From contig JAODAQ010000039.1 in NCBI GenBank assembly GCA_025463515.1, forward strand, positions 1 to 64,000: 64,000 nt of DNA. Direction: 5' to 3'. Shown here one piece after another: positions 1 to 64,000 of the stretch. The DNA is from Rhodoglobus sp. (lineage in GTDB: Bacteria > Actinomycetota > Actinomycetes > Actinomycetales > Microbacteriaceae). A program made the position numbers and the translations under genes. The number at the start of each line of letters is the position of its first letter. Within the stretch, counting starts at the first letter, position 1. Under the pieces are notes generated by a model. It made no database searches. It had not been told where the DNA came from and was given only the letters and a program-made list of their open reading frames with translations.

Positions 1-94
1 GTCTCGCCCGATCCGCGCACTCCACGACCTCCCGATGAGGCGCCCTCCTCCGGCCACAGCCAACGGGCAGCACGAGGCGCTCCCCATCTGGCCC
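1..94. other. Unassigned left edge
   Basis: No gene can be supported here. Frame 1 on the + strand is open from the window edge to a TAG at 115-117, so this could be the last codons of a gene entering from the left, but the translation is Pro/Arg/Ser-rich, shows no recognisable domain and runs into the inverted repeat at 95-153. The neighbouring sequence to the left would decide. Confidence 0.3.
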
Positions 95-153
95 GTTCCG
101 CCAACTCAGGACATTAGTCAGGACGCCTCACAAATGTCCTGAGTTGGCGGAAC
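95..153. repeat. Long-loop intergenic inverted repeat, copy 1
   Basis: Two perfectly complementary 21-base arms (95-115 and 133-153) flank a 17-base loop. The arms contain the core AACTCAGGACATT, nearly the same as AACTAAGGACATT in copy 2 (15864-15903) and related to TATTCAGGAC in copy 3 (60235-60288). A G-rich low-complexity tract follows directly, as at the other two copies. The sequence shows the structure; its function (terminator, processing signal or small mobile repeat) is unknown. No T tract follows, which argues against a simple intrinsic terminator. Confidence 0.8.
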
Positions 154-430
154 GCGGTGGGCGGCGGGCGGAGGGCAGCGAGCGGAGGGCGGGGGGAGGC
201 GGACGGAGGGCGGGCAGCGGGCAGCGGGCGTGCGGCGGCGGCCGGCCGGCGGCGGGCGACTGCGTGTCGGGTCTGGGGTGTCGGCCGGAGGGCGGCAGGT
301 CGGAGAGCCGCAGGTCGGAGAGCCCAAGGTCGACGGGCGCGAGGTGGCGGCTGCGGGCCCGTCCTGATGGAGTGGCGGGCGGCCGGGGGACGGAGGGCGG
401 GGGCGGCCGGCAGCGGACGGCGGGCGGTGG
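154..430 (+). repeat. G-rich low-complexity tract next to inverted repeat copy 1
   Basis: Degenerate short units such as GGGCGGAGGGC, GGGCAGC and GGTCGGAGAGCC recur on the + strand right up to the mscL stop codon. Three unit types dominate in succession, which looks like decayed tandem duplication. The ORFs called here (144..563, 157..543) are composition artefacts with Gly/Arg-rich translations. The tract and the preceding inverted repeat form a composite layout repeated at 15.9 kb and, inverted, at 60.2 kb. Confidence 0.6.
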
Positions 431-433
431 GTC

Positions 434-856
434 TTACTGCGCAGCGTCCCGCTTCGCGAGCAGGTCGCGGATGTCCGCGAGCAGCTCCAGCTCGGTGGGC
501 GGCGCCGGGGTCGAGTCGACGACGCCAGCCTCCTTCTTCTTGAACGAGAGCTTCGAGAGGTAGTTGATCGGCACGATGATCGCGAAGTACACGACGAGCG
601 CGACCAGGAGGAACTGGATGACGGCGCCGATGACCGCTCCGAAGTACATCGTCGCGGTGTCGCCGGACGTGGTCGGGATCGTCACGGGCAGCGCCTTCTC
701 GAGCGAGGCCGCATTGAAGAGCGCACCGAGCGCCGGGTTGAAGATGTTGTTGACGAGCGCGTTCACGACGTTGGTGAACGCCGCACCGATGACTACGGCG
801 ACGGCCAGGTCGATGACGTTGCCGCGCAGGATGAACTGCTTGAAACCCTTGAACAC
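434..856 (-). CDS. mscL: Large-conductance mechanosensitive channel MscL
   Basis: A 140-residue inner-membrane channel that opens under membrane tension and releases solutes during hypo-osmotic shock; the family works as a homopentamer. The sequence has the conserved amphipathic N terminus (VFKGFKQFILRGN), a first membrane helix at about 14-45 (NVIDLAVAVVIGAAF), a periplasmic loop, a second helix at about 70-100 and the C-terminal helix LLADIRDLLAKR. Length fits the family (about 130-150). The track ORF begins upstream at 1042, but the GTG at 856 sits behind TTAGGAG with five-base spacing and begins exactly at the family N terminus, so I use it. It is the last gene of a minus-strand run after the FmdB-type and cyclo-ligase genes. 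Confidence 0.95.
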   Translation of the reverse strand: MFKGFKQFILRGNVIDLAVAVVIGAAFTNVVNALVNNIFNPALGALFNAASLEKALPVTIPTTSGDTATMYFGAVIGAVIQFLLVALVVYFAIIVPINYLSKLSFKKKEAGVVDSTPAPPTELELLADIRDLLAKRDAAQ

Positions 857-864
857 GGATTCTC

Positions 865-1125
865 CTAACTTGACGGTGTGGAGGGGGTGGCCGCAGGGGC
901 GGCCGGTGCTTCCTTCTTGGGGGCGGGGGAGTCCGACGAGGCGGGGGTGGCGCGCGAATCCGTGCGGTAGAAGCCCGAGCCGCTGAACGTCACGCCGACC
1001 GGGGAGAACACCTTGCGCAGTTTGCCGCCGCAGGTCGGGCACACGGTGAGCGTGTCATCCGTGAAAGCCTGGACGATGTCGAAGGCGCTGTCGCACTCGG
1101 TGCAGCGGTAGGAATAGGTGGGCAC
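865..1125 (-). CDS. FmdB-family zinc-ribbon protein
   Basis: An 86-residue protein with an N-terminal zinc ribbon: Cys8, Cys11 (CTEC), Cys29 and Cys32 (CPTC), in the typical FmdB frame (PTYSYRCTECDSAFDI...GKLRKVFSPVGVTFSGSGFYRTD). The C-terminal third is a low-complexity Ala/Pro/Ser tail. Family members are putative regulatory proteins with no settled function. The GTG at 1125 is behind TTAGGA and begins the ribbon directly; the longer track ORF adds 33 residues unlike the family. It lies 8 bp from mscL and 7 bp from the cyclo-ligase gene, so the three are probably co-transcribed. FmdB next to mscL and 5-formyltetrahydrofolate cyclo-ligase is a common actinobacterial arrangement. Confidence 0.85.
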   Translation of the reverse strand: MPTYSYRCTECDSAFDIVQAFTDDTLTVCPTCGGKLRKVFSPVGVTFSGSGFYRTDSRATPASSDSPAPKKEAPAAPAATPSTPSS

Positions 1126-1132
1126 AGGGGTC

Positions 1133-1717
1133 CTAACGGGAGAAAGCGACGATGCCGGAGGGAGTGACCACTCCGTCGACGCGCTGGTCGTGCCGCTCAC
1201 TGGGCACGGTGTCGACCAGTTCATGGTCGAAGATCACAGCATAGACCGGGGGGCAGTTCTCCATCGATCCGAGGGTCTTGTCGAAGTAGCCTCGGCCCCA
1301 CCCCATGCGCATGCCCGTGCGGTCGACGGATGCCGCGGGCACGATGATGAGGTCGACACCGTTGATCGCGATCGGGCCCAGCAGCTCTGACGTCGGCGCG
1401 GGCATCCCGAGCAGGTCCAGTTCTTCGCCGGAGCCGTCGTACGGCGCCCAGTCGAGGAGGCCGTCGGCGCGGGACACGGGCAGCAGGACGCGGATGCCCT
1501 CCTCGCACGCCCACGCCACGAAGTCACGAGTGCCGGGCTCGTCCGGGAGGGAGAGGTACGCGGCCAGGGATCGCGACCCGAGGCCGCTCGTCAGGTCGAT
1601 GAGGTTCTGGGTGATCGCGGCATCCGCGGATTCACGCTCGCGGGAGGTCGTGATGCGCCTGCGTTCGCGGAGTTCGGCGCGCAGTGCACGTTTTTCGTGA
1701 GCGACCTCGTCCGCCAT
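1133..1717 (-). CDS. 5-formyltetrahydrofolate cyclo-ligase family protein
   Basis: Converts 5-formyl-THF to 5,10-methenyl-THF using ATP, returning a storage or inhibitory folate to one-carbon metabolism in the cytoplasm. The 194-residue product shows the basic N-terminal segment (KRALRAELRERRR), the substrate loop YLSLPDEPGT and the hallmark GMRMGWGRGYFDKTL near residue 145. ATG 1717 is chosen over the much longer track ORF because a TACAAT -10 hexamer ends exactly six bases upstream of it, which predicts a leaderless transcript. The E. coli enzyme is similar in length. It heads the fmdB-mscL run and is divergent from galU. Confidence 0.9.
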   Translation of the reverse strand: MADEVAHEKRALRAELRERRRITTSRERESADAAITQNLIDLTSGLGSRSLAAYLSLPDEPGTRDFVAWACEEGIRVLLPVSRADGLLDWAPYDGSGEELDLLGMPAPTSELLGPIAINGVDLIIVPAASVDRTGMRMGWGRGYFDKTLGSMENCPPVYAVIFDHELVDTVPSERHDQRVDGVVTPSGIVAFSR

Positions 1718-1772
1718 ATGTTTATTGTAGGTGCGCCTGATTCTGGGGCGGTGTGCCAAGTAGCCTGTCCCT
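1718..1772. promoter_or_regulatory. Divergent leaderless promoters, cyclo-ligase gene / galU
   Basis: A 55-bp spacer. On the minus strand TACAAT (1724-1729) is six bases from the cyclo-ligase ATG; on the plus strand TAGCCT (1761-1766) is six bases from the galU ATG. Neither gene has a Shine-Dalgarno sequence. The six-base gap puts +1 at or next to the A of ATG, the usual geometry of actinobacterial leaderless mRNAs. Confidence 0.7.
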
Positions 1773-2663
1773 ATGGCATTTCGTATCACCAAGGCGGTCA
1801 TCCCTGCCGCGGGGCTGGGCACCCGATTCCTCCCCGCGACCAAGGCGATGCCGAAGGAGATGCTCCCCGTCGTCGACAAGCCCGCGATCCAGTACGTCGT
1901 GGAGGAGGCGGTCGCAGCCGGCCTCAACGACGTGCTCATGATCACGGGGCGCAACAAGAACGCGCTCGAGAACCACTTCGACCGGATGACAGAGCTCGAG
2001 GCCACGCTCGAGGAGAAGGGCGACCTCGACCGCCTCGAGAAGGTCGAGTACTCCAACGACCTCGCCGACATGCACTACGTGCGGCAGGGAGACCCGCGCG
2101 GCCTCGGCCACGCGGTACTGCGGGCCCGGATGCACGTGGGCCGCGAGCCGTTCGCCGTGCTCCTCGGTGACGACCTCATCGACGAGCGCGACGTGCTGCT
2201 CTCGCGCATGATCGAGGAGCAGAACAACCGCAACGCCTCCGTGATCGCACTGATGGAGGTCGACCCGTCCATGACGCACATGTACGGCATCGCGACCGTG
2301 GAGATGACCGGCACCCCCGACGTGGTGAAGATCACCGGCCTCGTCGAGAAGCCGGCGACCGGGACATCCCCCTCCAACTACGCCATCATCGGCCGCTACG
2401 TGCTGCAGCCCGACGTGTTCGACGTGCTCGAGCACACCGAGCCGGGCAAGGGCGGCGAGATCCAGCTGACCGACGCGCTGCAGTCGATGGCGCAGAACAA
2501 CATCGCGGGCGGCGTGTACGGCGTCGTGTTCCGCGGCCGCCGCTACGACACCGGCGACCGGCTCGACTACATCAAGGCGATCGTGCAGCTCGCCGTCGAG
2601 CGCCCCGACCTCGGCCCGGAGTTGAAGCCCTGGCTCAAGCAGTTCTCGGCGAACCTGGACTAG
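1773..2663 (+). CDS. galU: UTP--glucose-1-phosphate uridylyltransferase
   Basis: Makes UDP-glucose from UTP and glucose-1-phosphate for cell-envelope glycans and trehalose/galactose metabolism. The 296-residue product has the nucleotidyltransferase signature AAGLGTRFLPATKAMPKE at residues 12-29, the KPAIQYVVEEA segment, the metal-binding LLGDDLIDE region and GLVEKPATG, all expected in GalU. Length is normal. The start is fixed by a leaderless promoter. A GNAT gene follows after two bases, implying co-transcription. In many actinobacteria a MoeA/Glp gene lies between galU and this GNAT gene; it is absent here. Confidence 0.96.
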   Translation: MAFRITKAVIPAAGLGTRFLPATKAMPKEMLPVVDKPAIQYVVEEAVAAGLNDVLMITGRNKNALENHFDRMTELEATLEEKGDLDRLEKVEYSNDLADMHYVRQGDPRGLGHAVLRARMHVGREPFAVLLGDDLIDERDVLLSRMIEEQNNRNASVIALMEVDPSMTHMYGIATVEMTGTPDVVKITGLVEKPATGTSPSNYAIIGRYVLQPDVFDVLEHTEPGKGGEIQLTDALQSMAQNNIAGGVYGVVFRGRRYDTGDRLDYIKAIVQLAVERPDLGPELKPWLKQFSANLD

Positions 2664-2665
2664 CC

Positions 2666-3313
2666 GTGCCCTCGACGATCCCGACGCTGAGCGAGGGCAA
2701 GGTCACGATCCGGCCGATCCGGCTGCGCGACGCGCGCGTCCTCGAGCGGGAACTCGCGGAGAACCGCGGGTGGCTGCGCAAGTGGGAGGCCACGAACCCG
2801 CACGGCCCGATGTCGTTCGACGTGCGCTCGAGCATCCGTTCGCTGCAGCAGAATGCCCGCGCCGGTCTCGGGCTGCCCTTCGTCATCGAGTACGACGGCG
2901 AGCTCGCCGGCCAGTTGAACGTGTCGTCGATCGCGTACGGCTCGCTGTCGTCGGCCACGATCGGGTACTGGGTGTCCGAGCGGTTCGCGGGCAAGGGCGC
3001 GACGCCCACCGCCGTTGCGCTGGCGACCGACCACTGCTTCTTCGGCGTGGGGCTGCACCGCATGGAGATCTGCATCCGCCCGGAGAACGAGCCGTCGCTG
3101 CGCGTGGTCGAGAAGCTGGGCTTCCGCTACGAGGGGCTGCGGCGACGGTACATCCATATCAATGGCGACTGGCGCGACCACTTCTGCTTCGCGCTGACCG
3201 TGGACGAACTGCCGCAGGGCGTGCTGCGGCGCTGGCTGGACGGCACGGTCCCCCGCGCTGACGCCGAGGTGCCCGCGACCGACCGCGCGAAGGCCGCCCG
3301 CCCGCTCGTCTAG
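2666..3313 (+). CDS. GNAT acetyltransferase, RimJ/RimL type
   Basis: A 215-residue N-acetyltransferase of the RimJ/RimL branch, which transfers acetyl from acetyl-CoA to protein N-termini or amino substrates. Visible motifs are the N-terminal strand VTIRPIRLRDA, the IGYWVSERFAGKGATPTAV acetyl-CoA loop near residue 95, LHRMEICIRPENEPSLRVVEKLGFRYEG (motif B) and the following RRRYIHINGDWRDHFCFALT. GTG 2666 is two bases after the galU stop, so translation is coupled. The gene occupies the position of rimJ in the conserved actinobacterial galU - glp - rimJ - glpR block; its substrate is not known from sequence. Confidence 0.85.
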   Translation: MPSTIPTLSEGKVTIRPIRLRDARVLERELAENRGWLRKWEATNPHGPMSFDVRSSIRSLQQNARAGLGLPFVIEYDGELAGQLNVSSIAYGSLSSATIGYWVSERFAGKGATPTAVALATDHCFFGVGLHRMEICIRPENEPSLRVVEKLGFRYEGLRRRYIHINGDWRDHFCFALTVDELPQGVLRRWLDGTVPRADAEVPATDRAKAARPLV

Positions 3314-3315
3314 GC

Positions 3316-3349
3316 GGGTTGAGTAGCGCGCCAGCGCGTATCGAAACCC
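3316..3349. repeat. Dispersed palindromic GGTTGAGTAG repeat, copy 1
   Basis: An imperfect palindrome beginning GGGTTGAGTAGCGCG and ending CGCGTATCGAAACCC directly after the GNAT stop codon. A second copy in the opposite orientation is at 61462-61496. I recall this type of element as frequent between genes in Microbacteriaceae. It can form a GC-rich stem and may act as terminator or mRNA stabiliser. Its identity as a repeat is seen; its function is inferred. Confidence 0.7.
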
Positions 3350-3414
3350 CGCGGCGGCAATTTCGTGCCGCGCCGTTCCCGGTCGCGGGGGCTTCGGACT
3401 CGTACCGTATAGCC

Positions 3415-4233
3415 ATGGAACTCACGGGCGTCGGCGGCGGGCTCATGCTCGCGATCGCCGCCGCCCTCTGGCTCGTCTACCTCGTGCCGAACTGGTTCAA
3501 GCGACGCGAGTATCTCGCCACTGAGAGGAACGCCGTGCGGCTCCAGCAGACCATCCGAGTGCTTGCCGAGACCGCCGAGGTCCCCGCCGCCGTGCGCGCC
3601 GAGGCCGCCGCCCGCCAGGTCGCGCTGCAGCAGCGCGCCGAGTACCGCCAGGGCCCCGTCGCGGTGGGCCGTCCCGTGCAGAAGGTGCAGCCGAGCGCAG
3701 CCCAGGTCGCAGCAGCGGGCCGACGGATGCGCCGGACTCGCGCTCTCGCAACCCTCGTGCTGCTCGTGTCGGTGGTGACCGCCGTCGCCCAACTGGTCAC
3801 GCAGTCGTGGGTGATGCTCGCCGTCTCGGGGGCCGCCGTGATCGGCAGCCTGGCACTTCTGGGCCGCATCGCCGAGCGCTCGCGGGCGCGCACCGCACCC
3901 GTTGTCGCGCGCGCCGCCCGCCGCACCTCGCTCGGCCCGGCCGAGGCGAAGGCCGTGCAGCGCGAGACCGAGTGGACCCCGGTGCCGATCCCGAAGCCGA
4001 TGTACCTCTCGCGATCGGTCGTGGAGGCAGCCGCGGCCGTCGAGGACCCGGCCTTCGAGCTGAAGCTCGCGGCCGTGGCCGCGGAGCGGGCGCTGCGGAA
4101 CGTGGAGCAGGAGGCCACGCCGCTGCGGGTCGCCGCGGCATCCTCGTCGCCGTTCGCCCACATGGGCATCGTGGACGACGCGACGACCGCGACCCCGGAC
4201 ATCGACGCCGTCCTCGCCCGCCGCCGGGCCTGA
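3415..4233 (+). CDS. GlpR/SepX-like membrane protein
   Basis: A 272-residue protein with one N-terminal membrane helix (about 8-27, LMLAIAAALWLVYLVPNWF), a cytosolic Ala/Arg/Gln-rich helical segment, a membrane hairpin (about 108-145) and a C-terminal cytosolic tail. Architecture and position after galU and rimJ fit the actinobacterial GlpR (Corynebacterium) / SepX (Streptomyces) proteins, which link the membrane to the divisome; GlpR is the receptor of the gephyrin-like Glp. ATG 3415 is preceded by TACCGT six bases upstream (leaderless), while the track start at 3319 lies in the palindromic repeat. A one-base gap to the next gene implies an operon. Assignment rests mostly on context and topology. 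Confidence 0.7.
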   Translation: MELTGVGGGLMLAIAAALWLVYLVPNWFKRREYLATERNAVRLQQTIRVLAETAEVPAAVRAEAAARQVALQQRAEYRQGPVAVGRPVQKVQPSAAQVAAAGRRMRRTRALATLVLLVSVVTAVAQLVTQSWVMLAVSGAAVIGSLALLGRIAERSRARTAPVVARAARRTSLGPAEAKAVQRETEWTPVPIPKPMYLSRSVVEAAAAVEDPAFELKLAAVAAERALRNVEQEATPLRVAAASSSPFAHMGIVDDATTATPDIDAVLARRRA

Positions 4234-4234
4234 C

Positions 4235-5323
4235 ATGCCCCAGCCCTGGGACCTGATCATCGTGGGTGCCGGGCCCGCAGGTTCGGCCGCTGCACTCTCT
4301 GCCCTGCGCGAGAAGCCGGACGCACGTGTGCTGATCCTCGACCGCGCGCCGCTCGGCCGCGACAAGGTGTGCGGCGACGGCATCGCCCCGCACGCCGTGA
4401 GGGAGCTCGCGGCCCTCGGCCTCGACGTGGTGCGCCCCGAGGAGAACGTGTCGACCGTGCGGCTGTACGGGCCGAGCGGCGCGGATGCGGGTGCCGTCAC
4501 GAGCTCGCCGGGCTACGTGATCCCGCGCAGGCAATTCGACGAGCGGCTGCTCTCGGCGGCGATGGACGCGGGCGCGTTCTTCGAGGTGCGCAAGGTCACG
4601 TCCCTCGAGTCTCTCGATGCCCCCGTGGTCATCGGGGCGGACGGCAGCAACTCGACGGTCCGCCGCCTTATCGGCCAGCCGGCGAACCACGGCCGGGCGC
4701 TCGCAGTGGCGATCCGTGGCTACGCGCCGACGCCCCCCGGGGCCCGCGAGCTCACGATCCGCTGGGACAGCCAGCGCCTCGGCGGCCTCTGCTACGCCTG
4801 GTCGTTCCCCGTCGCCGACGGCACCACCAACGTCGGCTACGGGCTCTCCTCCGCGGCCCACGACCACAGTCGCGCCTACCTCGAGCGCCGCCTCGGCGAG
4901 CTGCTGCCCGAGTTCGACCTCGCCGGCGTTGAGCTCACGGGCCACACCCTGCCGCTGTCGGTGCGGCGCCCCTCACCGTATTCAGGACACGTGCTGCTCG
5001 TCGGCGACGCCGCCTCCCTGATCAACCCGTTCACGGGCGAGGGCATCTACAGCGCGATCGCCTCGGGCGCGCTCGCGGGCAGGTCGGCGTTCCGGGATGC
5101 CCCGGGCCCCACCTACGCGAAGGCCCTCGCCGCGCGCTTCGGCCGCCAGCACCGCCAGACCACGGCGCTGTACCGGATCATCGACTCTCCGAGGGTGCTG
5201 GACACGGTCATCCGTGCCGCCCGCGCCAACTCCCGCATGTTCGACAGGCTCCTCGACGTGGGCCTCGGCGACGCGGCCTTCACTCTCGGCGACTTCGCGC
5301 GTTTCGGGCGCTACGCGTTCTGA
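4235..5323 (+). CDS. Geranylgeranyl-reductase-family FAD oxidoreductase
   Basis: A 362-residue flavoprotein with the N-terminal Rossmann motif DLIIVGAGPAGSAAA, the DKVCGDGI segment typical of the geranylgeranyl reductase branch, a mid-region GADGSNSTVRRLIG and the second FAD motif VLLVGDAASLINPFTGEGIYSAI near residue 255. The family reduces isoprenoid double bonds (chlorophyll side chains, archaeal lipids, menaquinone isoprenyl tails). In Gram-positive actinobacteria a role in saturating menaquinone side chains is plausible but is inference. The ATG lies one base after the previous stop, so the two genes are coupled. tRNA-Ala follows 36 bp downstream. Confidence 0.85.
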   Translation: MPQPWDLIIVGAGPAGSAAALSALREKPDARVLILDRAPLGRDKVCGDGIAPHAVRELAALGLDVVRPEENVSTVRLYGPSGADAGAVTSSPGYVIPRRQFDERLLSAAMDAGAFFEVRKVTSLESLDAPVVIGADGSNSTVRRLIGQPANHGRALAVAIRGYAPTPPGARELTIRWDSQRLGGLCYAWSFPVADGTTNVGYGLSSAAHDHSRAYLERRLGELLPEFDLAGVELTGHTLPLSVRRPSPYSGHVLLVGDAASLINPFTGEGIYSAIASGALAGRSAFRDAPGPTYAKALAARFGRQHRQTTALYRIIDSPRVLDTVIRAARANSRMFDRLLDVGLGDAAFTLGDFARFGRYAF

Positions 5324-5359
5324 TAACCTTGTCAGCGTCTGTTCCGCTTCGGCGGGCAG

Positions 5360-5435
5360 GGGCCCTTGGCGCAGTTGGTAGCGCGCCTCGTTCGCATCGA
5401 GGAGGTCAGGGGTTCAAATCCCCTAGGGTCCACCA
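5360..5435 (+). tRNA. tRNA-Ala (CGC)
   Basis: A 76-nt cloverleaf. The acceptor stem GGGCCCT pairs with AGGGTCC (one G-U), the anticodon stem is CCTCG/CGAGG with loop TTCGCAT giving anticodon CGC, the T-loop is GGTTCAAATCC, and CCA is encoded at 5433-5435. It reads GCG alanine codons, frequent in this GC-rich genome. A strong terminator hairpin follows three bases later. Confidence 0.97.
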
Positions 5436-5438
5436 CAG

Positions 5439-5466
5439 AGAACGCCGCTCGCGAGAGCGGCGTTCT
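5439..5466 (+). terminator. Intrinsic terminator of tRNA-Ala
   Basis: A perfect 12-bp stem (AGAACGCCGCTC with its complement) and a GCGA tetraloop, followed by TCGTTT. It is the expected end of the tRNA transcript. Confidence 0.85.
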
Positions 5467-5614
5467 TCGTTTAACGCTCCGCCCGACCGCCACACCCGCG
5501 GTTGTGCACACGCGCATCGCGCTTGTCCTGGTGACGGCAGTGCCCCGCACGCTGTACCGTGCCGCGGAGGCGGTTCGTAGGGTGTGAGCACACTCAGACA
5601 GCAAGGAGGCTGCC

Positions 5615-6859
5615 ATGGCATCAGTAGGAATCGTCGGCGCGGGCACGGCCGGACTGCATCTCGGGCTTCAGCTCGTGCAGGCGGGCATCCCGGTCACCAT
5701 CTACACGAATCGCACCGCCGACGAGGTGGGATCCGGGCGCCTGACCAACAGCGTCGCCCACCACGCCGTGACCATCGACCACGAGGACCGCCTCGGCGTC
5801 AACCACTGGCCGGTCGCCGAGTTCGGCTACGACTCGCACCATCACTACTTCGGGCTTCCCGACCCGATCGTGTTCCGCGGCGATTTCGCCCGCCGCTCCC
5901 GCGCGGTCGACTACCGCATCTACCAGCCCACCCTCATGGCCGACTTCGAGGACCGCGGCGGCAAGATCGAGATCCGGGATGTCGACGTCCCCGACCTCCA
6001 GGGCCTCAGCGAGCGCCACGACCTCCTCACGGTGGCCTCGGGCAAGTTCACTCTCGGCCAGTTCTTCGGGCCGGCCGTGGGCCGCACCCCGCTCCCCGGA
6101 CCGCTCCGCCGCCTGCAGGTCGGACTCTGGACGGGAATCGCCCCCAACGACCCGAAGGGTGTCTCGATCGCGGCGTCGCCCGGCAACGGCGATCTGCTCG
6201 AGATTCCGATCTACTCGTTCCAAGGGCACGTCACCGCGCTCCTGTTCGAGAACGTGCCCGGCGGCGAGCTCGAGAAGCTCGTCGACGTGAAGCACGACGA
6301 CGACCCGAAGGCTTTCCGCGACATGGTGCTCGAGGTGCTGCGCACGCACTACCCGCTCACCTACGCGCGGGTTGATGAGGCCGCGTTCGGCCTGACCGAC
6401 CCCAAGGACCTCTTGCAGGGCGAGTTCACCCCGACCCTGCGCAACGACTACGCGCAGCTCGACAACGGCAAGTACGTGCTCGCGGTCGGAGACATCCACT
6501 CGACCCTCGACCCGATCGTGGGACAGGGCGCCAACTCCGCGAGTGCCTCGGCCCAGGTCGTGGGCGACGCGGTGCTCGAAGACCCGAACTTCGACCTGCG
6601 CTTCATGCAGAAGGTGGCCGACCGCCGCCGCAACCGGGTGGAGGCGGCGTTCGACTGGAGCAACCTCATGGCGGGCCCGCCGCCCGCGCACCTGTTCCAG
6701 CTCGTGGGCGCGATGGCGGGAGACCAGGAGCTCCTCAACGAGTTCACGTGGAACTTCAACTACCCCGACCGCCAGTGGGACATCCTGGCCACGCCCGAGC
6801 GCACCGCTGCGGCGATCGCCCGGTCGGCCGCCTCGAAGGGAGCGCCGGCCCGTGCATAA
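5615..6859 (+). CDS. StyA-like flavoprotein monooxygenase (styrene/indole monooxygenase family)
   Basis: A 414-residue FAD monooxygenase whose length matches the StyA oxygenase subunit of two-component styrene/indole monooxygenases, which epoxidise a vinyl or indole double bond using FADH2 from a separate reductase. The N-terminal motif SVGIVGAGTAGLHLGLQL, the GRLTNSVAHH segment and the C-terminal VGDIHSTLDPIVGQGANSAS agree with this branch. AAGGAGG precedes the ATG by five bases. An EthD-like gene overlaps its end by 8 bases. No reductase is adjacent, but a flavin reductase lies 1.4 kb downstream. The substrate cannot be read from sequence; styrene is not implied. Confidence 0.85.
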   Translation: MASVGIVGAGTAGLHLGLQLVQAGIPVTIYTNRTADEVGSGRLTNSVAHHAVTIDHEDRLGVNHWPVAEFGYDSHHHYFGLPDPIVFRGDFARRSRAVDYRIYQPTLMADFEDRGGKIEIRDVDVPDLQGLSERHDLLTVASGKFTLGQFFGPAVGRTPLPGPLRRLQVGLWTGIAPNDPKGVSIAASPGNGDLLEIPIYSFQGHVTALLFENVPGGELEKLVDVKHDDDPKAFRDMVLEVLRTHYPLTYARVDEAAFGLTDPKDLLQGEFTPTLRNDYAQLDNGKYVLAVGDIHSTLDPIVGQGANSASASAQVVGDAVLEDPNFDLRFMQKVADRRRNRVEAAFDWSNLMAGPPPAHLFQLVGAMAGDQELLNEFTWNFNYPDRQWDILATPERTAAAIARSAASKGAPARA

Positions 6860-7154
6860 GCTCGTCGTCCTCTACCCGGAGCCCACCAGTCGCGACGACT
6901 TCTTGGCCTACTACGAGCAGCACCATTTGCCGCTCGCCAGGGCGCTGCCCGGTCTCGTGGGCTGTCGCTACAGCGCCGCGGTGGACGGCCAGGACTCGCC
7001 GTACTTCGCCGTGTTCGAGGCCGACTTCCCCGACGCGAAGACCCTGGGCGAGGCGATGCAGTCGCCCGCCGGCGCAGCGGTGGCCGCGGACGTGCCGAAC
7101 TACGCGACCGGCGGCGCCGTGGTGATCGACTACCCGGTCACCGAGCTGGCGTAG
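6852..7154 (+). CDS. EthD-like dimeric alpha-beta barrel protein
   Basis: A 100-residue protein with the EthD-family pattern: strand KLVVLYPEP, then the SRDDFLAYYEQHHLPLARALPGL helix with the conserved HHLPL, and the YFAVFEADFPD strand. EthD-family members are small ferredoxin-like dimers, often encoded beside oxygenases and thought to assist or to transform unstable intermediates. GTG 6852 overlaps the StyA-like gene, so the two are translationally coupled and probably act on the same substrate. The 3' end overlaps the convergent AraC-type gene by 17 bp. Confidence 0.75.
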   Translation: MHKLVVLYPEPTSRDDFLAYYEQHHLPLARALPGLVGCRYSAAVDGQDSPYFAVFEADFPDAKTLGEAMQSPAGAAVAADVPNYATGGAVVIDYPVTELA

Positions 7155-8121
7155 CCGAGGCGAGGCCGCGGGCGCGGAACTCGCTCGCGGTCTCGCCCAC
7201 GTCGGCGCGGAACGCCTTGCTGAAGTGCGCAGGGTTCACGAAGCCCCAGGAGGCGGCGATCTGCGAGATGGCGAGGTGGCCGAGCCTGGGGTCGCGCAGG
7301 TCGCGGCGGACGTAGCTCATCCGACGCTCGCGGATCCACTGCGAGATCGTGGTGCCCTGCTTGTGGAAGATCTGCTGCAGGTAGCGGGCCGAGATGAAGT
7401 TGGCGGCCGCGATCGACTGCGGGCCGAGCTCCGGGTCGGAGAGGTTGCGCGAGATGTACTCGTGGATGGAGTGCAGCAGCTCGCCGCTGCGGTCGCGGGC
7501 GTTGCCCGAGAGCCGGATGAGCTCGCCAGCCAGCATCGTCGAGATCACGTCCATCGTGTTGTGGACGACCCGCAGCCCGGTCGAGCCGTCGAGGTCGCCC
7601 ACCGTGCGGGTGAGCTCACGCAGGAATGGGCTCACGGCCCGGGCGAGACCGTCGTCGCCGGCCAGCCGCACGGCGGTGAGCTTGCCCACCTCGTGGCTGT
7701 CGACGTCGAGCGCACTGTGCGGGAACATGACGACCACGGCGTGCATGGGGTCGTCGAAGGTGAGCGTGTAGGGGCGGCTGGTGTCGTACAGCCCGATGTC
7801 GCCGGGGTGGAGGACGGCCTCCTTGCCGTCCTGCACGAGCAAGGCCGTGCCCTGGAGCTGCAGGGTGAGCTTGTAGAACATCTGGGATGACGCGTCGATG
7901 AGCTCCTGCGTGCGAGTCACCCGGTGGGCGCTCACGCCGATCTCGGAGAAGAACACGTTCTCGAGCACGCGCCCGTTGAGCCTCGCGTCGAACGAATCCG
8001 GGTCGGCGCTGTCGACCTCGAGCGGCACGAACGAGCCGGAGACGACCTGCTGCCACTGGAGGAACGAGCGGGTGCGAACGCGCACGGCGCCGCGCGCGCC
8101 GTCATCGGGCTGACTCGGCAT
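7138..8121 (-). CDS. AraC-family transcriptional regulator
   Basis: A 327-residue activator-type regulator. Residues about 20-190 form an AraC-binding-like cupin domain (LQGTALLVQDGKEAVLHPGDIGLYDTSRPYTL), and the last about 100 residues hold two helix-turn-helix motifs (IAAANFISARYLQQIFHKQG and ISQIAASWGFVNPAHFSKAFR). ATG 8121 is behind a perfect AAGGAGGT with five-base spacing; the track ORF to 8859 is an upstream extension. It is divergent from the flavin reductase/HpaB genes and convergent with the StyA/EthD pair, so it is the natural regulator of one or both. Confidence 0.9.
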   Translation of the reverse strand: MPSQPDDGARGAVRVRTRSFLQWQQVVSGSFVPLEVDSADPDSFDARLNGRVLENVFFSEIGVSAHRVTRTQELIDASSQMFYKLTLQLQGTALLVQDGKEAVLHPGDIGLYDTSRPYTLTFDDPMHAVVVMFPHSALDVDSHEVGKLTAVRLAGDDGLARAVSPFLRELTRTVGDLDGSTGLRVVHNTMDVISTMLAGELIRLSGNARDRSGELLHSIHEYISRNLSDPELGPQSIAAANFISARYLQQIFHKQGTTISQWIRERRMSYVRRDLRDPRLGHLAISQIAASWGFVNPAHFSKAFRADVGETASEFRARGLASATPAR

Positions 8122-8307
8122 GACGCACCTCCTTGTGGCGTAGTGGAATGATACGCGGTGATCGAACCGTATCGCCCGGCTATTTTCCGCAGGTGAACGG
8201 TGGTGGTCCGCAGGCGCACTGTCGCGGCATCCGCCCCCGCATCGGGCCGTGGCTCGGCAAGTCTGGAGTTGAGCGCAGACGCTCGCTTCCGACGGAGGAA
8301 ATCGACG
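8122..8307. promoter_or_regulatory. Intergenic control region, AraC regulator / flavin reductase
   Basis: A 186-bp divergent spacer. GATACG (8150-8155) and CGTATC (8168-8173) form an inverted pair with a 12-base gap, a plausible binding site for the AraC regulator or a symmetric promoter element. A GGAGG Shine-Dalgarno precedes the flavin reductase ATG. No other structure was noticed. Confidence 0.5.
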
Positions 8308-8850
8308 ATGATGACCGCGACCCCGGGCTTCAGCCCCGAGTCCAGGCTGTACCGCCCGCTCGCGCACTTCCTGCGGGGCAGCCTGGGCCGCTTCGCGACG
8401 GGCGTCGCGATCGTGACCTTCGACGGCACGGATGACGACGACCGCCCCGTGCGGCACGGCATCACGGTCAACTCCTTCACCTCGGTGTCGATGGACCCTC
8501 CGCTCGTGCTCGTCTCCATCCAGCGCACGGTGCGCACGCACACGATGCTCGCCGCGCGCCCCTTCACGGTGAACATCCTCGGGGCCGAGCAGCAGGCGCT
8601 GGCGATGCACTTCGCCGGGCGGCCCCAGGTGGAGGTCGTGTGGGAGGAGGGCGAGCACGCGCCGCGCCTGGCCGGCGTGCTCAGCTGGTTCGAGTGCACG
8701 CCGTGGGCGGAGTACGACGGCGGCGACCACACCCTCTTCCTCGGCGAGGTGCAGAACTTCGACTACCGGCCCGGCGACTCCCTTGGGTTCATGAACGGCC
8801 AGTTCACGACGATCCGCGAGTCGGCTCTCGGCCACGAGTCGCTGATCTGA
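8308..8850 (+). CDS. Flavin reductase family protein
   Basis: A 180-residue NAD(P)H:flavin oxidoreductase domain that supplies reduced flavin to partner oxygenases. Visible features are FATGVAIVTFDG (the substrate-flanking strand), HGITVNSFTSVSMDPPLVLVSI (flavin binding), FTVNILGAEQQALA and the terminal HTLFLGEVQNFDYRPGDSLGFMNGQFTTI. ATG 8308 sits behind GACGGAGGA; a second ATG at 8311 is possible. Its stop overlaps the HpaB start (TGATG), so the two form a classic two-component pair. It may also serve the StyA-like oxygenase, which has no reductase of its own nearby. Confidence 0.9.
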   Translation: MMTATPGFSPESRLYRPLAHFLRGSLGRFATGVAIVTFDGTDDDDRPVRHGITVNSFTSVSMDPPLVLVSIQRTVRTHTMLAARPFTVNILGAEQQALAMHFAGRPQVEVVWEEGEHAPRLAGVLSWFECTPWAEYDGGDHTLFLGEVQNFDYRPGDSLGFMNGQFTTIRESALGHESLI

Positions 8851-10319
8851 TGGGGGCACGGACGGGCGCGCAGTACCTCGAGCGCCTCAACGCCATGACG
8901 CCGACGCTGTACGTCGACGGTGAGAAGGTCACGGCACGGGTGGCGGAGCATCCGGCCTTCCGCAACAACGCCCTGAGCTTCGCCGCCCTGTACGACCTGC
9001 AGCACGGCAAGCACGCCGCCGAGCTCACCTACCCGTCGCCGACCACCGGCGACCCGGTCGGCATCTCCTTCCTCGTGCCCCGCTCCGAAGACGACCTGCA
9101 CCGGCGTCGCGAAGGCGCGGCGGTGTGGGCGAGGTACTCGAACGGATTCCTCGGCCGCACCGGCGACTACATGAACGCCGCCCTGACGGCCCTGTCGACC
9201 GCGGCCGAGTTCTTCGGCAGGGCGGACCCGGTGTTCGCCGAGCGCATCGCGGCGTACTACGAGTACGCCCGCGAGAACGACCTGCTCGCCACCCACACCC
9301 TGATCCCGCCGCAGGTCAACCGCGCGGTGTCGGGCAGCGCCCAAGCCGGCGCGCAGGTTGCGGCCCGCGTGGTCGAGGAGCGCCCGGACGGCATCGTGAT
9401 CCGCGGGGCACGGATGCTCGCGACCGTCGCGCCCATCGCCGACGAGCTTCTCGTGTTCCCCTCGACGCTCCTGCGCGGCACGGCGGAGGACGCCCCCTTC
9501 TCTTATGCGTTCGCCATCCAGAACGATGCGCCGGGCCTGAAGTACTACTGCCGGAGCCCGCTGTACCGGGGCGGCAGCGCCTTCGACGAGCCGCTCGCCT
9601 CGCGCTACGACGAGATGGATGCGCTCGTGGTGTTCGACGACGTGTTCGTGCCCAACGAGAGGGTGTTCCTGCTCGGGCATCCGGAGCTCTGCAACGCCTT
9701 CTACGCCGAGACCGGCGCGAGCCAGCTGATGACCCACCAGGTCGTGACGCGCACGCTCGCCAAGACCGAGTTCTACCTGGGGCTCGCGGCCTCGATCGCC
9801 GATGCGATCGGGATCGGCGGCTTCCCGCACATCCAGCAGGATCTGGCCGAGCTCATCTCCTACGTCGAGATCGAGAAGGCGCTGCTGCGCGCGGCGGAGG
9901 CCGACGGTGCTGCGAACGCCGAGGGGGTCTTCCTGCCGAAGTGGGACACGCTCAATGCCGCGCGCAACTGGTACCCGCAGCAGGTGTCGCCGAGGCTGGC
10001 TGAGATCATCCGCAAGTTCTCCGCGTCCGGCCTGATGGCCCTGCCCGGCGAGGCCGACTTCGAGACCGACGGCCGCGCCGACCTCGACCTGTACCTCCAG
10101 TCGGCGGCGCTGCCCGCACGCGATCGCGCGCGGCTGTTCAAGCTCGCCCTCGATGCGTCGGTCTCGGGCTTCGCCGGCCGCGAGTCGCTCTACGAGTACT
10201 TCTTCTTCGGCGACCCGGTGCGCATGGCCGGGGCGCTCGTCAGCTCATACCCGCTGGACGCGTACAGGGCGCGCGTCGACGAGCTGCTGAACCGCTCACC
10301 CCACCCAAGGAGATCCTGA
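8850..10319 (+). CDS. HpaB-family flavin-dependent oxygenase (4-hydroxyphenylacetate 3-monooxygenase type)
   Basis: A 489-residue class D flavin monooxygenase with acyl-CoA dehydrogenase fold; the family hydroxylates phenolic rings (4-hydroxyphenylacetate, 4-nitrophenol, chlorophenols) using FADH2. N-terminal pattern MGARTGAQYLERLN and YVDGEKV, middle IPPQVNR and the acyl-CoA-dehydrogenase-like MDALVVFDDVFVPNERVFL, and C-terminal GLMALPGEADFE fit HpaB. Length is typical. Translation is coupled to the reductase upstream and to the aldehyde dehydrogenase downstream (both TGATG). Whether 4-hydroxyphenylacetate is the substrate is not shown; no ring-cleavage genes follow. Confidence 0.88.
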   Translation: MGARTGAQYLERLNAMTPTLYVDGEKVTARVAEHPAFRNNALSFAALYDLQHGKHAAELTYPSPTTGDPVGISFLVPRSEDDLHRRREGAAVWARYSNGFLGRTGDYMNAALTALSTAAEFFGRADPVFAERIAAYYEYARENDLLATHTLIPPQVNRAVSGSAQAGAQVAARVVEERPDGIVIRGARMLATVAPIADELLVFPSTLLRGTAEDAPFSYAFAIQNDAPGLKYYCRSPLYRGGSAFDEPLASRYDEMDALVVFDDVFVPNERVFLLGHPELCNAFYAETGASQLMTHQVVTRTLAKTEFYLGLAASIADAIGIGGFPHIQQDLAELISYVEIEKALLRAAEADGAANAEGVFLPKWDTLNAARNWYPQQVSPRLAEIIRKFSASGLMALPGEADFETDGRADLDLYLQSAALPARDRARLFKLALDASVSGFAGRESLYEYFFFGDPVRMAGALVSSYPLDAYRARVDELLNRSPHPRRS

Positions 10320-11728
10320 TGTCCAACGCCACAACCACCCCGCTCCTCGACCGGATGCAGCCCGCGTCGGGCGGCCGGGTCATCCTCGACGCCGCCACCC
10401 GGGAGCCGATCGGCAGGGCGCCCGAGCACACCGTCGCCGACCTCGATGACGCTCTCGCGCGCGCCCGGGCTGCCCAGCCCGGTTGGGAGGCCCTCGGCCA
10501 CGAGCGCCGTAGCGAACTGCTCGGCGCGGTCGCCGATCGTATCGACGAGTACGCCGAGCAGCTCGCCGAGCTGCTCTCCCGCGAGCAGGGCAAGCCGCTG
10601 AACGGACCGAACGCCCGGTTCGAGGTCGGGGCGTGCTCCGCCTGGCTGAGGGCCACGGCCGCGACGGTGCTCGAGCCCGAGGTGGTGGTCGACAGCGACG
10701 GGGTGCACGCCGAGCTGAGCTACCGCGCCATCGGCGTCGTCGGCGCGATCGGCCCGTGGAACTGGCCGATGATGATCGCGATCTGGCAGATCGCGCCTGC
10801 CCTCCGCATGGGCAACACGGTAGTCGTGAAGCCCAGCGAGTACACGCCGCTGAGCGTGCTCGCGCTGCTCGACGTGATGAACGAGGTGCTGCCGCCCGAC
10901 GTGCTCATCGGCGTCGCGGGCGACCGCGACGTTGGGGCGCGGCTCGCCTCGCACCCGGGTGTCGACAAGGTCATGTTTACCGGGTCGACGGCGACCGGGC
11001 GCAGGATCATCGAGGGCTCCGCGCAGAACCTCGCCCGGCTCACACTCGAGCTGGGCGGCAACGACGCGGGCATCGTGCTGCCCGGCGCCGACCCGGCCGC
11101 GATCGCGGAGGGCCTGTTCTGGGGCGCCTTCATCAACACCGGCCAGACCTGCGCGGCTCTCAAGCGCCTGTACGTGCACGACTCGATCTACGACGGCGTG
11201 GTCGACGCGCTCGCCGCAGTGACGGCACGGATGCCCATGGGCAACGGCCTCGACGAGGCGAATGTGCTCGGACCGCTGCAGAACCAGCTGCAGTTCGACA
11301 TCGTCAGCCGGCTCGTCGAGGATGCCCGGACCAACGGCGGACGGGTGGTGACCGGGGGAGCCCCCGCCACCGAGCTCGGTGAGCTGTTCTACCCGATCAC
11401 CCTCATCGCGGATGTCTCCGACGGGCTCGCGCTCGTCGACGAGGAGCAGTTCGGGCCCGTGCTGCCGATCATCCGGTACTCCGACGTCGACGATGCGGTG
11501 GCGAGCGCGAATCGCCTCGACGCGGGCCTGGGCGCCTCGGTGTGGGGCGACCGGGATGCCGCACTGGCGGTCGCCGCGAGGGTCCACGCGGGAACGGTGT
11601 GGATCAACTCCCACGGCGGCGTGCACCCCATGATCCCGTTCGGCGGCGTGAAGGGCTCGGGCTACGGGCTGGAGTTCGGCGTCGAGGGGCTGAAGGCGGT
11701 GTCGGTGCCGCGGGTGATCAACGGGTAG
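10319..11728 (+). CDS. NAD(P)-dependent aldehyde dehydrogenase
   Basis: A 469-residue ALDH-superfamily enzyme oxidising an aldehyde to a carboxylate. Motifs: IGPWNWPMMIAIWQIAPALRMGN (cofactor cleft and Asn), VVKPSEYTPLS, FTGSTATGRRI, the general-base LELGGNDAG and the catalytic cysteine in NTGQTCAALKR near residue 279, then EEQFGPVLPI and the C-terminal PFGGVKGSGYG. It is coupled by TGATG to the HpaB-type gene, so it probably processes an aldehyde formed by or upstream of that hydroxylation. Exact substrate unknown. Confidence 0.93.
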   Translation: MSNATTTPLLDRMQPASGGRVILDAATREPIGRAPEHTVADLDDALARARAAQPGWEALGHERRSELLGAVADRIDEYAEQLAELLSREQGKPLNGPNARFEVGACSAWLRATAATVLEPEVVVDSDGVHAELSYRAIGVVGAIGPWNWPMMIAIWQIAPALRMGNTVVVKPSEYTPLSVLALLDVMNEVLPPDVLIGVAGDRDVGARLASHPGVDKVMFTGSTATGRRIIEGSAQNLARLTLELGGNDAGIVLPGADPAAIAEGLFWGAFINTGQTCAALKRLYVHDSIYDGVVDALAAVTARMPMGNGLDEANVLGPLQNQLQFDIVSRLVEDARTNGGRVVTGGAPATELGELFYPITLIADVSDGLALVDEEQFGPVLPIIRYSDVDDAVASANRLDAGLGASVWGDRDAALAVAARVHAGTVWINSHGGVHPMIPFGGVKGSGYGLEFGVEGLKAVSVPRVING

Positions 11729-11789
11729 GCGCGCCAGTCTCGAGCAGCTCAAGGGTAGGCCCGCCGCATACCCCGTCTAGCATCAGACC

Positions 11790-13004
11790 ATGAGCGAAGC
11801 ACCGCCCGCCAGCCGCGTCAGCGGCGACGTGCGCAACCACAACCTCTCGCTCATCCTCGCCCACCTCGCGAGGGTCGGCCCGAGTGCGCGCAGCGAGATC
11901 TCGGATGCCACCGGCCTCACCCGTGGCGCGGTGACCGCCCTCGCGCAGATCCTCACGAGCGCGGGCCTCGCGCGCGAGCTCGACTCGGTCTCGAGTGGCA
12001 AGGGGCGCCCGCTCACGAAGCTCGAGCTGGCTGCCGACGGAGTGGCGCTGCTCGCGGTGCAGCTCGCGTCGGACGACGTGACCGCTCTGCTGACGACCCT
12101 CAGCGGCGAGGAGCTGTACCGCAGGGCGGTCGCCCACGGCCGTCCGATGGGCGATCCTGAAGCGGTGCTGGACGTGCTCGCCCGAGTGGTCGAGGACGTG
12201 CTCGGCGAGTCGAAGCGGCTCGGTCGGCGCGTCATCGACATCTCGGTGGTCGCGCTGGCCCCCGTCGGCGGCGAGCCCACGATCGTGCTGGCCGACGTCT
12301 CGCTGGGCTGGCTGCAGGTCGATGTGCTCGCCGGGCTCACGGCGCGCATTCCGGGTATCGACGGGACCCCGATCCGGCTGGGCTCCGACACTCCCGTGGC
12401 GGCGCTCGCCGAGCTCGAGCTGCTGAAGGCCGGCGGTGACGCGCTCTACCTCAAGTCCGACTCCAACGTGGGTGGCGCGATCATCTCCGCCGGCCGAAAC
12501 ATCGAGGGAGCGCACGGCTTCGGCGGCTCACTCGGCCATGTCGCGATCGTCCCGGATGGCCTCCCGTGCGAGTGCGGGCAGCACGGATGCCTCGTGACAG
12601 TCGCCGGCGTCGGCCCCCTGCTGGGCGACCGGGGCTGGGCGAAGCAGGGGCCGTCCGTCGCGCTCGAGGAGTTCGTCACCAGGGTCGAGGCGGGGGATCC
12701 CGAGGCGGTGGCGGCATGGGAGGCCGCTGTGCCGTGGATCGGCCGCACCCTGCAAGTGCTCGCGATGGCCACCAACCCGGGCGTCATCGTCATCGGCGGC
12801 CACTGGGCGCGGCTGCGCGACTCGATCGAGCGGGCGTTCCTGTCGAACCGTCCGTTCGCGCCGGGCGGGCGGGACGAGTTCGAGCCCGCCGTCGTGGCCG
12901 GAGTGCTCGGGGCAGACGCCGCACTGCGCGGCGCGGTCTGGGCGGCTCGAGACCGGTTCATCCGGGACCCGAGTCTCCTTCTTAAAATTCAACGCTTGAA
13001 TTAA
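11790..13004 (+). CDS. ROK-family transcriptional repressor
   Basis: A 404-residue ROK regulator: N-terminal winged helix (NLSLILAHLARVGPSARSEIS then TGLTRGAVTALAQILTSAGL), followed by a sugar-kinase-like ROK domain with the zinc site CECGQHGC near residue 262. The kinase-type phosphate loop is degenerate, so it is a sensor rather than an enzyme. The ATG is leaderless behind TAGCAT (six bases). Its last codons form one arm of a palindrome that also carries the -35 box of the downstream MFS gene, so it likely represses that operon and is relieved by a sugar or related ligand. Confidence 0.9.
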   Translation: MSEAPPASRVSGDVRNHNLSLILAHLARVGPSARSEISDATGLTRGAVTALAQILTSAGLARELDSVSSGKGRPLTKLELAADGVALLAVQLASDDVTALLTTLSGEELYRRAVAHGRPMGDPEAVLDVLARVVEDVLGESKRLGRRVIDISVVALAPVGGEPTIVLADVSLGWLQVDVLAGLTARIPGIDGTPIRLGSDTPVAALAELELLKAGGDALYLKSDSNVGGAIISAGRNIEGAHGFGGSLGHVAIVPDGLPCECGQHGCLVTVAGVGPLLGDRGWAKQGPSVALEEFVTRVEAGDPEAVAAWEAAVPWIGRTLQVLAMATNPGVIVIGGHWARLRDSIERAFLSNRPFAPGGRDEFEPAVVAGVLGADAALRGAVWAARDRFIRDPSLLLKIQRLN

Positions 13005-13024
13005 AGCGGCGACAGGACGATACT
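12986..13024 (+). promoter_or_regulatory. ROK operator overlapping MFS promoter
   Basis: AATTCAA CGC TTGAATT (12986-13002) is a perfect 7-bp inverted repeat over the ROK stop codon. TTGAAT in its right arm (12996-13001) is a good -35 box, and 17 bases later GATACT (13019-13024) is a good -10. A protein on the palindrome would block RNA polymerase. The AT-rich patch stands out from the surrounding GC-rich sequence. Confidence 0.7.
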
Positions 13025-13054
13025 CGGGTCATCCACTCAATGACGAGGAGAGTC

Positions 13055-14323
13055 GTGTCCACTTCCATCCCTTCCATCGCCGACGAGGCACCCGCCGAGG
13101 CGAAGGCGAGCCCGCAGTCTCCCAAGGGGCTCCTGCCCTCGCTGACCGTTCTCGCGCTCGTGATGTTCGCGAGCTACACCGGCGTCGGGCAGGTGCTCGT
13201 GCCCAACCAGCTCGCGCTCATCGACGAGCCGAACAAGGTCGCGAACTTCGCCATCATCTCGAGCGTCACCTTCGTGTTCACGCTGCTCACCCAGCCGATC
13301 ATCGGCACCTTCAGCGACCGCACCCGGTCGAAGCTCGGGCGGCGCTCGCCGTGGATCATCATCGGCGGCGCGGTCGGCGGCCTGCTGCTCATCGGCATGG
13401 GCTCGCTCACCTCGGTGGTCTGGATCGGCATCGCGTTCGTGACCGTGCAGGTCGCGCTCAACGGGCTGCACGGGCCGTTCACCGCGATCGTGCCCGACCG
13501 CTATCCGCGCAACCGCCGGGGCATCGCGAGTGCCATGTTCGGCATCGGCACGACCCTGGGCATCACCATCGGCGTGATCGTCGCGGGCCAGCTCGCGGCC
13601 ACCATCGGTCTCGCCTATGCGGTGTTCGGCGGCGCCGTGATCATCGCGGCCCTGCTGTTCGTGCTGGTCAACCGCGACTACTCGAGCAAGGACGCGGTGC
13701 ATCCGCGCCTGACCGCTGCGACCTTCTTCGCGGGCCTCTGGGTCAGCCCCCGCAAGCACCCCGACTTCGCGTGGGCCTTCGCCGCGCGTTTCCTGTTCAT
13801 CCTCGGGTACTTCATCGTGTTCTCGTTCCAGCTGTACCTCCTCACCGACTACGTCGGCCTGCCGCTCGAGACTGCCAACCAGAGCATCGGCCTGCTGGCG
13901 ATGGTGAGCCTCGTCACGACCGTCGTGGGCGTCGTGGTCGGCGGGTTCTGGAGTGACCGGGCCGGCCGCCGCAAAGTGTTCGTGTACGCGGCATCCGTGC
14001 TCGTGGCACTGGGGCTCGTGGCTCCGCTGGTCATGCCGACAGTGGCCGGGATGCTCGTGATGGGCGCCATCAGCGGGCTCGGGTTCGGCCTCTACACGGC
14101 GTGCGACACCGCCCTCATGACCGAGGTGCTGCCGCGCGACGGCGCCACCGCGGGCAAGGACCTGGGCATCCTCAACATCGCCACCAACCTGCCGCAGGCG
14201 CTCAGCGCGGCCGTGGCCGGCGTGCTCATCGCGAGCCTCGGCTACTCCGCGCTGTTCGTGTTCGGCATGGTCGCGGTCGTGCTGGGCGCGGTAGCACTGG
14301 TGCCGATCAAGAGCGTTCGCTAG
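13055..14323 (+). CDS. MFS transporter
   Basis: A 422-residue major facilitator with about twelve membrane helices. The loop 2-3 motif GTFSDRTRSKLGRRSPWI and its half-repeat GGFWSDRAGRRKVF resemble the glycoside-pentoside-hexuronide / SLC45-type sugar carriers, and an ROK regulator upstream also points to a sugar or glycoside. GTG 13055 follows GAGGAG closely; ATG 13040 (five residues longer) lies ahead of that Shine-Dalgarno, so I prefer the GTG. An alpha/beta hydrolase gene follows after 19 bp with its own GGGAG, so the substrate may be an ester or conjugate cleaved after uptake. Substrate unproven. Confidence 0.88.
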   Translation: MSTSIPSIADEAPAEAKASPQSPKGLLPSLTVLALVMFASYTGVGQVLVPNQLALIDEPNKVANFAIISSVTFVFTLLTQPIIGTFSDRTRSKLGRRSPWIIIGGAVGGLLLIGMGSLTSVVWIGIAFVTVQVALNGLHGPFTAIVPDRYPRNRRGIASAMFGIGTTLGITIGVIVAGQLAATIGLAYAVFGGAVIIAALLFVLVNRDYSSKDAVHPRLTAATFFAGLWVSPRKHPDFAWAFAARFLFILGYFIVFSFQLYLLTDYVGLPLETANQSIGLLAMVSLVTTVVGVVVGGFWSDRAGRRKVFVYAASVLVALGLVAPLVMPTVAGMLVMGAISGLGFGLYTACDTALMTEVLPRDGATAGKDLGILNIATNLPQALSAAVAGVLIASLGYSALFVFGMVAVVLGAVALVPIKSVR

Positions 14324-14342
14324 ACAGAACCAGGGAGAACAG

Positions 14343-15329
14343 ATGAATGCCGCAACGCTCATGGTGAGGGTGCAGGCCCTGCTGGGCAGGCCGCTGCCGA
14401 TCTCGACGCACTCTGCCCCGCTCGACAAGGGCGACAGCACAGTGCTGCTCGGCGACAAGTCGGGGCAGATCGCTCCGCGGCGGTCGGGCCTGCGATCGCA
14501 CCGCAACCTCGCCTACTCGGACGGCGTGCGGATGGACCTGCTCGTGCCCACGGGCGTCGAGCGGCCGCCCGTCGTGCTGTACGTTCCCGGCGGCGGTTTC
14601 ATCGTGTCGCCCAAGGCGGCGAACGGCGCGCTGAAGCGACACCTGGCCGAGGCGGGCTACGCGGTCGCGAGCATCGAGTACCGCACGGTGCGCAACGGCG
14701 CCACTTACGTCGACGGCGTGAGCGACGTGAAGTCCGCGGTGCGCTATCTGCGCGCCAACGCCGAGCGGTTCAGCATCGACCCGGGCCGCATCGCGCTGTG
14801 GGGCGAGTCGGCGGGCGGATACCTCGTGGCCATGGCGGGCCTGACCGACGGCGACCCGCGCTTCGAGTCGGGGGAGAACCTCGAGCAGAGCAGCGCCGTG
14901 CAGGCCGTGGTCGACAAGTTCGGCGGTTCGAACCTCAGCCTGATCGCCGCCGGTTTCGACGAGGCCACCGTGAAGGCGAACGAGGGCACCCAGACGTCGC
15001 TCGCGAAGTACGTATTCGGCCCCGAGGGCAGGCTGGCGCTCGAGGATGACCCCGAGGCCGTGACTGCGGCCGACCCCGCGAGCTTCGCCACAGCGGGCGC
15101 GCCGCCCTTCCTGCTGTTCCACGGCACGGACGACCGCATCATCTCGCCCGTGCAGACCGCGCACCTGCACTCGGCGCTGCTGGCCAGCGGCGCATCCAGC
15201 ACTCGCTACCTCATCGACGGGGCGGGCCACGGCGACCTCGCGGTCAAGGGCGGCGAGGAGAAGTACTGGAGCACGCGCGCCGTCCTGGCGGTCATGGTCG
15301 GCTTCCTCGACCGGCACCTCAAGCAGTGA
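14343..15329 (+). CDS. Alpha/beta hydrolase (BD-FAE / hormone-sensitive-lipase-like)
   Basis: A 328-residue cytoplasmic esterase-type hydrolase. The oxyanion segment YVPGGGFIVSP, the nucleophile elbow GESAGG near residue 159, the acid HGTDD and the histidine GHGD give a complete triad. No signal peptide is seen. It sits between the MFS carrier and a PPOX-fold protein; the latter's GTG overlaps its stop codon. A likely role is hydrolysis of an imported ester, but no substrate can be named. Confidence 0.88.
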   Translation: MNAATLMVRVQALLGRPLPISTHSAPLDKGDSTVLLGDKSGQIAPRRSGLRSHRNLAYSDGVRMDLLVPTGVERPPVVLYVPGGGFIVSPKAANGALKRHLAEAGYAVASIEYRTVRNGATYVDGVSDVKSAVRYLRANAERFSIDPGRIALWGESAGGYLVAMAGLTDGDPRFESGENLEQSSAVQAVVDKFGGSNLSLIAAGFDEATVKANEGTQTSLAKYVFGPEGRLALEDDPEAVTAADPASFATAGAPPFLLFHGTDDRIISPVQTAHLHSALLASGASSTRYLIDGAGHGDLAVKGGEEKYWSTRAVLAVMVGFLDRHLKQ

Positions 15330-15808
15330 CGGATGCCGCGCGCGCGGCCATCGGCGAGATCCTCTCGCTGACCCGCCTACTGTCCCTGGCCACCGTCACC
15401 CCGTCCGGTCTCGCGCACGCGAACACGGCGTTCTTCGCCTACCAGCCGGACTTCCGGCTCGTCATCCTCTCGCCCCTGACCACGGAGCACGCCCGCAACC
15501 TCGCGGTGAACCCGACCGCCGCGGCGACGGTCTTCGACTCGCGGCAGACCCGCGAGCTGCGGCGCGGGGTGCAGGTGTTCGGCCGGATGACCGCGCTCGA
15601 CGGTGCCCACGGCTCCGACGGCGACGCCGCACTGCGGTGCTTCGGGGCCCGCTTCCCCGAGGTCGCGGCGGGGGCGCCTTCGTACGAGCACGTGCTGCGC
15701 AACGTCGACTGGCGGCTGTTCGAGCTCGTGCCCGCCCGCGTGAAGGTCTTCGACGAGGCACTGCTGCAGAAGGACGACTACGTCGAGGTCGCGCTGCGGC
15801 CCGTTTAG
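15326..15808 (+). CDS. Pyridoxamine 5'-phosphate oxidase-fold protein
   Basis: A 160-residue split-beta-barrel flavin/heme-binding family protein. The pattern LLSLATVTPSGLAHANTAFFAYQPDFRLVILSPLTTEHARNL is typical of small PPOX-like proteins that bind FMN, F420 or heme. GTG 15326 overlaps the preceding stop (GTGA). It is the last gene of the ROK-controlled run; the inverted-repeat/G-rich element lies downstream. Function beyond the fold cannot be assigned. Confidence 0.75.
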   Translation: MTDAARAAIGEILSLTRLLSLATVTPSGLAHANTAFFAYQPDFRLVILSPLTTEHARNLAVNPTAAATVFDSRQTRELRRGVQVFGRMTALDGAHGSDGDAALRCFGARFPEVAAGAPSYEHVLRNVDWRLFELVPARVKVFDEALLQKDDYVEVALRPV

Positions 15809-15863
15809 GGCGAGCCCGGCGGTTCCCGTGGGGGCAGGGCGTCTCCGCTCGCGGCGTTAGCGG

Positions 15864-15903
15864 AACTAAGGACATTCGCACTCGACGCAGAGTGTCCTTA
15901 GTT
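15864..15903. repeat. Long-loop intergenic inverted repeat, copy 2
   Basis: Perfect 11-bp arms AACTAAGGACA / TGTCCTTAGTT around an 18-base loop. The left arm plus two loop bases (AACTAAGGACATT) matches copy 1 in 12 of 13 positions. A G-rich tract begins directly after the right arm, as in copy 1. Confidence 0.75.
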
Positions 15904-15908
15904 TGGCT

Positions 15909-16092
15909 AGCAGGGAGGGGCAGGGGCAGGGGCAGGGCGGGGAGGGGCAGGGCAGGGCCGGGCGGAACGGGGCAGGGCAGGGCAGGGCTGCTGCGGAGTG
16001 CCAAGGATGGTCGCGCGCCGGTATCGGCGCGACGCTGCTGCCGCGGCGGGCGCGTGGCGCCGAAAGCGCCGCGCGGAGCGAGGCGGACGGTT
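15909..16092 (+). repeat. G-rich low-complexity tract next to inverted repeat copy 2
   Basis: Units GGGGCAGG and GGGCAGG recur at least ten times between 15912 and 15995, then the tract decays to mixed GC-rich sequence before the hydrolase stop at 16102. Together with the inverted repeat it fills the 293-bp gap between 15808 and 16102, in which no gene is credible. Confidence 0.6.
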
Positions 16093-16101
16093 CGAGCGGC
16101 C

Positions 16102-16788
16102 CTAGTGGCGTCCGACGAACGCGACTACCGCCTCCTTGAACGCCCTGGCCGAGACCGCGTTGGAGTGGGTGCGTCCGGGGAGCAGTACGAGCTCGGCGCC
16201 GAGGCGGGCGGCGAGGTCGACCGGGTCGGTGGCGATCGTGTCGGCATCGCCCGTGACGAGGAGGGTGGGCTGCTCGGCCCGCTGCATCGGCGCAGTGGAG
16301 GCGCGCAGTCCTTCGGCGAAAGCGGCGAGGGCAAGAGGGTCGCGTCCCGGTGCCTGCATACCCGCGACCAGGTCGGCGGGCAGCGCGCCCGAGAGCGGGT
16401 CGGTGGAGGGCAGACCGCCCAGGCTCAGGGTGGCGATGCGCTCGGGCGATTCGCGGGCGACGTCGAGGCCGATCCGCGCGCCGAGGGAGTAGCCGAGCCA
16501 GTGCGCCCGCTCGACGCCGAAGTGGTCGAGCACCGCGAGGGCGTCGGCGCGCAGGAGGGCCGCCGAGTAGCGCGCGGGGTCCGGGGAGGTCTCGCTCGCG
16601 CCGTGGCCGCGGAGGTCGAACGTGATGAGGCGGTACCCCTCCAGGGCGCGGGGCCAGCCGGCGGCCACCCAGTTGTCCTGGGCGGTGGAGGCGAAACCGT
16701 GCACGGCGAGAATGGCGGGCGCGGCATCCGGCCCGCTGGTCTCTGCTGAGAGTGACAGGCCGTCGACGGTTGTGACGGTGTCGCGCAT
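16102..16788 (-). CDS. Alpha/beta hydrolase, AcoC C-terminal-like, in 2-oxoacid dehydrogenase operon
   Basis: A 228-residue alpha/beta hydrolase with oxyanion region VHGFASTAQDNW, nucleophile elbow GYSLGAR (Ser101), an acid in TGDADT (Asp181 or 183) and His208 in RTHSN. Its ATG overlaps the stop of the lipoyl-domain gene (TGATG), so the two are made together. In the acetoin dehydrogenase complex, AcoC is a single polypeptide with an N-terminal lipoyl domain and a C-terminal alpha/beta hydrolase domain. Here the same two modules are separate genes. I infer that this protein takes the place of a canonical E2 acyltransferase domain. A free-standing hydrolase with an unrelated role is the alternative. 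Confidence 0.75.
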   Translation of the reverse strand: MRDTVTTVDGLSLSAETSGPDAAPAILAVHGFASTAQDNWVAAGWPRALEGYRLITFDLRGHGASETSPDPARYSAALLRADALAVLDHFGVERAHWLGYSLGARIGLDVARESPERIATLSLGGLPSTDPLSGALPADLVAGMQAPGRDPLALAAFAEGLRASTAPMQRAEQPTLLVTGDADTIATDPVDLAARLGAELVLLPGRTHSNAVSARAFKEAVVAFVGRH

Positions 16789-17111
16789 CAGTCCTCCGGG
16801 ATGCTCAGCCGCACGCGGCGGACGGGCTCCGACTCCTTGGGGACCGTGCCGACGATGCCGGCCTCCTCGTCCGGGACCTCGAAGGTCACGAACGGCTTGC
16901 CGACCTCGATGGTCTCGCCGTCGGCGGCGTGGAGGGTCTTGACGATGCCGCTCAGCGGCGACGGGATCTCGAGGGCCGACTTGGTGGTCTCCACCTCGAC
17001 CATCGGGTCGTTGCGCTCGAGCCGGTCGCCCGGCTTCACAAGCCACTCGATGACGGTCGCGTCGATGAGGCCCTCGCCGAGGTCGGGGAGGGGGAAGGTC
17101 TTGTCAGCCAC
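16788..17111 (-). CDS. Stand-alone lipoyl-domain protein (E2-like)
   Basis: A 107-residue protein that is essentially one lipoyl domain: KTFPLPDLGEGLIDATVIEW, the lipoylation site VETTKSALEIPSP with Lys44, and GIVKTLHAADGETIEVGKPFVTF. The last 25 residues are a short charged tail. A normal E2 has about 400 residues with peripheral-subunit-binding and catalytic domains; both are missing, and there is no downstream in-frame continuation, because the next gene is the alpha/beta hydrolase. It overlaps E1 beta by 8 bases. The domain would carry the acyl group from E1, but the acyltransferase and complex core must be supplied by another protein. Confidence 0.85.
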   Translation of the reverse strand: MADKTFPLPDLGEGLIDATVIEWLVKPGDRLERNDPMVEVETTKSALEIPSPLSGIVKTLHAADGETIEVGKPFVTFEVPDEEAGIVGTVPKESEPVRRVRLSIPED

Positions 17112-18117
17112 GCCGGTACTCCAATGCTCGTTGCACGCCGAAGAGGATGCGGTCGACGCTCGGGATGAACTCGTCCTCGAGGTCGCCGGACGGGGTCGGG
17201 ACGTCGTAGCCGGTGACCCGCTCGACGGGAGACTTGAGCTCGCGGAAGCACAGCCGCGAGACGAGGGCCGTGATCTCGGCCCCCGGGCCCGCGGTGAGCG
17301 GCGCCTCGTGCACGACCACGGCGCGGCCGGTGCGCGACACGCTCTCCTGCAGCGACTCCTCGTCGATCGGGGTCAGCCAGCGCAGGTCGAGGACCTCGAG
17401 CTCGATGCCGTCCTCGGCCGCGAGCTCCGCCACCTGGAGGCAGCGGTGCACCATCGAGCCCCAGCACACGAGCGTCGCGTGCCGGCCCGGGCGCACGATG
17501 GTCGCGCCCTCGAGGTCGGCCGCGGCATCCGGGTCGACCGGGCCCTTGTTCCAGTAGCGGGACTTGGGCTCCATGAAGATCACCGGGTCGGGCATGGCGA
17601 TCGCGCGGCGGAGGAGGTGGTACGCGTCGTGCGGGTTGGACGGCGTGACGACCTTGAGCCCGGGGACGTGCATGAAGTACGTCTCGAGGCTCTCGCCGTG
17701 CAGTTCGGGGGCACGGATGCCGCCGAAGCTCGGCACGCGCAGGGTGATCGGCATCGGGAACGCGCCGCGGCTGCGGTAGTTCATCCGCGCGACCTGGGAG
17801 AGCAGCTGGTCGAAGCCCGGGAAGACGAAGCCGTCGAACTGCACCTCGGGCACGGGGTGCCAGCCGCCCATCGCGAGGCCGACGGCGAGGCCGATGATGC
17901 CCGACTCCGCGAGCGGGGTGTCGAACACCCGGCCCGCGCCGAACTCGGCCTGCAGCCCGTCCGTCATGCGGAACACGCCGCCGAGCACGCCGACGTCCTC
18001 GCCGAAGACGAGCATGCGGTCGTCGTCCGCGAGGGAGTCGCGCAGCGCGCGGTTGATCGCCCCCTGCATCGAGAGCTCGAGTGTGGCGGTGGCGGTTGCT
18101 GTTGCGGTCTCAGGCAT
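17104..18117 (-). CDS. 2-oxoacid dehydrogenase E1 component, beta subunit
   Basis: A 337-residue transketolase-type E1 beta. Signature regions: MLVFGEDVGVLGGVFRMTDGL near residue 35, RVFDTPLAESGIIGLAVGLAMGG, PVPEVQFDGFVFPGFDQLLSQVARM and LRWLTPIDEESL; these agree best with the branched-chain 2-oxoacid dehydrogenase branch. With E1 alpha it forms the TPP-dependent decarboxylase. The N terminus has a short Thr/Ala repeat. Start ATG overlaps the end of E1 alpha by 8 bases, showing translational coupling. The substrate could be a branched-chain 2-oxoacid or, given the AcoC-like E2, acetoin or a related diketone precursor. Confidence 0.92.
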   Translation of the reverse strand: MPETATATATATLELSMQGAINRALRDSLADDDRMLVFGEDVGVLGGVFRMTDGLQAEFGAGRVFDTPLAESGIIGLAVGLAMGGWHPVPEVQFDGFVFPGFDQLLSQVARMNYRSRGAFPMPITLRVPSFGGIRAPELHGESLETYFMHVPGLKVVTPSNPHDAYHLLRRAIAMPDPVIFMEPKSRYWNKGPVDPDAAADLEGATIVRPGRHATLVCWGSMVHRCLQVAELAAEDGIELEVLDLRWLTPIDEESLQESVSRTGRAVVVHEAPLTAGPGAEITALVSRLCFRELKSPVERVTGYDVPTPSGDLEDEFIPSVDRILFGVQRALEYRRG

Positions 18118-19108
18118 GTTCGCTCTCCTCGCGCCACTGCGCGCGCTGGCGGGTGATCTGGGGCGTGGGGCTCTGGAACACGTGCTCGAACATCTGGTCG
18201 CCGGGCATCGGTGCGGGCTCGACGAGCGTCGCGCGCAGCGCCTCGAGCCGGGGTGCCTCGGCCTCGACGAGGGCGGCGAACCACGCGTCGTCCGCCAGCC
18301 CGCTTGCCCGCAGGACGCCCTCCAGCCGCTCGAGCGGATCGACGCCGGCGGCCCGCTCGTCCTCGAGGGAGCGGTAGCGGCCCGGGTCGTCGGACGTGGC
18401 GTGCGGCCCGCGGCGGTAGGTCATCGCCTCCACGAGGGAGGGGCGGCCTGTCGAGCGGGCGAGCTCGACGGCGTCGTGCGTCGCGCGGTAGACGGCGATC
18501 GGGTCGTCCCCGTCGACGACGGTGCCGGTCATCCCGTAGCCGGCCGCTCGGGCGGCGACGGACTCGCCGCCCACCTGGCGGGCGAGTGGAACGGAGAGGG
18601 CCCAGCGGTTGTTCTGCACGAAGAAGACGACGGGCGCACTCATCACGGAGGCGAAGTTCATCGCCTCGTGCACGTCCCCCTGCGAGCTCGCGCCGTCGCC
18701 GAAGTAGCTCAGCGCAACGCCGTCGAGGCCGTCGAGCTTCTGGCCGAGGGCCCAGCCCACGGCGTGGAGCGGCCCGGCGCCGACGACCGCCTGCAGGGGA
18801 GCGAAGCGATCGCGCGCGGCATCCCAGAGCCCGCCGTGCCACAGGCCCAGGTGGCTGCCGAGGTAGCCGACGAGGTCGACGCCCCACGCGACAGCGACGC
18901 CGATCTCGCGGTAGGTCGGGAAGACGAAGTCCTTGCTGCGGTCGAGCGCGAGGGCGCTGCCGACCTGCGCGGCCTCCTGACCGCGGGCCGGGGGATAGGC
19001 GGGGACGAGCCCCTGCCGCTGCCAGGTCACGAGGCCGTTGTCGAGCGTGCGCGCGAAGTGCATGTGCTCGTAGCTGCGCCTGAGCAGTTCGTCGTCAGCG
19101 TCGGACAT
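18110..19108 (-). CDS. 2-oxoacid dehydrogenase E1 component, alpha subunit
   Basis: A 332-residue thiamine-diphosphate-binding subunit with the TPP motif GDGASSQGDVHEAMNFAS followed by PVVFFVQNNRWALS near residues 165-195, and the N-terminal pattern LDNGLVTWQRQGLVPAYPPARGQEAAQVG. It resembles BkdA-type E1 alpha. ATG 19108 is preceded by GGGAGG; the track ORF to 19696 extends into the regulator. It is the first gene of a four-gene overlapping operon ending at 16102. No dihydrolipoamide dehydrogenase (E3) is in the window. The divergent Lrp/AsnC gene mirrors the bkdR-bkd layout of other actinobacteria. Confidence 0.92.
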   Translation of the reverse strand: MSDADDELLRRSYEHMHFARTLDNGLVTWQRQGLVPAYPPARGQEAAQVGSALALDRSKDFVFPTYREIGVAVAWGVDLVGYLGSHLGLWHGGLWDAARDRFAPLQAVVGAGPLHAVGWALGQKLDGLDGVALSYFGDGASSQGDVHEAMNFASVMSAPVVFFVQNNRWALSVPLARQVGGESVAARAAGYGMTGTVVDGDDPIAVYRATHDAVELARSTGRPSLVEAMTYRRGPHATSDDPGRYRSLEDERAAGVDPLERLEGVLRASGLADDAWFAALVEAEAPRLEALRATLVEPAPMPGDQMFEHVFQSPTPQITRQRAQWREESEHA

Positions 19109-19178
19109 GTGCCTCCCTCGGTCGTGGCGCAACGATAGGTTCCGGTCTCGGCACCCCGCAATCGACGTTGTCGGGGCC

Positions 19179-19234
19179 GAGCAGTGTGTATCGCTTCGGT
19201 CAGGGATATGATCCAAATACTGAGCAATGTGTAT
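19179..19234. promoter_or_regulatory. Direct-repeat sites in E1 operon / Lrp spacer
   Basis: GAGCAGTGTGTAT (19179-19191) and GAGCAATGTGTAT (19222-19234) match in 12 of 13 positions and start 43 bp apart, about four helical turns, so both face the same side of DNA. Lrp/AsnC proteins bind in phased arrays, and this is the shared promoter region of the E1 alpha operon and the regulator, so these are candidate operators. Confidence 0.55.
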
Positions 19235-19250
19235 AGGGAATCGGAGAATC

Positions 19251-19745
19251 ATGGCGCAGAGTGACCAAATCGACGTGCATCCGGATGCCCTGGACGCCCG
19301 TCTCGTCGGTGTGCTGTCCGACAATCCGCGGATCGGGGTGCTCGGGGCCGCCCGCCTGCTCGGGATCGCGCGGGCGACCGTGCAGGCCCGGCTGGACCGG
19401 CTCGTCCGCTCCGGCATCCTCTCGCTCGAGCCGCGGGTGGATCCCGCCCGGTTCGGTTTCCCGGTGTCGGCGATGGTCTCCCTCGAGCTGCAGCAGAGCC
19501 ATCTCGGCGTGCCGGCGGCGGAGTCACTCGAGGCGATCCCGGAGGTGACCGAGATCCACTCGGTGTCGGGCCAGGCCGACCTGCTCGTACGGGTCGTCGC
19601 GCGGTCGAACGAGGACTTGCAGCGCGTGCTGCACGAGATCCTCGCGATCGAGCAGGTGCTGCGGACGTCGTCCTCGATCCTGCTGAAGACGTTCATGCGG
19701 GAGCGGACCAGGCCGCTGTTCGCGAGGGTGGCCGCCGGAAAGTAG
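19251..19745 (+). CDS. Lrp/AsnC-family regulator (BkdR-like)
   Basis: A 164-residue feast/famine regulator: N-terminal helix-turn-helix (DALDARLVGVLSDNPRIGVLGAARLLGIARATVQARLDRLVRSGIL) and a C-terminal ligand-binding domain (SVSGQADLLVRVVARSNEDLQRVLHEIL). ATG 19251 follows CGGAGAATC; the track start at 19227 lies within a candidate operator. It is divergent from the 2-oxoacid dehydrogenase operon, as BkdR is in Streptomyces, where it controls branched-chain keto acid dehydrogenase genes in response to amino acids. I infer the same role here. Confidence 0.88.
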   Translation: MAQSDQIDVHPDALDARLVGVLSDNPRIGVLGAARLLGIARATVQARLDRLVRSGILSLEPRVDPARFGFPVSAMVSLELQQSHLGVPAAESLEAIPEVTEIHSVSGQADLLVRVVARSNEDLQRVLHEILAIEQVLRTSSSILLKTFMRERTRPLFARVAAGK

Positions 19746-19768
19746 TTCTAGCTTTCTCTGGTACACCC

Positions 19769-19872
19769 GTGATATATCTAACGGTGGTCGCTTCGCCATA
19801 CCCCTGAGTGGCGACCGGGAAGACCTGACGCGCAAAGCTGCCGGCGGCCTTCTCGTTCCAGAGATATATCAC
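19769..19872. promoter_or_regulatory. Paired GATATATC sites upstream of the Liv operon
   Basis: GTGATATATCT (19769-19779) and AGATATATCAC (19862-19872) are exact inverses of each other, each built on the palindrome GATATATC, 93 bp apart. TAAGAT (19873-19878), a possible -10 hexamer, abuts the second site. This AT-rich pair sits in the only sizeable promoter region of the 19.9-31.4 kb operon. The obvious candidate binder is the GntR/FCD protein encoded at the operon end (30692); that link is inference. Confidence 0.6.
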
Positions 19873-19911
19873 TAAGATATGGATGCACCTTTCAATGACG
19901 AAGGAGAGCAA

Positions 19912-21141
19912 GTGCCAACTGCAATCACCCGCCGCATTCGCATAGCGGCAGTCCTCACAGCACTCACGGTCGGAACCGCCCTCGCTGGCTGCGCCAGCGG
20001 CGGCACCGGACCAGAGTCCGAAGCGCCCATCAAGATCGGCGCCTCGCTTCCCCTCACCGGTCCGGTGGCCGACGTCTCGGGCCCGGGCTACAACGGCTAC
20101 GAGCTCTGGGCGGAGCAGGTGAACGCCGCCGGCGGCCTCCTCGGGCGCCCGGTCGAGCTCACCCTCCTGGACGACGGCTTCGACCAGGACCAGGTGGTAG
20201 CCAACTACACCCGCCTGATCAGCCAGGACAACGTGGACCTGCTTCTCGGCACGTTCTCGTCGTTCCTGAACCTGCCAGCGTCGGCGGTCGCCGAGCGCAA
20301 CGGCATGGTGTACGTCGAACCGTCGGGCGGCGCGCAGGAGATCTTCGAGCAGGGCTTCACCCGCCTGTTCTTCGCGCAGCCCGGCACCTCCGCGAGCCTG
20401 CCCGACCGCTTCGTCGAGTGGGTGGAGTCGCTTCCCGCGGACGAGCGCCCCAAGACCGCGGCCTACATCACGCAGACCGACCCGAACACGGAGCCCGCGG
20501 TCCAGGGCTTCCAGGACCAGCTCGAGGCGCTCGGCGTCGAGACCGTCTACGACGAGAGCTACGCCCCGGAGCAGACCGCGTTCGACTCGGCAGCCGACGC
20601 CATCAAGCGCGCCGACCCCGACCTGCTCGTGCACGGCGCGGTGGGCGAGGACGGCATCGGCCTCGTGCGCTCGCTCCAGAAGGTCGGCTTCAGCCCCGAC
20701 CAGTTCTTCCAGACGAACGCGCCCTCCGACATCGCGGGCTACCCCGCGGGCATCGGCGAGGCGAACACCGAGGGCATCTTCTCCTCGGTGAGCTGGACTC
20801 CTGCGACCGACTTCCCCGGCAGCCAGGACTTCGTCGCCGCCTACGAGAAGAAGTACGGCATCGAGCCGGACGACAACGCCTCGTCGTCGTACTCGGCTGC
20901 GCAGATCCTGCAGGCGGCCGTGGAGGCCGTCGGCGAGATCGACCAGGACAAGATCGCCGAGTGGCTGCACGCCAACACGGTGGACACGATCTCGGGCCCG
21001 ATGTCGTGGGACGAGCGCGGTGTACCGGCCGGCTCGCTCTCCCTGGCCCAGTGGCAGGACGGCAAGTTCGTGATCGTGCTGCCCGAGGATGCCGCGGGCA
21101 CCGACCACATCGTCAGCCCCAAGCCGAACTGGGTGGGGTAA
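19912..21141 (+). CDS. Liv-type ABC transporter substrate-binding lipoprotein
   Basis: A 409-residue periplasmic-binding-protein-like lipoprotein of the branched-chain amino acid / aromatic / amide family. The signal peptide ends in the lipobox ALAGC, so the mature protein is lipid-anchored outside the membrane. The domain starts PIKIGASLPLTGPVADVSGPGYNGYELW, with NAAGGLLGRPVEL and DNVDLLLGTFSSFLN typical of LivJ-like receptors. GTG 19912 follows AAGGAG; the track ATG at 19879 lies before the Shine-Dalgarno. Such receptors bind amino acids but also ureas, amides and aromatic acids, so the ligand cannot be named. It heads a twelve-kilobase operon. Confidence 0.92.
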   Translation: MPTAITRRIRIAAVLTALTVGTALAGCASGGTGPESEAPIKIGASLPLTGPVADVSGPGYNGYELWAEQVNAAGGLLGRPVELTLLDDGFDQDQVVANYTRLISQDNVDLLLGTFSSFLNLPASAVAERNGMVYVEPSGGAQEIFEQGFTRLFFAQPGTSASLPDRFVEWVESLPADERPKTAAYITQTDPNTEPAVQGFQDQLEALGVETVYDESYAPEQTAFDSAADAIKRADPDLLVHGAVGEDGIGLVRSLQKVGFSPDQFFQTNAPSDIAGYPAGIGEANTEGIFSSVSWTPATDFPGSQDFVAAYEKKYGIEPDDNASSSYSAAQILQAAVEAVGEIDQDKIAEWLHANTVDTISGPMSWDERGVPAGSLSLAQWQDGKFVIVLPEDAAGTDHIVSPKPNWVG

Positions 21142-21146
21142 GCCTC

Positions 21147-22034
21147 ATGGGGTTGTTGCTCCAGACGCTGGTATTCGGTGTCCTTCTCGGGAGCCTCTAC
21201 GCTCTCGCCTCGTCCGGACTCTCGCTGACCTTCGGGGTCTTGCGGATCGTCAACCTGGTGCACGGGTCGCTCCTGATCACCGGGGGGTACCTGACCTACA
21301 CACTGTGGTCGGTGCTCGGCGGTCTCGACCCGATCGTCTGCATCCTCCTGACGACTCCCATGATGGGACTGATCGGATGGGCGCTGTACACGGCGCTCAT
21401 CCGGCCGACCATCGCGGGAGGGGACGGCGGCACGATGATGGCGACCTTTGCCGTCATGATCGCCGCGGAAGGCATCTTCGCCCTCGTCTGGGGCAACACC
21501 CCGCTCACCGTCGCGCCGCCGTACGCGCGCACCTCGATCGCCCTCGGCGATCTCGTGATCCCGCACGCCCAGCTCTACGCGGCAATCGTCGCGCTCGTGG
21601 TGCTGGGCGCACTGGGGGCGGTCCTCCGGTTCACGAAGCTCGGCAGGTCCATCCGCGCCGCGGCCTCGAACCCCGCGGGCGCCCGGCTGGTCGGCATCCG
21701 GGTCTCCCGTGTCAACGCCCTCACCTACGCGATCGGCGCGGCGACGGCCGGCGCTGGCGGAGCGCTGATCAGCGTGATCTACCCGCTCACCCCCGACTCC
21801 TGGGGAGCCTGGCTCGCCCGCGGTCTCGCGATCGTGGCACTCGGCGGCATGGGCAGCTTCCTCGGCACCTTCGTCGCGGCCCTGCTCTTCGGCGTCGCCG
21901 AGACGCTCGTGACTGCCTACGTCTCCCTGACCTGGACCGTCGCGGTGCCCTACGTGGTGATCATCGCGGTGCTCATCTTCAAACCCCGCGGCCTGTTCGG
22001 CGCGCGCGGCAGAACGGACGTCTCAACACCATGA
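21147..22034 (+). CDS. Liv-type ABC transporter permease (LivH-like)
   Basis: A 295-residue membrane permease with about eight helices, starting LLLQTLVFGVLLGSLYALASSGLSLTFGVLRIVNLVHGSLL, the LivH hallmark. The cytoplasmic segment RFTKLGRSIRAAASNPAGARLVGI couples to the ATPase. ATG 21147 lies five bases after the receptor gene. Its stop overlaps the next start (ATGA). It forms half of the translocation channel with the LivM domain of the next protein. Confidence 0.93.
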   Translation: MGLLLQTLVFGVLLGSLYALASSGLSLTFGVLRIVNLVHGSLLITGGYLTYTLWSVLGGLDPIVCILLTTPMMGLIGWALYTALIRPTIAGGDGGTMMATFAVMIAAEGIFALVWGNTPLTVAPPYARTSIALGDLVIPHAQLYAAIVALVVLGALGAVLRFTKLGRSIRAAASNPAGARLVGIRVSRVNALTYAIGAATAGAGGALISVIYPLTPDSWGAWLARGLAIVALGGMGSFLGTFVAALLFGVAETLVTAYVSLTWTVAVPYVVIIAVLIFKPRGLFGARGRTDVSTP

Positions 22035-23860
22035 CCGCCCTCACTCAGCGCCGCAGGCTCACGCTGCCCATCATGGCGGCCGCCACCCTGCTGCTCGCCC
22101 TCAGCCCCCTCACGTGGAACAACCTCTACGTGCAGAACATGATCATCATGACGATGATCCTCGGTGTCATGGCCGTCACCTGGAACGTCATGGGCGGCTT
22201 CACCGGCTACATCTCGCTCGGCCACAGCGCCTTCCTCGGCGTCGGCGCGTACACGACCGCGGTACTCGTGGTGCAGTTCGGGCTGCCGTGGTGGGTCGGC
22301 CTCCTCGCCTCCGTGGTCTCGAGCGCAGTGCTCGCGGGCATCTTCGGGCTCGTCACACGCCGGGCCCGTGGCACCGCGTACATCATGGTCACCTTCGCGG
22401 CACTCGAGCTGCTCAAGGTGCTCGCGATGAATCTCACGGACCTCACCAACGGCAACCACGGCCTGACCATGCCGTTCCTGCGCACCGAGCGCCAGTTCCA
22501 GCAGTGGCCGTACTACTACGGGCTGCTCGCGCTGCTGGTCCTGACCGTGCTCATGACCCTGTGGATCCGCCGCTCGAAGTTCGGTGCGGGGCTGCTGAGC
22601 ATCCGCGAGGACGAGGACAAAGCGGCATCCATCGGCATCATGACCTCCCGGTACAAGCTCATCGCCTTCGTGCTGAGCGGCATCCCGGTCGGCATCGCCG
22701 GCGGCATCTACGCGTACTACATCGGCTTCGTCGAGCCGCGCGGCTACTTCCTGATCGCGGTGAGCATGCAGGTCGTGCTCGCGGTGCTTCTCGGCGGTCG
22801 CGGCACGATCTGGGGGCCGCTGCTCGGCGCCGCGATCGTGGAGCCGCTGTCGCAGTTCACGAACGCGGTGATCGGCGGCCCGCAGGGCGGAGCCTGGCGG
22901 CTCGTGCTGTTCGGGGCGATCCTGCTCGCGGTGATCCTCGGCCTGCCCCAGGGCATCATCCCGGCGGTGCGCCGCCTCATCGACCGGCAGCGCGCCAAGC
23001 GCACGACCGCAACGACCGGCGAGCGCTTCACCGCCGGGGCGCTCAGCACCGGCGACGCCCTCAAAGTTCTCGAGACGTTCCGCGAGCCCGCGCCGGCGAC
23101 CGAACTGATCCTCGAGGTGGACGACCTGCGCAAGCGCTTCGGCGGCATCGCGGCGCTCGACGGATGCTCGTTCCAGGTGCCGCGCGGATCGGTGACGGCC
23201 CTCATCGGCCCCAACGGCTCGGGCAAGACCACGGCCTTCAACATGATCGACGGCAGCGCCCGTCTCGACGGCGGCACGATCCGCTACAACGGTGAGCGCA
23301 TCGACTCCCTTCCCCGGTGGAAGCGCGCGCACCTCGGCATCGGGCGCACGTTCCAAACCACGCGGCTCTTCCCGGCGCTGACCGTGCGCGAGAACCTCGT
23401 GGCCCCGCTGCGCGAGTTCCGCTGGGGAGCGCTCGCGAGTCCGAGCATGTCGGGCGTGGAGAGCGAGCGGGCGGAGGCCGCGATCGGCCTCGTGGGCCTG
23501 GGGCGCTACCTCGACGCCGAGGCGGGCGGACTCTCCTACGGCCAGCAGAAGCTCGTCGAGCTCGCCCAGGTGCTGGTGCTCGATCCGGAGCTCGTGCTTC
23601 TCGACGAGCCGGCCGGCGGCATCAACCCGGCGATCGTCGAGCAGATGGCCGAGATCATCGCCGGTCTCAAGGCCGCGGGCAAGACGGTGCTCATCGTGGA
23701 GCACAACATGCCCTTCGTGCTCGAGAACAGCGAGCTCGTGCACGTGCTCTCCGCCGGCGCACGTATCGCCTCGGGCACGCCGGACGAGATCCGCAACAAC
23801 CCCGTGGTGCTCGAGGCCTACCTCGGTGACACCCCGGTCGAGACGGGAGCACGGGCATGA
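22031..23860 (+). CDS. Liv-type permease-ATPase fusion (LivM-LivG)
   Basis: A 609-residue fusion. Residues 1 to about 325 are a LivM-type permease (MGGFTGYISLGHSAFLGVGAYTTAVL, then SIREDEDKAASIGI near residue 195), joined by a Thr/Ala linker to a LivG-type ATPase with Walker A GPNGSGKTT near residue 396, Q-loop RTFQTTRLF, signature LSYGQQKLVELA, Walker B LVLLDEP and switch His in VEHNM. The same arrangement is known in other actinobacterial and proteobacterial Liv systems. Starts and stops overlap on both sides (ATGA). Confidence 0.93.
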   Translation: MTALTQRRRLTLPIMAAATLLLALSPLTWNNLYVQNMIIMTMILGVMAVTWNVMGGFTGYISLGHSAFLGVGAYTTAVLVVQFGLPWWVGLLASVVSSAVLAGIFGLVTRRARGTAYIMVTFAALELLKVLAMNLTDLTNGNHGLTMPFLRTERQFQQWPYYYGLLALLVLTVLMTLWIRRSKFGAGLLSIREDEDKAASIGIMTSRYKLIAFVLSGIPVGIAGGIYAYYIGFVEPRGYFLIAVSMQVVLAVLLGGRGTIWGPLLGAAIVEPLSQFTNAVIGGPQGGAWRLVLFGAILLAVILGLPQGIIPAVRRLIDRQRAKRTTATTGERFTAGALSTGDALKVLETFREPAPATELILEVDDLRKRFGGIAALDGCSFQVPRGSVTALIGPNGSGKTTAFNMIDGSARLDGGTIRYNGERIDSLPRWKRAHLGIGRTFQTTRLFPALTVRENLVAPLREFRWGALASPSMSGVESERAEAAIGLVGLGRYLDAEAGGLSYGQQKLVELAQVLVLDPELVLLDEPAGGINPAIVEQMAEIIAGLKAAGKTVLIVEHNMPFVLENSELVHVLSAGARIASGTPDEIRNNPVVLEAYLGDTPVETGARA

Positions 23861-24585
23861 TCGAGATCGACGCGGTGAGCGCCGGCTACGGCGGGGGCCT
23901 GGTGCTGCGGGATGTTTCGCTCACCATCCCCGAGGGCGAGACCACGTGCATCGTGGGCCCCAACGGCGCGGGCAAGTCCACGATGCTCAAGGTGATCTGC
24001 GACGACCTCACCCCCTCCGCCGGAGAGGTGCGCGTCGCGGGCGTGCGGGTGACCGGCCGCACCCCGGCCGGCGCGATCGACTGCGGCGTGGTGATGATCC
24101 CGCAATCCAACGCGCTGTTCCCGGAGATGACAGTCCGGGAGAACGTCCTGCTGGGCGCGCACGCCGTGAAGGGCAGCGCGCGCGTGCACGCTGCCCGGCT
24201 CGCGGAGCTCGAGGCCCTGTTCCCCGTCGTCGGTGAGCGGGCGCGCACCCACGCGGGGCTGCTCTCGGGCGGCCAGCGCCGCATGGTCGAGTTCGCGCGG
24301 GCGCTCATGAGCCGCCCCCGCGTCGTGCTCCTCGACGAGCCGTCGATCGGCCTCGACCCCAAGTCCCTCGAGCTGCTCTCGGCCTCCATCCGGACCATGG
24401 CCGAGGCCGGGACCACCGTGGTCCTCGTCGAGCAGAACGTCCGGTTCGGCCTCGCCGCCGCGACGACGGGCGTGATCATGGAGGGCGGCACGGTCTTCGC
24501 GACCGGGCCTGCAGCAGACCTGCTCGCCGACCCCGAGATGCGCGCCGTGTTCATCGGCGGCCACGCGGTGAGGGCTGCGTCATGA
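23857..24585 (+). CDS. Liv-type ABC transporter ATP-binding protein (LivF-like)
   Basis: A 242-residue ATPase with Walker [11 protein letters not shown], signature [16 protein letters not shown], Walker B VVLLDEP and the LivF-like [25 protein letters not shown]. With the LivG domain of the fusion it forms the ATPase pair. Its ATG overlaps the previous stop and its stop overlaps the malate synthase start (ATGA), so transporter and enzymes form one translationally coupled unit. Confidence 0.94.
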
Positions 24586-26741
24586 CCCGGGTCAGGATCG
24601 CCGGCCTCGACATCGACTCGGGCCTGGCCGACTTCGTCGCCGAGGAGGCACTGCCCGGCACGGGCATCCCGGTCGACGATTTCTGGTCGGGCGCCGCCAC
24701 CATCATCGACGAGTTCTCGGGGCAGATCGCGGCACTGCTCGCGACGCGCGACGACCTCCAGCGCCAGCTCGACGACTGGCACCGCGCGTACCCCGGGCCG
24801 ATCGCCGACCCAGTCGCGTACGAGGCGTTCCTGCGCGAGATCGGCTACCTGCTGCCCGAGCCCGCGGACTTCGAGATCACCACCACGGGCGTCGACAGCG
24901 AGATCGCGGTGCAAGCCGGGCCGCAGCTCGTCGTGCCGCTCACCAACGCGCGATTCGCGGCCAACGCGGCCAACGCGCGCTGGGGCTCCCTGTACGACGC
25001 GCTCTACGGCAGCGACGCGATCCCGCGCGAGGGCGAGCTCGCGCCGACGGACGGCTACAACCCCGCGCGCGGCGCGGCGGTCATCGCCTTCGGCCGAGAG
25101 CTGCTGGATGCCGCGTTCCCCCTGGCCCACGGCTCGCACGCCGATGCCCGTCACTACGCCGTCGCACCGGACGGCCTCGTCGTCACCCTGCCCGACGGCG
25201 AGGTCCCGCTCCGGGACCCGGCGCAGTTCGCCGGCCACCGCGGCACCCCGGCCGAGCCGAGCGCCGTGCTGCTCCTGCACAACGGCCTGCACGTCGAGGT
25301 CGCGATCGACAGGGGCGACCCGGTCGGGGCGACGGATGCCGCGGGCATCCGGGATCTCGTGCTGGAGTCGGCCCTCACCACGATCATGGACCTCGAAGAC
25401 TCGATCTCCGCGGTGGACGCCGAGGACAAGGTCGTCGCCTACCGCAACTGGCTGCTGCTCATGCAGGGGCGCCTCGAGGTGGCCGTCGACAAGGGCGGCT
25501 CGCGGTTCACGCGGACTCTCAACGCGGACCGGGAGTACACGGCGGCGAACGGCTCGTCCGTCGCGCTGCCCGGGCGGTCCTTGCTGTTCGTGCGCCACGT
25601 CGGCCACTTCATGTACACGGACGCCGTGCTCGACGCCCACGGCCGGGAGGTGCCGGAGGGCATCCTCGACGCCCTGCTCACGACCCTCGCCGCGCTGCAC
25701 AGCGCGCGGGCGGCGCTCGCGAACTCGCGCACCGGCTCGGTCTACATCGTCAAGCCGAAGATGCACGGGCCGGAGGAGGTCGCGGTCACGGTGCGGCTCT
25801 TCGCGGCCGTCGAGCGCCTGCTCGGCCTGCCCGAGCGCACGCTCAAGATCGGGATCATGGACGAGGAGCGGCGCACGACCCTCAACCTCAAGGCGGCGGT
25901 GCGCGAGGCGAGCGATCGCGTGGTGTTCATCAACACCGGGTTCCTCGACCGTACGGGCGACGAGATCCACACCTCGATGCACGCGGGACCGGTCCTGCGG
26001 AAGGGCGACCTGCGCACGCACCCCTATATAGGAGCGTACGAGGACAACAACGTGGACGTCGGCCTCGCGGCGGGCTTCTCGGGCCGCGCGCAGATCGGCA
26101 AGGGGATGTGGGCGATGCCCGACCTCATGGCCGCCATGCTCGAGCAGAAGATCGCGCACCCCCGCGCCGGCGCGAGTACCGCCTGGGTGCCGTCGCCGAC
26201 GGCGGCCACTCTGCACGCCACGCACTACCACCGGGTGGATGTCGCGGCGGCACAGGAGCAGCTGCTGCACCGCGCCCACCGCGGTATCGCGCCGATCCTC
26301 GACGTGCCGGTGGTGGCCGACCCGCAGTGGACCGGGGAGGAGCGCCGCGCCGAGCTCGATACCAACGTGCAGTCGATCCTCGGGTACGTCGTGCGGTGGG
26401 TGGACCAGGGGATCGGCTGCTCGAAGGTCCCTGACCTGAACGACGTGGGGCTCATGGAGGACCGCGCGACCCTGCGCATCTCCAGCCAGCTGCTCGGCAA
26501 CTGGCTGCTGCACGGAGTGGTCTCGCGCGACGAGGTGCTCGACAGCCTCGACCGCCTGAGCCTGACGGTCGACCGGCAGAACGCCGACGACCCGCTCTAC
26601 CTGCCGCTCGGCTCGAGTGCGGCCCCCTCGCTCGCGTACGAGGCTGCACGGGACCTCGTCCTCGAGGCAGCCGCGCAGCCGAACGGCTACACGGAGACGA
26701 TCCTGCACGCGTACCGCCGACGCCGGAAGGCCAGCGCATGA
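24582..26741 (+). CDS. glcB: Malate synthase G
   Basis: Condenses glyoxylate with acetyl-CoA to give malate. At 719 residues it has the full G-isoform architecture (the A isoform is about 530). Conserved blocks are [24 protein letters not shown] near 265-290, [56 protein letters not shown] and the C-terminal lid. No isocitrate lyase is nearby; instead the gene is embedded between an ABC transporter and an aldolase/amidohydrolase pair, with four-base overlaps on both sides. I infer that the pathway encoded here releases glyoxylate. Confidence 0.95.
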
Positions 26742-27538
26742 CCGAAGCACCCATGCTCGCCGCGCTGCGCGCCGGCCGGCCGCAGTACATGCTCGGCATC
26801 CGCAGCAGCCGCACCACCGAGATCGTGCGCATTGCGAAGTCGACCGGGCACGACACGATCATGATCGACCTCGAGCACTCGGCGATGCCGATCGACATCG
26901 CGGCCCAGCTGTGCGCTACCGCGTCCGACCTCGGGCTCACCGCGCTCGTGCGCGTTCCCGAGCACGAGTACGGCGTGATCGGGCGGCTGCTCGACGGCGG
27001 CGCGCACGGCATCATCGCGCCGCGCATCGAGACCGCCGAGCAGGCTCGCCTCGTCGCCGAGGCGGTGCGGTTCCCTCCGCTGGGGCACCGCTCGCAGCTC
27101 GCGATGGTCCCGCACTTCGGGATGGCACCGACCCGCGCGACCGTGCTCAACCCCGAGCTCAATCGGCTCGCGGTGGTGAAGGTGCTCATCGAGACGCCGC
27201 TCGGCGTGCGGAACGCCGGCGAGATCGCGGCGGTCGACGGTATCGACATCCTCGGGGTGGGGGCCAACGACTTCAGCTCGGAGCTCGGCGTGCCGGGGCA
27301 GTACGGCCACGAGAGCGTGCGGGAGGGCATCCGGGCCGTAATCGACGCGGCGCACGCGCACGGCAAGCTCGCCATGCTCGGCGGGGTCGGCGACCTCGTG
27401 CTCTTCGCCGAGTACCTGGCACTGGGCCTGTGCCCGATGCTGCTCACCGGCATGGACACCGACCTGCTGTTCGAGCAGGCGCGCGTGCGCGTCGAGAAGT
27501 TCAGCGCCTGGCACGGCACGCTCACCAAGGAGAACTGA
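26738..27538 (+). CDS. HpcH/HpaI-family class II aldolase
   Basis: A 266-residue metal-dependent aldolase that cleaves hydroxy-keto acids to pyruvate (or glyoxylate-like keto acids) and an aldehyde. Motifs: [11 protein letters not shown] near residue 45, [36 protein letters not shown], metal-binding Glu in [11 protein letters not shown] and Asp in the [16 protein letters not shown] loop. The usual RNN motif segment is replaced by GIRSSRTTE. It overlaps malate synthase by four bases and the amidohydrolase by one (TGATG). A retro-aldol step feeding malate synthase is the simplest reading. Confidence 0.85.
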
Positions 27539-28410
27539 TGGACATCCCGTTCGCGACGACCACGCCGATGCGTGCCGCCGAGACCAACACCCGGCCCCGG
27601 TTCGTCGTGCCGCCGGGCGCGTGCGACACGCACTTCCACGTCTTCGAGCCCGGGTACGCGCACGTATCGAACCCGCAGTACACGTTCCCGGACGGCACGC
27701 TGGACCAGTACCTCGCGATGACCGAGTTCCTCGGGTTCGACCGCATGGTGATCGTGCAGCCCACCTACTACGGCGAGGACAACAGCCTCACGCTCGACAC
27801 CCTTGCGCGGCTCGGCTCCCGTGCCCGCGGTGTGGTGCGGGTCGCCGACGGCGTCGCGGCGGGCGACCTCGACAGCTGGCACGAGCTCGGGGTGCGGGCC
27901 ATCCGGCTCGACCTGTTCGCCCGCAAGGACTGGGCGCTCGCCGACCTGCAGGCCTACATCGACCGGATGGCCCTGCTCGCCGAGGAGCGCGGCTGGCACC
28001 TGCAGTTCTACTCGCCGGGCTCGGTCGTGCGCGACCTGCTGCCCTACCTCGCCGACCTGTCGACGCGCTTCGTGATCGACCACATGGGCTACATGAAGAA
28101 GTCGGACGGCCTCAGCGACGGCGACTTCGAGCGACTGCTCGACCTGCTCGCGACGGGGAGGTGCTGGATCAAGCTGTCCGGTCCGTACCGCCTCGCGGGC
28201 GACGCCGGGCTCGCGAGCGTCGAGCCGATCGGCCGCGCGCTCGTCGCCACCCGCGCCGACCGGCTGCTGTGGGGCAGCGACTGGCCGCACCTGCCGGACG
28301 GGCAGCGCGACACCGGGGAGATCCTGAACCTGCTCGCCGACTGGACCACCTCCGACGAGCAGCTCACGACGATCCTTGTGGACTCGCCCGCCGAACTGTT
28401 CTACTCGTGA
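27538..28410 (+). CDS. Amidohydrolase_2 family hydrolase (LigI-like)
   Basis: A 290-residue TIM-barrel hydrolase of the amidohydrolase-2 group, which includes 2-pyrone-4,6-dicarboxylate lactonase. Visible are CDTHFHVFEP near residue 32 (metal-type HxH), VIVQPTYYGEDNS, VIDHMGYMK and GSDWPHLPDG near 255 (active-site Asp). Length fits lactonases of the LigI type. It would open a lactone or cyclic intermediate before the aldolase acts. Coupled to its neighbours by TGATG upstream and GTGA downstream. Confidence 0.83.
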   Translation: MDIPFATTTPMRAAETNTRPRFVVPPGACDTHFHVFEPGYAHVSNPQYTFPDGTLDQYLAMTEFLGFDRMVIVQPTYYGEDNSLTLDTLARLGSRARGVVRVADGVAAGDLDSWHELGVRAIRLDLFARKDWALADLQAYIDRMALLAEERGWHLQFYSPGSVVRDLLPYLADLSTRFVIDHMGYMKKSDGLSDGDFERLLDLLATGRCWIKLSGPYRLAGDAGLASVEPIGRALVATRADRLLWGSDWPHLPDGQRDTGEILNLLADWTTSDEQLTTILVDSPAELFYS

Positions 28411-29471
28411 CCGTGAGACTGACCGAGGTCCAGCGGCTCGCCACGTCGGGCGCGCGCGCCGTCGAGACCTTCGAGGCCGACGGGCGGCGCTACCTCGCCG
28501 TGCCGCAACTGGCGTACGACGCCCCCGGGACGCCGCCCGGCATCAACGGCGGCACCTCCAACACCGACGTCCTGCTGTTCGTGCACGACGGGTCGGACTT
28601 CGTGCCGCACGGCACCCTGCCCGGGGTGGGCGGTGAGGATGTCGAGTCCTTCACCATCGACGGACGGCTGTTCCTCGCCGTCGCCTCGATCCGGATGGGA
28701 AGCGGCCCGTACAACTTCCGGCTGGGCTCGCCGATCTACGAGTGGGTGGACGGCGCCTTCGTCCCGTTCCAGTCCGCGCTCACGACCGCGGCCAAGCAGT
28801 GGCGGCACTGGGAGGTCGACGGCGCGCACTTCCTCGGGGTTGCGCAGGGGCATCCGGCCGACCCGGGCCTCTCGTCGGCAATCCTCCGCTGGGACGGCGC
28901 CGGGTTCGCACCCTTCCAGCAGCTCGAGTCGGTCGCAGGCTACAACCTCTACGCCTTCGAGCTCGACGGCGAGCACTACCTCGCGCACGCCGACCACGCC
29001 CTGCCCAGCCGCCTGTACCGCTGGGACGGCACCCGGTACGTCGAGCACCAGGACCTCGTCGAGCGCGGCGGACGCGCCTTCCTCCTGGTCGACCTCGCGC
29101 TCCTGGTCGCGAAGATCGACGGCGACTCGTTCGTGCTGCGATGGGACGGCTCCCACTTCCAGCCGCACGACACTCTCGCGGGCGGTGCTGGCGGCCGCGA
29201 GTTCGCGCGGGTGGGCGAACACGTCGTGCGCGTCAACTTCATCCGGGGCACCCCGGCCGAGCCCGTGCCCGACCTGATGTCGTACGTGTACCGGGCGCCC
29301 GAGCTGCAACTGGTCCACGAGTTCCCCACGACGGGCGGCACGGATGCCACGGCCTTCGCCCTCGGAGGCGCGCAGTACCTCGTGGTCTCCCACGGCCTCG
29401 CTTCCGCCGCGTCGGCCGCGACCTTCACCGCAGAGTGCATCGTCTACCGCGTAGACGAAGGAGAGGTATGA
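28407..29471 (+). CDS. EPTP/EAR-type seven-bladed beta-propeller protein
   Basis: A 354-residue protein made of seven degenerate repeats of about 45-50 residues, each with a hydrophobic strand of the form (F/W)xxDGxxYLAVA: ETFEADGRRYLAVP, SFTIDGRLFLAVA, HWEVDGAHFLGVA, AFELDGEHYLAHA, LLVDLALLVAKI, RVGEHVVRVNFI and AFALGGAQYLVVS, alternating with IYEW/ILRW/LYRW strands. This matches EPTP (EAR) repeats, best known from vertebrate LGI, GPR98 and TSPEAR proteins. No signal peptide is seen, so it is probably cytoplasmic. GTGA coupling upstream and ATGA downstream put it inside the catabolic operon. It may be a scaffold, a sensor or a propeller hydrolase/lactonase; I see no clear metal site. Confidence 0.7.
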   Translation: MTVRLTEVQRLATSGARAVETFEADGRRYLAVPQLAYDAPGTPPGINGGTSNTDVLLFVHDGSDFVPHGTLPGVGGEDVESFTIDGRLFLAVASIRMGSGPYNFRLGSPIYEWVDGAFVPFQSALTTAAKQWRHWEVDGAHFLGVAQGHPADPGLSSAILRWDGAGFAPFQQLESVAGYNLYAFELDGEHYLAHADHALPSRLYRWDGTRYVEHQDLVERGGRAFLLVDLALLVAKIDGDSFVLRWDGSHFQPHDTLAGGAGGREFARVGEHVVRVNFIRGTPAEPVPDLMSYVYRAPELQLVHEFPTTGGTDATAFALGGAQYLVVSHGLASAASAATFTAECIVYRVDEGEV

Positions 29472-30664
29472 GCGCCCCATACGAGAACCCGGAGATGCTC
29501 CGGATGTTCAAGACCTACAGCGACACGAAGGCGCCCGGCCGGGACTCGATCGCCGACCATCTCGCCGTCGCCTCTCTCGAGGAGCACCGCGGCGATGCGC
29601 TCATCGTGGTCACGGGAACCGACATCGCGATCTACCCCGGCAACGGCGCACCGCCCGAGCTGCAGGGACTGCGGGTCAACATCCCCGGCTTCACCGAGCT
29701 CACCGCCGTCTCGCACTTCGGGCCTGCGCTCGGCAGCATCGTGGCGCTCAAGGAGCGCGGGCTCGAGTCGTGGCGGGGGCACGCCCGCACCCTCCTCGAG
29801 GATGCGCGCCGGGTGCGCGCCGCGAACTCCGCGGCCCTCTGGTCGGAGCGCATCGCCGTTGGCGTCCTCGTCGGCCGCGAGGGGGCGATCGCCGCGATGA
29901 CCGACTACGCGTGCGCGATCAGCGAGCGCTACTTGGAGCGCTCGCTCGAGGACCCGGAGTACATGACCCCCCAGTCGCTGCGCGACGACTACCTCGCTGG
30001 CACGGGCCAGGCCGAGCTGCCGGTGCCGTGCAACCGCATCATGATCGCGACGTTCAGCCTGGTCGCGCTGGAGCTCGGCCACCGGCTCATCGAGTGGGTG
30101 GACCGGCTCGGCCTCGACTGGTCGCGCGTGCTCTTCGCGGTCGCGGGCCGCCAGGGCCGCCCTACCGGCGGCACCACGAAGAAGACGACGAGCCTCGCGC
30201 GCATCATCAACATCGTGTCGCGCGGTCAGCTCGACGAGAGCCGCGTCTTCATCGCGCCGCACCTGCCCGTGTTCGCCCACCCGAGCGGCGGCGACCTGCA
30301 GGAGGTCATCGACCTCGAGGAGCCGGTGCGCTGGCAGCTCGCGCGGGTGATGTCGTCGGTCGAGCTCGCCCCGATCATGTTCGAGGGGATCCCGGCCTTC
30401 GTGCAGGAGCCCCTCTACGGCGACGACTTGCCGGATGACGCCACCACCGCGACCGACATGCCGCGCATCCGGTCCGCCGACGACTGGCCGAGCATGCTCA
30501 CCCGCCTGCGCCTCTCGCTCGAGGACCCGCGCCAGCTGCTCGCGAGCGGGGTCACCGACTACATCGTGCAGCAGCTCGTGGACGCGGACAACGACCCGAG
30601 TCGCGTGACCATCCCCGGCCTGGACGGGGAGCCGTACCCGGGGTTGCCGAGTGCTCCTCGATAA
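29468..30664 (+). CDS. Conserved-looking protein of unknown function
   Basis: A 398-residue soluble protein that I do not recognise. No signal peptide, membrane helix or Walker motif is present. Noteworthy stretches are ALIVVTGTDIAIYPG near residue 44, AGRQGRPTGGTTKKTTSLARI near 230 (Gly/Thr/Lys-rich, could bind phosphate or CoA) and VFIAPHLPVFAHPSGGDLQEVIDLEEP near 260 (His-rich). It overlaps the propeller gene by four bases and is the last coupled gene before the GntR regulator, so it likely takes part in the same pathway. Confidence 0.8.
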   Translation: MSAPYENPEMLRMFKTYSDTKAPGRDSIADHLAVASLEEHRGDALIVVTGTDIAIYPGNGAPPELQGLRVNIPGFTELTAVSHFGPALGSIVALKERGLESWRGHARTLLEDARRVRAANSAALWSERIAVGVLVGREGAIAAMTDYACAISERYLERSLEDPEYMTPQSLRDDYLAGTGQAELPVPCNRIMIATFSLVALELGHRLIEWVDRLGLDWSRVLFAVAGRQGRPTGGTTKKTTSLARIINIVSRGQLDESRVFIAPHLPVFAHPSGGDLQEVIDLEEPVRWQLARVMSSVELAPIMFEGIPAFVQEPLYGDDLPDDATTATDMPRIRSADDWPSMLTRLRLSLEDPRQLLASGVTDYIVQQLVDADNDPSRVTIPGLDGEPYPGLPSAPR

Positions 30665-30691
30665 GATGGGCGCGAGAAAGGGGTCTGAGAA

Positions 30692-31384
30692 ATGAGCCAC
30701 ATCCTGCCCCTGAGTCCCGCCAGCCCCGTCGCCGATCGCCCGCTCTCCCTCACCGAGCAGATCCACGTGCGGATGCACGAGGAGATCCTCAACGCCACCT
30801 GGCGACCGGGAGACATCGTGCTCGAGAACGAGCTCGCCGCGCGCTACGGCGTCTCGAAGACCCCGGTGCGCGAAGCACTGCGCCTCCTCACACAGGAGGG
30901 CTGGATCATCACGATGCCCCGCAAGGGCTACCTCGTGCGCCCCCTGCGCCTGCACGACATCCGGGAGGTGTTCGAGCTGCGCCTGCTGATCGAGCCCGGC
31001 ATCTTCGTGCACGCCTCCCGCCGCGCGAGCCCCGCGCACTTCGCCCGGCTCCGCAGCCTCGTCGAGACGCAGACGCGCGAGGAGTCGACGGACGACTCGC
31101 CCGACTCGGCGGGGCGGGAGTTCCACCTGCTCGTGGCCAAGGTCGCCGACAACGCGCGCGCCGAGGGAATCCTGATCGGCCTGCTCGACGAGGTGCGCAG
31201 GCTGCACCAGATCATGCCGGGCGCCCCGACTCACCCGCCGGCCTCGAGCCTCGTCTCCGAGCACGCCGCGATCCTCGCGGCAATGGAGCAGGGCGACACC
31301 GAGACCCTGCACCGCCTCGTGCGCGACCACATCCAGGAGTCGTCGGAGACGGTGATGAACGCCTTCCGACTCGCTATCGAATAG
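30692..31384 (+). CDS. GntR-family regulator, FCD subfamily
   Basis: A 230-residue FadR-type repressor: winged helix with GDIVLENELAARYGVSKTPVREALRLLTQEGWI at residues 40-72, then an all-helical FCD ligand domain (EVFELRLLIEPGIFVHASRRA, EFHLLVAKVADNARAEGILIGLLDEVRRLHQI, EHAAILAAMEQGDTETLHRLVRDHI) carrying the His residues that bind a metal. Ligands of this subfamily are usually small organic acids. It lies 27 bp after the operon and probably controls it through the GATATATC pair near 19.8 kb. Convergent with paaK (6 bp apart). Confidence 0.9.
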   Translation: MSHILPLSPASPVADRPLSLTEQIHVRMHEEILNATWRPGDIVLENELAARYGVSKTPVREALRLLTQEGWIITMPRKGYLVRPLRLHDIREVFELRLLIEPGIFVHASRRASPAHFARLRSLVETQTREESTDDSPDSAGREFHLLVAKVADNARAEGILIGLLDEVRRLHQIMPGAPTHPPASSLVSEHAAILAAMEQGDTETLHRLVRDHIQESSETVMNAFRLAIE

Positions 31385-31390
31385 CGCCGC

Positions 31391-32713
31391 TCAGCGGTTG
31401 TCGTAGACCCGCTTGAGCTTGCCGCCGCTGCGCTCGAGCGAGCCCGGTGCCGCGAGGTCGACCTCGACGGTGGAGCCGATGCGGGCCTTCACATCGCGGA
31501 TCAGGGTCTTGGCCGCGGTCGCGGCATCCGCCTCGGCCAGCCCCGGCAGCGGCTCGATGTGCACGGTCATGCAGTCCATGCGCCCGACGGTGCTGAGCTC
31601 GAGCGTGAAGTGCGGCGACAGTCCCGGGATGGTGAGCGCGATCTCCTCGATCTGGCTCGGGAACAGATTGACCCCGCGCAGGATGATCATGTCGTCGTTG
31701 CGCCCGGTGATCTTCTTAATCCGGCGCATGCTGGGGCGGGCGGTTCCGGGCAGCAGCGTGGAGATGTCGTGCGTGCGGTACCGGATGATCGGCAGCCCCA
31801 CCTTCGTCAGGGTGGTGAAGACGAGCTCGCCCGCGGTGCCGTCGGGCAGGGCTGCGCCGGTCTCCGAGTCGATGATCTCCGGCCGGAAGTGGTCCTCCCA
31901 GATGTGCGGGCCGTCCTTCGACTCGATGCACTCGTTGCCCACGCCCGGGCCCATGACCTCGCTCAGGCCGTAGATGTCGAGCGCGTCAATGCCGAGCGAC
32001 TCCTCGATCGTGGCCCGCATCTCGTTGGTCCAGGGCTCGGCGCCCAGCACTCCGACCTTGAGCGAGGTGCTCGCGGGGTCGATGCCGCTGTCGCGGAGCG
32101 CGTCGATGATGGTGAGGAGGTACGTGGGCGTCGCCATGATCGCGTCGGGCGCGAAGTCGCGGATGAGCTGTACCTGCTTGATCGTGTTCCCGCCCGACAT
32201 CGGGATGACCGTGGCGCCGAGGCGCTCGATCCCCGCGTGCGCGCCCAGCCCGCCCGTGAAGAGCCCGTAGCCGTAGGCGTTGTGGACGATGTGGCCCGGC
32301 CGGACGCCGGAGGCGCGCAGCGAGCGCGCGACGAGTCCGGCCCAGTTGTCGAGGTCGCCCGCGGTGTAGCCGACCACGGTCGGCAGGCCGGTGGTGCCGG
32401 AGGACGCGTGGATGCGCATGATCTGCTCCCGGGGCACGGCGAACATTCCGAACGGGTAGCTGCGCCGCAGGTCGTCCTTCGTCGTGAAGGGCAGCAGCGC
32501 CAGGTCGTCCAGCGAGCGGATGTCGTCGGGGTGCACTCCCGCGGCGTCGAACTTCTCCGTGTACAGCGGCACGTTCTCGTAGGCCCGGCGCACGGTCTCC
32601 TGGAGCCGGCGCAGCTGCAGCGCCTCGAGCTCGTCGCGGGACATGCGCTCTTCGGGGTCGAGCTCGTGGGCTGCCGGAGCGTGCGCACGCCCCTTCGTCG
32701 CGACGGTGGTCAT
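31391..32713 (-). CDS. paaK: Phenylacetate--CoA ligase
   Basis: Activates phenylacetate to phenylacetyl-CoA with ATP, the first step of the aerobic paa pathway. The 440-residue product has the adenylation motif IHASSGTTGLPTVVGYT near residue 103, YGYGLFTGGLGAHAG, DIYGLSEVMGPGVG and the C-terminal GRNDDMIILRGVNLFPSQIEE with the catalytic Lys near the end (RSGGKLKRVYDNR). Length is normal for PaaK. It lies 28 bp after paaI on the same strand; both face away from the beta-oxidation genes across the operator at 33214. Confidence 0.96.
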   Translation of the reverse strand: MTTVATKGRAHAPAAHELDPEERMSRDELEALQLRRLQETVRRAYENVPLYTEKFDAAGVHPDDIRSLDDLALLPFTTKDDLRRSYPFGMFAVPREQIMRIHASSGTTGLPTVVGYTAGDLDNWAGLVARSLRASGVRPGHIVHNAYGYGLFTGGLGAHAGIERLGATVIPMSGGNTIKQVQLIRDFAPDAIMATPTYLLTIIDALRDSGIDPASTSLKVGVLGAEPWTNEMRATIEESLGIDALDIYGLSEVMGPGVGNECIESKDGPHIWEDHFRPEIIDSETGAALPDGTAGELVFTTLTKVGLPIIRYRTHDISTLLPGTARPSMRRIKKITGRNDDMIILRGVNLFPSQIEEIALTIPGLSPHFTLELSTVGRMDCMTVHIEPLPGLAEADAATAAKTLIRDVKARIGSTVEVDLAAPGSLERSGGKLKRVYDNR

Positions 32714-32741
32714 CTTTTCCTTCGTTGGACTAGGTGTGGTG

Positions 32742-33146
32742 TCAGGGAGCGGGAACGGGGCGCGTCGTGGTGCGACTGCGTCCCCGGAATTCCGCGACGA
32801 CCTCGTTGTGCTCGTTGAGCACGCGCACGTCGTAGATGCCCGAACGGCCGCTCTTGGCGCGTCGTTCGGCGGTAGCGGTGAGGAGCTGGCCCTCGGTGAC
32901 CGGCCGGAGGAAGCTGATCTCCGCGCCGGCGGCGAGGGTGACCTCGTCGGTCTCGTTGCAGGCCATCGCGAACGCCGTGTCGGCGAGCGCGAAGGTGAGG
33001 CCGCCGTGGGCGACCAGGAATCCGTTGAGCATGTCGCGGCGCACGGTCATCGTCACGACGGCGTGGCCGGGGGAGAGCGACACGAGCGCCATCCCGAGCA
33101 TGCGGGATGCCTCATCCCGCTCGAACATCGCCGGTACCGACTCCAC
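32742..33146 (-). CDS. paaI: PaaI-type hotdog thioesterase
   Basis: A 134-residue hotdog thioesterase that hydrolyses stalled hydroxyphenylacetyl-CoA esters and so protects the CoA pool. The pattern MLNGFLVAHGGLTFALADTAFAMACN, then AEISFLRPVTEGQLLTATAERRAKSGRSGIYDVRVLNEHNEVVAEFRGRS, matches PaaI closely, including the catalytic Asp in LADTAFA. GTG 33146 sits behind GAGGTGG; Met 33128 is a possible shorter start. The track ORF to 34301 is an artefact of the opposite-strand thiolase gene. Confidence 0.93.
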   Translation of the reverse strand: MESVPAMFERDEASRMLGMALVSLSPGHAVVTMTVRRDMLNGFLVAHGGLTFALADTAFAMACNETDEVTLAAGAEISFLRPVTEGQLLTATAERRAKSGRSGIYDVRVLNEHNEVVAEFRGRSRTTTRPVPAP

Positions 33147-33213
33147 GTGCCACCTCGTCTTCGAGTCAAGCTGCGCGCGGTGTTTGACGCGGCAGGGAGA
33201 GCGTGACACAGTA

Positions 33214-33229
33214 TACCGAACGATCGGTA
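33214..33229. promoter_or_regulatory. PaaR-type operator 1
   Basis: TACCGAACGATCGGTA: perfect 6-bp arms TACCGA/TCGGTA with spacer ACGA. It lies between paaI and the thiolase gene, and the same site with one arm change is at 39192 between the TetR gene and paaA. Both are followed by AGT and a purine-rich ribosome-binding region. It is the expected target of the TetR regulator at 38487. Confidence 0.85.
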
Positions 33230-33251
33230 AGTAAAGCGAGGTGGCGAATCC

Positions 33252-34436
33252 GTGGCAGAAGCATTCGTGGTCGACGGAGTGCGCACCCCGATCGGCAGGT
33301 ACGGCGGAGTGCTCTCCGCGGTACGCCCGGATGACCTCGCCGCCCTCGTGCTTGCCGAGCTCATCTCCCGCACGGGCATCGACCCGGCGGTGGTCGACGA
33401 CGTGGTCCTGGGCGATGCCAATCAGGCAGGCGAGGACAACCGCAACGTCGCGCGGATGGCCGTCCTCCTCGCGGGGCTGCCCGACAGCATTCCCGGCATC
33501 ACGGTCAACCGGCTGTGCGCCTCCGGCCTCTCGGCAGTGCATCTCGCCGCCGCGATGGTCAAGTCGGGCGAGGCCGATGTCGTGATCGCGGGCGGCGTCG
33601 AGTCGATGACCCGCGCGCCCTGGGTGCTGGCCAAGCCGGAGCGCGCGTTCGGCAAGCCGGGGGAGCTCGTCGACTCCTCCCTGGGCTGGCGCTTCGTGAA
33701 CCCGAGGCTCGCCGCGCGCGACAAGGCCACCTACTCGATGACCGAGACCGGCGAGTACGTCGGGGTGCAGGAGGGCGTGAGCCGCGAGGATGCCGACGCC
33801 TTCGCCCTGCGCTCCCACCAGCGGGCGCTCGCCGCCGTAGCAGCGGGCCACTTCGACCGCGAGCTCGTCCCCGTGACCACGCCGGCCGGCGTGGTGAGTG
33901 CGGACGAGGGCCCCCGCGCCGACACCTCCCTCGAGGTGCTCGCCCGCCTCAAGCCCGTCGTGCCGGGCGGCCGCCTCGTCACCGCGGGCAACTCGTCGCC
34001 CCTCAACGACGGCGCCGCGGCAATACTCATCGCGAGCGAGGCCGCGGTCGAGCGGTACGGGCTGACTCCGCGGGCGCGCGTCGTCGGCGGCGCGTCCACC
34101 GGACTGGCGCCCGAGGTCATGGGCCTCGGGCCGATCCCGGCCACGCGCAAGCTGCTCGCGCGCACCGGGCTCACGATCGAGCAGTTCGGCGCGGTCGAGC
34201 TCAACGAGGCCTTCGCCACCCAGTCCATTGCGAGCCTGCGCGGCCTCGGCCTGGACGAGGCGATCGTGAACGCCGACGGCGGGGCCATCGCGCTCGGGCA
34301 TCCCCTCGGCGCCTCGGGCACACGACTGCTCGTGACCCTGCTCGGCCGGCTGGAGCGCGAGCGCGCGCAGTACGGGCTCGCGACGATGTGCGTCGGCGTC
34401 GGCCAGGGTGCTGCGCTCGCGGTGGAGGCGGTCTGA
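33252..34436 (+). CDS. paaJ: Acetyl-CoA acyltransferase (3-oxoadipyl-CoA thiolase type)
   Basis: A 394-residue thiolase with the nucleophile Cys in NRLCASGLSAVH near residue 89, the NEAFA His block near 346, GGAIALGHPLGASG and the second Cys in CVGVGQG. In the paa pathway the PaaJ thiolase cleaves 3-oxo-5,6-dehydrosuberyl-CoA and 3-oxoadipyl-CoA to release acetyl-CoA and succinyl-CoA. Position behind the PaaR-type operator and ahead of a hydratase and a hydroxyacyl-CoA dehydrogenase supports this role. Its stop overlaps the hydratase start (TGATG). GTG start agrees with the family N terminus. Confidence 0.9.
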   Translation: MAEAFVVDGVRTPIGRYGGVLSAVRPDDLAALVLAELISRTGIDPAVVDDVVLGDANQAGEDNRNVARMAVLLAGLPDSIPGITVNRLCASGLSAVHLAAAMVKSGEADVVIAGGVESMTRAPWVLAKPERAFGKPGELVDSSLGWRFVNPRLAARDKATYSMTETGEYVGVQEGVSREDADAFALRSHQRALAAVAAGHFDRELVPVTTPAGVVSADEGPRADTSLEVLARLKPVVPGGRLVTAGNSSPLNDGAAAILIASEAAVERYGLTPRARVVGGASTGLAPEVMGLGPIPATRKLLARTGLTIEQFGAVELNEAFATQSIASLRGLGLDEAIVNADGGAIALGHPLGASGTRLLVTLLGRLERERAQYGLATMCVGVGQGAALAVEAV

Positions 34437-35176
34437 TGTACAGCACCCTCGAGATCGTCGACGACCGGCCCGACCGGCTGCAGGTACGGCTCAACCGGCC
34501 GGAGGTGCGCAACGCGATCGACCGCACCATGGTCGACGAGCTCCACGACGTCTGCGCGGGGCTCGAGTCGGTGCCGCGCATCCTCATCCTGTCCGGCGGC
34601 GACGGGGTGTTCGCCTCGGGCGCCGACATCGCCGAGCTGCGCGACCGCACCGCGGCCGATGCGCTCGCCGGCATCAACTCGCGGCTGTTCGTGCGCATCG
34701 CCCAACTGCCCGCGCCGGTCATCGCGGCGGTCGACGGCTGGGCTCTCGGCGGTGGCGCCGAGCTCGCCTATGCCGCGGACTTCCGCCTCGCCTCCCACCG
34801 CGCGCGCTTCGGCAACCCGGAGACCTCGCTCGGAATCATCGCCGCCGCGGGGGCGACCTGGCGGCTCGTCGAGCTCGTGGGGGAGCCGCTCGCGAAGGAG
34901 ATCCTCCTGGCGGGCCGGGTGCTCACGGCGGACGAGGCGCTCGCCGTGCGCCTCGTGACCGGCCTGCACGCTCCCGAGGAGCTCGACGCCGCGGCGCACG
35001 CCCTCGCGGACCGGATCGCCGAGCAGGACGGCATGGCCGTGCAGCTCACGAAGCTCGTCATGCGGGCGACCCGGGCCGAGCATCCGCTCGTCGACGAGCA
35101 GGCGCAGGCCGTGCTCTTCGAGTCGCCGGAGAAGCACCGCCGGATGACGGAGTTCCTCGAGAGGCGGAAGAAGTGA
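34436..35176 (+). CDS. Enoyl-CoA hydratase (PaaF-like)
   Basis: A 246-residue crotonase-fold protein with oxyanion-hole segments VFASGADIAEL near residue 60 and GWALGGGAELAYAADFRLAS near 105, and the ETSLGIIAAAGATWRL segment. The family's usual second catalytic Glu (P(E/D)xxLGxxP) is partly replaced here: NPETSLGIIAAAG has the Glu but an altered loop. It probably hydrates 2,3-dehydroadipyl-CoA. Coupled to the thiolase (TGATG) and to the dehydrogenase (GTGA). Confidence 0.87.
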   Translation: MYSTLEIVDDRPDRLQVRLNRPEVRNAIDRTMVDELHDVCAGLESVPRILILSGGDGVFASGADIAELRDRTAADALAGINSRLFVRIAQLPAPVIAAVDGWALGGGAELAYAADFRLASHRARFGNPETSLGIIAAAGATWRLVELVGEPLAKEILLAGRVLTADEALAVRLVTGLHAPEELDAAAHALADRIAEQDGMAVQLTKLVMRATRAEHPLVDEQAQAVLFESPEKHRRMTEFLERRKK

Positions 35177-36024
35177 GCGGCGTGCCCGGCGTCGTCGGTG
35201 TCGTCGGAGGCGGCCGGATGGGCGTGGGCATCGCGCACGCGTTCCTGCTGGCCGGGGCATCCGTCACAGTCCTCGAGCGCGATCCGGATGCCGCGGCGCA
35301 CGCCCGCGGCGCGCTCACGGCCGCGATCGGCACGAGCCTCGACCGCGGTACCACCACGGAGTCGCGCGCGGAGCTCGAGGCTCGGGCGTCCACGACCGTC
35401 GACGTCGACGACCTCGCCGCCGCAGGGCTCGTGGTCGAGGCCGTCCCCGAGGACCTCGAGCTGAAGACCACCGTGCTCCGCACGGTCGAGGCGGTACTCG
35501 CGCCCGATGCGTGGCTCGCCTCGAACACCTCCTCGCTCTCGATCTCCCTCATGGCGGAGGCCCTCGCCGACCCCGCCCGCCTCTGCGGACTGCACTTCTT
35601 CAACCCGGTACCGAGCTCGACCCTCGTGGAGATCGTGCGCGGCGAGAAGTCATCGCCCGAGCTCATCGACCGAGCGCAGGCCTGGGTCGCCGCGATCGGC
35701 AAGACCCCCGTGACCGTCAACGACTCACCAGGTTTCGCGAGCTCGCGGCTGGGCGTCGTTATCGCGCTCGAGGCGATCCGGATGCTCGAGGAGGGCGTCG
35801 CGTCGGCGGAGGACATCGACGCGGCAATGGTGCTGGGCTACAGGTTCCCCGTGGGCCCCCTGCGGCTCACGGACCTGGTCGGCCTCGACGTGCGGCTCGG
35901 CATCGCGGAGTACCTGCACAGCACGCTCGGCGAGCGGTTCGCGCCGCCCGAGCTGCTGCGCACCATGGTCGCCGAGGGAAGGCTCGGCCGCAAGAGCGGG
36001 GAGGGGTTCTTCCTGTGGCCCTAG
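35173..36024 (+). CDS. 3-hydroxyacyl-CoA dehydrogenase (PaaH/PaaC role)
   Basis: A 283-residue NAD-dependent dehydrogenase oxidising 3-hydroxyadipyl-CoA to 3-oxoadipyl-CoA. It has the Rossmann motif GVVGGGRMGVGIAHAFLLAGASV, the VVEAVPEDLELK and SNTSSLSIS loops, the HFFNPVP catalytic His and the C-terminal GYRFPVGPLRLTDLVGLDV helix bundle. It is about 280 residues, with one C-terminal domain, shorter than E. coli PaaH (475), which has duplicated domains. GTG start overlaps the hydratase stop. Its 3' end overlaps the convergent thioesterase gene by four bases. Confidence 0.9.
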   Translation: MSGVPGVVGVVGGGRMGVGIAHAFLLAGASVTVLERDPDAAAHARGALTAAIGTSLDRGTTTESRAELEARASTTVDVDDLAAAGLVVEAVPEDLELKTTVLRTVEAVLAPDAWLASNTSSLSISLMAEALADPARLCGLHFFNPVPSSTLVEIVRGEKSSPELIDRAQAWVAAIGKTPVTVNDSPGFASSRLGVVIALEAIRMLEEGVASAEDIDAAMVLGYRFPVGPLRLTDLVGLDVRLGIAEYLHSTLGERFAPPELLRTMVAEGRLGRKSGEGFFLWP

Positions 36025-36419
36025 CGCTTGTCGACGATGAGGTTCGTGATGCGCACCGTGCACAGCCGCGCGCCCGACTCGTCGGAGATGACCACCTCGT
36101 GGCTCGTGACCGTCCGGCCGAGCTGGATCGCCGTCGCCACTCCGGTCACGATCCCCTCGCGGGCGGAGCGGTGGTGCGTCGCGCTGATGTCGAGGCCCAC
36201 CGCGGTCTTGCCGAGCGTGCTCGCGTGGATCACAGCAGCCCACGACCCGAGCGCCTCACCCAGGACCAGGGACGCCCCGCCGTGCAGCAGCCCGAACGAC
36301 TGCGTGTTCCCGCTCACCGGCATGGTGGCGACGACGCGCTCCGCAGACTCCTCGACGATCTCGATCCCCATCGTGCGGTCGAGGGCGCCGAGTTCGATCT
36401 TCCATGGCTCAGTGGTCAT
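36021..36419 (-). CDS. Hotdog-fold acyl-CoA thioesterase
   Basis: A 132-residue hotdog protein with the pattern SFGLLHGGASLVLGEALGSWAA, resembling MenI/YdiI-type 1,4-dihydroxy-2-naphthoyl-CoA hydrolases (catalytic Glu in GEALGS) more than the PaaI branch. ATG 36419 is preceded by TATACT exactly six bases upstream, so it is probably leaderless; the track start at 36440 would lie inside that promoter. It is divergent from paaZ with only 23 bp between starts. It could clear dead-end CoA esters or act in menaquinone synthesis; context favours the former. Confidence 0.85.
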   Translation of the reverse strand: MTTEPWKIELGALDRTMGIEIVEESAERVVATMPVSGNTQSFGLLHGGASLVLGEALGSWAAVIHASTLGKTAVGLDISATHHRSAREGIVTGVATAIQLGRTVTSHEVVISDESGARLCTVRITNLIVDKR

Positions 36420-36442
36420 GGCGACAGTATAGGAAGGCAATC

Positions 36443-38509
36443 ATGACCGCGACGGCCGTCGACATCCGAGTGCTCCCGAGCTACGTGCAGGGGCAGTGGT
36501 GGCAGGGCGAGAGCGGAACACCGACGCGCGATGCCTCGACGGGCGAGGTTCTCGCCCTCGTCGGCAGCGACGGCATCGACCTCGCGGGCGCGATCGAGTA
36601 CGCCCGCACGGTCGGCCAGCGCAGCCTCGGCGAGCTGACGTTCCACCAGCGCGCGCTGCGGCTGAAGGCCCTCGCCACCGTGCTGAACGAGGCGAAGGAG
36701 GACCTGTACGAGATCAGCGACCGCACCGGGGCCACCCGCCGCGACTCGCTCGTCGACGTCGACGGCGGCATCGGAGTGCTCTTCACCTACTCGTCGAAGG
36801 GGCGCCGCGAGCTGCCCAACACCCTCACGCGAATCGTGGACGGCGCCGCGGAGAACCTCGCCAAGGACGGCACGTTCGGCGGCCAGCACGTGTACGAGCG
36901 CATCTCCGGGGTCGCGCTCCAGATCAACGCCTTCAACTTCCCGGTCTGGGGCATGCTTGAGAAGTTCGCGCCGGCCTTCCTCGCGGGCGTCCCCTCGATC
37001 GTCAAGCCGGCAACTCCGACCGCCCTGCTCACCGAGGCCGCCGTGCGCGTCATGGTCGACTCCGGTCTCCTGCCCGAGGGCTCGCTGCAGCTCGTCTGCG
37101 GCGGAGTGCGCGAGGTGCTCGACCTCCTCGACCTGCGCGACCACGTCTCGTTCACGGGCTCCGCGTCGACGGCGGCCGGCCTCGCGGTGCACCAGCGCGT
37201 GATCCGCGGCGGGGTCGGCTTCACGGCGGAGACCGACTCGCTCAACGCGGCGATCCTGGGCCCGGATGTCACGCCCGATGCCCCCGAGTTCGCGGCGTTC
37301 GTGGCCTCCGTCGTCACGGAGATGACCACGAAGGCGGGGCAGAAGTGCACGAGCATCCGGCGGGTCATCGTGCCCGAGGCGATAGCCGACGACGTGGTCA
37401 CCGCGATCGCGGAGCGGATCGCCGCGCGCACCGTGCTCGGAGACCCGCGCGCGGAGGGCGTCACGATGGGCCCGCTCGCGAGCACCGAGCAGCGCGACGA
37501 GGTGGTGCGCAGCGTCGAGGCACTCGTGGCCGGCGGTGGCCGTATCGTGATCGGCTCGCTGTCGAGCCCCGAGATCAGGCACGAGGACGGCACCACCGGT
37601 CCCGCTCCGGAGGGCGCATTCCTCGCGCCCGTCCTGCTGCGCTTCGACGACGCCGAGTCGACGGCGGTGCACGAGATCGAGGCTTTCGGGCCGGTCGCGT
37701 CGATCATCACCTACCGGACGGCCGACGAGGCCGTGCGTCTCGCCAACCTCGGCGGCGGCTCGCTCGTCGCGACGGTGTGCAGCTTCGACCCCGCATTCGT
37801 CGGCGCCGTCGTGTCGGGCATCGCGCCCTTCCACGGCCGCATCCTCGTGCTCGACCGCGTCGACGCGCGCACCTCGACGGGGCACGGCTCGCCAGTGCCG
37901 CACCTGGTGCACGGCGGGCCCGGCCGTGCAGGCGGGGGCGAGGAGCTCGGCGGCATCCGCGCGGTCAAGCACTACATGCGGCGCCTCGCGCTGCAGGGCT
38001 CGCCCGACGTTCTCACGGGCCTCACCGGGCAGTGGCGCGGCGGAGCTGCGACCTCGACTGGAGAGCACCCGTTCCGCAAGCCGCTCGCGCGCCTGCGCCT
38101 CGGCGACAGCGTCGAGTCGGCGGAGCGCGTGATCACGCTCGACGACATCGCGCACTTCGCGGAGTTCACGGGCGACACGTTCTACGCCCACACCGACGAG
38201 GAGGCCGCCGCCGCGAATCCGTTCTTCCCCGGCCGCGTCGCGCACGGCTACCTGCTGCTCTCCTGGGCGGCAGGACTGTTCGTCGACCCGGCGCCGGGGC
38301 CCGTGCTCGCGAACTACGGCCTCGAGAACCTGCGCTTCCTCACACCGGTCTCGCCCGGCGACCTCGTCAAGGTCGCGCTCACCGCGAAGGAGATCACGCC
38401 GCGCGAGAACGAGGAGTACGGCGAGGTGCGGTGGGACGCGGTGCTGCGCAACCAGCGGGACGAGGCGGTCGCGACCTACGACGTGCTCACTCTGGTGTCG
38501 AAGGAGTAG
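36443..38509 (+). CDS. paaZ: Bifunctional oxepin-CoA hydrolase / semialdehyde dehydrogenase
   Basis: A 688-residue ring-opening enzyme. Residues 1 to about 520 form an aldehyde dehydrogenase (INAFNFPVWGMLEKF, KPATPTALLTE, FTGSASTAAGL, catalytic Cys in KAGQKCTSIRR near residue 300), and about 540-688 form an (R)-specific MaoC-type hydratase (FTGDTFYAHTDEEAAAANPFFPGRVAHGYLLLSW) that hydrolyses the oxepin ring. The two halves act in sequence by channelling. Length matches PaaZ. ATG 36443 follows AGGAAGG. Its 3' end overlaps the convergent TetR gene by 23 bp. Confidence 0.96.
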   Translation: MTATAVDIRVLPSYVQGQWWQGESGTPTRDASTGEVLALVGSDGIDLAGAIEYARTVGQRSLGELTFHQRALRLKALATVLNEAKEDLYEISDRTGATRRDSLVDVDGGIGVLFTYSSKGRRELPNTLTRIVDGAAENLAKDGTFGGQHVYERISGVALQINAFNFPVWGMLEKFAPAFLAGVPSIVKPATPTALLTEAAVRVMVDSGLLPEGSLQLVCGGVREVLDLLDLRDHVSFTGSASTAAGLAVHQRVIRGGVGFTAETDSLNAAILGPDVTPDAPEFAAFVASVVTEMTTKAGQKCTSIRRVIVPEAIADDVVTAIAERIAARTVLGDPRAEGVTMGPLASTEQRDEVVRSVEALVAGGGRIVIGSLSSPEIRHEDGTTGPAPEGAFLAPVLLRFDDAESTAVHEIEAFGPVASIITYRTADEAVRLANLGGGSLVATVCSFDPAFVGAVVSGIAPFHGRILVLDRVDARTSTGHGSPVPHLVHGGPGRAGGGEELGGIRAVKHYMRRLALQGSPDVLTGLTGQWRGGAATSTGEHPFRKPLARLRLGDSVESAERVITLDDIAHFAEFTGDTFYAHTDEEAAAANPFFPGRVAHGYLLLSWAAGLFVDPAPGPVLANYGLENLRFLTPVSPGDLVKVALTAKEITPRENEEYGEVRWDAVLRNQRDEAVATYDVLTLVSKE

Positions 38510-39116
38510 TGAGGCCGTCGAATGCGACGGTGATCACGTCTTCTGCCAGCTCGTCGGGGGTGATCGGGCCGCCCGGCTTGTACCACTCGACTATCGAGTT
38601 GATCATGCCGAACAGCAGCCTCGTGGTGGTGCGGGCATCGACATCCGCCCGCATGGTGCCCTCCTGGCGGGCCTCGTCGACGAGACCGGAGACGACGTGG
38701 TCGAACTCGCGGCGGCGGGCGAGGGCCTGGCGCTCGACCTCGGTGTTGCCGCGGAGGCGCAACAGGAGGGTGACGTAGGGCAGCTCCTCGACGAGCACGC
38801 GCACGGCCCCCCGCAGGACGAAGCGGAGCCGCTCGTCGGCATGGCCGGTCGTCGCCCCCTCGAGCGCGAGCAGCCCTTCGAGCCCGCTCAGCGCGCGGTC
38901 GAGGGCGAGCCGCAGCAGGTCCTCCTTGCCGGAGACGTGGTAGTAGATCGCCGACTTGCTGGTGCCCAGGCGCTCGGCGAGGATGCCCATCGAGGTCGCC
39001 TCGTAGCCGAAGTCGTTGAAGGCGGCCACCGCGATGTCGAGGACGGCGGGAAGGTCGTAGGGATCGCGGCCGGCACGACCGTTGCCGCTCCTGCGCTCGC
39101 CTGTCGCGCTTGTCAT
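38487..39116 (-). CDS. paaR: TetR-family regulator of the paa genes
   Basis: A 209-residue TetR repressor: N-terminal helix-turn-helix AAFNDFGYEATSMGILAERLGTSKSAIYYHVSGKEDLLRLA at residues 33-75 and an all-helical ligand domain. It lies between paaZ and paaABCDE and is divergent from paaA across the operator at 39192. In actinobacteria and beta-proteobacteria TetR-type PaaR represses paa genes and is released by phenylacetyl-CoA; the same is inferred here. ATG 39116 follows GAGAGGCG; a GTG at 39122 would add two residues. Confidence 0.88.
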   Translation of the reverse strand: MTSATGERRSGNGRAGRDPYDLPAVLDIAVAAFNDFGYEATSMGILAERLGTSKSAIYYHVSGKEDLLRLALDRALSGLEGLLALEGATTGHADERLRFVLRGAVRVLVEELPYVTLLLRLRGNTEVERQALARRREFDHVVSGLVDEARQEGTMRADVDARTTTRLLFGMINSIVEWYKPGGPITPDELAEDVITVAFDGLTTPSTPE

Positions 39117-39161
39117 CCTCACGCCTCTCGAAACTTCTGGTTCACGACACTACCCGACGCC

Positions 39162-39207
39162 TTGATCGGCTCCGGGCATCCTGTTAGAGTCTACTGAACG
39201 ATCGGTA
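39162..39207 (+). promoter_or_regulatory. paaA promoter with PaaR-type operator 2
   Basis: TTGATC (39162-39167), 17 bases, then TAGAGT (39185-39190) form a good promoter. TACTGAACGATCGGTA (39192-39207), with arms TACTGA/TCGGTA and spacer ACGA, starts one base later and covers the start site. It differs from operator 1 by a single base, and both are followed by AGT. Confidence 0.85.
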
Positions 39208-39227
39208 AGTGCGACGAGGGAGACGTG

Positions 39228-40187
39228 ATGGCTGACGGGACGAGCGTCGACGACGAGGCGGGTGCTGCGCGCTTCGCCCAGCTCCTCGCCGACGAGCAGC
39301 GCGTCGAGCCGACCGACTGGATGCCCGAGGGCTACCGCAAGACCCTGGTGCGCCAGATCTCGCAGCACGCGCACTCCGAGATCATCGGGATGCAGCCGGA
39401 GGGCAACTGGATCACCCGCGCGCCAAGCCTCAAGCGCAAAGCCATCCTCATGGCCAAGGTGCAGGACGAAGCGGGCCACGGCCTCTACCTGTACTCCGCT
39501 GCCCAGACCCTCGGCACCGACCGCGACACCATGTTCGAGCAGCTCATCACCGGCAAGGCGAAGTACTCCTCGATCTTCAACTACACGACCCCGACCTGGG
39601 CCGACATGGGCTCGATCGGCTGGCTCGTCGACGGCGCGGCAATCTGCAACCAGGTGCCGCTGTGCCGGGCATCCTATGGTCCGTACGCCCGCGCGATGGT
39701 GCGGATCTGCAAGGAGGAGTCGTTCCACCAGCGCCAGGGCTTCGAGATCCTGCTGACGCTCATGCGCGGCACCGAGGAGCAGCGCGCGATGGCGCAGGAG
39801 TCGGTGAACCGGTGGTACGCGCCGGCGCTCATGATGTTCGGCCCGCCCGACGACGACTCGCCCAACTCGAAGCAGAGCATGGCGTGGAACATCAAGCGCT
39901 TCAGCAATGACGACCTGCGCCAGCGCTTCGTCGACATGCTCGTGCCGCAGGCCGAGATCCTCGGCGTCACCCTCCCGGACCCGGCCATCAAGTGGAACGA
40001 GGAGCGCGGCCACTACGACTTCGGCGACCTCGACTGGGCGGAGTTCCACGAGGTGCTCGCCGGGCGCGGGCCGGCCAACAGCATCCGGGTCGCCCGCCGC
40101 CGCCAGGCCCACGAGGACGGCGCGTGGGTGCGCGAGGCCGCACGGGCGTACGCGGATGCCCGTGCCGACGAGCGGCTCGCATCATGA
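39228..40187 (+). CDS. paaA: 1,2-phenylacetyl-CoA epoxidase, subunit A
   Basis: The catalytic diiron subunit (319 residues) of the multicomponent epoxidase that converts phenylacetyl-CoA to its 1,2-epoxide. The ferritin-like fold carries the metal ligands in [28 protein letters not shown] and [19 protein letters not shown] 39228 has GAGGGAG five bases upstream; GTG 39225 is an alternative one codon longer. First gene of the paaABCDE operon, all with overlapping or adjacent starts. Confidence 0.97.
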
Positions 40188-40492
40188 CCAGCCCCGGCGA
40201 GTCCGGAGGGCGCGAGACCTGGCCGCTGTGGGAGGTGTTCGTCCGCTCGAGCCGCGGGCTCTCGCACGTGCACGCGGGCTCGCTGCACGCGCCGGACGAG
40301 ATCATGGCGGTGCGCAACGCCCGCGACCTCTACACCCGGCGGGCGGAGGGCGTGTCGATCTGGGTGGTTCCGGCATCGGCTATCACGGCATCCGACCCCG
40401 ATGCCCGCGGCGCGTTCTTCGAGTCGCCGCAGGGCAAGGAGTACCGGCACGCGACCTACTACACCGAGTCGGATTCGGTCCCCCACCTGTGA
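40184..40492 (+). CDS. paaB: 1,2-phenylacetyl-CoA epoxidase, subunit B
   Basis: A 102-residue small subunit with the typical [50 protein letters not shown] pattern; it bridges PaaAC heterodimers in the complex. It overlaps paaA by four bases (ATGA) and paaC by four (GTGA). Length is normal. Confidence 0.96.
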
Positions 40493-41295
40493 AGACCAGC
40501 CACGTGAAGTCCACGGCGATCACGCCGGAGTCCATCGAGGCCGCCGGCGCCGTCGCCCCGCTGGCCGTGGCCGAGTACGCCGTGGGACTCGGCGATGACG
40601 CGCTCATCCTCGCCCAGCGCCTGGGGGAGTGGATCGCGAACGCCCCCGAGCTCGAGGAGGACGTCGCGCTCGGCAACATCGGCCTCGACCAGCTCGGCCA
40701 CGCGCGCAGCCTGCTCACCTACGCCGCCTCGGCGTGGGGCAAGACCGAGGACGACCTCGCGTACTTCCGCACCGAGCCCGAGTTCCGCAATCGGCAGCTG
40801 TTCGAGCTGCCCAACGGCGACTTCGCGCAGACGATCGCGCGCCAGTTCATCGCCTCGGTGTACTTCGTCAGCCTGTACCGCGCGCTCGAGGGGTCGGCCG
40901 ACCCGACCCTCGCCGCCATCGCCGCGAAGGCCGTCAAGGAGGTGGACTACCACCTCGACCACAGCGTGCAGTGGCTACTGCGCCTCGGCCTCGGCACCGA
41001 GGTGTCGCACGAGCGCATGCAGCGCGGCCTCGACGCGATGTGGCCGTTCACGGGCGAGCTGTTCAGCCCCGATCCCCTCGCCGTGGGTCTCGAGGGCATC
41101 GCCGTCGACCCCGAGACCCTCCGCGAGCAGTTCGACGCCACGACCGCACGGTGGATCGCCGAGGCAGGCCTGACCATCCCCGCCGCGCCCTCCGTCCGCG
41201 GGGGCGGCCGCGGGGGAAGCCACACCGAGTACCTCGGCCCGCTCCTCGCCGAGCTGCAGGTGCTCGCCCGAGCGCACCCGGGTGCGACATGGTGA
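40489..41295 (+). CDS. paaC: 1,2-phenylacetyl-CoA epoxidase, subunit C
   Basis: The structural, ferritin-like partner of PaaA (268 residues), with LGDDALILAQRLGEWI, NIGLDQLGHARSLLTYAA and AVKEVDYHLDHSVQWLLRLG. The fold is preserved but the family lacks a working diiron centre. GTG start overlaps the paaB stop. Near the C terminus a Gly/Arg loop (RGGGRGG) precedes the HTEYLGPLLAELQVL helix. Confidence 0.95.
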   Translation: MKTSHVKSTAITPESIEAAGAVAPLAVAEYAVGLGDDALILAQRLGEWIANAPELEEDVALGNIGLDQLGHARSLLTYAASAWGKTEDDLAYFRTEPEFRNRQLFELPNGDFAQTIARQFIASVYFVSLYRALEGSADPTLAAIAAKAVKEVDYHLDHSVQWLLRLGLGTEVSHERMQRGLDAMWPFTGELFSPDPLAVGLEGIAVDPETLREQFDATTARWIAEAGLTIPAAPSVRGGGRGGSHTEYLGPLLAELQVLARAHPGATW

Positions 41296-41807
41296 CGGTC
41301 GAGCAGGTCGCGCGGCCCCGCCCCTCCGGCGCGGTCGAGGCGCAGCTCTGGGATCTCGCGGCCACCGTCGTCGACCCCGAGGTGCCCGTCCTCACCATCG
41401 AGGACCTCGGCGTCCTGCGCAGCGTCCGGGTGGACGGGGACCAAGTCGTCGTGCAGATCACACCCACCTACTCCGGATGCCCTGCGGTCGACGCCATGCG
41501 CGACGACATCGTCACGGCGCTCGGCGCGGCGGGGCACGAGCGCGTCCGCGTCGACGTGGTTCTCGCTCCCGCCTGGACCACGGACTGGATGAGCCAGGAC
41601 GGCCGCAGCAAGCTCGAGCAGTACGGTATCGCCCCGCCGGCTCCCCGCCGCACGGACGGCGTCGTGAGCCTCGGGCTCGGCGTCCGCTGCCCGCACTGCG
41701 GCTCGCTGCACACCCGCGAGGCCTCGCACTTCGGCTCGACGTCGTGCAAGGCGCTGTACATCTGCCAGCGCTGCCAGGAGCCGTTCGACTACTTCAAGGA
41801 ACACTGA
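41289..41807 (+). CDS. paaD: PaaD-like Fe-S maturation protein
   Basis: A 172-residue protein: N-terminal MIP18/DUF59 domain (VVDPEVPVLTIEDLGVLRSV, TYSGCPAVDAM) and C-terminal zinc-ribbon-like Cys cluster CPHC...C...CQRC. PaaD is needed for an active epoxidase, probably in Fe-S cluster assembly for PaaE. It overlaps paaC by seven bases and paaE by one (TGATG). Confidence 0.94.
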   Translation: MVTVEQVARPRPSGAVEAQLWDLAATVVDPEVPVLTIEDLGVLRSVRVDGDQVVVQITPTYSGCPAVDAMRDDIVTALGAAGHERVRVDVVLAPAWTTDWMSQDGRSKLEQYGIAPPAPRRTDGVVSLGLGVRCPHCGSLHTREASHFGSTSCKALYICQRCQEPFDYFKEH

Positions 41808-42907
41808 TGGCCACGACGACCCGGCGCCGTGCGAGCTTCCACGACCTGACCGTCTCCGCGGTGCGCACGCTGACCGACGACTCGATCGAGGTCTCGTTCA
41901 CGGTGCCGCCCGAGCTCGTCGACGACTACAGCTACGCGCCCGGGCAGTACATCGCGCTGCGCACCACGGTCGAGGGCGACGACGTGCGCCGCAGCTACTC
42001 GATCTGCCAGGCGCCGGTGACCGGCGAGCTCAAGGTCGGCATCAAGCGCGACCTGGGCGGCCTCTTCTCCACCTGGGCGATCGAGAACCTCCGCGCGGGC
42101 ATGCAGCTCGCGGTCATGGTGCCGGAGGGGACGTTCACCTCGCAGCTCGTGGACGGTCCGGCCCACTTCGTGGCCATCGCCGCCGGCTCGGGCATCACCC
42201 CGGTCGTCGCGCTCATCCAGGCGGCGCTCGCGGGGCATCCGGGCAATCGGTTCTCGCTCGTCTACTCGAACCGCACCGCGATGGACACGATGTTCGTCGA
42301 CGAGCTCGCCGACCTGAAGGACCGCTACCCGACCCGACTCGCGCTGTACCACGTGCTCACGCGGGAGCGCCGCAGCTCCGAGCTGCTCTCGGGGCGTCTC
42401 GACGCCGAGAAGATCGGCGGAATCCTCGACCAGCTCGTCTCCCCGAGCGATGTCGACGAGTGGTTCATCTGCGGCCCGTTCGAGCTCGTGCAGCTCGTGC
42501 GAGACACCCTCGCCGAGCGCGGGGTCGCGGCGGGCGACATCCGGTACGAGCTGTTCACGACCGGCAGGCCCGAGCGGCTCGGCGGGCAGTCCGGGCGGCC
42601 GATAGTCGTCGAGGAGGGGCAGGCCGTGCACACCATCAGCTTCCAGCTCGACGGCACCACGGCGACGGTCACGAGCCCGGTGCACAGCAATGAGAGCATC
42701 CTGAATGCCGCTCTCCGCGTGCGCAGCGACGTGCCGTTCGCGTGCGCCGGGGGAGTGTGCGGGACCTGCCGCGCGACCGTGGTCTCTGGCACGGTCGACA
42801 TGGTCGAGAACTACGCGCTCGAGCCGGAGGAGCTTGCGCGCGGGTACGTGCTGACCTGCCAGTCGATCCCGACCAGCGAGTTCGTCGACGTCAACTACGA
42901 CAGCTAG
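41807..42907 (+). CDS. paaE: 1,2-phenylacetyl-CoA epoxidase reductase, subunit E
   Basis: A 366-residue NADPH-dependent reductase: FAD domain (RRSYSICQAP near residue 65), NAD-binding domain (IAAGSGITPVVALIQAAL; EWFICGPFELV) and a C-terminal plant-type [2Fe-2S] ferredoxin domain with CAGGVCGTC and a fourth Cys in LTCQSIP. It delivers electrons to PaaA. Last of the five coupled genes; paaG-like follows after 6 bp. Confidence 0.96.
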   Translation: MATTTRRRASFHDLTVSAVRTLTDDSIEVSFTVPPELVDDYSYAPGQYIALRTTVEGDDVRRSYSICQAPVTGELKVGIKRDLGGLFSTWAIENLRAGMQLAVMVPEGTFTSQLVDGPAHFVAIAAGSGITPVVALIQAALAGHPGNRFSLVYSNRTAMDTMFVDELADLKDRYPTRLALYHVLTRERRSSELLSGRLDAEKIGGILDQLVSPSDVDEWFICGPFELVQLVRDTLAERGVAAGDIRYELFTTGRPERLGGQSGRPIVVEEGQAVHTISFQLDGTTATVTSPVHSNESILNAALRVRSDVPFACAGGVCGTCRATVVSGTVDMVENYALEPEELARGYVLTCQSIPTSEFVDVNYDS

Positions 42908-42913
42908 GACCCC

Positions 42914-43684
42914 ATGAGCATCGACCTGAGCATTGACGGCGCCGTCGCGGAGATCGTCCTCAACGACCCGGCCAAGCTGAACGCGCTGGATGAGGCGGCG
43001 CTCGCCGACCTGTCGGCCGCGTTCACCGAGGCAGCCGCCGCGAAAGTGCGCGCGCTCCTGCTCCGGGGTGAGGGCCGTGCGTTCTGCGTCGGCCGCGATA
43101 TCTCCCACGTCGACCCGCGCACCGACGATGCGACCGCGTACCTCGCGGGCCTCGTCACGCCGCTGCTCCGGAGGATCGACGAGTTCCCGGCGCCCACTTT
43201 CGCGATGGCCACCGGGGCGTGCCTCGGCGTCGGGCTCGGCCTGCTCGTCGCCAGCGACGTGGTCTACGTCGCGGACACGGCGAAGATCGGCTCCCCGTTC
43301 GCCAACCTCGGGGCGATGCTCGACTCCGGCGGCCACTCACTCTTCTACGAGCGGCTCGGCGCGCACCGCACCCTCGACCTCGTCTACACGGCCGAGCTCA
43401 TGAGCGGCGCGGAGGCCGTTGCCGCCGGGCTGTTCAGCCGCGTCGTGCCGGAGGCCGAGCTTCTCGAGTTCACCCGGGAGCGCGTGGCGCGCGTCGCCGC
43501 GGGCCCTCTCGAGTCCTTCCTCGCGAGCAAGCAGCTCGTTCACCGGCTGCGCGACGAGCGCATGGGCCTGTGGCGCTCGATCGACCACGAGAACGTCGTG
43601 CAGGGCCAGCTCTGCGCGTCGTCCGACTACCTCGAGGGCTTCACGGCGTTCCAGGAGAAGCGGAAGCCGGTGTTCGGCAGCTGA
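42914..43684 (+). CDS. paaG: Enoyl-CoA hydratase/isomerase (PaaG-like)
   Basis: A 256-residue crotonase-fold protein, likely the isomerase turning ring-1,2-epoxyphenylacetyl-CoA into oxepin-CoA. Oxyanion segments are FCVGRDISHVD near residue 57 and GACLGVGLGLLVASDVVYVA near 98; the PFANLGAMLDSGGHSLF region contains the Asp expected in isomerase-type members (aspartate rather than glutamate). It follows paaE by six bases, so is part of the same transcript. A generic hydratase cannot be excluded. Confidence 0.85.
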   Translation: MSIDLSIDGAVAEIVLNDPAKLNALDEAALADLSAAFTEAAAAKVRALLLRGEGRAFCVGRDISHVDPRTDDATAYLAGLVTPLLRRIDEFPAPTFAMATGACLGVGLGLLVASDVVYVADTAKIGSPFANLGAMLDSGGHSLFYERLGAHRTLDLVYTAELMSGAEAVAAGLFSRVVPEAELLEFTRERVARVAAGPLESFLASKQLVHRLRDERMGLWRSIDHENVVQGQLCASSDYLEGFTAFQEKRKPVFGS

Positions 43685-43703
43685 CATCCGCTCGGAAGGG
43701 CGG

Positions 43704-44579
43704 CTACCGCACGGGGTCGAGTAGCTCCAAGAGCCGGGGTGCGGATGCCGCAGCGGGGCTGCCGGTGATCGCCGACACCACCCACTGGGGCGTAGAGCCC
43801 GCGGGAAGTCGAACGGAGACAAGGCCCGCCGCGTCGGGCTTGGAGGCGACATGCTCCGGAACGAGCGCGACACCGAGCCCGCGCTGAACCAGGTGGAGCA
43901 GGGTGTGCACGTCATTCACCGTGCAGCGCACGCGCCTGACGACACCTTGTGCATCGCAGGCTGCGTCGTTGAGCGACCGGACTGCCCACGACTCCTGGAA
44001 GTCGATGAAGTCGTGGTCGCGAAGGTCGGCCCAGTCCACCTGGCCCGAACTGGCAACCGGGTGATCGGGCGGGCAGAGCAGTACTACCGGCCAGCGGCCG
44101 AGTTCCGTGCGTGAGACCAGGCTCAGGTGCTCGGTCGTAGCGACGAATGCCACGTCGAGCTCACCCTCGCGCACCTGCGTGACGAGGTCGTGCGAGCCGG
44201 CCTGCGTGAAGTGGATGTCGACCAGCGGATAGCGGCGACGAAACTGCTCGAGAAGAACCGGAAGGTCGACGATACCCAGGCACTGCTCGGCGCCGACGCG
44301 CAAGTGCCCGGACAGCTCGCGAGTAGCGCGAACTACAGCGTCTCGGCCCGCGGTGGCCCCGGCCAGGAGCTGTCGGGCGTGCGGGAGCAGGGCCAATCCA
44401 GCATCAGTGGGCTGGACCCGGCGCGTAGTTCGCGAGAACAGGGCGGTGCCGAGTTCGTCCTCGAGGCCGCGTATCGCCGCGGACAGCCCGGACTGGGACA
44501 CGTTGCAGATCGCTGCTGCACGGGTGAACTGCTGCTCGTCGGCGAGGGCGACCAAGTACTCCATCTGTCGCAGATCCAT
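43704..44579 (-). CDS. LysR-family transcriptional regulator
   Basis: A 291-residue LysR protein: N-terminal helix-turn-helix (LRQMEYLVALADEQQFTRAAAICNVSQSGLSAAIRGLEDELGTALFSRT) and an effector domain with LRVGAEQCLGI and FVATTEHLSLV. It is divergent from an aldo/keto reductase, which it most likely regulates. ATG 44579 follows GGAG with six-base spacing. Local codon use is less GC-extreme than in the paa cluster, a weak hint of separate acquisition. Confidence 0.92.
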   Translation of the reverse strand: MDLRQMEYLVALADEQQFTRAAAICNVSQSGLSAAIRGLEDELGTALFSRTTRRVQPTDAGLALLPHARQLLAGATAGRDAVVRATRELSGHLRVGAEQCLGIVDLPVLLEQFRRRYPLVDIHFTQAGSHDLVTQVREGELDVAFVATTEHLSLVSRTELGRWPVVLLCPPDHPVASSGQVDWADLRDHDFIDFQESWAVRSLNDAACDAQGVVRRVRCTVNDVHTLLHLVQRGLGVALVPEHVASKPDAAGLVSVRLPAGSTPQWVVSAITGSPAAASAPRLLELLDPVR

Positions 44580-44608
44580 TGATCACTCCTGCTTCTCAAT
44601 GCCATCAC

Positions 44609-44631
44609 AACTAACTGTTGGACTTCTAGTT
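44609..44631. promoter_or_regulatory. Candidate LysR site
   Basis: AACTA (44609-44613) and TAGTT (44627-44631) are inverted around a 13-base centre within the 102-bp spacer between the LysR and aldo/keto reductase genes. The spacer is AT-richer than its surroundings. Interrupted dyads of this kind are typical LysR recognition sites. Confidence 0.45.
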
Positions 44632-44681
44632 TGCTGGTTCATATCGTGGGTACGCAACCGAAACCTCTAAGGAACAGAGCT

Positions 44682-45614
44682 ATGAAGAACATCACACTGG
44701 GCACCGACCTGCGAGCACCGAACGTCGTTCTGGGCATCATGCGCATCGCAGACAAGACCGATGACGAGGTGCGCGACCTCGTAAGCACGGCGCGCGACGC
44801 CGGAATCGACTTCATCGACACCGCAGACGTCTACGGGAAGGAGCTGCACGGGAGCGATCGGCGATTCGCGGAGGCACTGCAGCTGACCTCGTCCGAGCGC
44901 TCCGCGCTCACGATCCAGACCAAGTGCGGAATCGTGCGAGAGGGCCCCTACTTCGACTTCTCGTACGAGCACATCATCGAGTCGGTCGAGGGATCTCTCG
45001 CCGCGCTCGAGACCGACTACATCGACATCCTGCTGCTGCACCGGCCTGACGCGCTCGTCGAGCCCGAGGAAGTGGCCCGTGCCTTCGACGAGCTCGAGGC
45101 ATCCGGCAAGGTGCGCGCGTTCGGGGTGTCGAACCACACTCCCCGCCAGATCGACCTCCTTAAGAAGTCGGTGCGGCAACCGATCGTCGCCAATCAGCTC
45201 CAGCTCTCGATCACCCACGCGCCGATCATCACCCAGGGCGTCGCCGCGAACATGCTAGGCGCCGACCAGTCAGCAACCCGCGACGGCGGCGGCATCCTCG
45301 ACTACTGCCGTCTCAACGACATCACCGTGCAGGCCTGGTCGCCGTTCCAAGCGGGCTTCTTCACCGGCGTCTTTCTCGACTCGCCCGAGTACCCCGAGCT
45401 GAACGCCGTGATCGACCGGCTCGCAGCCCAGTACGGCGTGCCGTCGATAGCCATCGCCACCGCGTGGATCACCCGGCACCCTGCGAACATGCAGGTGGTG
45501 CTCGGAACCACGAGTCCCGATCGCGTGGCGGGGGCGGCACAGGGCTCGGACCTGCCCCTCACCCGCGCCGAGTGGTACGAGCTCTTCCGCGCGGCGGGGC
45601 ACCTCGTGCCCTGA
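44682..45614 (+). CDS. Aldo/keto reductase
   Basis: A 310-residue NADPH-dependent oxidoreductase, YdhF/AKR-like. Catalytic Asp and Tyr are in FIDTADVYG near residue 46, Lys in IQTKCG near 83 and His in LLLHRPD near 122; the C terminus holds VVLGTTSPDRVAGA (phosphate binding). ATG 44682 follows AAGGAACAG; the track start at 44631 overlaps the candidate LysR site. Typical substrates are aldehydes and sugars; the specific one is unknown. Confidence 0.9.
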   Translation: MKNITLGTDLRAPNVVLGIMRIADKTDDEVRDLVSTARDAGIDFIDTADVYGKELHGSDRRFAEALQLTSSERSALTIQTKCGIVREGPYFDFSYEHIIESVEGSLAALETDYIDILLLHRPDALVEPEEVARAFDELEASGKVRAFGVSNHTPRQIDLLKKSVRQPIVANQLQLSITHAPIITQGVAANMLGADQSATRDGGGILDYCRLNDITVQAWSPFQAGFFTGVFLDSPEYPELNAVIDRLAAQYGVPSIAIATAWITRHPANMQVVLGTTSPDRVAGAAQGSDLPLTRAEWYELFRAAGHLVP

Positions 45615-45652
45615 GTGCCGTATGGGAGCGACGGCTCTTGTGCGTGGCGTCC

Positions 45653-45678
45653 ACTATCAGTACATTTGTACTGATAGT
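45653..45678. promoter_or_regulatory. TetR operator palindrome
   Basis: ACTATCAGTAC ATTT GTACTGATAGT: perfect 11-bp arms around a 4-base spacer, 11 bp upstream of the TetR start codon at 45690. Its AT content stands out. Almost certainly the autoregulatory operator of the TetR/terpene-cyclase-like/hydroxylase operon. Confidence 0.85.
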
Positions 45679-45689
45679 TAGGAACAAGT

Positions 45690-46304
45690 GTGGAAACTGG
45701 ACAGGACGGCAGGCTTGCGCGCGGTTCCGCGCGACGTGCCCTCCTGCTCGACGCTGCCGTGGGGGTAGTCGCCCGCACGGGCTCCGGCTCCTTGACCCAC
45801 AGGGCTGTCGCATCCGAGGCGGGCGTCTCCGTCGCCTCCGTTTCGTACCACTTCCCCTCGATCGGAGACTTGCGGCGAGAGACTCTGACGCACGCCGGAT
45901 CGGGTGTCGGCCTGGAGCTTGCAGGCTTGGTCCGGTCCGATTCAGTACAGGTCGATGACATCCCGGAGATCTGCGCCGCATACGCGGTGCGCCTCGTGGT
46001 CGAGCGGCGCGTCGAGACAACGGCGGTGTTCGAGCTGATCGTCGCGGCTGCGCACGACGAGGACCTCCGGCCGGTGGTCGCCTTCTACCACGGGATGCTC
46101 GCAGACCTGCTCGCGCCCTACGAAGGAGATCGGGGCAGGGCGGCGGCGGTAGCCGCGGCCATCCAGGGCCTGGTGCTGGTGCACATGGTCAGTCCCTTTC
46201 CCGCCCAGCCCAGCGAGCTGGGGGAGGCCGTCGGCGACCTCATCCGCCGCTACCGGGCGCACGATCCCGCCGATCGCGAAAGTTCGGGCGAGCGTCGCAT
46301 CTAG
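45690..46304 (+). CDS. TetR-family regulator
   Basis: A 204-residue TetR protein with the helix-turn-helix TGSGSLTHRAVASEAGVSVASVSYHFPSIGDLRRETL at residues 30-66. GTG 45690 lies 12 bases after the end of the palindromic operator, behind AGGAACAA. A 17-bp gap leads to the membrane protein gene, so regulator, membrane protein and hydroxylase are probably one transcript under autorepression. The effector is unknown; the enzyme pair suggests a prenylated or aromatic compound. Confidence 0.88.
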   Translation: METGQDGRLARGSARRALLLDAAVGVVARTGSGSLTHRAVASEAGVSVASVSYHFPSIGDLRRETLTHAGSGVGLELAGLVRSDSVQVDDIPEICAAYAVRLVVERRVETTAVFELIVAAAHDEDLRPVVAFYHGMLADLLAPYEGDRGRAAAVAAAIQGLVLVHMVSPFPAQPSELGEAVGDLIRRYRAHDPADRESSGERRI

Positions 46305-46321
46305 AGAACCAGGAGAACCCC

Positions 46322-46963
46322 ATGCAACTCTTCCTCACCATCGTCAGCGGTCTCGCGTGGACGATCGTCTACATCGAGTCGATCCGTCTCGGCTTCAAGC
46401 ACAAGACCTACGCCATGCCCGTTGCGGTGCTCGGGCTGAACATCGCCTGGGAGACGATCTACGGAATCCACGGCCTGAGCGAGTCGATCGACGCCCAGAC
46501 GATCATCAACCTGCTCTGGGCGGCGGCCGACGTCGTGATCGTCTACACCTTCTTCCGCTTCGGCCGCTCGGAGCTGCCGAAGTTCGTGACCCGCCCGCTC
46601 TTCATCGGCTGGGGTGTCGTGATCTTCGGCACCGCCTACGCCGTGCAGGCGCTGTTCATCGCCGAGTTCGGATGGATGGACGGTGCCCGCTACTCCGCGT
46701 TCCTGCAGAACCTGCTGATGTCCGGACTGTTCATCGCGATGCTGGTAGTGCGCCGGAGCACTCGGGGCCAGTCCCTAGTGATCGCGGTCGCCAAGTGGCT
46801 GGGCACCCTCGCTCCCACCATCCTCATCGGAGTACTGGGCAACCTGCCGTTCATCATCGGGATCGGGCTGCTGTGCAGCGTGTTCGACCTGATCTACATA
46901 GGCATGCTGTGGTGGGCGAAGAGGAACCCGGCGGCGCTCTCTGCAGACCTCGCACGCGCATGA
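46322..46963 (+). CDS. Integral membrane terpene-cyclase-like protein (PaxB/Pyr4 type)
   Basis: A 213-residue protein with about seven membrane helices and almost no loops. The N-terminal block LAWTIVYIESIRLGFKHKTYAMPV...LGLNIAWETIYG and the C-terminal LLCSVFDLIYIGMLWW resemble the integral membrane terpene cyclases of meroterpenoid and indole-diterpene pathways (Pyr4, PaxB), including the acidic residues thought to protonate the epoxide/olefin (here Glu44 in NIAWE and an Asp in the last helix). Its operon partner is a FAD hydroxylase, as in such biosynthetic clusters, but no prenyltransferase is nearby. ATG 46322 follows CCAGGAGAA. The family call is from motif memory and needs a search. Confidence 0.6.
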   Translation: MQLFLTIVSGLAWTIVYIESIRLGFKHKTYAMPVAVLGLNIAWETIYGIHGLSESIDAQTIINLLWAAADVVIVYTFFRFGRSELPKFVTRPLFIGWGVVIFGTAYAVQALFIAEFGWMDGARYSAFLQNLLMSGLFIAMLVVRRSTRGQSLVIAVAKWLGTLAPTILIGVLGNLPFIIGIGLLCSVFDLIYIGMLWWAKRNPAALSADLARA

Positions 46964-48468
46964 CAGCTGTCGACGTCCTGATCGCGGGCGCGGGCCCCAC
47001 CGGTTCTGCGCTGGCGCTGGACCTGGTCAGGCGCGGGCTCTCGGTCCGGCTGATCGACAAGGCCGATCAGGCCTTCACCGGATCGCGCGCGAAGGGCGTG
47101 CAGCCCCGCACGCAGGAGGTGTTCGACGATCTCGGCGTGCTAGCGGATGCCCGTGCGATGGGTGGCGCGTACCCTCTGGCGGGCATCCATCTCGGGCCTG
47201 TCGTGATCCCGTGGCGCATGCAGCGACAGTCGAAGGCGACGAACGACGTGCCGTACCCGAACATCCTTCTCCTGCCCCAGTCGCGAACCGACGCTGTCTT
47301 GCATCGCGCCCTCGCGCGCGTCGGGATGATCCCCGAGTTCGGCGCAGCGCTCGAGAGGTTCGAACAGGATGAAACCGGAGTCACGTCACATCTGAGCACC
47401 GGCGAGACCGTCAGGTCGCGCTATCTTGTCGGGGCGGATGGCGGCGGCAGCACCGTGCGTCGCGGTGCGGGCATCACCTTCACGGGGTCGACGGACTCAG
47501 ACGATCGCACCTTGATCGTCGACGCCTCGATCGACGGCCTCTCGCGGAGGTACTGGCACATGTGGCCCAAGTCGGGGGGCCGCGCCGTGGCGGCGTGTCC
47601 GCTGCCGCACGGCGACCAGTTCCAGCTCATGATGCGATTGACTCCCGAAGAAGACGTCGATCTGGACGAGGGTGCGCTCGCCGAGCGCTTCCGGGCCCAG
47701 ACCGGCTACCCGCTGCGAGACGTGACCTGGACATCCGTGTTCCGGCCCAACGTGCGCCTGGTCGAGCACTACCGGGCAGGCCGCGTGCTCCTGGCGGGCG
47801 ACGCAGCCCACGTGCACACTCCGGCGGGGGCACAGGGGCTCAACACCGGGGTGCAAGATGCCAACAACCTCGGCTGGAAGCTGGGGCAGGTACTCGCGGG
47901 CGCTCCCGAGGGCCTGCTCGACAGCTACGAGGCCGAACGGCGCCCCGTCGCCGCCCAGGTGCTGGGCCGGTCGAGCGAGCTGTACAAGGGAGTCGAGCGG
48001 GGCGGTGTGGGCGGATTGCGCCGAGGAGACGAGGAGCGCCAGCTCTCCCTGACCTATCGCGGCGGCCCGCTCGCGGCCAAGGGCTCGCAGGCGACGGCTA
48101 CCCTTCACGTCGGCGACCGGGCTCCCGACGCCCTGTGCGCCGGTGTATCAGTGGCCAGCCTCTTCGACGCCTTCCGGGGTCCGCACTTCACGCTGCTGGT
48201 CTTCGGCGAGATCGCGCGCGCCGACATCGCGGGGCTTCGCTGGCCGGATGCCGGAGCCCAGCTGCACACGTACGCCGTGCACGATCGCGGCGAGCCGGCG
48301 GGAGGCGTCGTAGTGGACCGAACCGGCGAGCTTCGCGCCCGTTACGGGATAGCCGGTGACGCCGTGGTGCTCGTGCGCCCGGACGGCTATATCGGGGCGA
48401 TCGGCACCGGGCAGTGGTCGAGCATTCTCGAGTCGGCCCGAGAGCGCCTGGCGCCCGCAGGACGCTGA
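46960..48468 (+). CDS. FAD-dependent aromatic hydroxylase (PHBH/RebC-like)
   Basis: A 502-residue group A flavin monooxygenase: FAD motif DVLIAGAGPTGSALALDLVRRGLSV, the RSRYLVGADGGGSTVR motif near residue 160 and RVLLAGDAAHVHTPAGAQGLNTGVQDANNLGWKL near 285, followed by the thioredoxin-like C-terminal domain of the phenol hydroxylase/RdmE branch. ATG overlaps the previous stop by four bases. Members hydroxylate or epoxidise aromatic or polyketide-like substrates. Pairing with a membrane terpene cyclase-like gene hints at an epoxidation-cyclisation or ring modification step. Confidence 0.9.
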   Translation: MTAVDVLIAGAGPTGSALALDLVRRGLSVRLIDKADQAFTGSRAKGVQPRTQEVFDDLGVLADARAMGGAYPLAGIHLGPVVIPWRMQRQSKATNDVPYPNILLLPQSRTDAVLHRALARVGMIPEFGAALERFEQDETGVTSHLSTGETVRSRYLVGADGGGSTVRRGAGITFTGSTDSDDRTLIVDASIDGLSRRYWHMWPKSGGRAVAACPLPHGDQFQLMMRLTPEEDVDLDEGALAERFRAQTGYPLRDVTWTSVFRPNVRLVEHYRAGRVLLAGDAAHVHTPAGAQGLNTGVQDANNLGWKLGQVLAGAPEGLLDSYEAERRPVAAQVLGRSSELYKGVERGGVGGLRRGDEERQLSLTYRGGPLAAKGSQATATLHVGDRAPDALCAGVSVASLFDAFRGPHFTLLVFGEIARADIAGLRWPDAGAQLHTYAVHDRGEPAGGVVVDRTGELRARYGIAGDAVVLVRPDGYIGAIGTGQWSSILESARERLAPAGR

Positions 48469-48507
48469 ACCACCACGTACGCTGGACCCACCAGCGAAAG
48501 GATGCAC

Positions 48508-48753
48508 ATGCCTGACTACGCCTTCGGAGGCCCGGCCGACATCGACCGCGCGATCGGATTCCTCGTGCAGCTCGACAACGAGCAGCGCAACGCCCTCGCC
48601 GTGCTAGAGATCGACGACGCTCTCGCCGAGCTGCAGCGCGAGTTCGAGAAGTCGTCGGCCGATGCTTCGTACCGCCCGGACAACGACTTCATCGCGCGCC
48701 TGAGTGGCTACCTCGAGATGGCCGACGACAGCGAGAACGAAAAACTGGCCTGA
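48508..48753 (+). CDS. Small acidic hypothetical protein
   Basis: An 81-residue acidic, helical protein (PADIDRAIGFLVQLDNEQRNALAVLEIDDALAELQREFEKS) without a recognised domain. GAAAGG precedes ATG 48508 by six bases; ATG 48502 is a less well-spaced alternative. Its coding bias matches the genome, so I think it is real. It could be a small dimeric regulator or partner protein. Confidence 0.65.
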   Translation: MPDYAFGGPADIDRAIGFLVQLDNEQRNALAVLEIDDALAELQREFEKSSADASYRPDNDFIARLSGYLEMADDSENEKLA

Positions 48754-48822
48754 CGCGCGGCCAGACGGCGAGCGTATCGTGGGGATCACCGAGCTCGATC
48801 CCACCGACGCAAGGAGCGCCTC

Positions 48823-49530
48823 ATGGCCGATTCACCCTCTGTAGTCCTCGTGCACGGAGCCTTCGCAGATGCGAGCGGCTATGCCGGGGTCATCCGCGAA
48901 CTCGAATCCTCGGGCATCACCGTCTACGCGCCGGCCAACCCGCTGCGCAGCCTGACGGTCGACGCCGATTCGATCGCGGCCTTCGTCGCCGCGATCCCCG
49001 GGCCGGTCGTGCTCGTGGGCCACTCCTACGGCGGCGCCGTCATCACCCAGGCCGGTGACCTGCCCAACGTCACGGCGCTCGTGTACATCGCCGCGTTCGG
49101 GCCGGACATCGGGGAGAGCGCGCTGAGCGTGCAGGAGCCGTTCCCGCCGTCGGCGCTCGCGACGAGCGCGCGGCCCACGGCCTACGACGCGGTCGGCAGC
49201 CCGGGCGGTCCCGAGATCTACATCGACCGCGCGCAGTTCGCCGCGACGTTCTGCGCCGACCTGCCCGCCGAGGAGGCCGCCGTCATGGCCGTCACGCAGC
49301 GGGCCATTGCGGCCGCGGCGCTGGGCGAGCCGGCGACCAAGGCCGCCTGGAAGACGAAGCCCTCGTGGTTCCTGGTCGCCGCCGACGACCACGCCATCAA
49401 CCCCGACGCCGAGCGGTTCATGGCGAAGCGCATGAACGCGACGACCGTCGAGGTCGCCGCGTCGCACGTCGTGTTCATCTCGCAGCCGAAGGCGACCGCA
49501 GACCTCATCCGGGCGGCGATCGCCGGGTAG
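48823..49530 (+). CDS. Alpha/beta hydrolase
   Basis: A 235-residue cytoplasmic hydrolase of the EstC/pyrethroid-hydrolase-like group: oxyanion segment VVLVHGAFADASGY, nucleophile elbow GHSYGGAV near residue 67, acid DDHAINPDAER and a C-terminal His in ASHVVFISQPKA. AAGGAGCG precedes the ATG. Genes of this type are frequent in actinobacteria and act on small esters; no substrate can be given. Convergent with the membrane-protein pair (one base apart). Confidence 0.88.
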   Translation: MADSPSVVLVHGAFADASGYAGVIRELESSGITVYAPANPLRSLTVDADSIAAFVAAIPGPVVLVGHSYGGAVITQAGDLPNVTALVYIAAFGPDIGESALSVQEPFPPSALATSARPTAYDAVGSPGGPEIYIDRAQFAATFCADLPAEEAAVMAVTQRAIAAAALGEPATKAAWKTKPSWFLVAADDHAINPDAERFMAKRMNATTVEVAASHVVFISQPKATADLIRAAIAG

Positions 49531-49531
49531 C

Positions 49532-50212
49532 TCAGAGTAGGACGAGCACTCCGACCGCCACGAGCCAGGCCGACCAGGCGATGTAGGCGATCGGGGTGAC
49601 CGCTCCCGCGAGCTTCCACCCGTTCCGCTCGAACGGCCCGACGAACTCGAGTGAGCACGCCGCCAGGACGGCGCCGATCACGATGCCCGCGGTGCCGAGC
49701 CACCACGGCAGTGCGCCGGACTGCACGATCGCGACGCCCACGAGAGCACTCCACGCGCCGGTGAAGAGGTAGCCGAGGTGCTCGCCGACCGCGACCCCGA
49801 GGTAGCGGTTGAACGACTGGAAGACGATCTCGATCGCCTCGGCGCGCGCGGGGGAGGCGTGCTCGGCCTCGCGCGCCAGGTACGGCACGAGGAACGGCCA
49901 GCGCACGAGGCCGAGGAACTGCACCAGCGCGGCCAGCACTCCCACGGCCGTCGTGACGGTGAGGAGCGTGGCATCCGCCCCCCGCAGTTCGCCGGAGAGC
50001 AGGACGACCGCGGGTGCGAACGCGACTGCCGAGAACGCGAAGGCCCACCACAGCAGCACCAGCCGTGAGCCGCCGGCACGGAATCGGGCGAGCACCTCGC
50101 TCGTGGGCTTGCGCAGGATGTCCGGGTAGCCGAAGACGGCGGCGAGTGCGGCGAACGCGACGTTGAACGCGATCGGCAGGGCGATGAGCAGGATGCCCGT
50201 GGCGAGCGTCAC
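49532..50212 (-). CDS. DUF4386-like membrane protein
   Basis: A 226-residue protein with about six membrane helices, the first at residues 5-27. The order of helices and motifs such as YPDILRKPTSEVLARFRAGG and LVRWPFLVPYL...FNRYLGVAVGEHLGYLFTGAW resembles DUF4386-type proteins. Function unknown. GTG start overlaps the preceding gene (GTGA), so the two membrane proteins are coupled. Confidence 0.75.
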   Translation of the reverse strand: MTLATGILLIALPIAFNVAFAALAAVFGYPDILRKPTSEVLARFRAGGSRLVLLWWAFAFSAVAFAPAVVLLSGELRGADATLLTVTTAVGVLAALVQFLGLVRWPFLVPYLAREAEHASPARAEAIEIVFQSFNRYLGVAVGEHLGYLFTGAWSALVGVAIVQSGALPWWLGTAGIVIGAVLAACSLEFVGPFERNGWKLAGAVTPIAYIAWSAWLVAVGVLVLL

Positions 50213-50730
50213 GCGGCAACCGCCTCAGCGCGCGCGGGGCGACGACCCAGCAGCCCCCGCAGCGCGAGGCCGGTGGCGACGGTCACGAGAGCCGCGCCGC
50301 TGAGGCCGAAGGTGGCGAAGCCGCGCTGCTCGTCGACGATCACGAGCGCGCTGACCACCCAGCCCGCGGCCCAGCTCGCGCCGACGACGAGCGGCCAGGC
50401 CCACGTGCGAAGTAGCGCGGCCTGCGCGCCGCCGACGACCGCGCCGGCGATCGCGCCGAGGAGGGCGAGGCTGCCGAGGTCGGTGGCACCGCCGGTGACG
50501 AGAGCGGCGAGCGCGAGACCGAGTGCCATGCCCGCGGCGGTGACCGGGATCCACAGCGGGGACACGCGCGGGCGCAGCGCGAGCCACTGCGCGGTGCCGA
50601 TGACGGCCCCGGCGATGAGGCCGGCGAGGGCGGCCCAGCCGGGGCCGTCGGTCGTGCTCGCGACTTGGATGGCGAGGAGGCCTCCGAGGGGGAAGCCGAC
50701 GACGGTGGGGATCCATCTGAGGAAGGACAA
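50209..50730 (-). CDS. Small polytopic membrane protein
   Basis: A 173-residue protein from TTG 50730 (LSFLRWIPTVVGFPLGGLLAI), which has GGAG six bases upstream. The track start ATG 50769 adds 13 residues, but that segment consists of repeated ACGTAC operator-like DNA and has no Shine-Dalgarno. About six helices with Gly/Ala-rich packing and a tandem look (GLIAGAVIGTAQWLAL / GAIAGAVVGGAQAALL), suggesting an internal duplication. Function unknown. It precedes and is coupled to the DUF4386-like gene. Confidence 0.7.
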   Translation of the reverse strand: MSFLRWIPTVVGFPLGGLLAIQVASTTDGPGWAALAGLIAGAVIGTAQWLALRPRVSPLWIPVTAAGMALGLALAALVTGGATDLGSLALLGAIAGAVVGGAQAALLRTWAWPLVVGASWAAGWVVSALVIVDEQRGFATFGLSGAALVTVATGLALRGLLGRRPARAEAVAA

Positions 50731-50747
50731 GGGGAGCTCCGATTCTC

Positions 50748-50785
50748 GATAACGTACGTTGTACGCCATAACGTACAGCGTAAAT
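50748..50785. promoter_or_regulatory. Repeated ACGTAC sites
   Basis: The stretch contains the palindrome AACGTACGTT and two direct copies of ATAACGTAC starting 20 bp apart (two helical turns), upstream of the membrane-protein pair. It looks like a binding site for an unlinked dimeric regulator. It also argues that the coding region starts downstream at the TTG. Confidence 0.55.
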
Positions 50786-50799
50786 CATCCTTCTGTCTA

Positions 50800-50815
50800 T
50801 CGAACATAGATTCGA
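50800..50815. promoter_or_regulatory. Near-consensus LexA/SOS box
   Basis: TCGAACATAGATTCGA matches the actinobacterial SOS box TCGAAC-N4-GTTCGA with one mismatch. TAGCAT (50823-50828) is a leaderless-type -10 six bases before the AlkB-like ATG, and TCGAAC lies 17 bases upstream of it, in the -35 position, so LexA bound here would block transcription. Confidence 0.75.
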
Positions 50816-50834
50816 ATGTTGTTAGCATCGGAAC

Positions 50835-51467
50835 ATGAGCATCGCCTTCCAGACCTCACTCCTCGACGACATCTTCTCCGAGCCCGAGCTACGGCCCCTG
50901 GGTCTCATGGTCGAGCGCATCCCGCTCGAGAACGGCGCGTGGATCGACCTGCGCCCGGGCTGGCTCTCCAATTCAGACGCGCTCTTCGAGCGCCTGGCGG
51001 TCGATGTTCCCTGGAAGGCCGACAAGCGCGAGATGTACGACAAGATCGTGGCCGTGCCACGGCTCGTCTCGTGGTTCGGCGCCGGCGAGACCTTCCCCGA
51101 CCCGGTTCTCGTCGACGCGAAGGAGGCGCTGAACAACCACTACGGGCGTCCTCCCGGACAGGTGTTCGAGACTGCGGGCCTGTGCTTCTACCGCACCGGC
51201 GACGACAGCGTCGCGTGGCACGGCGACCGGGTGGGGCGCACGATCGAGCGCGACACCATGGTCGCGATCCTGTCAGTGGGCGCCGAGCGGTCCCTGTCGG
51301 TGCGGCCCAAGGGCGGCGGCCAGACGCTCAAGTTCGCGGTCGGCCACGGCGACCTGATCGTCATGGGCGGCTCGTGCCAGCGCACCTACGAGCACGCGAT
51401 CCTCAAGACCAAGCACGCCGTCGGCCCGCGCATCAGCGTGCAGTTCAGGCCGGTGTGGCCGCGCTAG
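50835..51467 (+). CDS. AlkB-like 2-oxoglutarate/Fe(II) dioxygenase
   Basis: A 210-residue dioxygenase that in AlkB proteins removes alkyl groups from DNA/RNA bases by oxidation. It has the Fe ligands HGD in SVAWHGDRV near residue 131 and the distal His in TYEHAIL, with the RxxxxxR 2-oxoglutarate signature in PRISVQFR. The N-terminal nucleotide-lid region is present (GLCFYRTGDDS). The ATG is leaderless and follows a near-consensus SOS box, in keeping with damage induction. The 3' end overlaps the convergent TetR gene by 23 bp. Confidence 0.9.
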   Translation: MSIAFQTSLLDDIFSEPELRPLGLMVERIPLENGAWIDLRPGWLSNSDALFERLAVDVPWKADKREMYDKIVAVPRLVSWFGAGETFPDPVLVDAKEALNNHYGRPPGQVFETAGLCFYRTGDDSVAWHGDRVGRTIERDTMVAILSVGAERSLSVRPKGGGQTLKFAVGHGDLIVMGGSCQRTYEHAILKTKHAVGPRISVQFRPVWPR

Positions 51468-52011
51468 CGGCCCTCTCCACCAGTTCCGCCGCCACGAGCT
51501 CGAACGGCTCCATGCTCTGCTCGGCCCGGCTCAGCACGACGCCGCCCTCGCTTGCGGCGACGAGGGTCGCGGCGAAGCGGGCAGCGGCCTGGGGCTGCAG
51601 TCCGCCCGTCTCGAACAGGGCGGCGAGACGCACGCGCCAGGAGCGGAACACGTCGGCGGCGGCGGCCAGCAGGTCGGGGGAGTCCGTCGCTACCGTGACC
51701 GCGAGCACGGCGCATCCGGCCCGCAGTTCTGAGCGCACGAGGACGCTGCGCCACAGCCCGAGGAAGGCCTCGGTCACCTGCACCGGCGTTCGCCCGGCCC
51801 AGTCGTCGACGGCCTGGAGCGCTCGCGAGCCGGCGAGGTCGATCGCCGCGGCGATCAGCTGGTCCTTGCCCTCCGGGAAGTGGTGGTACACCGACCCGCG
51901 CGGGGCGCCAGTGAGCTCGAGCACCTCGGAGAACGACGTGCCCTGCAGCCCCTGCATCGCGAGCAGGCGCGCGGCGCCCTCGACCATCCGGGTCTTCGTC
52001 TCGCTCGCCAC
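51445..52011 (-). CDS. TetR-family regulator
   Basis: A 188-residue TetR protein with the helix-turn-helix AARLLAMQGLQGTSFSEVLELTGAPRGSVYHHFPEGKDQLIAAAI, near residues 13-57; the APRGSVYHHFPEGKDQL form is typical of the AcrR/YxaF-like group. GTG 52011 follows a perfect AAGGAGG with five-base spacing; the track start at 52059 would translate through the operator. Divergent from a tautomerase-like gene, which it likely represses. Confidence 0.9.
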   Translation of the reverse strand: MASETKTRMVEGAARLLAMQGLQGTSFSEVLELTGAPRGSVYHHFPEGKDQLIAAAIDLAGSRALQAVDDWAGRTPVQVTEAFLGLWRSVLVRSELRAGCAVLAVTVATDSPDLLAAAADVFRSWRVRLAALFETGGLQPQAAARFAATLVAASEGGVVLSRAEQSMEPFELVAAELVERAASAATPA

Positions 52012-52026
52012 CGCTTCCTCCTTGAC

Positions 52027-52071
52027 TATGACGCTCGTCATAACTATGGTTCTATGCATCTCATCATAGTT
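52027..52071. promoter_or_regulatory. Two palindromes in the TetR/tautomerase spacer
   Basis: TATGACG CT CGTCATA (52027-52042) has perfect 7-bp arms. A second dyad, AACTATG (52042-52048) and CATAGTT (52065-52071), follows. They lie in the 75-bp divergent spacer and would control both genes. Confidence 0.75.
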
Positions 52072-52086
52072 TCGAAGGAGCCCACC

Positions 52087-52530
52087 ATGCCCATGATCGA
52101 CGTCTACGCGCCCGCCTCACTCTTCCCGGCCGATGCCGACGAGAAGCTCGGCACCGAGCTCACCCACGCGGTGCTTCGCGCTGAGGGCCACTACGAGGAG
52201 GTCATCGCGCCGTTCTTCACCGAGAACACCGCGGCCTTCGTGCACCGCCTGCCGGTCGTCTCGACGGCGGCCGCCTCCAGCGCGACCGCCGTGCGCGTGC
52301 AGATCGTCACGCCGCCCGGGTCGCTCAACCGCGACGGCCAGCGCCAGATCACCAAAGAGGCCACGGAGATCGTGCAGCGCCTCGCGGGCTCCGAGGTCAC
52401 GACCTGGGTGATCCTGACCGAGGCGGCCGAGGGCGGCTGGGGCCTCAGCGGCACGGCGTTCGGCAAGGAGGAGTTCGCGGCGCTCGCGGCACGTGCGGCA
52501 GCAGCTCGAGCTGCGGCGGCCGGAGCCTGA
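52087..52530 (+). CDS. Tautomerase-superfamily-like protein
   Basis: A 147-residue protein starting MPMIDVYAPASLFPADADEKLGTELTHAVLRAEG, which fits the tautomerase fold; removal of Met would expose the catalytic Pro1. The middle VQIVTPPGSLNRDGQRQITKEATEIVQRLAG and VTTWVILTEAAEGGWGLSG fit the second beta-alpha-beta unit. An Ala-rich tail ends the protein. The gene is divergent from the TetR regulator and has GAAGGAG before the ATG. Its substrate is unknown. Confidence 0.75.
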   Translation: MPMIDVYAPASLFPADADEKLGTELTHAVLRAEGHYEEVIAPFFTENTAAFVHRLPVVSTAAASSATAVRVQIVTPPGSLNRDGQRQITKEATEIVQRLAGSEVTTWVILTEAAEGGWGLSGTAFGKEEFAALAARAAAARAAAAGA

Positions 52531-52535
52531 CCCGT

Positions 52536-52592
52536 CGAGAGCGCAGTTGGCGCCCGCGCGCGTGGCGGAATCGAGCACCAACTGCACTCTCG
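52536..52592. repeat. Long-loop intergenic inverted repeat, copy 4 (divergent sequence)
   Basis: Arms 52536-52553 and 52575-52592 pair in 16 of 18 positions around a 21-base loop; arms read CGAGAGCGCAGTTGGCGC and the near complement. Geometry matches copies 1-3 but the core is GCAGTTGG instead of AGGACA, and no G-rich tract follows. It starts six bases after the tautomerase stop, so it may be that gene's terminator. The 312-bp gap 52531-52842 holds this, the site at 52688 and nothing else I can assign. Confidence 0.6.
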
Positions 52593-52687
52593 CGGCCCCC
52601 GCGGTTCGGGGCACCGCGCGCAGGACATTTCGTGGCGGTGCAGCGCGCCCGGCCCGCAACTCTCGCCGAGGTGCCACTTGCTACGTG

Positions 52688-52703
52688 AACCGATCGTTCG
52701 GCC
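52688..52703. promoter_or_regulatory. PaaR-operator-like site 3
   Basis: AACCGATCGTTCGGCC matches the reverse complement of operator 1 (TACCGATCGTTCGGTA) in 13 of 16 positions, including the full 12-base core CCGATCGTTCGG with its spacer. It lies 140 bp upstream of the PHP gene in a region without obvious paa genes. It may be a distal target of the same TetR regulator or a chance match. Confidence 0.4.
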
Positions 52704-52842
52704 GCAACAACTGGCTTCTCGAGGGCGGTTCGTGCGCGGCGGAGCGCTCCTGTTCCGCCAGCCGGATGTCCTGCATTCGGTGAACGCCCCGGAGGGTCGC
52801 CCGGGGGACGCGTGCGGCGGCACCCCGGGCTAGCGTGGGGTC

Positions 52843-53826
52843 ATGGACCCCGTCGCCGCGCTCAACGAGATCGCGTACTGGATGGAGCGCGAGCTCGCGT
52901 CCCCCTTCAAGACGAAGGCGTTCCGGCACGCTGCATCCGTGCTCGCCGCCCTCCCCGCGGCCGAGGTCGCGGAGCGCAGCGCCGCCGGGCGCTGGACGGG
53001 GGTCGCGGGCGTCGGCGGCTCGACAGCGGAGGTCGTCCGCGAGGCTGTTGCCGGGGGCATCCCGAGCCGCCTTGCGGGCCTGCGCGCGAACGCGACGACC
53101 ACGACCAGCCCGCTGCGCAAGCAACTGCGAGGCGACCTGCACGCGCACAGCGACTGGTCGGACGGCACCACCCCGATCGGCGCCATGGCCGACACCGCGA
53201 CGTGGCTCGGCCACGAGTACCTGGTGCTCACCGACCACTCGCCGCACCTCCGGGTCGCGAACGGGCTGAGCCCCGAGCGGCTGCGCGAGCAGCTGGAGGA
53301 GGTCGCCAAGTACGACGTGCTCCTGTCGGGGATCGAGGTCGACATCCTCGACGACGGCTCGCTCGACCAGGTGCCCGAGCTGCTCGACCGCCTCGACGTG
53401 GTCGTCGCGAGCGTGCACTCCAAGCTCAAGATGGAGAAGGACGAGATGACCGCCCGGATGCTCGCCGCCATCCGCGACCCGCACACCGACGTGCTCGGCC
53501 ACTGCACCGGTCGCCTCGTCGAGGGCTCCCGGGGGACTCGGGGGCAGTCGGCGTTCGACGCGCGCGCCGTGTTCGACGCGTGCGCGGAGCACGGCGTCGC
53601 GGTCGAGATCAACTCCCGCCCCGAGCGGCAGGACCCGCCCGACGCGCTCATCGCGATCGCCCTCGACGCCGGCTGCCTGTTCTCCATCGACAGCGACGCC
53701 CACGCACCGGGCCAGCTCGGGCTCATCGACCTGGGCGCGGAGCGGGCCGAGGCGAACGGCGTGCCGGCCGACCGGATCGTGACGACCTGGCCGGTCGGCA
53801 CACTGCTCGACTGGGCGAAGGGCTAG
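52843..53826 (+). CDS. PHP-domain phosphoesterase with PolX-like N terminus
   Basis: A 327-residue protein. Residues 1-90 look like the helical DNA-binding domain of family X DNA polymerases (ALNEIAYWMERELASPFKTKAFRHAASVLAAL and the GVGGSTAEVV hairpin), but no polymerase domain follows. From residue 95 a PHP metallo-phosphoesterase starts (LRGDLHAHSDWSDGTT, LTDHSPH, SGIEVDIL, VVASVHSKL, GHCTGRL, EINSRPER and SIDSDAHAP), with all metal motifs. It probably cleaves a DNA 3' end or nucleotide phosphate. ATG is leaderless behind TAGCGT (six bases). Confidence 0.87.
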   Translation: MDPVAALNEIAYWMERELASPFKTKAFRHAASVLAALPAAEVAERSAAGRWTGVAGVGGSTAEVVREAVAGGIPSRLAGLRANATTTTSPLRKQLRGDLHAHSDWSDGTTPIGAMADTATWLGHEYLVLTDHSPHLRVANGLSPERLREQLEEVAKYDVLLSGIEVDILDDGSLDQVPELLDRLDVVVASVHSKLKMEKDEMTARMLAAIRDPHTDVLGHCTGRLVEGSRGTRGQSAFDARAVFDACAEHGVAVEINSRPERQDPPDALIAIALDAGCLFSIDSDAHAPGQLGLIDLGAERAEANGVPADRIVTTWPVGTLLDWAKG

Positions 53827-53836
53827 CGGTGCCCGT

Positions 53837-54793
53837 CTAAACAGCGGCATCCAGCTCGACGAGGCGGGTCGCCGTCTGCTCGTCGAGCACGAGGTGGGTG
53901 ATGACCCCCGCGCGCAGTGCGGCGAGCAGCGGGACGACCTTACTGTCGCCCGCGACGGCGCACACCCGCCGGGGCACCCTCCGCAGCTCCGCCGGGGTGG
54001 GGCCCGTTGCACGTTCGTTCAGGGTGAGGTCCTCATACGTGCCGTCGGCGCGGAGGAACACCGTGCAGACGTCGCCGACCACGCCCTCTGACTCGAGCAT
54101 CTCGATGTCCTCGGCCTCGAGGTACCCGGCCGAGTACACGTGGCTCGGCACCTCGCCCGCGACCGCGCCGATCGAGAACAGGGCGATGTCCGCTCGGCGC
54201 TGCACATCGAGCACGCGCGCGATGGAGCGCTCGCGCCACATCGCGCGACGGGTCTCCGCATAGTCGAAGAACGCCGGTACCGGGAAGAGGTGCACTGTCG
54301 CGTCGAAGGCGTCCGCGAAGCGAGCGATGAGGCTCCCGACGTACTCGACGCCCGAGGTGCGGTTGTTCGCGGCCCCGTTGAGCTGCACTACCGAGCTGCC
54401 GCGCGTCGGCTTCTTGCTGAGGTGCCGGGCGATCGCGCCGAGCGTCGTTCCCCAGGCGACGCCGAGCACCATGTCGGAGTCGAACCATCCCGAGACCATC
54501 CGCGCCGTCGTCATGGCGACCTGCTCGAGCCGCTCGGCGACGGTCGCGGAGTCCACGACGGGCACGACGTAGACCTCGACGCCGTACTGACCGGCGATGT
54601 ACTGGGCGACTCCGGGGGCTCTGGTCGGGGTCGGGCGCAGCGTGATCTCGACGAGCCCCGTGGCCCGGGCCTGCTTGAGCAGCCGGGAGACACTCGACCT
54701 CGACATGTGCAGTCGGCTCGCGATCGTCTCCATCTTGAGGTCCTGCAGGTAGTACATGGAGGAGGCGGCGAGCAGGGTCTCTTCACGGTCCAT
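53837..54793 (-). CDS. SorC/DeoR-type sugar-binding transcriptional regulator
   Basis: A 318-residue regulator: N-terminal helix-turn-helix LAASSMYYLQDLKMETIASRLHMSRSSVSRLLKQARATGLVEI at residues 8-50 and a C-terminal sugar-phosphate-binding domain (LGVAWGTTLGAIARHL, VVQLNGA, FPVPAFFD, GAVAGDSKV-like end). It is divergent from glpD, so a triose-phosphate or glycerol-3-phosphate effector is plausible. ATG 54793 is chosen because the longer ORF runs through the promoter region. Convergent with the PHP gene (10 bp). Confidence 0.9.
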   Translation of the reverse strand: MDREETLLAASSMYYLQDLKMETIASRLHMSRSSVSRLLKQARATGLVEITLRPTPTRAPGVAQYIAGQYGVEVYVVPVVDSATVAERLEQVAMTTARMVSGWFDSDMVLGVAWGTTLGAIARHLSKKPTRGSSVVQLNGAANNRTSGVEYVGSLIARFADAFDATVHLFPVPAFFDYAETRRAMWRERSIARVLDVQRRADIALFSIGAVAGEVPSHVYSAGYLEAEDIEMLESEGVVGDVCTVFLRADGTYEDLTLNERATGPTPAELRRVPRRVCAVAGDSKVVPLLAALRAGVITHLVLDEQTATRLVELDAAV

Positions 54794-54802
54794 GGACCCA
54801 TT

Positions 54803-54860
54803 CTGCACGTATGTGCAGGTTGCCTGCTCAATTTGCCAAACGATCCATGCGAAGTAATAC
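54803..54860. promoter_or_regulatory. SorC operator and glpD promoter
   Basis: CTGCACGTATGTGCAG (54803-54818) is a palindrome with 6-bp arms, 9 bp upstream of the SorC start. On the + strand TTGCCA (54833-54838), 16 bases and TAATAC (54855-54860) make the glpD promoter. The operator lies upstream of it, suited to activation or to autoregulation. Confidence 0.7.
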
Positions 54861-54869
54861 GCTCTCCAC

Positions 54870-56618
54870 GTGACTGACAGCCGACTGACCCCCGAGACCC
54901 GTGAGCGCGCCCTGGAGCGCCTCGCGGCCAGCACCACTGCGGGTGAAGAACTCGACGTACTCATCATCGGCGGCGGCGTCACGGGCGCCGGCATCGCGCT
55001 GGATGCCGTGAGCCGCGGCCTCTCGACGGCCGTCGTCGAGGCCCAGGACTGGGCCTCCGGCACGTCGAGCCGCTCGAGCAAGCTCGTGCACGGCGGGCTG
55101 CGCTACCTCCAGATGCTGGACTTCAAGCTCGTGCTCGAAGCGCTCAAGGAGCGCGACCTGCTGCTCACCGAGATCGCACCCCACCTGGTGCGGCCCCTGC
55201 CCTTCCTCTACCCCCTGCGCACCCGGGTGTTCGAGCGCGCGTTCGTCGGGGCGGGCATCCTGCTGTACGACCTGCTGGCGAGCATCCGCCGGGGCAAGCG
55301 CGCCCTGCCGTTCCACCGCCACCTCTCGCGGGCCGGTCTCACGAAGGTGTTCCCCGACTTCGCGAAGTCGGCGGCCGTCGGCGCCATCGAGTACTGGGAC
55401 GCCAACGTCGACGACGCCCGGCTCGTGCTCACGGTCATGCGCACCGCTGTCTCGTACGGGGCCCACGCGGCCTCCCGCACCCAGGTCGTCGAGCTCACCA
55501 AGAACGCGGCGGGCGCCGTCGACGGCGCGCTGCTCATGGACCTCGAGTCCGGCAAGACCATCCCGGTGAAGGCGAAGACCGTGATCAGCTCCACGGGCGT
55601 CTGGACCGAGGAGTCGCAGGCCCTGGCCGATGACGAGGGCGGCCTGCGCGTCCTCGCGTCGAAGGGCATCCACATCGTCGTGCCGCGCGACCGCATCGAG
55701 GGCACCCCCGGGCTCATCCTGCAGACGTCGAAGAGCGTGCTGTTCGTGATCCCGTGGTCGCGCTACTGGGTGATCGGCACCACCGACACCCCGTGGAACG
55801 AGGACCTGATGAACCCGGTCGCCACGGCGGCCGACATCGACTACGTGCTCGCCGAGGCCAACAAGGTGCTCGCGCGGCCGATCTCGCGCGACGACATCAT
55901 CGGCACCTGGGCCGGCCTCCGCCCGCTCCTGCAGCCCGGGACCAAGGAGGGCACGCAGTCCGCCAAGGTGTCGCGCGAGCACACCGTGGCCTCGCCGGTT
56001 CCCGGGCTGGTCGCGATCGCGGGCGGCAAGTTCACGACGTACCGCGTGATGGCGAAGGACGCAGTCGACTTCGCCCTCGGCGCCGCTGCCAAGCACAACC
56101 CGAGCGTGACGACGACGATCCCGCTGGAGGGCGCCCACGGCTTCCTCACCGCCGAGCACGAGCTCGCCTCCGTGATCGAGCACCTCGGCTGGGACAGGGC
56201 GATGACCGACCACCTGTTCCACCGCTACGGCGCGAACATCCGCGACATCGCCCAGATTGCCCAGGCCGACCCGACGGCGGCGAAGCCGCTCGAGCACGCG
56301 CCCGCCTACCTCCGCGCCGAGATCATCTACGCGATGACTCACGAGGGCGCCCTCCATCTCGACGACCTCATGATGCGCCGCACGCGCATGGTCTACGAGT
56401 ACCTGAACGAGGCGCAGGATGCCCTCCCCGAGGTCGCCGAGATCGCGAAGTCGACCCTCGGCTGGACGGCGAAGCAGGCAGCCCGCGAGACCGACCTCTA
56501 CCGCAAGCGCGCGGCAGCGGACGCGATGGCCGCGCTCCAGCACGACGACGCGAGCGCCTCGCGCGAGCGCGACAAGGCGGAGGAGGTCGTTCCGATGATC
56601 GACCTCGCCGTTCACTAG
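54870..56618 (+). CDS. glpD: Glycerol-3-phosphate dehydrogenase (aerobic, FAD)
   Basis: A 582-residue membrane-associated flavoenzyme oxidising glycerol-3-phosphate to dihydroxyacetone phosphate and feeding the quinone pool. FAD motif [53 protein letters not shown] is at residues 28-80, with [20 protein letters not shown] near 390 and the C-terminal helical cap. GTG start follows the promoter at 54855 by ten bases with no Shine-Dalgarno. First of the glp genes. Confidence 0.96.
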
Positions 56619-56659
56619 CCGTCCCACCACCCCAGCCTCAACGAAGAGAGCACGAGAGC

Positions 56660-58177
56660 ATGCCCGAGTACGTCCTGGCGATCGACCAGGGGACCACGAG
56701 TTCCCGCGCGATCGTCTTCGACCACGCCGCCCGCGTCGTCGCCTCCGGCCAGCTCGAGCACGAGCAGATCTTCCCGCGGGCGGGCTGGGTCGAGCACGAT
56801 CCCGCCGAGATCTGGAACAACGTGCGGGAAGCCGTCGGCATCGCCCTCACGCGCGCGAACCTCACGGCCGAGGACCTGGCAGCGGTCGGCATCACCAACC
56901 AGCGCGAGACCACCGTCGTGTGGGACAGGCGCACGGGCATCCCTGTCTCGAATGCCATCGTCTGGCAGGACACCCGGACGCAGAAGCTCGTCGACGAGCT
57001 CGGCGGGTCTGTCGGCACCGACCGCTACAAGAGCATCGTCGGCCTGCCGCTGGCCACCTACTTCGCCGGGCCCAAGGTCCGCTGGATCCTGGACAACATC
57101 GACGGCGCCCGTGAGGCAGCCGACCGCGGCGACCTCTACTTCGGCACCATGGACACCTGGCTGCTGTGGAACCTCACCGGCGGCACCGACGGCGGCATCC
57201 ACGTCACGGATGTCACGAACGCCTCCCGCACGATGCTCATGGACCTCGAGACGCTCCAGTGGCGGGACGACATCGCGGCCGAGATGGGCATCCCGCTCTC
57301 CATGCTCCCCGAGATCCGCTCCTCCTCGGAGGTCTACGGCAAGGGCCGCGCGCACGGCATGCTCCCGGGGGTGCCGATCGCGGGCATCCTCGGCGACCAG
57401 CAGGCTGCAACGTTCGGGCAGGCCTGCTTCTCCGAGGGCATGGCGAAGAACACCTACGGCACGGGCAATTTCCTTCTCCTGAACACGGGCAGCAAGCGCG
57501 TCCTCAGCAAGAACGGGCTGCTCACCACCGTCTGCTACAAGATCGGCGACGCGGCCCCGGTGTACGCGCTCGAGGGCTCGATCGCCGTCACCGGGTCGCT
57601 CGTGCAGTGGCTGCGCGACAACCTCGGCATGTTCACCGACGCCCCCGACATCGAGAAGCTCGCCCGCCAGGTCGACGACAACGGCGGCGCCTACTTCGTC
57701 CCCGCCTTCTCGGGGCTGTTCGCCCCCTACTGGCGGCCGGATGCCCGTGGCGCACTCCTCGGACTGACCAGGTACGTCACCAAGAACCACATCGCCAGGG
57801 CCGCGCTCGAGGCGACGGCGTTCCAGACCCGCGAGGTGATGGATGCGATGAACGCCGACGCGGGCGTCGACCTCGCCGAGCTGCGCGTCGACGGCGGCAT
57901 GGTCGCCAACGAGCTGCTCATGCAGTTCCAGGCCGACCAGCTCGGGGTCGACGTCATCCGGCCCAAGGTCACCGAGACCACCGCCCTCGGCGCAGCTTTC
58001 GCCGCGGGCATCGCCGTCGGGTTCTGGAACGGCGAACAGGACGTCATCGACAACTGGTCGGAGGACAAGCGGTGGTCGCCGACCATGGCCCCGCTCGAGC
58101 GCGACCAGCTGTACCGCAACTGGAAGAAAGCGGTGACGAAGACCATGGGGTGGGTGGACGGGGACGTGGAGATCTAA
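56660..58177 (+). CDS. glpK: Glycerol kinase
   Basis: Phosphorylates glycerol to glycerol-3-phosphate, the substrate for GlpD. The 505-residue product has [18 protein letters not shown] at the N terminus, [10 protein letters not shown] near residue 80, [14 protein letters not shown], the regulatory/active-site loop [28 protein letters not shown] and [19 protein letters not shown]. Length is normal. It is 41 bp after glpD. The TAA stop overlaps a possible ATG of the next gene. No glpF follows; a membrane hydrolase stands in its place. Confidence 0.97.
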
Positions 58178-58212
58178 TGACCGACAACAACGCATCAACA
58201 CAAGGGAGTGAA

Positions 58213-60069
58213 ATGGCTGAAGTAGCTACAAGACCGAAACTGGTGAGACGGAACAGCTTCTGGCTCGCGCTGTCGCTGGTACTGATGGTGGTCTCCTCCA
58301 TCGTCGCCTCGGCCGTGCAGACGTCCGGGTACACCGTCACCGTCAAGGACATGAGCTGGGAGACCTCGAACGGCGAGTCGATGAGCGCACTGCTCTACAA
58401 GCCGAACGCCGTCTCCGCCGACAACAAGGCGCCGGCGATCGTCGTCGCCCACGGCTGGTGGAACAACAAGGAGATGCAGGACGCGAACTACGTCGAGCTC
58501 GCTCGCCGCGGCTACGTCGTGCTCTCCATCGACATGTACGGCCACGGTGACTCGGACTACCTCAAGTACTCCGACCTCGCCGCGAACGGCACCGGCATGT
58601 ACGACGGTGTCAAGCTCCTCGCCACCCTGCCGTACGTCGACACGAGCAAGATCGGCGTCTCGGGCCACTCCAACGGCGCCCGTGCGGCGAACTTCTCGGT
58701 CGCGATCGACAACGCCGCCGACAAGCCGCTCATCGCCGCCGTGTTCCTCGTGGACAACGACCCGGTGTACCGCGACTCGGCGAACGACAACGCGTACTTC
58801 AACATGTACGGCGACCGGGACACCGGCCTCGTGGCTGACCAGTACGACGAGTTCTTCTTCCGCTCCTACAGCGCGGAGGGTGTGCGCCTGACGTCGCCGC
58901 GTGACTACATCGGCACGGACAACGCCCAGTCGTTCCTCAACTACGGAGTCGACCCCACGAAGGACGGCGAGAAGCGCGACGCGAACACCATCTACGACGA
59001 CGGCGGCAGCATCCGTGTCGTCTACACCCCGGCGCAGACGCACCCCTGGGGCACCATCTCCGCGCAGACGGTCTCCGACCAGATCGCGTTCTGGCAGGAG
59101 GCGTTCGGCGCCCCCACCGCCATCGACTCCGGCTCGCAGACCTGGCAGTGGAAGGAGCTGTTCACGACCCTCGGCCTCATCGGGTTCATGATCTTCCTCC
59201 TCGCCTTCGCCCGTGCACTGCTGACGACCCGCGCCTTCGCGGGCCTCAAGGCAGAGCAGCCGGTCGCGACCGTGAACACCCGCAAGGGCCTCGCGTGGTT
59301 CTGGGGCGGCCTGCTCGTCTCGGCGCTGTTCTCGGGCTTCAGCTACGTGCTCCTGAGCCAGGCATCCTGGATGTCGGGCATCGCCTTCAACGCGGTTCCC
59401 ACGATCTTCACGCAGGGAGCGGTGTTCTTCATCGCGTTCTGGGCGGCGATCAACGGCGTCGCGGCGATCGTCATCATGGGCCTGTCGTACCTGCTGTTCG
59501 GCCGTCGCAACGGTCTTGCGCCCCGTGCGCTCGGCCTGCTGCCCGGCTGGAGGAAGTTCTTCCAGGCACTCGGGCTCGCCGCAGTGACCGTGGCCGCGGC
59601 CTACCTGATCGTCTTCTTCTTCAGCTGGCTGCTGCACACCGACTTCCGCTGGTGGGTCATCGCCGTGAAGGACTTCGGTCCTGACAAGCTGTGGATCGGG
59701 CTGCTCTACGTGCCGTTCTTCCTGGTCTACTTCCTGGCCAACTCGGTGGCGATCAACGTCTTCAACCGCTTCACTCTCCGGGGCAAGGAGTGGCTGAACA
59801 CGCTCGTGCTGGCGCTCGTCAACGCGCTCGCGCCGATCGTCCTCGTGGTCGCGCAGTACACGACCTTCTTCATCACGGGAGAGCCGATCCCCGGGTTCAG
59901 CGGTATCGCCAGCATCTGGCTCTTCCCGGTGATCCTGATCCTCGCGGCGACGGCTGTGCTCTCGCGCAAGCTCTACCGCGCGACTGGCAACCCCTACATC
60001 GGCGGCTTCATCAGCGCCGCGGTGGTGACTCTCGTGGCCGTGACCAACACGCTCACGGTCGTCTACTAA
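58213..60069 (+). CDS. Membrane-anchored alpha/beta hydrolase with polytopic C-terminal domain
   Basis: A 618-residue protein. Helix 1 at about 18-36 anchors an alpha/beta hydrolase (about 45-310) with VVAHGWWNNKEMQDANYVEL, DMYGHGDSDYL, nucleophile GHSNGARAANF, and a candidate His in the AQTHPWGTIS segment. From about 320 to the end there are eight or nine membrane helices (LGLIGFMIFLLAFARALL, PTIFTQGAVFFIAFWAAING, WIGLLYVPFFLVYFLANSVAINVF and others). The topology places the hydrolase domain outside if the N terminus is inside. GGGAG precedes ATG 58213; ATG 58177 (12 residues more) overlaps the glpK stop. Position after glpDK suggests glycerolipid hydrolysis, which is inference. Confidence 0.8.
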   Translation: MAEVATRPKLVRRNSFWLALSLVLMVVSSIVASAVQTSGYTVTVKDMSWETSNGESMSALLYKPNAVSADNKAPAIVVAHGWWNNKEMQDANYVELARRGYVVLSIDMYGHGDSDYLKYSDLAANGTGMYDGVKLLATLPYVDTSKIGVSGHSNGARAANFSVAIDNAADKPLIAAVFLVDNDPVYRDSANDNAYFNMYGDRDTGLVADQYDEFFFRSYSAEGVRLTSPRDYIGTDNAQSFLNYGVDPTKDGEKRDANTIYDDGGSIRVVYTPAQTHPWGTISAQTVSDQIAFWQEAFGAPTAIDSGSQTWQWKELFTTLGLIGFMIFLLAFARALLTTRAFAGLKAEQPVATVNTRKGLAWFWGGLLVSALFSGFSYVLLSQASWMSGIAFNAVPTIFTQGAVFFIAFWAAINGVAAIVIMGLSYLLFGRRNGLAPRALGLLPGWRKFFQALGLAAVTVAAAYLIVFFFSWLLHTDFRWWVIAVKDFGPDKLWIGLLYVPFFLVYFLANSVAINVFNRFTLRGKEWLNTLVLALVNALAPIVLVVAQYTTFFITGEPIPGFSGIASIWLFPVILILAATAVLSRKLYRATGNPYIGGFISAAVVTLVAVTNTLTVVY

Positions 60070-60083
60070 CCACGTAGCACTGG

Positions 60084-60115
60084 CGAAGCCCCGGGCCTTT
60101 GGGCCCGGGGCTTCG
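60084..60115 (+). terminator. Strong intrinsic terminator after the glp operon
   Basis: A perfect 14-bp stem CGAAGCCCCGGGCC with its complement around a TTTG loop, 14 bp after the stop codon. It ends the glpD-glpK-hydrolase transcript. No T run follows, as is usual in actinobacteria. Confidence 0.85.
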
Positions 60116-60116
60116 T

Positions 60117-60232
60117 CGCGTCGGGGCGGCGGGCCTGCCCACGGGCCCGGCCCACGGCCCGGAGCCCCGAGCCCACGACCCCCGAGCCCCGAGCTCAGAG
60201 CTCACACAACCCACAACCCAGAACCCATCGCC
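60117..60232 (-). repeat. Low-complexity tract next to inverted repeat copy 3 (G-rich on the minus strand)
   Basis: Units GCCC(A/G)CGG, GAGCCC(C/A)CGA and ACAACCCA recur on the + strand up to two bases from the left arm of copy 3. On the minus strand this is a G-rich tract following the inverted repeat, the same order and orientation as at copies 1 and 2. With copy 3 it fills most of the 353-bp gap 60070-60422. The track ORF running through it (60099..) is not a gene. Confidence 0.6.
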
Positions 60233-60234
60233 AT

Positions 60235-60288
60235 TCACCGTATTCAGGACAACCCGCGCGCCGTCGAGAAACGTCCTGAATTCGGTGA
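60235..60288. repeat. Long-loop intergenic inverted repeat, copy 3
   Basis: Arms TCACCGTATTCAGGAC and its complement match in 15 of 16 positions around a 22-base loop. The core TTCAGGAC is related to CTCAGGACA and CTAAGGACA of copies 1 and 2. Orientation is inverted relative to those, judged by the adjacent low-complexity tract. Confidence 0.75.
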
Positions 60289-60397
60289 GCGAACTGAGTG
60301 CAGCTGGGCAGCCCTGCGATACTCGTTCGAGGCGTGGCGGGAATGCCGGGCATCCGTGCGTCGTTGACTTGGTCGATGCGAACGCATCGAACCCGGT

Positions 60398-60421
60398 GGG
60401 AGAGCGGGAGAGCGGGAGAGA
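60398..60421 (+). promoter_or_regulatory. Triplicated ribosome-binding unit
   Basis: GGGAGAGC is repeated three times in tandem (last copy ends GAGA) directly before the ATG at 60423. Each unit could pair with 16S rRNA. Unit gain or loss by slippage would change only the number of copies upstream, so the last one stays at working distance. Confidence 0.7.
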
Positions 60422-60422
60422 C

Positions 60423-61454
60423 ATGGCAGACGTGGAGTTCGGACTCGACACCTTCGGCGACGTGACCGTGGGGCTGGACGGCAGCCCGGTGAGCCAGGCG
60501 CAGGTGATCCGCAACGTGGTCGCCGAGGCGGTGCTGGCCGACGAGCTCGGACTGGACTTCATCGGCGTGGGCGAGCACCACCGCGTGGACTTCGCCGTCG
60601 CCGCGCCCGAGGTCGTGCTCGCGGGCATCGCGACGGCCACGAAGAACATCCACCTGGGCTCCGCCGTGACGGTGCTGAGCTCGGACGACCCGATCCGGGT
60701 ATTCCAGCGCTTCGCTACCGTCGACGCGCTCAGCAACGGGCGCGCGGAGGTCATCCTCGGGCGCGGCTCGTTCACCGAGTCGTTCCCGCTCTTCGGCTTC
60801 GACCTCGCCCAGTACGAGCAGCTGTTCGAGGAGAAGCTCGACCTGTTCTCCGAGGTGATCAAGGAGAAGCCCGTGACCTGGGCGGGCGAGCTGCGGCCGC
60901 CCCTCAAGGACAAGGACATCTACCCGCGCACCGAGAGCGGCCACCTCAAGACCTGGATCGGCGTGGGCGGCAGCCCCGAGTCCGTGGTGCGCGCCGCGCG
61001 CTACGAGCTCCCGCTCGTGCTCGCGATCATCGGCGGCGACCCCGCCCGGTTCGCGCCGTACGTCGACCTGTTCCACCGCGCGCTCGCCCAGCTCGAGAAG
61101 CCCGACCTCCCGATCGCCGTGCACTCGCCGGGCTATATCGCGGACACCGACGCCGAGGCCGCCGAGCAGTACTTCGACCACCACAAGGCCATGCGCGACC
61201 GCATCGGCGCCGAGCGCGGCTGGGGCGAGTCCACCCGGGCCGAGTTCGACAACGAGATCGCGCACGGCTCGCTCTACCTCGGCTCGCCGGAGACGGTCGC
61301 CCGGAAGGTCGCGAAGACCATCCAGACGCTCGGCATCCAGCGCTTCGACCTCAAGTACAGCGCGGGGACCCTGCCCCACGACCGCATGATGAAGTCGATC
61401 GAGCTCTACGGCACCAAGGTGCTGCCCATGGTGAAGGACATCCTTGCGGGCTGA
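60423..61454 (+). CDS. LLM-class flavin-dependent oxidoreductase
   Basis: A 343-residue bacterial-luciferase-like monooxygenase (TIM barrel, FMN or F420). Typical pieces are FGLDTFGDVTVGLDG, ADELGLDFIGVGEHHRVDFAVAAPEVVLAGIATATKNIHLGSAVTVLSSDDPIRVFQRFATVDALSNGRAEVILGRGS and a C-terminal SPETVARKVAKTIQTLGIQRFDLKY. ATG 60423 is behind the triplicated GGGAGAGC; the longer track ORF starts in the low-complexity tract. Such enzymes often act as general oxidoreductases in stress or catabolism. Substrate unknown. Confidence 0.9.
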   Translation: MADVEFGLDTFGDVTVGLDGSPVSQAQVIRNVVAEAVLADELGLDFIGVGEHHRVDFAVAAPEVVLAGIATATKNIHLGSAVTVLSSDDPIRVFQRFATVDALSNGRAEVILGRGSFTESFPLFGFDLAQYEQLFEEKLDLFSEVIKEKPVTWAGELRPPLKDKDIYPRTESGHLKTWIGVGGSPESVVRAARYELPLVLAIIGGDPARFAPYVDLFHRALAQLEKPDLPIAVHSPGYIADTDAEAAEQYFDHHKAMRDRIGAERGWGESTRAEFDNEIAHGSLYLGSPETVARKVAKTIQTLGIQRFDLKYSAGTLPHDRMMKSIELYGTKVLPMVKDILAG

Positions 61455-61461
61455 GTAGGCC

Positions 61462-61496
61462 GTTTCGATACGCGCGCCAGAGCGCACTACTCAACC
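61462..61496. repeat. Dispersed palindromic GGTTGAGTAG repeat, copy 2
   Basis: Begins GTTTCGATACGCGCG and ends ACTACTCAACC, the inverted orientation of copy 1 (3316-3349). On the minus strand its GTTGAGTAG supplies the last codons and the TAG stop of the DUF4349-like gene, so the element has entered, or defines, a gene end. Confidence 0.7.
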
Positions 61497-62362
61497 GGCG
61501 GCTGGCTGGCCTTGCGCTTCCGGTTCCACCGGATGATCGCGATGACCACGAACGTGATCAGGCCCGCGAACACCAGCCACGGCAGCAGCACACCGAGGGC
61601 CACGAGCAGGCCAGCGAAGAACGCCACGAACGCGGCCCAACCGGCGGCGAGACCGTCGAGGAAGCTGACCGGCTGCGCGACCGGCCCCTCGAACACCGTG
61701 ACGAGGTTGAGCGTCACCGTCGACAGGCTCACCTGGTCGGCGTAGTAGCGCCGCTCGCTCTCGAGGCTCTCGAGCTGCGCCTGGCGGTCGGAGATCGCCG
61801 TCTCGAGCTGGATGAGCGTGTCGGTGTCCGTCGCGTTCGCGAGCAGGGCGAGCAGGCGGTCGACGGATGCCGAGAGCGCCGTGATCCGGGCGTCGAGGTC
61901 CTGCGTGGTCATCGTGACGTCGCTCGAGTTGAGCGACACCTCCTCGACCGTGCCGAGCTTGCGGAGCTGGTCGAGGGCCTCGGTGAGCTTCGCCGACGGG
62001 ATGCGCAGGGTCAGCGTCGCGCTGCCGTTGTCGGTGTCATCCTTCGGTGCGTACTCGCTGCGGCCGTCGATGCGCCCGCCGCTCTGCTCCGTGATCCGCA
62101 CGGCGTCGGCCGCGGCATCCGTCGGATCGTCGACCGTGATCGTGACCCAGCCCGTCGTGATGACCTGGCGGTCGCCCGCCGCGACTTGATCGGCGCCGGC
62201 CTCGGACTTGCTGCCGTCGGAGAACTCGGTGCCGGGCTGGACCTGGGGAGCGGACACGCCACCGGAATCGGAGTCGGACATGCCGCTGCTCGCCGCGGAG
62301 CACCCGGTGAGGGCGATCGTGGCAAGGACTAGTGCTGTGGGAATGGTGATTGTGCGCCTCAT
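61487..62362 (-). CDS. DUF4349-like lipoprotein
   Basis: A 291-residue envelope protein. The signal peptide ends in the lipobox LTGC; then a Ser/Gly/Asp-rich spacer, a globular domain (VITTGWVTITVDDPTDAAADAVRITEQSGGRIDGRSE), a coiled-coil at about 180-215 (ATDTDTLIQLETAISDRQAQLESLESERRYY) and a C-terminal membrane helix (about 250-278) with a basic tail. This agrees with DUF4349 proteins. ATG 62362 is leaderless behind TACGGT (six bases). Its stop lies in the dispersed repeat. Function unknown. Confidence 0.85.
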   Translation of the reverse strand: MRRTITIPTALVLATIALTGCSAASSGMSDSDSGGVSAPQVQPGTEFSDGSKSEAGADQVAAGDRQVITTGWVTITVDDPTDAAADAVRITEQSGGRIDGRSEYAPKDDTDNGSATLTLRIPSAKLTEALDQLRKLGTVEEVSLNSSDVTMTTQDLDARITALSASVDRLLALLANATDTDTLIQLETAISDRQAQLESLESERRYYADQVSLSTVTLNLVTVFEGPVAQPVSFLDGLAAGWAAFVAFFAGLLVALGVLLPWLVFAGLITFVVIAIIRWNRKRKASQPPVE

Positions 62363-62495
62363 GGCTTCACCGTACTGAGGCATTTTCACGGGCGTAACCC
62401 AACGTTTGTCACGATTCGATCGTCATTGCAAGCCCCTGCCCGGTCGCCGCAGAGCGACGTAGCGTCGAAAGGACAAACGAACGAAGGAGATCACC

Positions 62496-62711
62496 ATGGG
62501 ACTCATCGATGACGCCAAGGATGCCGCTGAGGCCACCGGCAAGAAGGTCGGCGAGTTCGTCGACGACACCAAGGAGCGCGTGAGCGACAGGGTCGACGAG
62601 GTCAAGGCCGACGCCGAGGTGAAGCGGGCGGAGGGCGACGTCAAGCGGGCGGAGGCCGAGCGCGACGCGACCGAGGCCAAGAACGACTACAAGGAGCGCC
62701 TCCGCGACTGA
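62496..62711 (+). CDS. Small charged helical protein (CsbD/LEA-like)
   Basis: A 71-residue hydrophilic protein, rich in Lys, Glu, Asp and Ala with no aromatic core (DDAKDAAEATGKKVGEFVDD, VKADAEVKRAEGDVKRAEAERDATE). It includes two repeats of the VKRAEGD/VKRAEAE unit and would form an amphipathic helix, similar in character to LEA or CsbD stress proteins. GAAGGAG precedes the ATG by six bases. A terminator follows at 62745. Likely a monocistronic stress gene. Confidence 0.75.
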   Translation: MGLIDDAKDAAEATGKKVGEFVDDTKERVSDRVDEVKADAEVKRAEGDVKRAEAERDATEAKNDYKERLRD

Positions 62712-62744
62712 GTATCCCCGACCGCTGACCCCTGCCTCAGCGGG

Positions 62745-62770
62745 ACGGGAGCGCCTCCGGGCGCTCCCGT
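62745..62770 (+). terminator. Intrinsic terminator after the small helical protein
   Basis: An 11-bp stem ACGGGAGCGCC with its complement around a TCCG loop, followed by TT and CGTCGTT. It separates the small gene from the leaderless hydrolase gene. Confidence 0.8.
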
Positions 62771-62790
62771 TTCGTCGTTAAGCTGTGCCC

Positions 62791-63576
62791 ATGACGTGGT
62801 GGAGGGTGTTCCGGCCGCGCAGGGCGCCGCGTCTGCACATCGCGGGCGACGTGGGAGAGGGCCCGGTCATCGTGCTGGTGCACGGCATCGCGTCGTCTGC
62901 CGCGACGTTCCGCAAGCTCATCCCGCTGCTCTCCGACCGGCACCGCTGCATCTCGATCGACCTGCTGGGGTTCGGGGAGTCGCCGGTGCCCGAGGGCGCC
63001 GCCTACACGATCGAGGAGCACGTCGCCGCGATCCACGAGACCATCCGGTCGCTGCGCCTCCGTGCGCCGTTCGTGCTCGTGGGCCACTCCCTCGGCAGCC
63101 TGCTGTCCGCGCGCTATGCCGCGGTGCACCCCGAGCAGGTCTCCCGGCTCGTGCTCGTGAGCCCGCCGGTCTACCTCTCGCCCGCCGAGATCAGCGATCC
63201 GCGCGTGCGCCGGCAGGTCGGCGCGTACCTTCGCGTGTACGAGTTCATGCGCGCGAACAAGGCGTTCACGATGAGCACGGCGGCGCGCATCTCGCAGCTG
63301 TTCCAGCTCAAAGACGCCCTCGAGGTCACCGAGCGCAACTGGATCCCGTTCATGCTGAGCCTGCAGAACTGCATTGAGTCGCAGACCACGGTGAGCGATA
63401 TCGCCGCGGTCCGGGTGCCCATCGACGTCGTCTACGGCGCGCAGGACCAGTTCATCGCCGCCGGGACCATGCACATCATCGAGCAGATGCGGCACGTCAC
63501 GATGCACCGCGTCGAGGTGAACGACCACCTCGTGCGCGCGCGGCTCGCGCGCGCGGTGGCGAAGGTGGTCGACTGA
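62791..63576 (+). CDS. Alpha/beta hydrolase
   Basis: A 261-residue hydrolase with oxyanion segment VIVLVHGIASSAATF, DLLGFGESP, nucleophile elbow GHSLGSLLSARYA near residue 96, acid in VVYGAQDQFIAA and a C-terminal His in VNDHLVRARLA. An N-terminal basic stretch (WWRVFRPRRAPRL) could touch membrane lipid. ATG 62791 is leaderless behind TAAGCT (six bases); the track start at 62785 overlaps that promoter. Substrate unknown. Confidence 0.9.
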   Translation: MTWWRVFRPRRAPRLHIAGDVGEGPVIVLVHGIASSAATFRKLIPLLSDRHRCISIDLLGFGESPVPEGAAYTIEEHVAAIHETIRSLRLRAPFVLVGHSLGSLLSARYAAVHPEQVSRLVLVSPPVYLSPAEISDPRVRRQVGAYLRVYEFMRANKAFTMSTAARISQLFQLKDALEVTERNWIPFMLSLQNCIESQTTVSDIAAVRVPIDVVYGAQDQFIAAGTMHIIEQMRHVTMHRVEVNDHLVRARLARAVAKVVD

Positions 63577-63608
63577 GCCGTGTCGTCGGCCCCGCCTAGG
63601 CTGGGGGG

Positions 63609-64000
63609 ATGCACAGCAGCGCCGCTCGTCTCGGCAGTCCCGTTTCCGTGATCGGCCTAGGCACCTGGCAGCTGGGCGCCGACTGGGGCGATGTGAGCGA
63701 GCGGGATGCCACGGCGATCCTCGAGGCGTCGGTCGAGTCGGGCGTGACCCTCTTCGACACCGCCGATGTCTACGGCGACGGGCGGAGCGAGCAGATCATC
63801 GGGTCGTTCATCCGGACGCACCCCGAGGTCTTCGTCGCCACCAAGATGGGCCGCCGCCTCGAGCAGCTGCCCGAGAACTACTCGATGGCGCACTTCCGCT
63901 CGTGGACCGACCGCTCGCGCGCCAACCTCGGCGTCGACACCCTTGACCTGGTGCAGCTGCACTGCCCACCGACCGCCGTCATCGAGAGCGACCGGGTGTT
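63609..64000 (+). CDS. Aldo/keto reductase (3' end outside window)
   Basis: The first 130 codons of an aldo/keto reductase: SVIGLGTWQLGADWGDVSE, catalytic Asp/Tyr in LFDTADVYGDGRSEQIIGSF, Lys in VFVATKMGRR and His in LVQLHCPP. Sequence continues in frame to the window edge. ATG 63609 is leaderless behind TAGGCT (six bases). The track shows only the shadow on the opposite strand. It differs from the AKR at 44682 in motifs, so they are not recent duplicates. Confidence 0.88.
   Translation, partial: MHSSAARLGSPVSVIGLGTWQLGADWGDVSERDATAILEASVESGVTLFDTADVYGDGRSEQIIGSFIRTHPEVFVATKMGRRLEQLPENYSMAHFRSWTDRSRANLGVDTLDLVQLHCPPTAVIESDRV

Follow-up and report, generated by a model that had tools for sequence, protein, structure and literature searches.

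On the reverse strand of the window, by which we mean the whole 64,000-nucleotide stretch of Rhodoglobus DNA analysed here, lie four overlapping genes of a 2-oxoacid dehydrogenase operon. The gene for E1-alpha (18110..19108, 332 aa, PF00676, branched-chain type) is followed by those for E1-beta (17104..18117, 337 aa, PF02779 and PF02780), a free lipoyl protein with a GTG start (16788..17111, 107 aa, PF00364) and an alpha/beta hydrolase with an ATG start (16102..16788, 228 aa, PF00561). E1-alpha and E1-beta overlap by 8 bases, as do E1-beta and the lipoyl gene, while the lipoyl and hydrolase genes share a single base in a TGATG junction within ...GACTGATGCGC... Gene calls and Pfam domains bear out the original prediction that the E2 of this operon is split into a free lipoyl domain of 107 residues and a separate hydrolase. 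As had also been noted, neither a catalytic E2 core nor an E3 is found in the window, and the same is true for the whole contig, C21.

An Lrp/AsnC-type regulator is encoded divergently on the forward strand (19227..19745, PF01037 and PF13404). It starts about 120 bases from E1-alpha, and a homologue lies close to most of the split operons described below. At the other end, a G-rich low-complexity run of ggcaggg repeats (15905-15990) separates a PPOX-type gene from the end of the hydrolase gene.

The four gene products

The lipoyl protein carries its predicted lipoyl-lysine, K44, in an ETTKS motif and ends in a conserved tail, AGIVGTVP...RRVRLxxPED, whose residues are conserved up to the end of the protein. 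Both the binding domain and the catalytic core of an E2 are absent. Compared with the E2s of its own genome, its lipoyl domain reaches up to 50% identity, and the AGIVGTVP...RRVRL stretch can be aligned with a region, VLVGYG...RRR, that comes after the lipoyl domain of certain full E2s. From this we infer that a Bkd-type E2 may have been cut after the post-lipoyl stretch and a hydrolase recruited.

A search of the genome for a second E2 with a catalytic domain, proposed as a check, returned five PF00198 cores, all on contigs other than that of the window (C62, C2, C38, C5 and C45). The E3 genes likewise lie elsewhere, on C5 and C30. The best match to E3, lipoamide dehydrogenase (C5, 65274-66623), has one internal TAG, which may reflect a damaged gene or a fault in the assembly; the gene on C30 is a second, E3-like one.

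The hydrolase was predicted to have a full catalytic triad, and S101 (in GYSLG), D183 and H208 are indeed invariant among 40 homologues, together with R206, R215 and K218 around the catalytic histidine. An AlphaFold model shows a confident fold (pLDDT 95.9), so that triad and fold both place the protein among the alpha/beta hydrolases. Its best PDB match is 3om8, an uncharacterised Pseudomonas hydrolase, and a Foldseek search with the model returned generic esterases and epoxide hydrolases that give no pointer to function. The cap is short. Because a similarly short cap is seen in Amycolatopsis, it is probably not a sign of damage. Relatives of the hydrolase in 60 close genomes never adjoin E1 genes, which makes this protein a poor probe for the operon.

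Both E1 subunits belong to the branched-chain type, as originally suggested from their sequences. E1-alpha scores 356.7 bits against TIGR03181, under the cut-off of 411.35; it contains the motifs GDGxxSQGDxHExxNFA and YRRGPHATSDDPGRY, and the YRxGxHxTxDD loop typical of this type is present in 95/95 of its homologues. The E1-beta tree agrees: with the short duplicate loci of split operons, which are labelled 'other' in the tree, read accordingly, the split-operon E1-betas form one clade (99/97) that is sister to actinobacterial E1s preceding full E2s. E1-beta is 64-74% identical to its counterparts in other split operons and 53-54% identical to those at full-E2 loci in its own genome, which has two more branched-chain-type E1-beta loci, each with a full E2 (C2 and C38).

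Conservation of the four-gene order

The original prediction called for a search for homologous four-gene operons. Using the lipoyl protein as query, eight others with a free protein of about 107 aa (61-69% identity) were found among 300 genomes of the family, and below them a sharp gap leads to full E2s (best E 1e-26). An alignment of these nine lipoyl proteins recovered 16 more carriers within the order, scoring above 165 bits against less than 118 for full E2s. The order E1-alpha, E1-beta, lipoyl protein, hydrolase is kept in all 24 further genomes. Outside the order, a phylum sample of 397 genomes yielded no free lipoyl protein; this negative is not exhaustive, since the sample missed the carriers in Amycolatopsis.

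These carriers came to light in a scan of GTDB contigs, whose 72 loci partly overlap the set of 25 carrier genomes. Most of the loci belong to Arthrobacter and its relatives (Paenarthrobacter, Sinomonas), the remainder to Cryobacterium, Leifsonia, Agrococcus, one Intrasporangium bin and three Amycolatopsis. All four genes are present in 70 of the 72, and the lipoyl protein measures 105-110 aa in every one. Of the two exceptions, one is cut by a contig end (L188) and the other lacks both E1 genes (L142). In the latter, from Arthrobacter sp. AZCC_0090, the hydrolase is kept and a permease gene lies nearly next to the lipoyl gene, on its upstream side, likely a case of natural loss.

It had been anticipated that the split might be disproved by homologous operons with a full E2 at the same position, or by a sequencing error that merged or truncated an E2 gene. 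No member of the set has a full E2 there, and none of the 25 split operons has one on its contig within a distance of 32 kb. As the assembly containing the window is a draft in 78 contigs, one might suspect a decayed E2 gene or an error of sequencing or assembly, but dozens of independent loci share the gene order and the length of the free lipoyl protein, whose residues stay conserved to its end. These comparative data already refute such an origin, be it by frameshift or truncation, and we give it a practically negligible probability. The operon is thus real: a conserved variant among the 2-oxoacid dehydrogenases, shared by many actinobacteria of the soil.

Genomic neighbourhoods

On the forward strand of the window, HpaB, a 4-hydroxyphenylacetate 3-monooxygenase, is encoded at 8850..10319 (TIGR02309, 563.9 bits, cut-off 480.2). 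It is preceded by an HpaC-like flavin reductase (8308..8850, forward strand) that stays below all NCBIfam cut-offs, for example with 99 bits against 200 for HpaC_Thermus, and adjoined by an aldehyde dehydrogenase (10319..11728, forward strand) that is below all equivalog cut-offs and whose exact substrate is not assignable. A FeaR-like AraC-type regulator upstream of hpaC and hpaB (7138-8121; 134.7 bits, below the cut-off of 199) hints at a possible use of tyramine or phenylethylamine. A near-complete phenylacetate catabolon extends from 31391 to 43684, with paaK, paaI, a thiolase, hydratases, a paaH-like gene, paaZ, paaA, paaC, paaD, paaE and neighbours; PaaA, PaaC, PaaD, PaaE, PaaZ and PaaI exceed their NCBIfam cut-offs and PaaK falls just under (644.9 against 646.3 bits). 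Between these groups lie genes of a Liv-type ABC transporter (19879..24585, forward strand; binding protein PRK15404, 89.6 bits, below cut-off), directly followed by malate synthase G (24582-26741). The transporter was considered as a substrate hint and dropped, as it is not conserved at other loci.

Across the 25 carriers, the homoprotocatechuate-route protein HpaD is found in every genome, compared with 126/396 (32%) in the order sample. Within that sample all 18 carriers have it (Fisher 4.6e-10, kinship ignored), an order-wide association that is confounded by kinship, as most carriers come from one family. Distances within the same genomes tell a similar story: HpaD lies within 15 kb of 8/25 split operons and of 1/133 full-E2 genes (p 1e-6, kinship ignored). 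HpaD or HpaB is this close to 11 of the 25 operons and neither to the other 14; only 8/25 carriers have a TIGR02309-type HpaB that exceeds the cut-off. The order sample also includes 108 HpaD-positive genomes without the operon, and therefore other routes to 4-hydroxyphenylacetate exist. 4-Hydroxyphenylpyruvate dioxygenase (4-HPPD) was not detected over cut-off in any of the 25 carrier genomes.

In the GTDB scan, hpa genes occur within about 10 kb of 32/72 loci. Outside the window, hpa genes for ring cleavage come after the operon; the Sinomonas loci show the split operon followed by hpaG, E, D, H and I. In Amycolatopsis the gene next after the hydrolase encodes an aminotransferase whose closest structure is a phenylalanine aminotransferase, and Cryobacterium has the same aminotransferase together with a TrpX-type transporter nearby. 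Other surroundings are seen as well: at L056, L057 and L058 an AsnC gene precedes an aldehyde dehydrogenase, a thiolase and a short-chain dehydrogenase, and at L112-L127 the operon is frequently found next to nadA/nadB/nadC and an amino acid permease, a proximity to the nad genes that is probably positional. The neighbourhood varies by lineage, and its recurrent theme is aromatic amino acid catabolism.

A candidate function and its relation to known systems

What could such an operon do? On balance we lean towards an arylpyruvate dehydrogenase with a minimal split E2, acting most likely on 4-hydroxyphenylpyruvate and perhaps on phenylpyruvate, whose hydrolase would free the arylacetate. This reading is well supported by genomic context, and the E1 motifs and the hydrolase triad are intact; the substrate, the thioesterase chemistry and the use of a shared E3 we infer. 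In the proposed sequence of events, E1 with TPP would decarboxylate the 2-oxoacid and load the arylacetyl group onto the free lipoyl protein, the alpha/beta hydrolase would cleave the acyl-lipoyl thioester to free arylacetate, and a shared E3 would re-oxidise the dihydrolipoyl group to give NADH. As neither the operon nor its contig encodes an E3, this enzyme must come from elsewhere; one is over cut-off in all 25 carrier genomes. HpaB acts on free 4-hydroxyphenylacetate and PaaK on free phenylacetate, so the released acid could feed either enzyme. Because both need the free acid, a CoA-transferring core would not be required.

The hydrolase-fold protein might instead be an acyltransferase, taking the arylacetyl group off lipoyl and placing it on CoA, with arylacetyl-CoA as the product. 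The hydrolase domain of AcoC, the E2 of acetoin dehydrogenase, is assumed to transfer its acyl group to CoA; the domain order here is that of AcoC, AcoC is the best NCBIfam match of the hydrolase, though far below cut-off, and the window holds phenylacetyl-CoA genes along with a PaaI-type thioesterase. We nevertheless think this unlikely: HpaB takes free 4-hydroxyphenylacetate, so that the CoA would have to come off again, free phenylacetate is what the PaaK of the window uses, and the E1 falls outside the Aco clade. With 4 to 8 PF00198 domains elsewhere in every carrier genome and its identity of up to 50% to the lipoyl domains of the genome's own E2s, the free lipoyl protein could also be pictured as a mobile arm that passes the acyl group to the E2 core of another complex, the hydrolase then being an accessory editing enzyme. 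However, the protein has no binding domain for docking, no full E2 lies within the 32 kb around any of the 25 operons, and the hydrolase adjoins the lipoyl gene in each of them, all of which makes a mobile arm quite improbable.

A complex for branched-chain or other aliphatic 2-oxoacids, with the aromatic neighbours incidental, would suit the type of the E1 as well as the Liv-type ABC transporter and Lrp/AsnC regulator adjacent in the window. Yet the genome already has the branched-chain-type loci with full E2s on C2 and C38, the transporter is not conserved elsewhere, and hpa genes or genes for aromatic aminotransferases are found time and again, in several genera. We accord this reading little probability, and a branched-chain substrate, which a Bkd-like label would suggest, is not supported.

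The favoured arylpyruvate reading can be carried one step further. The operon may encode a CoA-independent 2-oxoacid dehydrogenase, in which a Bkd-type E1, a stand-alone lipoyl carrier and an acyl-lipoyl hydrolase together yield free arylacetates and NADH, and which would represent the 4-hydroxyphenylpyruvate oxidase step in actinobacteria; we hold this fuller proposal to be plausible, if slightly doubtful. In net carbon chemistry it would match the Arthrobacter 4-hydroxyphenylpyruvate oxidase (EC 1.2.3.13), an enzyme attributed to this genus by Blakley 1977, as cited in PMC9338888 and PMC2991359. Arthrobacter arilaitensis uses tyrosine, and the gene for the oxidase was unlocated in its 2010 genome paper (PMC2991359); GapMind omitted the route in 2022, citing too little knowledge (PMC9007349). 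Arthrobacter sp. Rue61a grows on tyrosine, and its closest sequenced relative, Paenarthrobacter (Arthrobacter) aurescens TC1, carries the operon (L133). The occurrence of the operon agrees with that of the oxidase, its loci lying in Arthrobacter and relatives and all 25 carriers having HpaD.

Caution is due in calling the oxidase an orphan, because the cloning into plants of the Arthrobacter globiformis enzyme is reported in a review (PMC9338888); this could be another protein than the split operon. Our limited literature search returned no published description of the four-gene operon and nothing relevant on an arylpyruvate or 4-hydroxyphenylpyruvate dehydrogenase of the split type. If the proposal is true, the operon supplies candidate genes for the conversion of 4-hydroxyphenylpyruvate to free 4-hydroxyphenylacetate, a part of tyrosine degradation about which little is known. 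The complex would, moreover, be a 2-oxoacid dehydrogenase that hydrolyses its lipoyl-bound product instead of passing it to CoA, with an E2 made of two small proteins, and genes of this kind labelled as branched-chain or acetoin enzymes would need re-annotation.

How does the operon compare with known systems? With AcoABC it shares a lipoyl module ahead of an alpha/beta hydrolase and the lack of a PF00198 core. AcoC, however, is one chain, whereas here two separate genes are found, with a short free lipoyl protein at all 72 loci. Against the AcoC model NF011457 (cut-off 307 bits) the hydrolase reaches only 70.2 bits and the lipoyl protein 50.7 bits, and the E1-betas adjoining true AcoC (AcoB-type) form a distant clade. 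Of the AcoC likeness first proposed, the domain order therefore stands and the kinship to acetoin dehydrogenase does not: membership is ruled out by the model scores and the E1-beta tree, and "AcoC-like" is best taken as resemblance only. Across the phylum sample, a single distant family accounts for every fused AcoC over the cut-off.

The Bkd complex shares the E1-alpha/E1-beta family with its motifs and order and a similar lipoyl domain (up to 50% identity). BkdR is an Lrp/AsnC-type regulator near the Bkd genes, comparable to the regulator near the split operon. The E1 type is thus that of Bkd, whereas the operon (25 genomes, 32 kb) is devoid of the PF00198 E2 core, and of the binding domain and E3 as well; in their stead it has a hydrolase gene and aromatic gene company.

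GcvH is a small stand-alone lipoyl carrier. LbpA is another (PMC6067878), and the free lipoyl protein resembles both, its partners here being a Bkd-type E1 and a hydrolase. As for EC 1.2.3.13, the common ground lies in the proposed net reaction, the host genus and the place in the homoprotocatechuate route; that enzyme is described as an oxidase, and its identity with the split operon is hypothetical. A precedent for the hydrolytic step is human ABHD11, an alpha/beta hydrolase that strips glutaryl groups from lipoyl (PMC12643935). Like it, the hydrolase here would cleave an acyl-lipoyl thioester belonging to a 2-oxoacid dehydrogenase, a likeness of fold and reaction. ABHD11, however, repairs an adduct beside a complete complex, whereas the hydrolase of the split operon would carry out a step of the main reaction.
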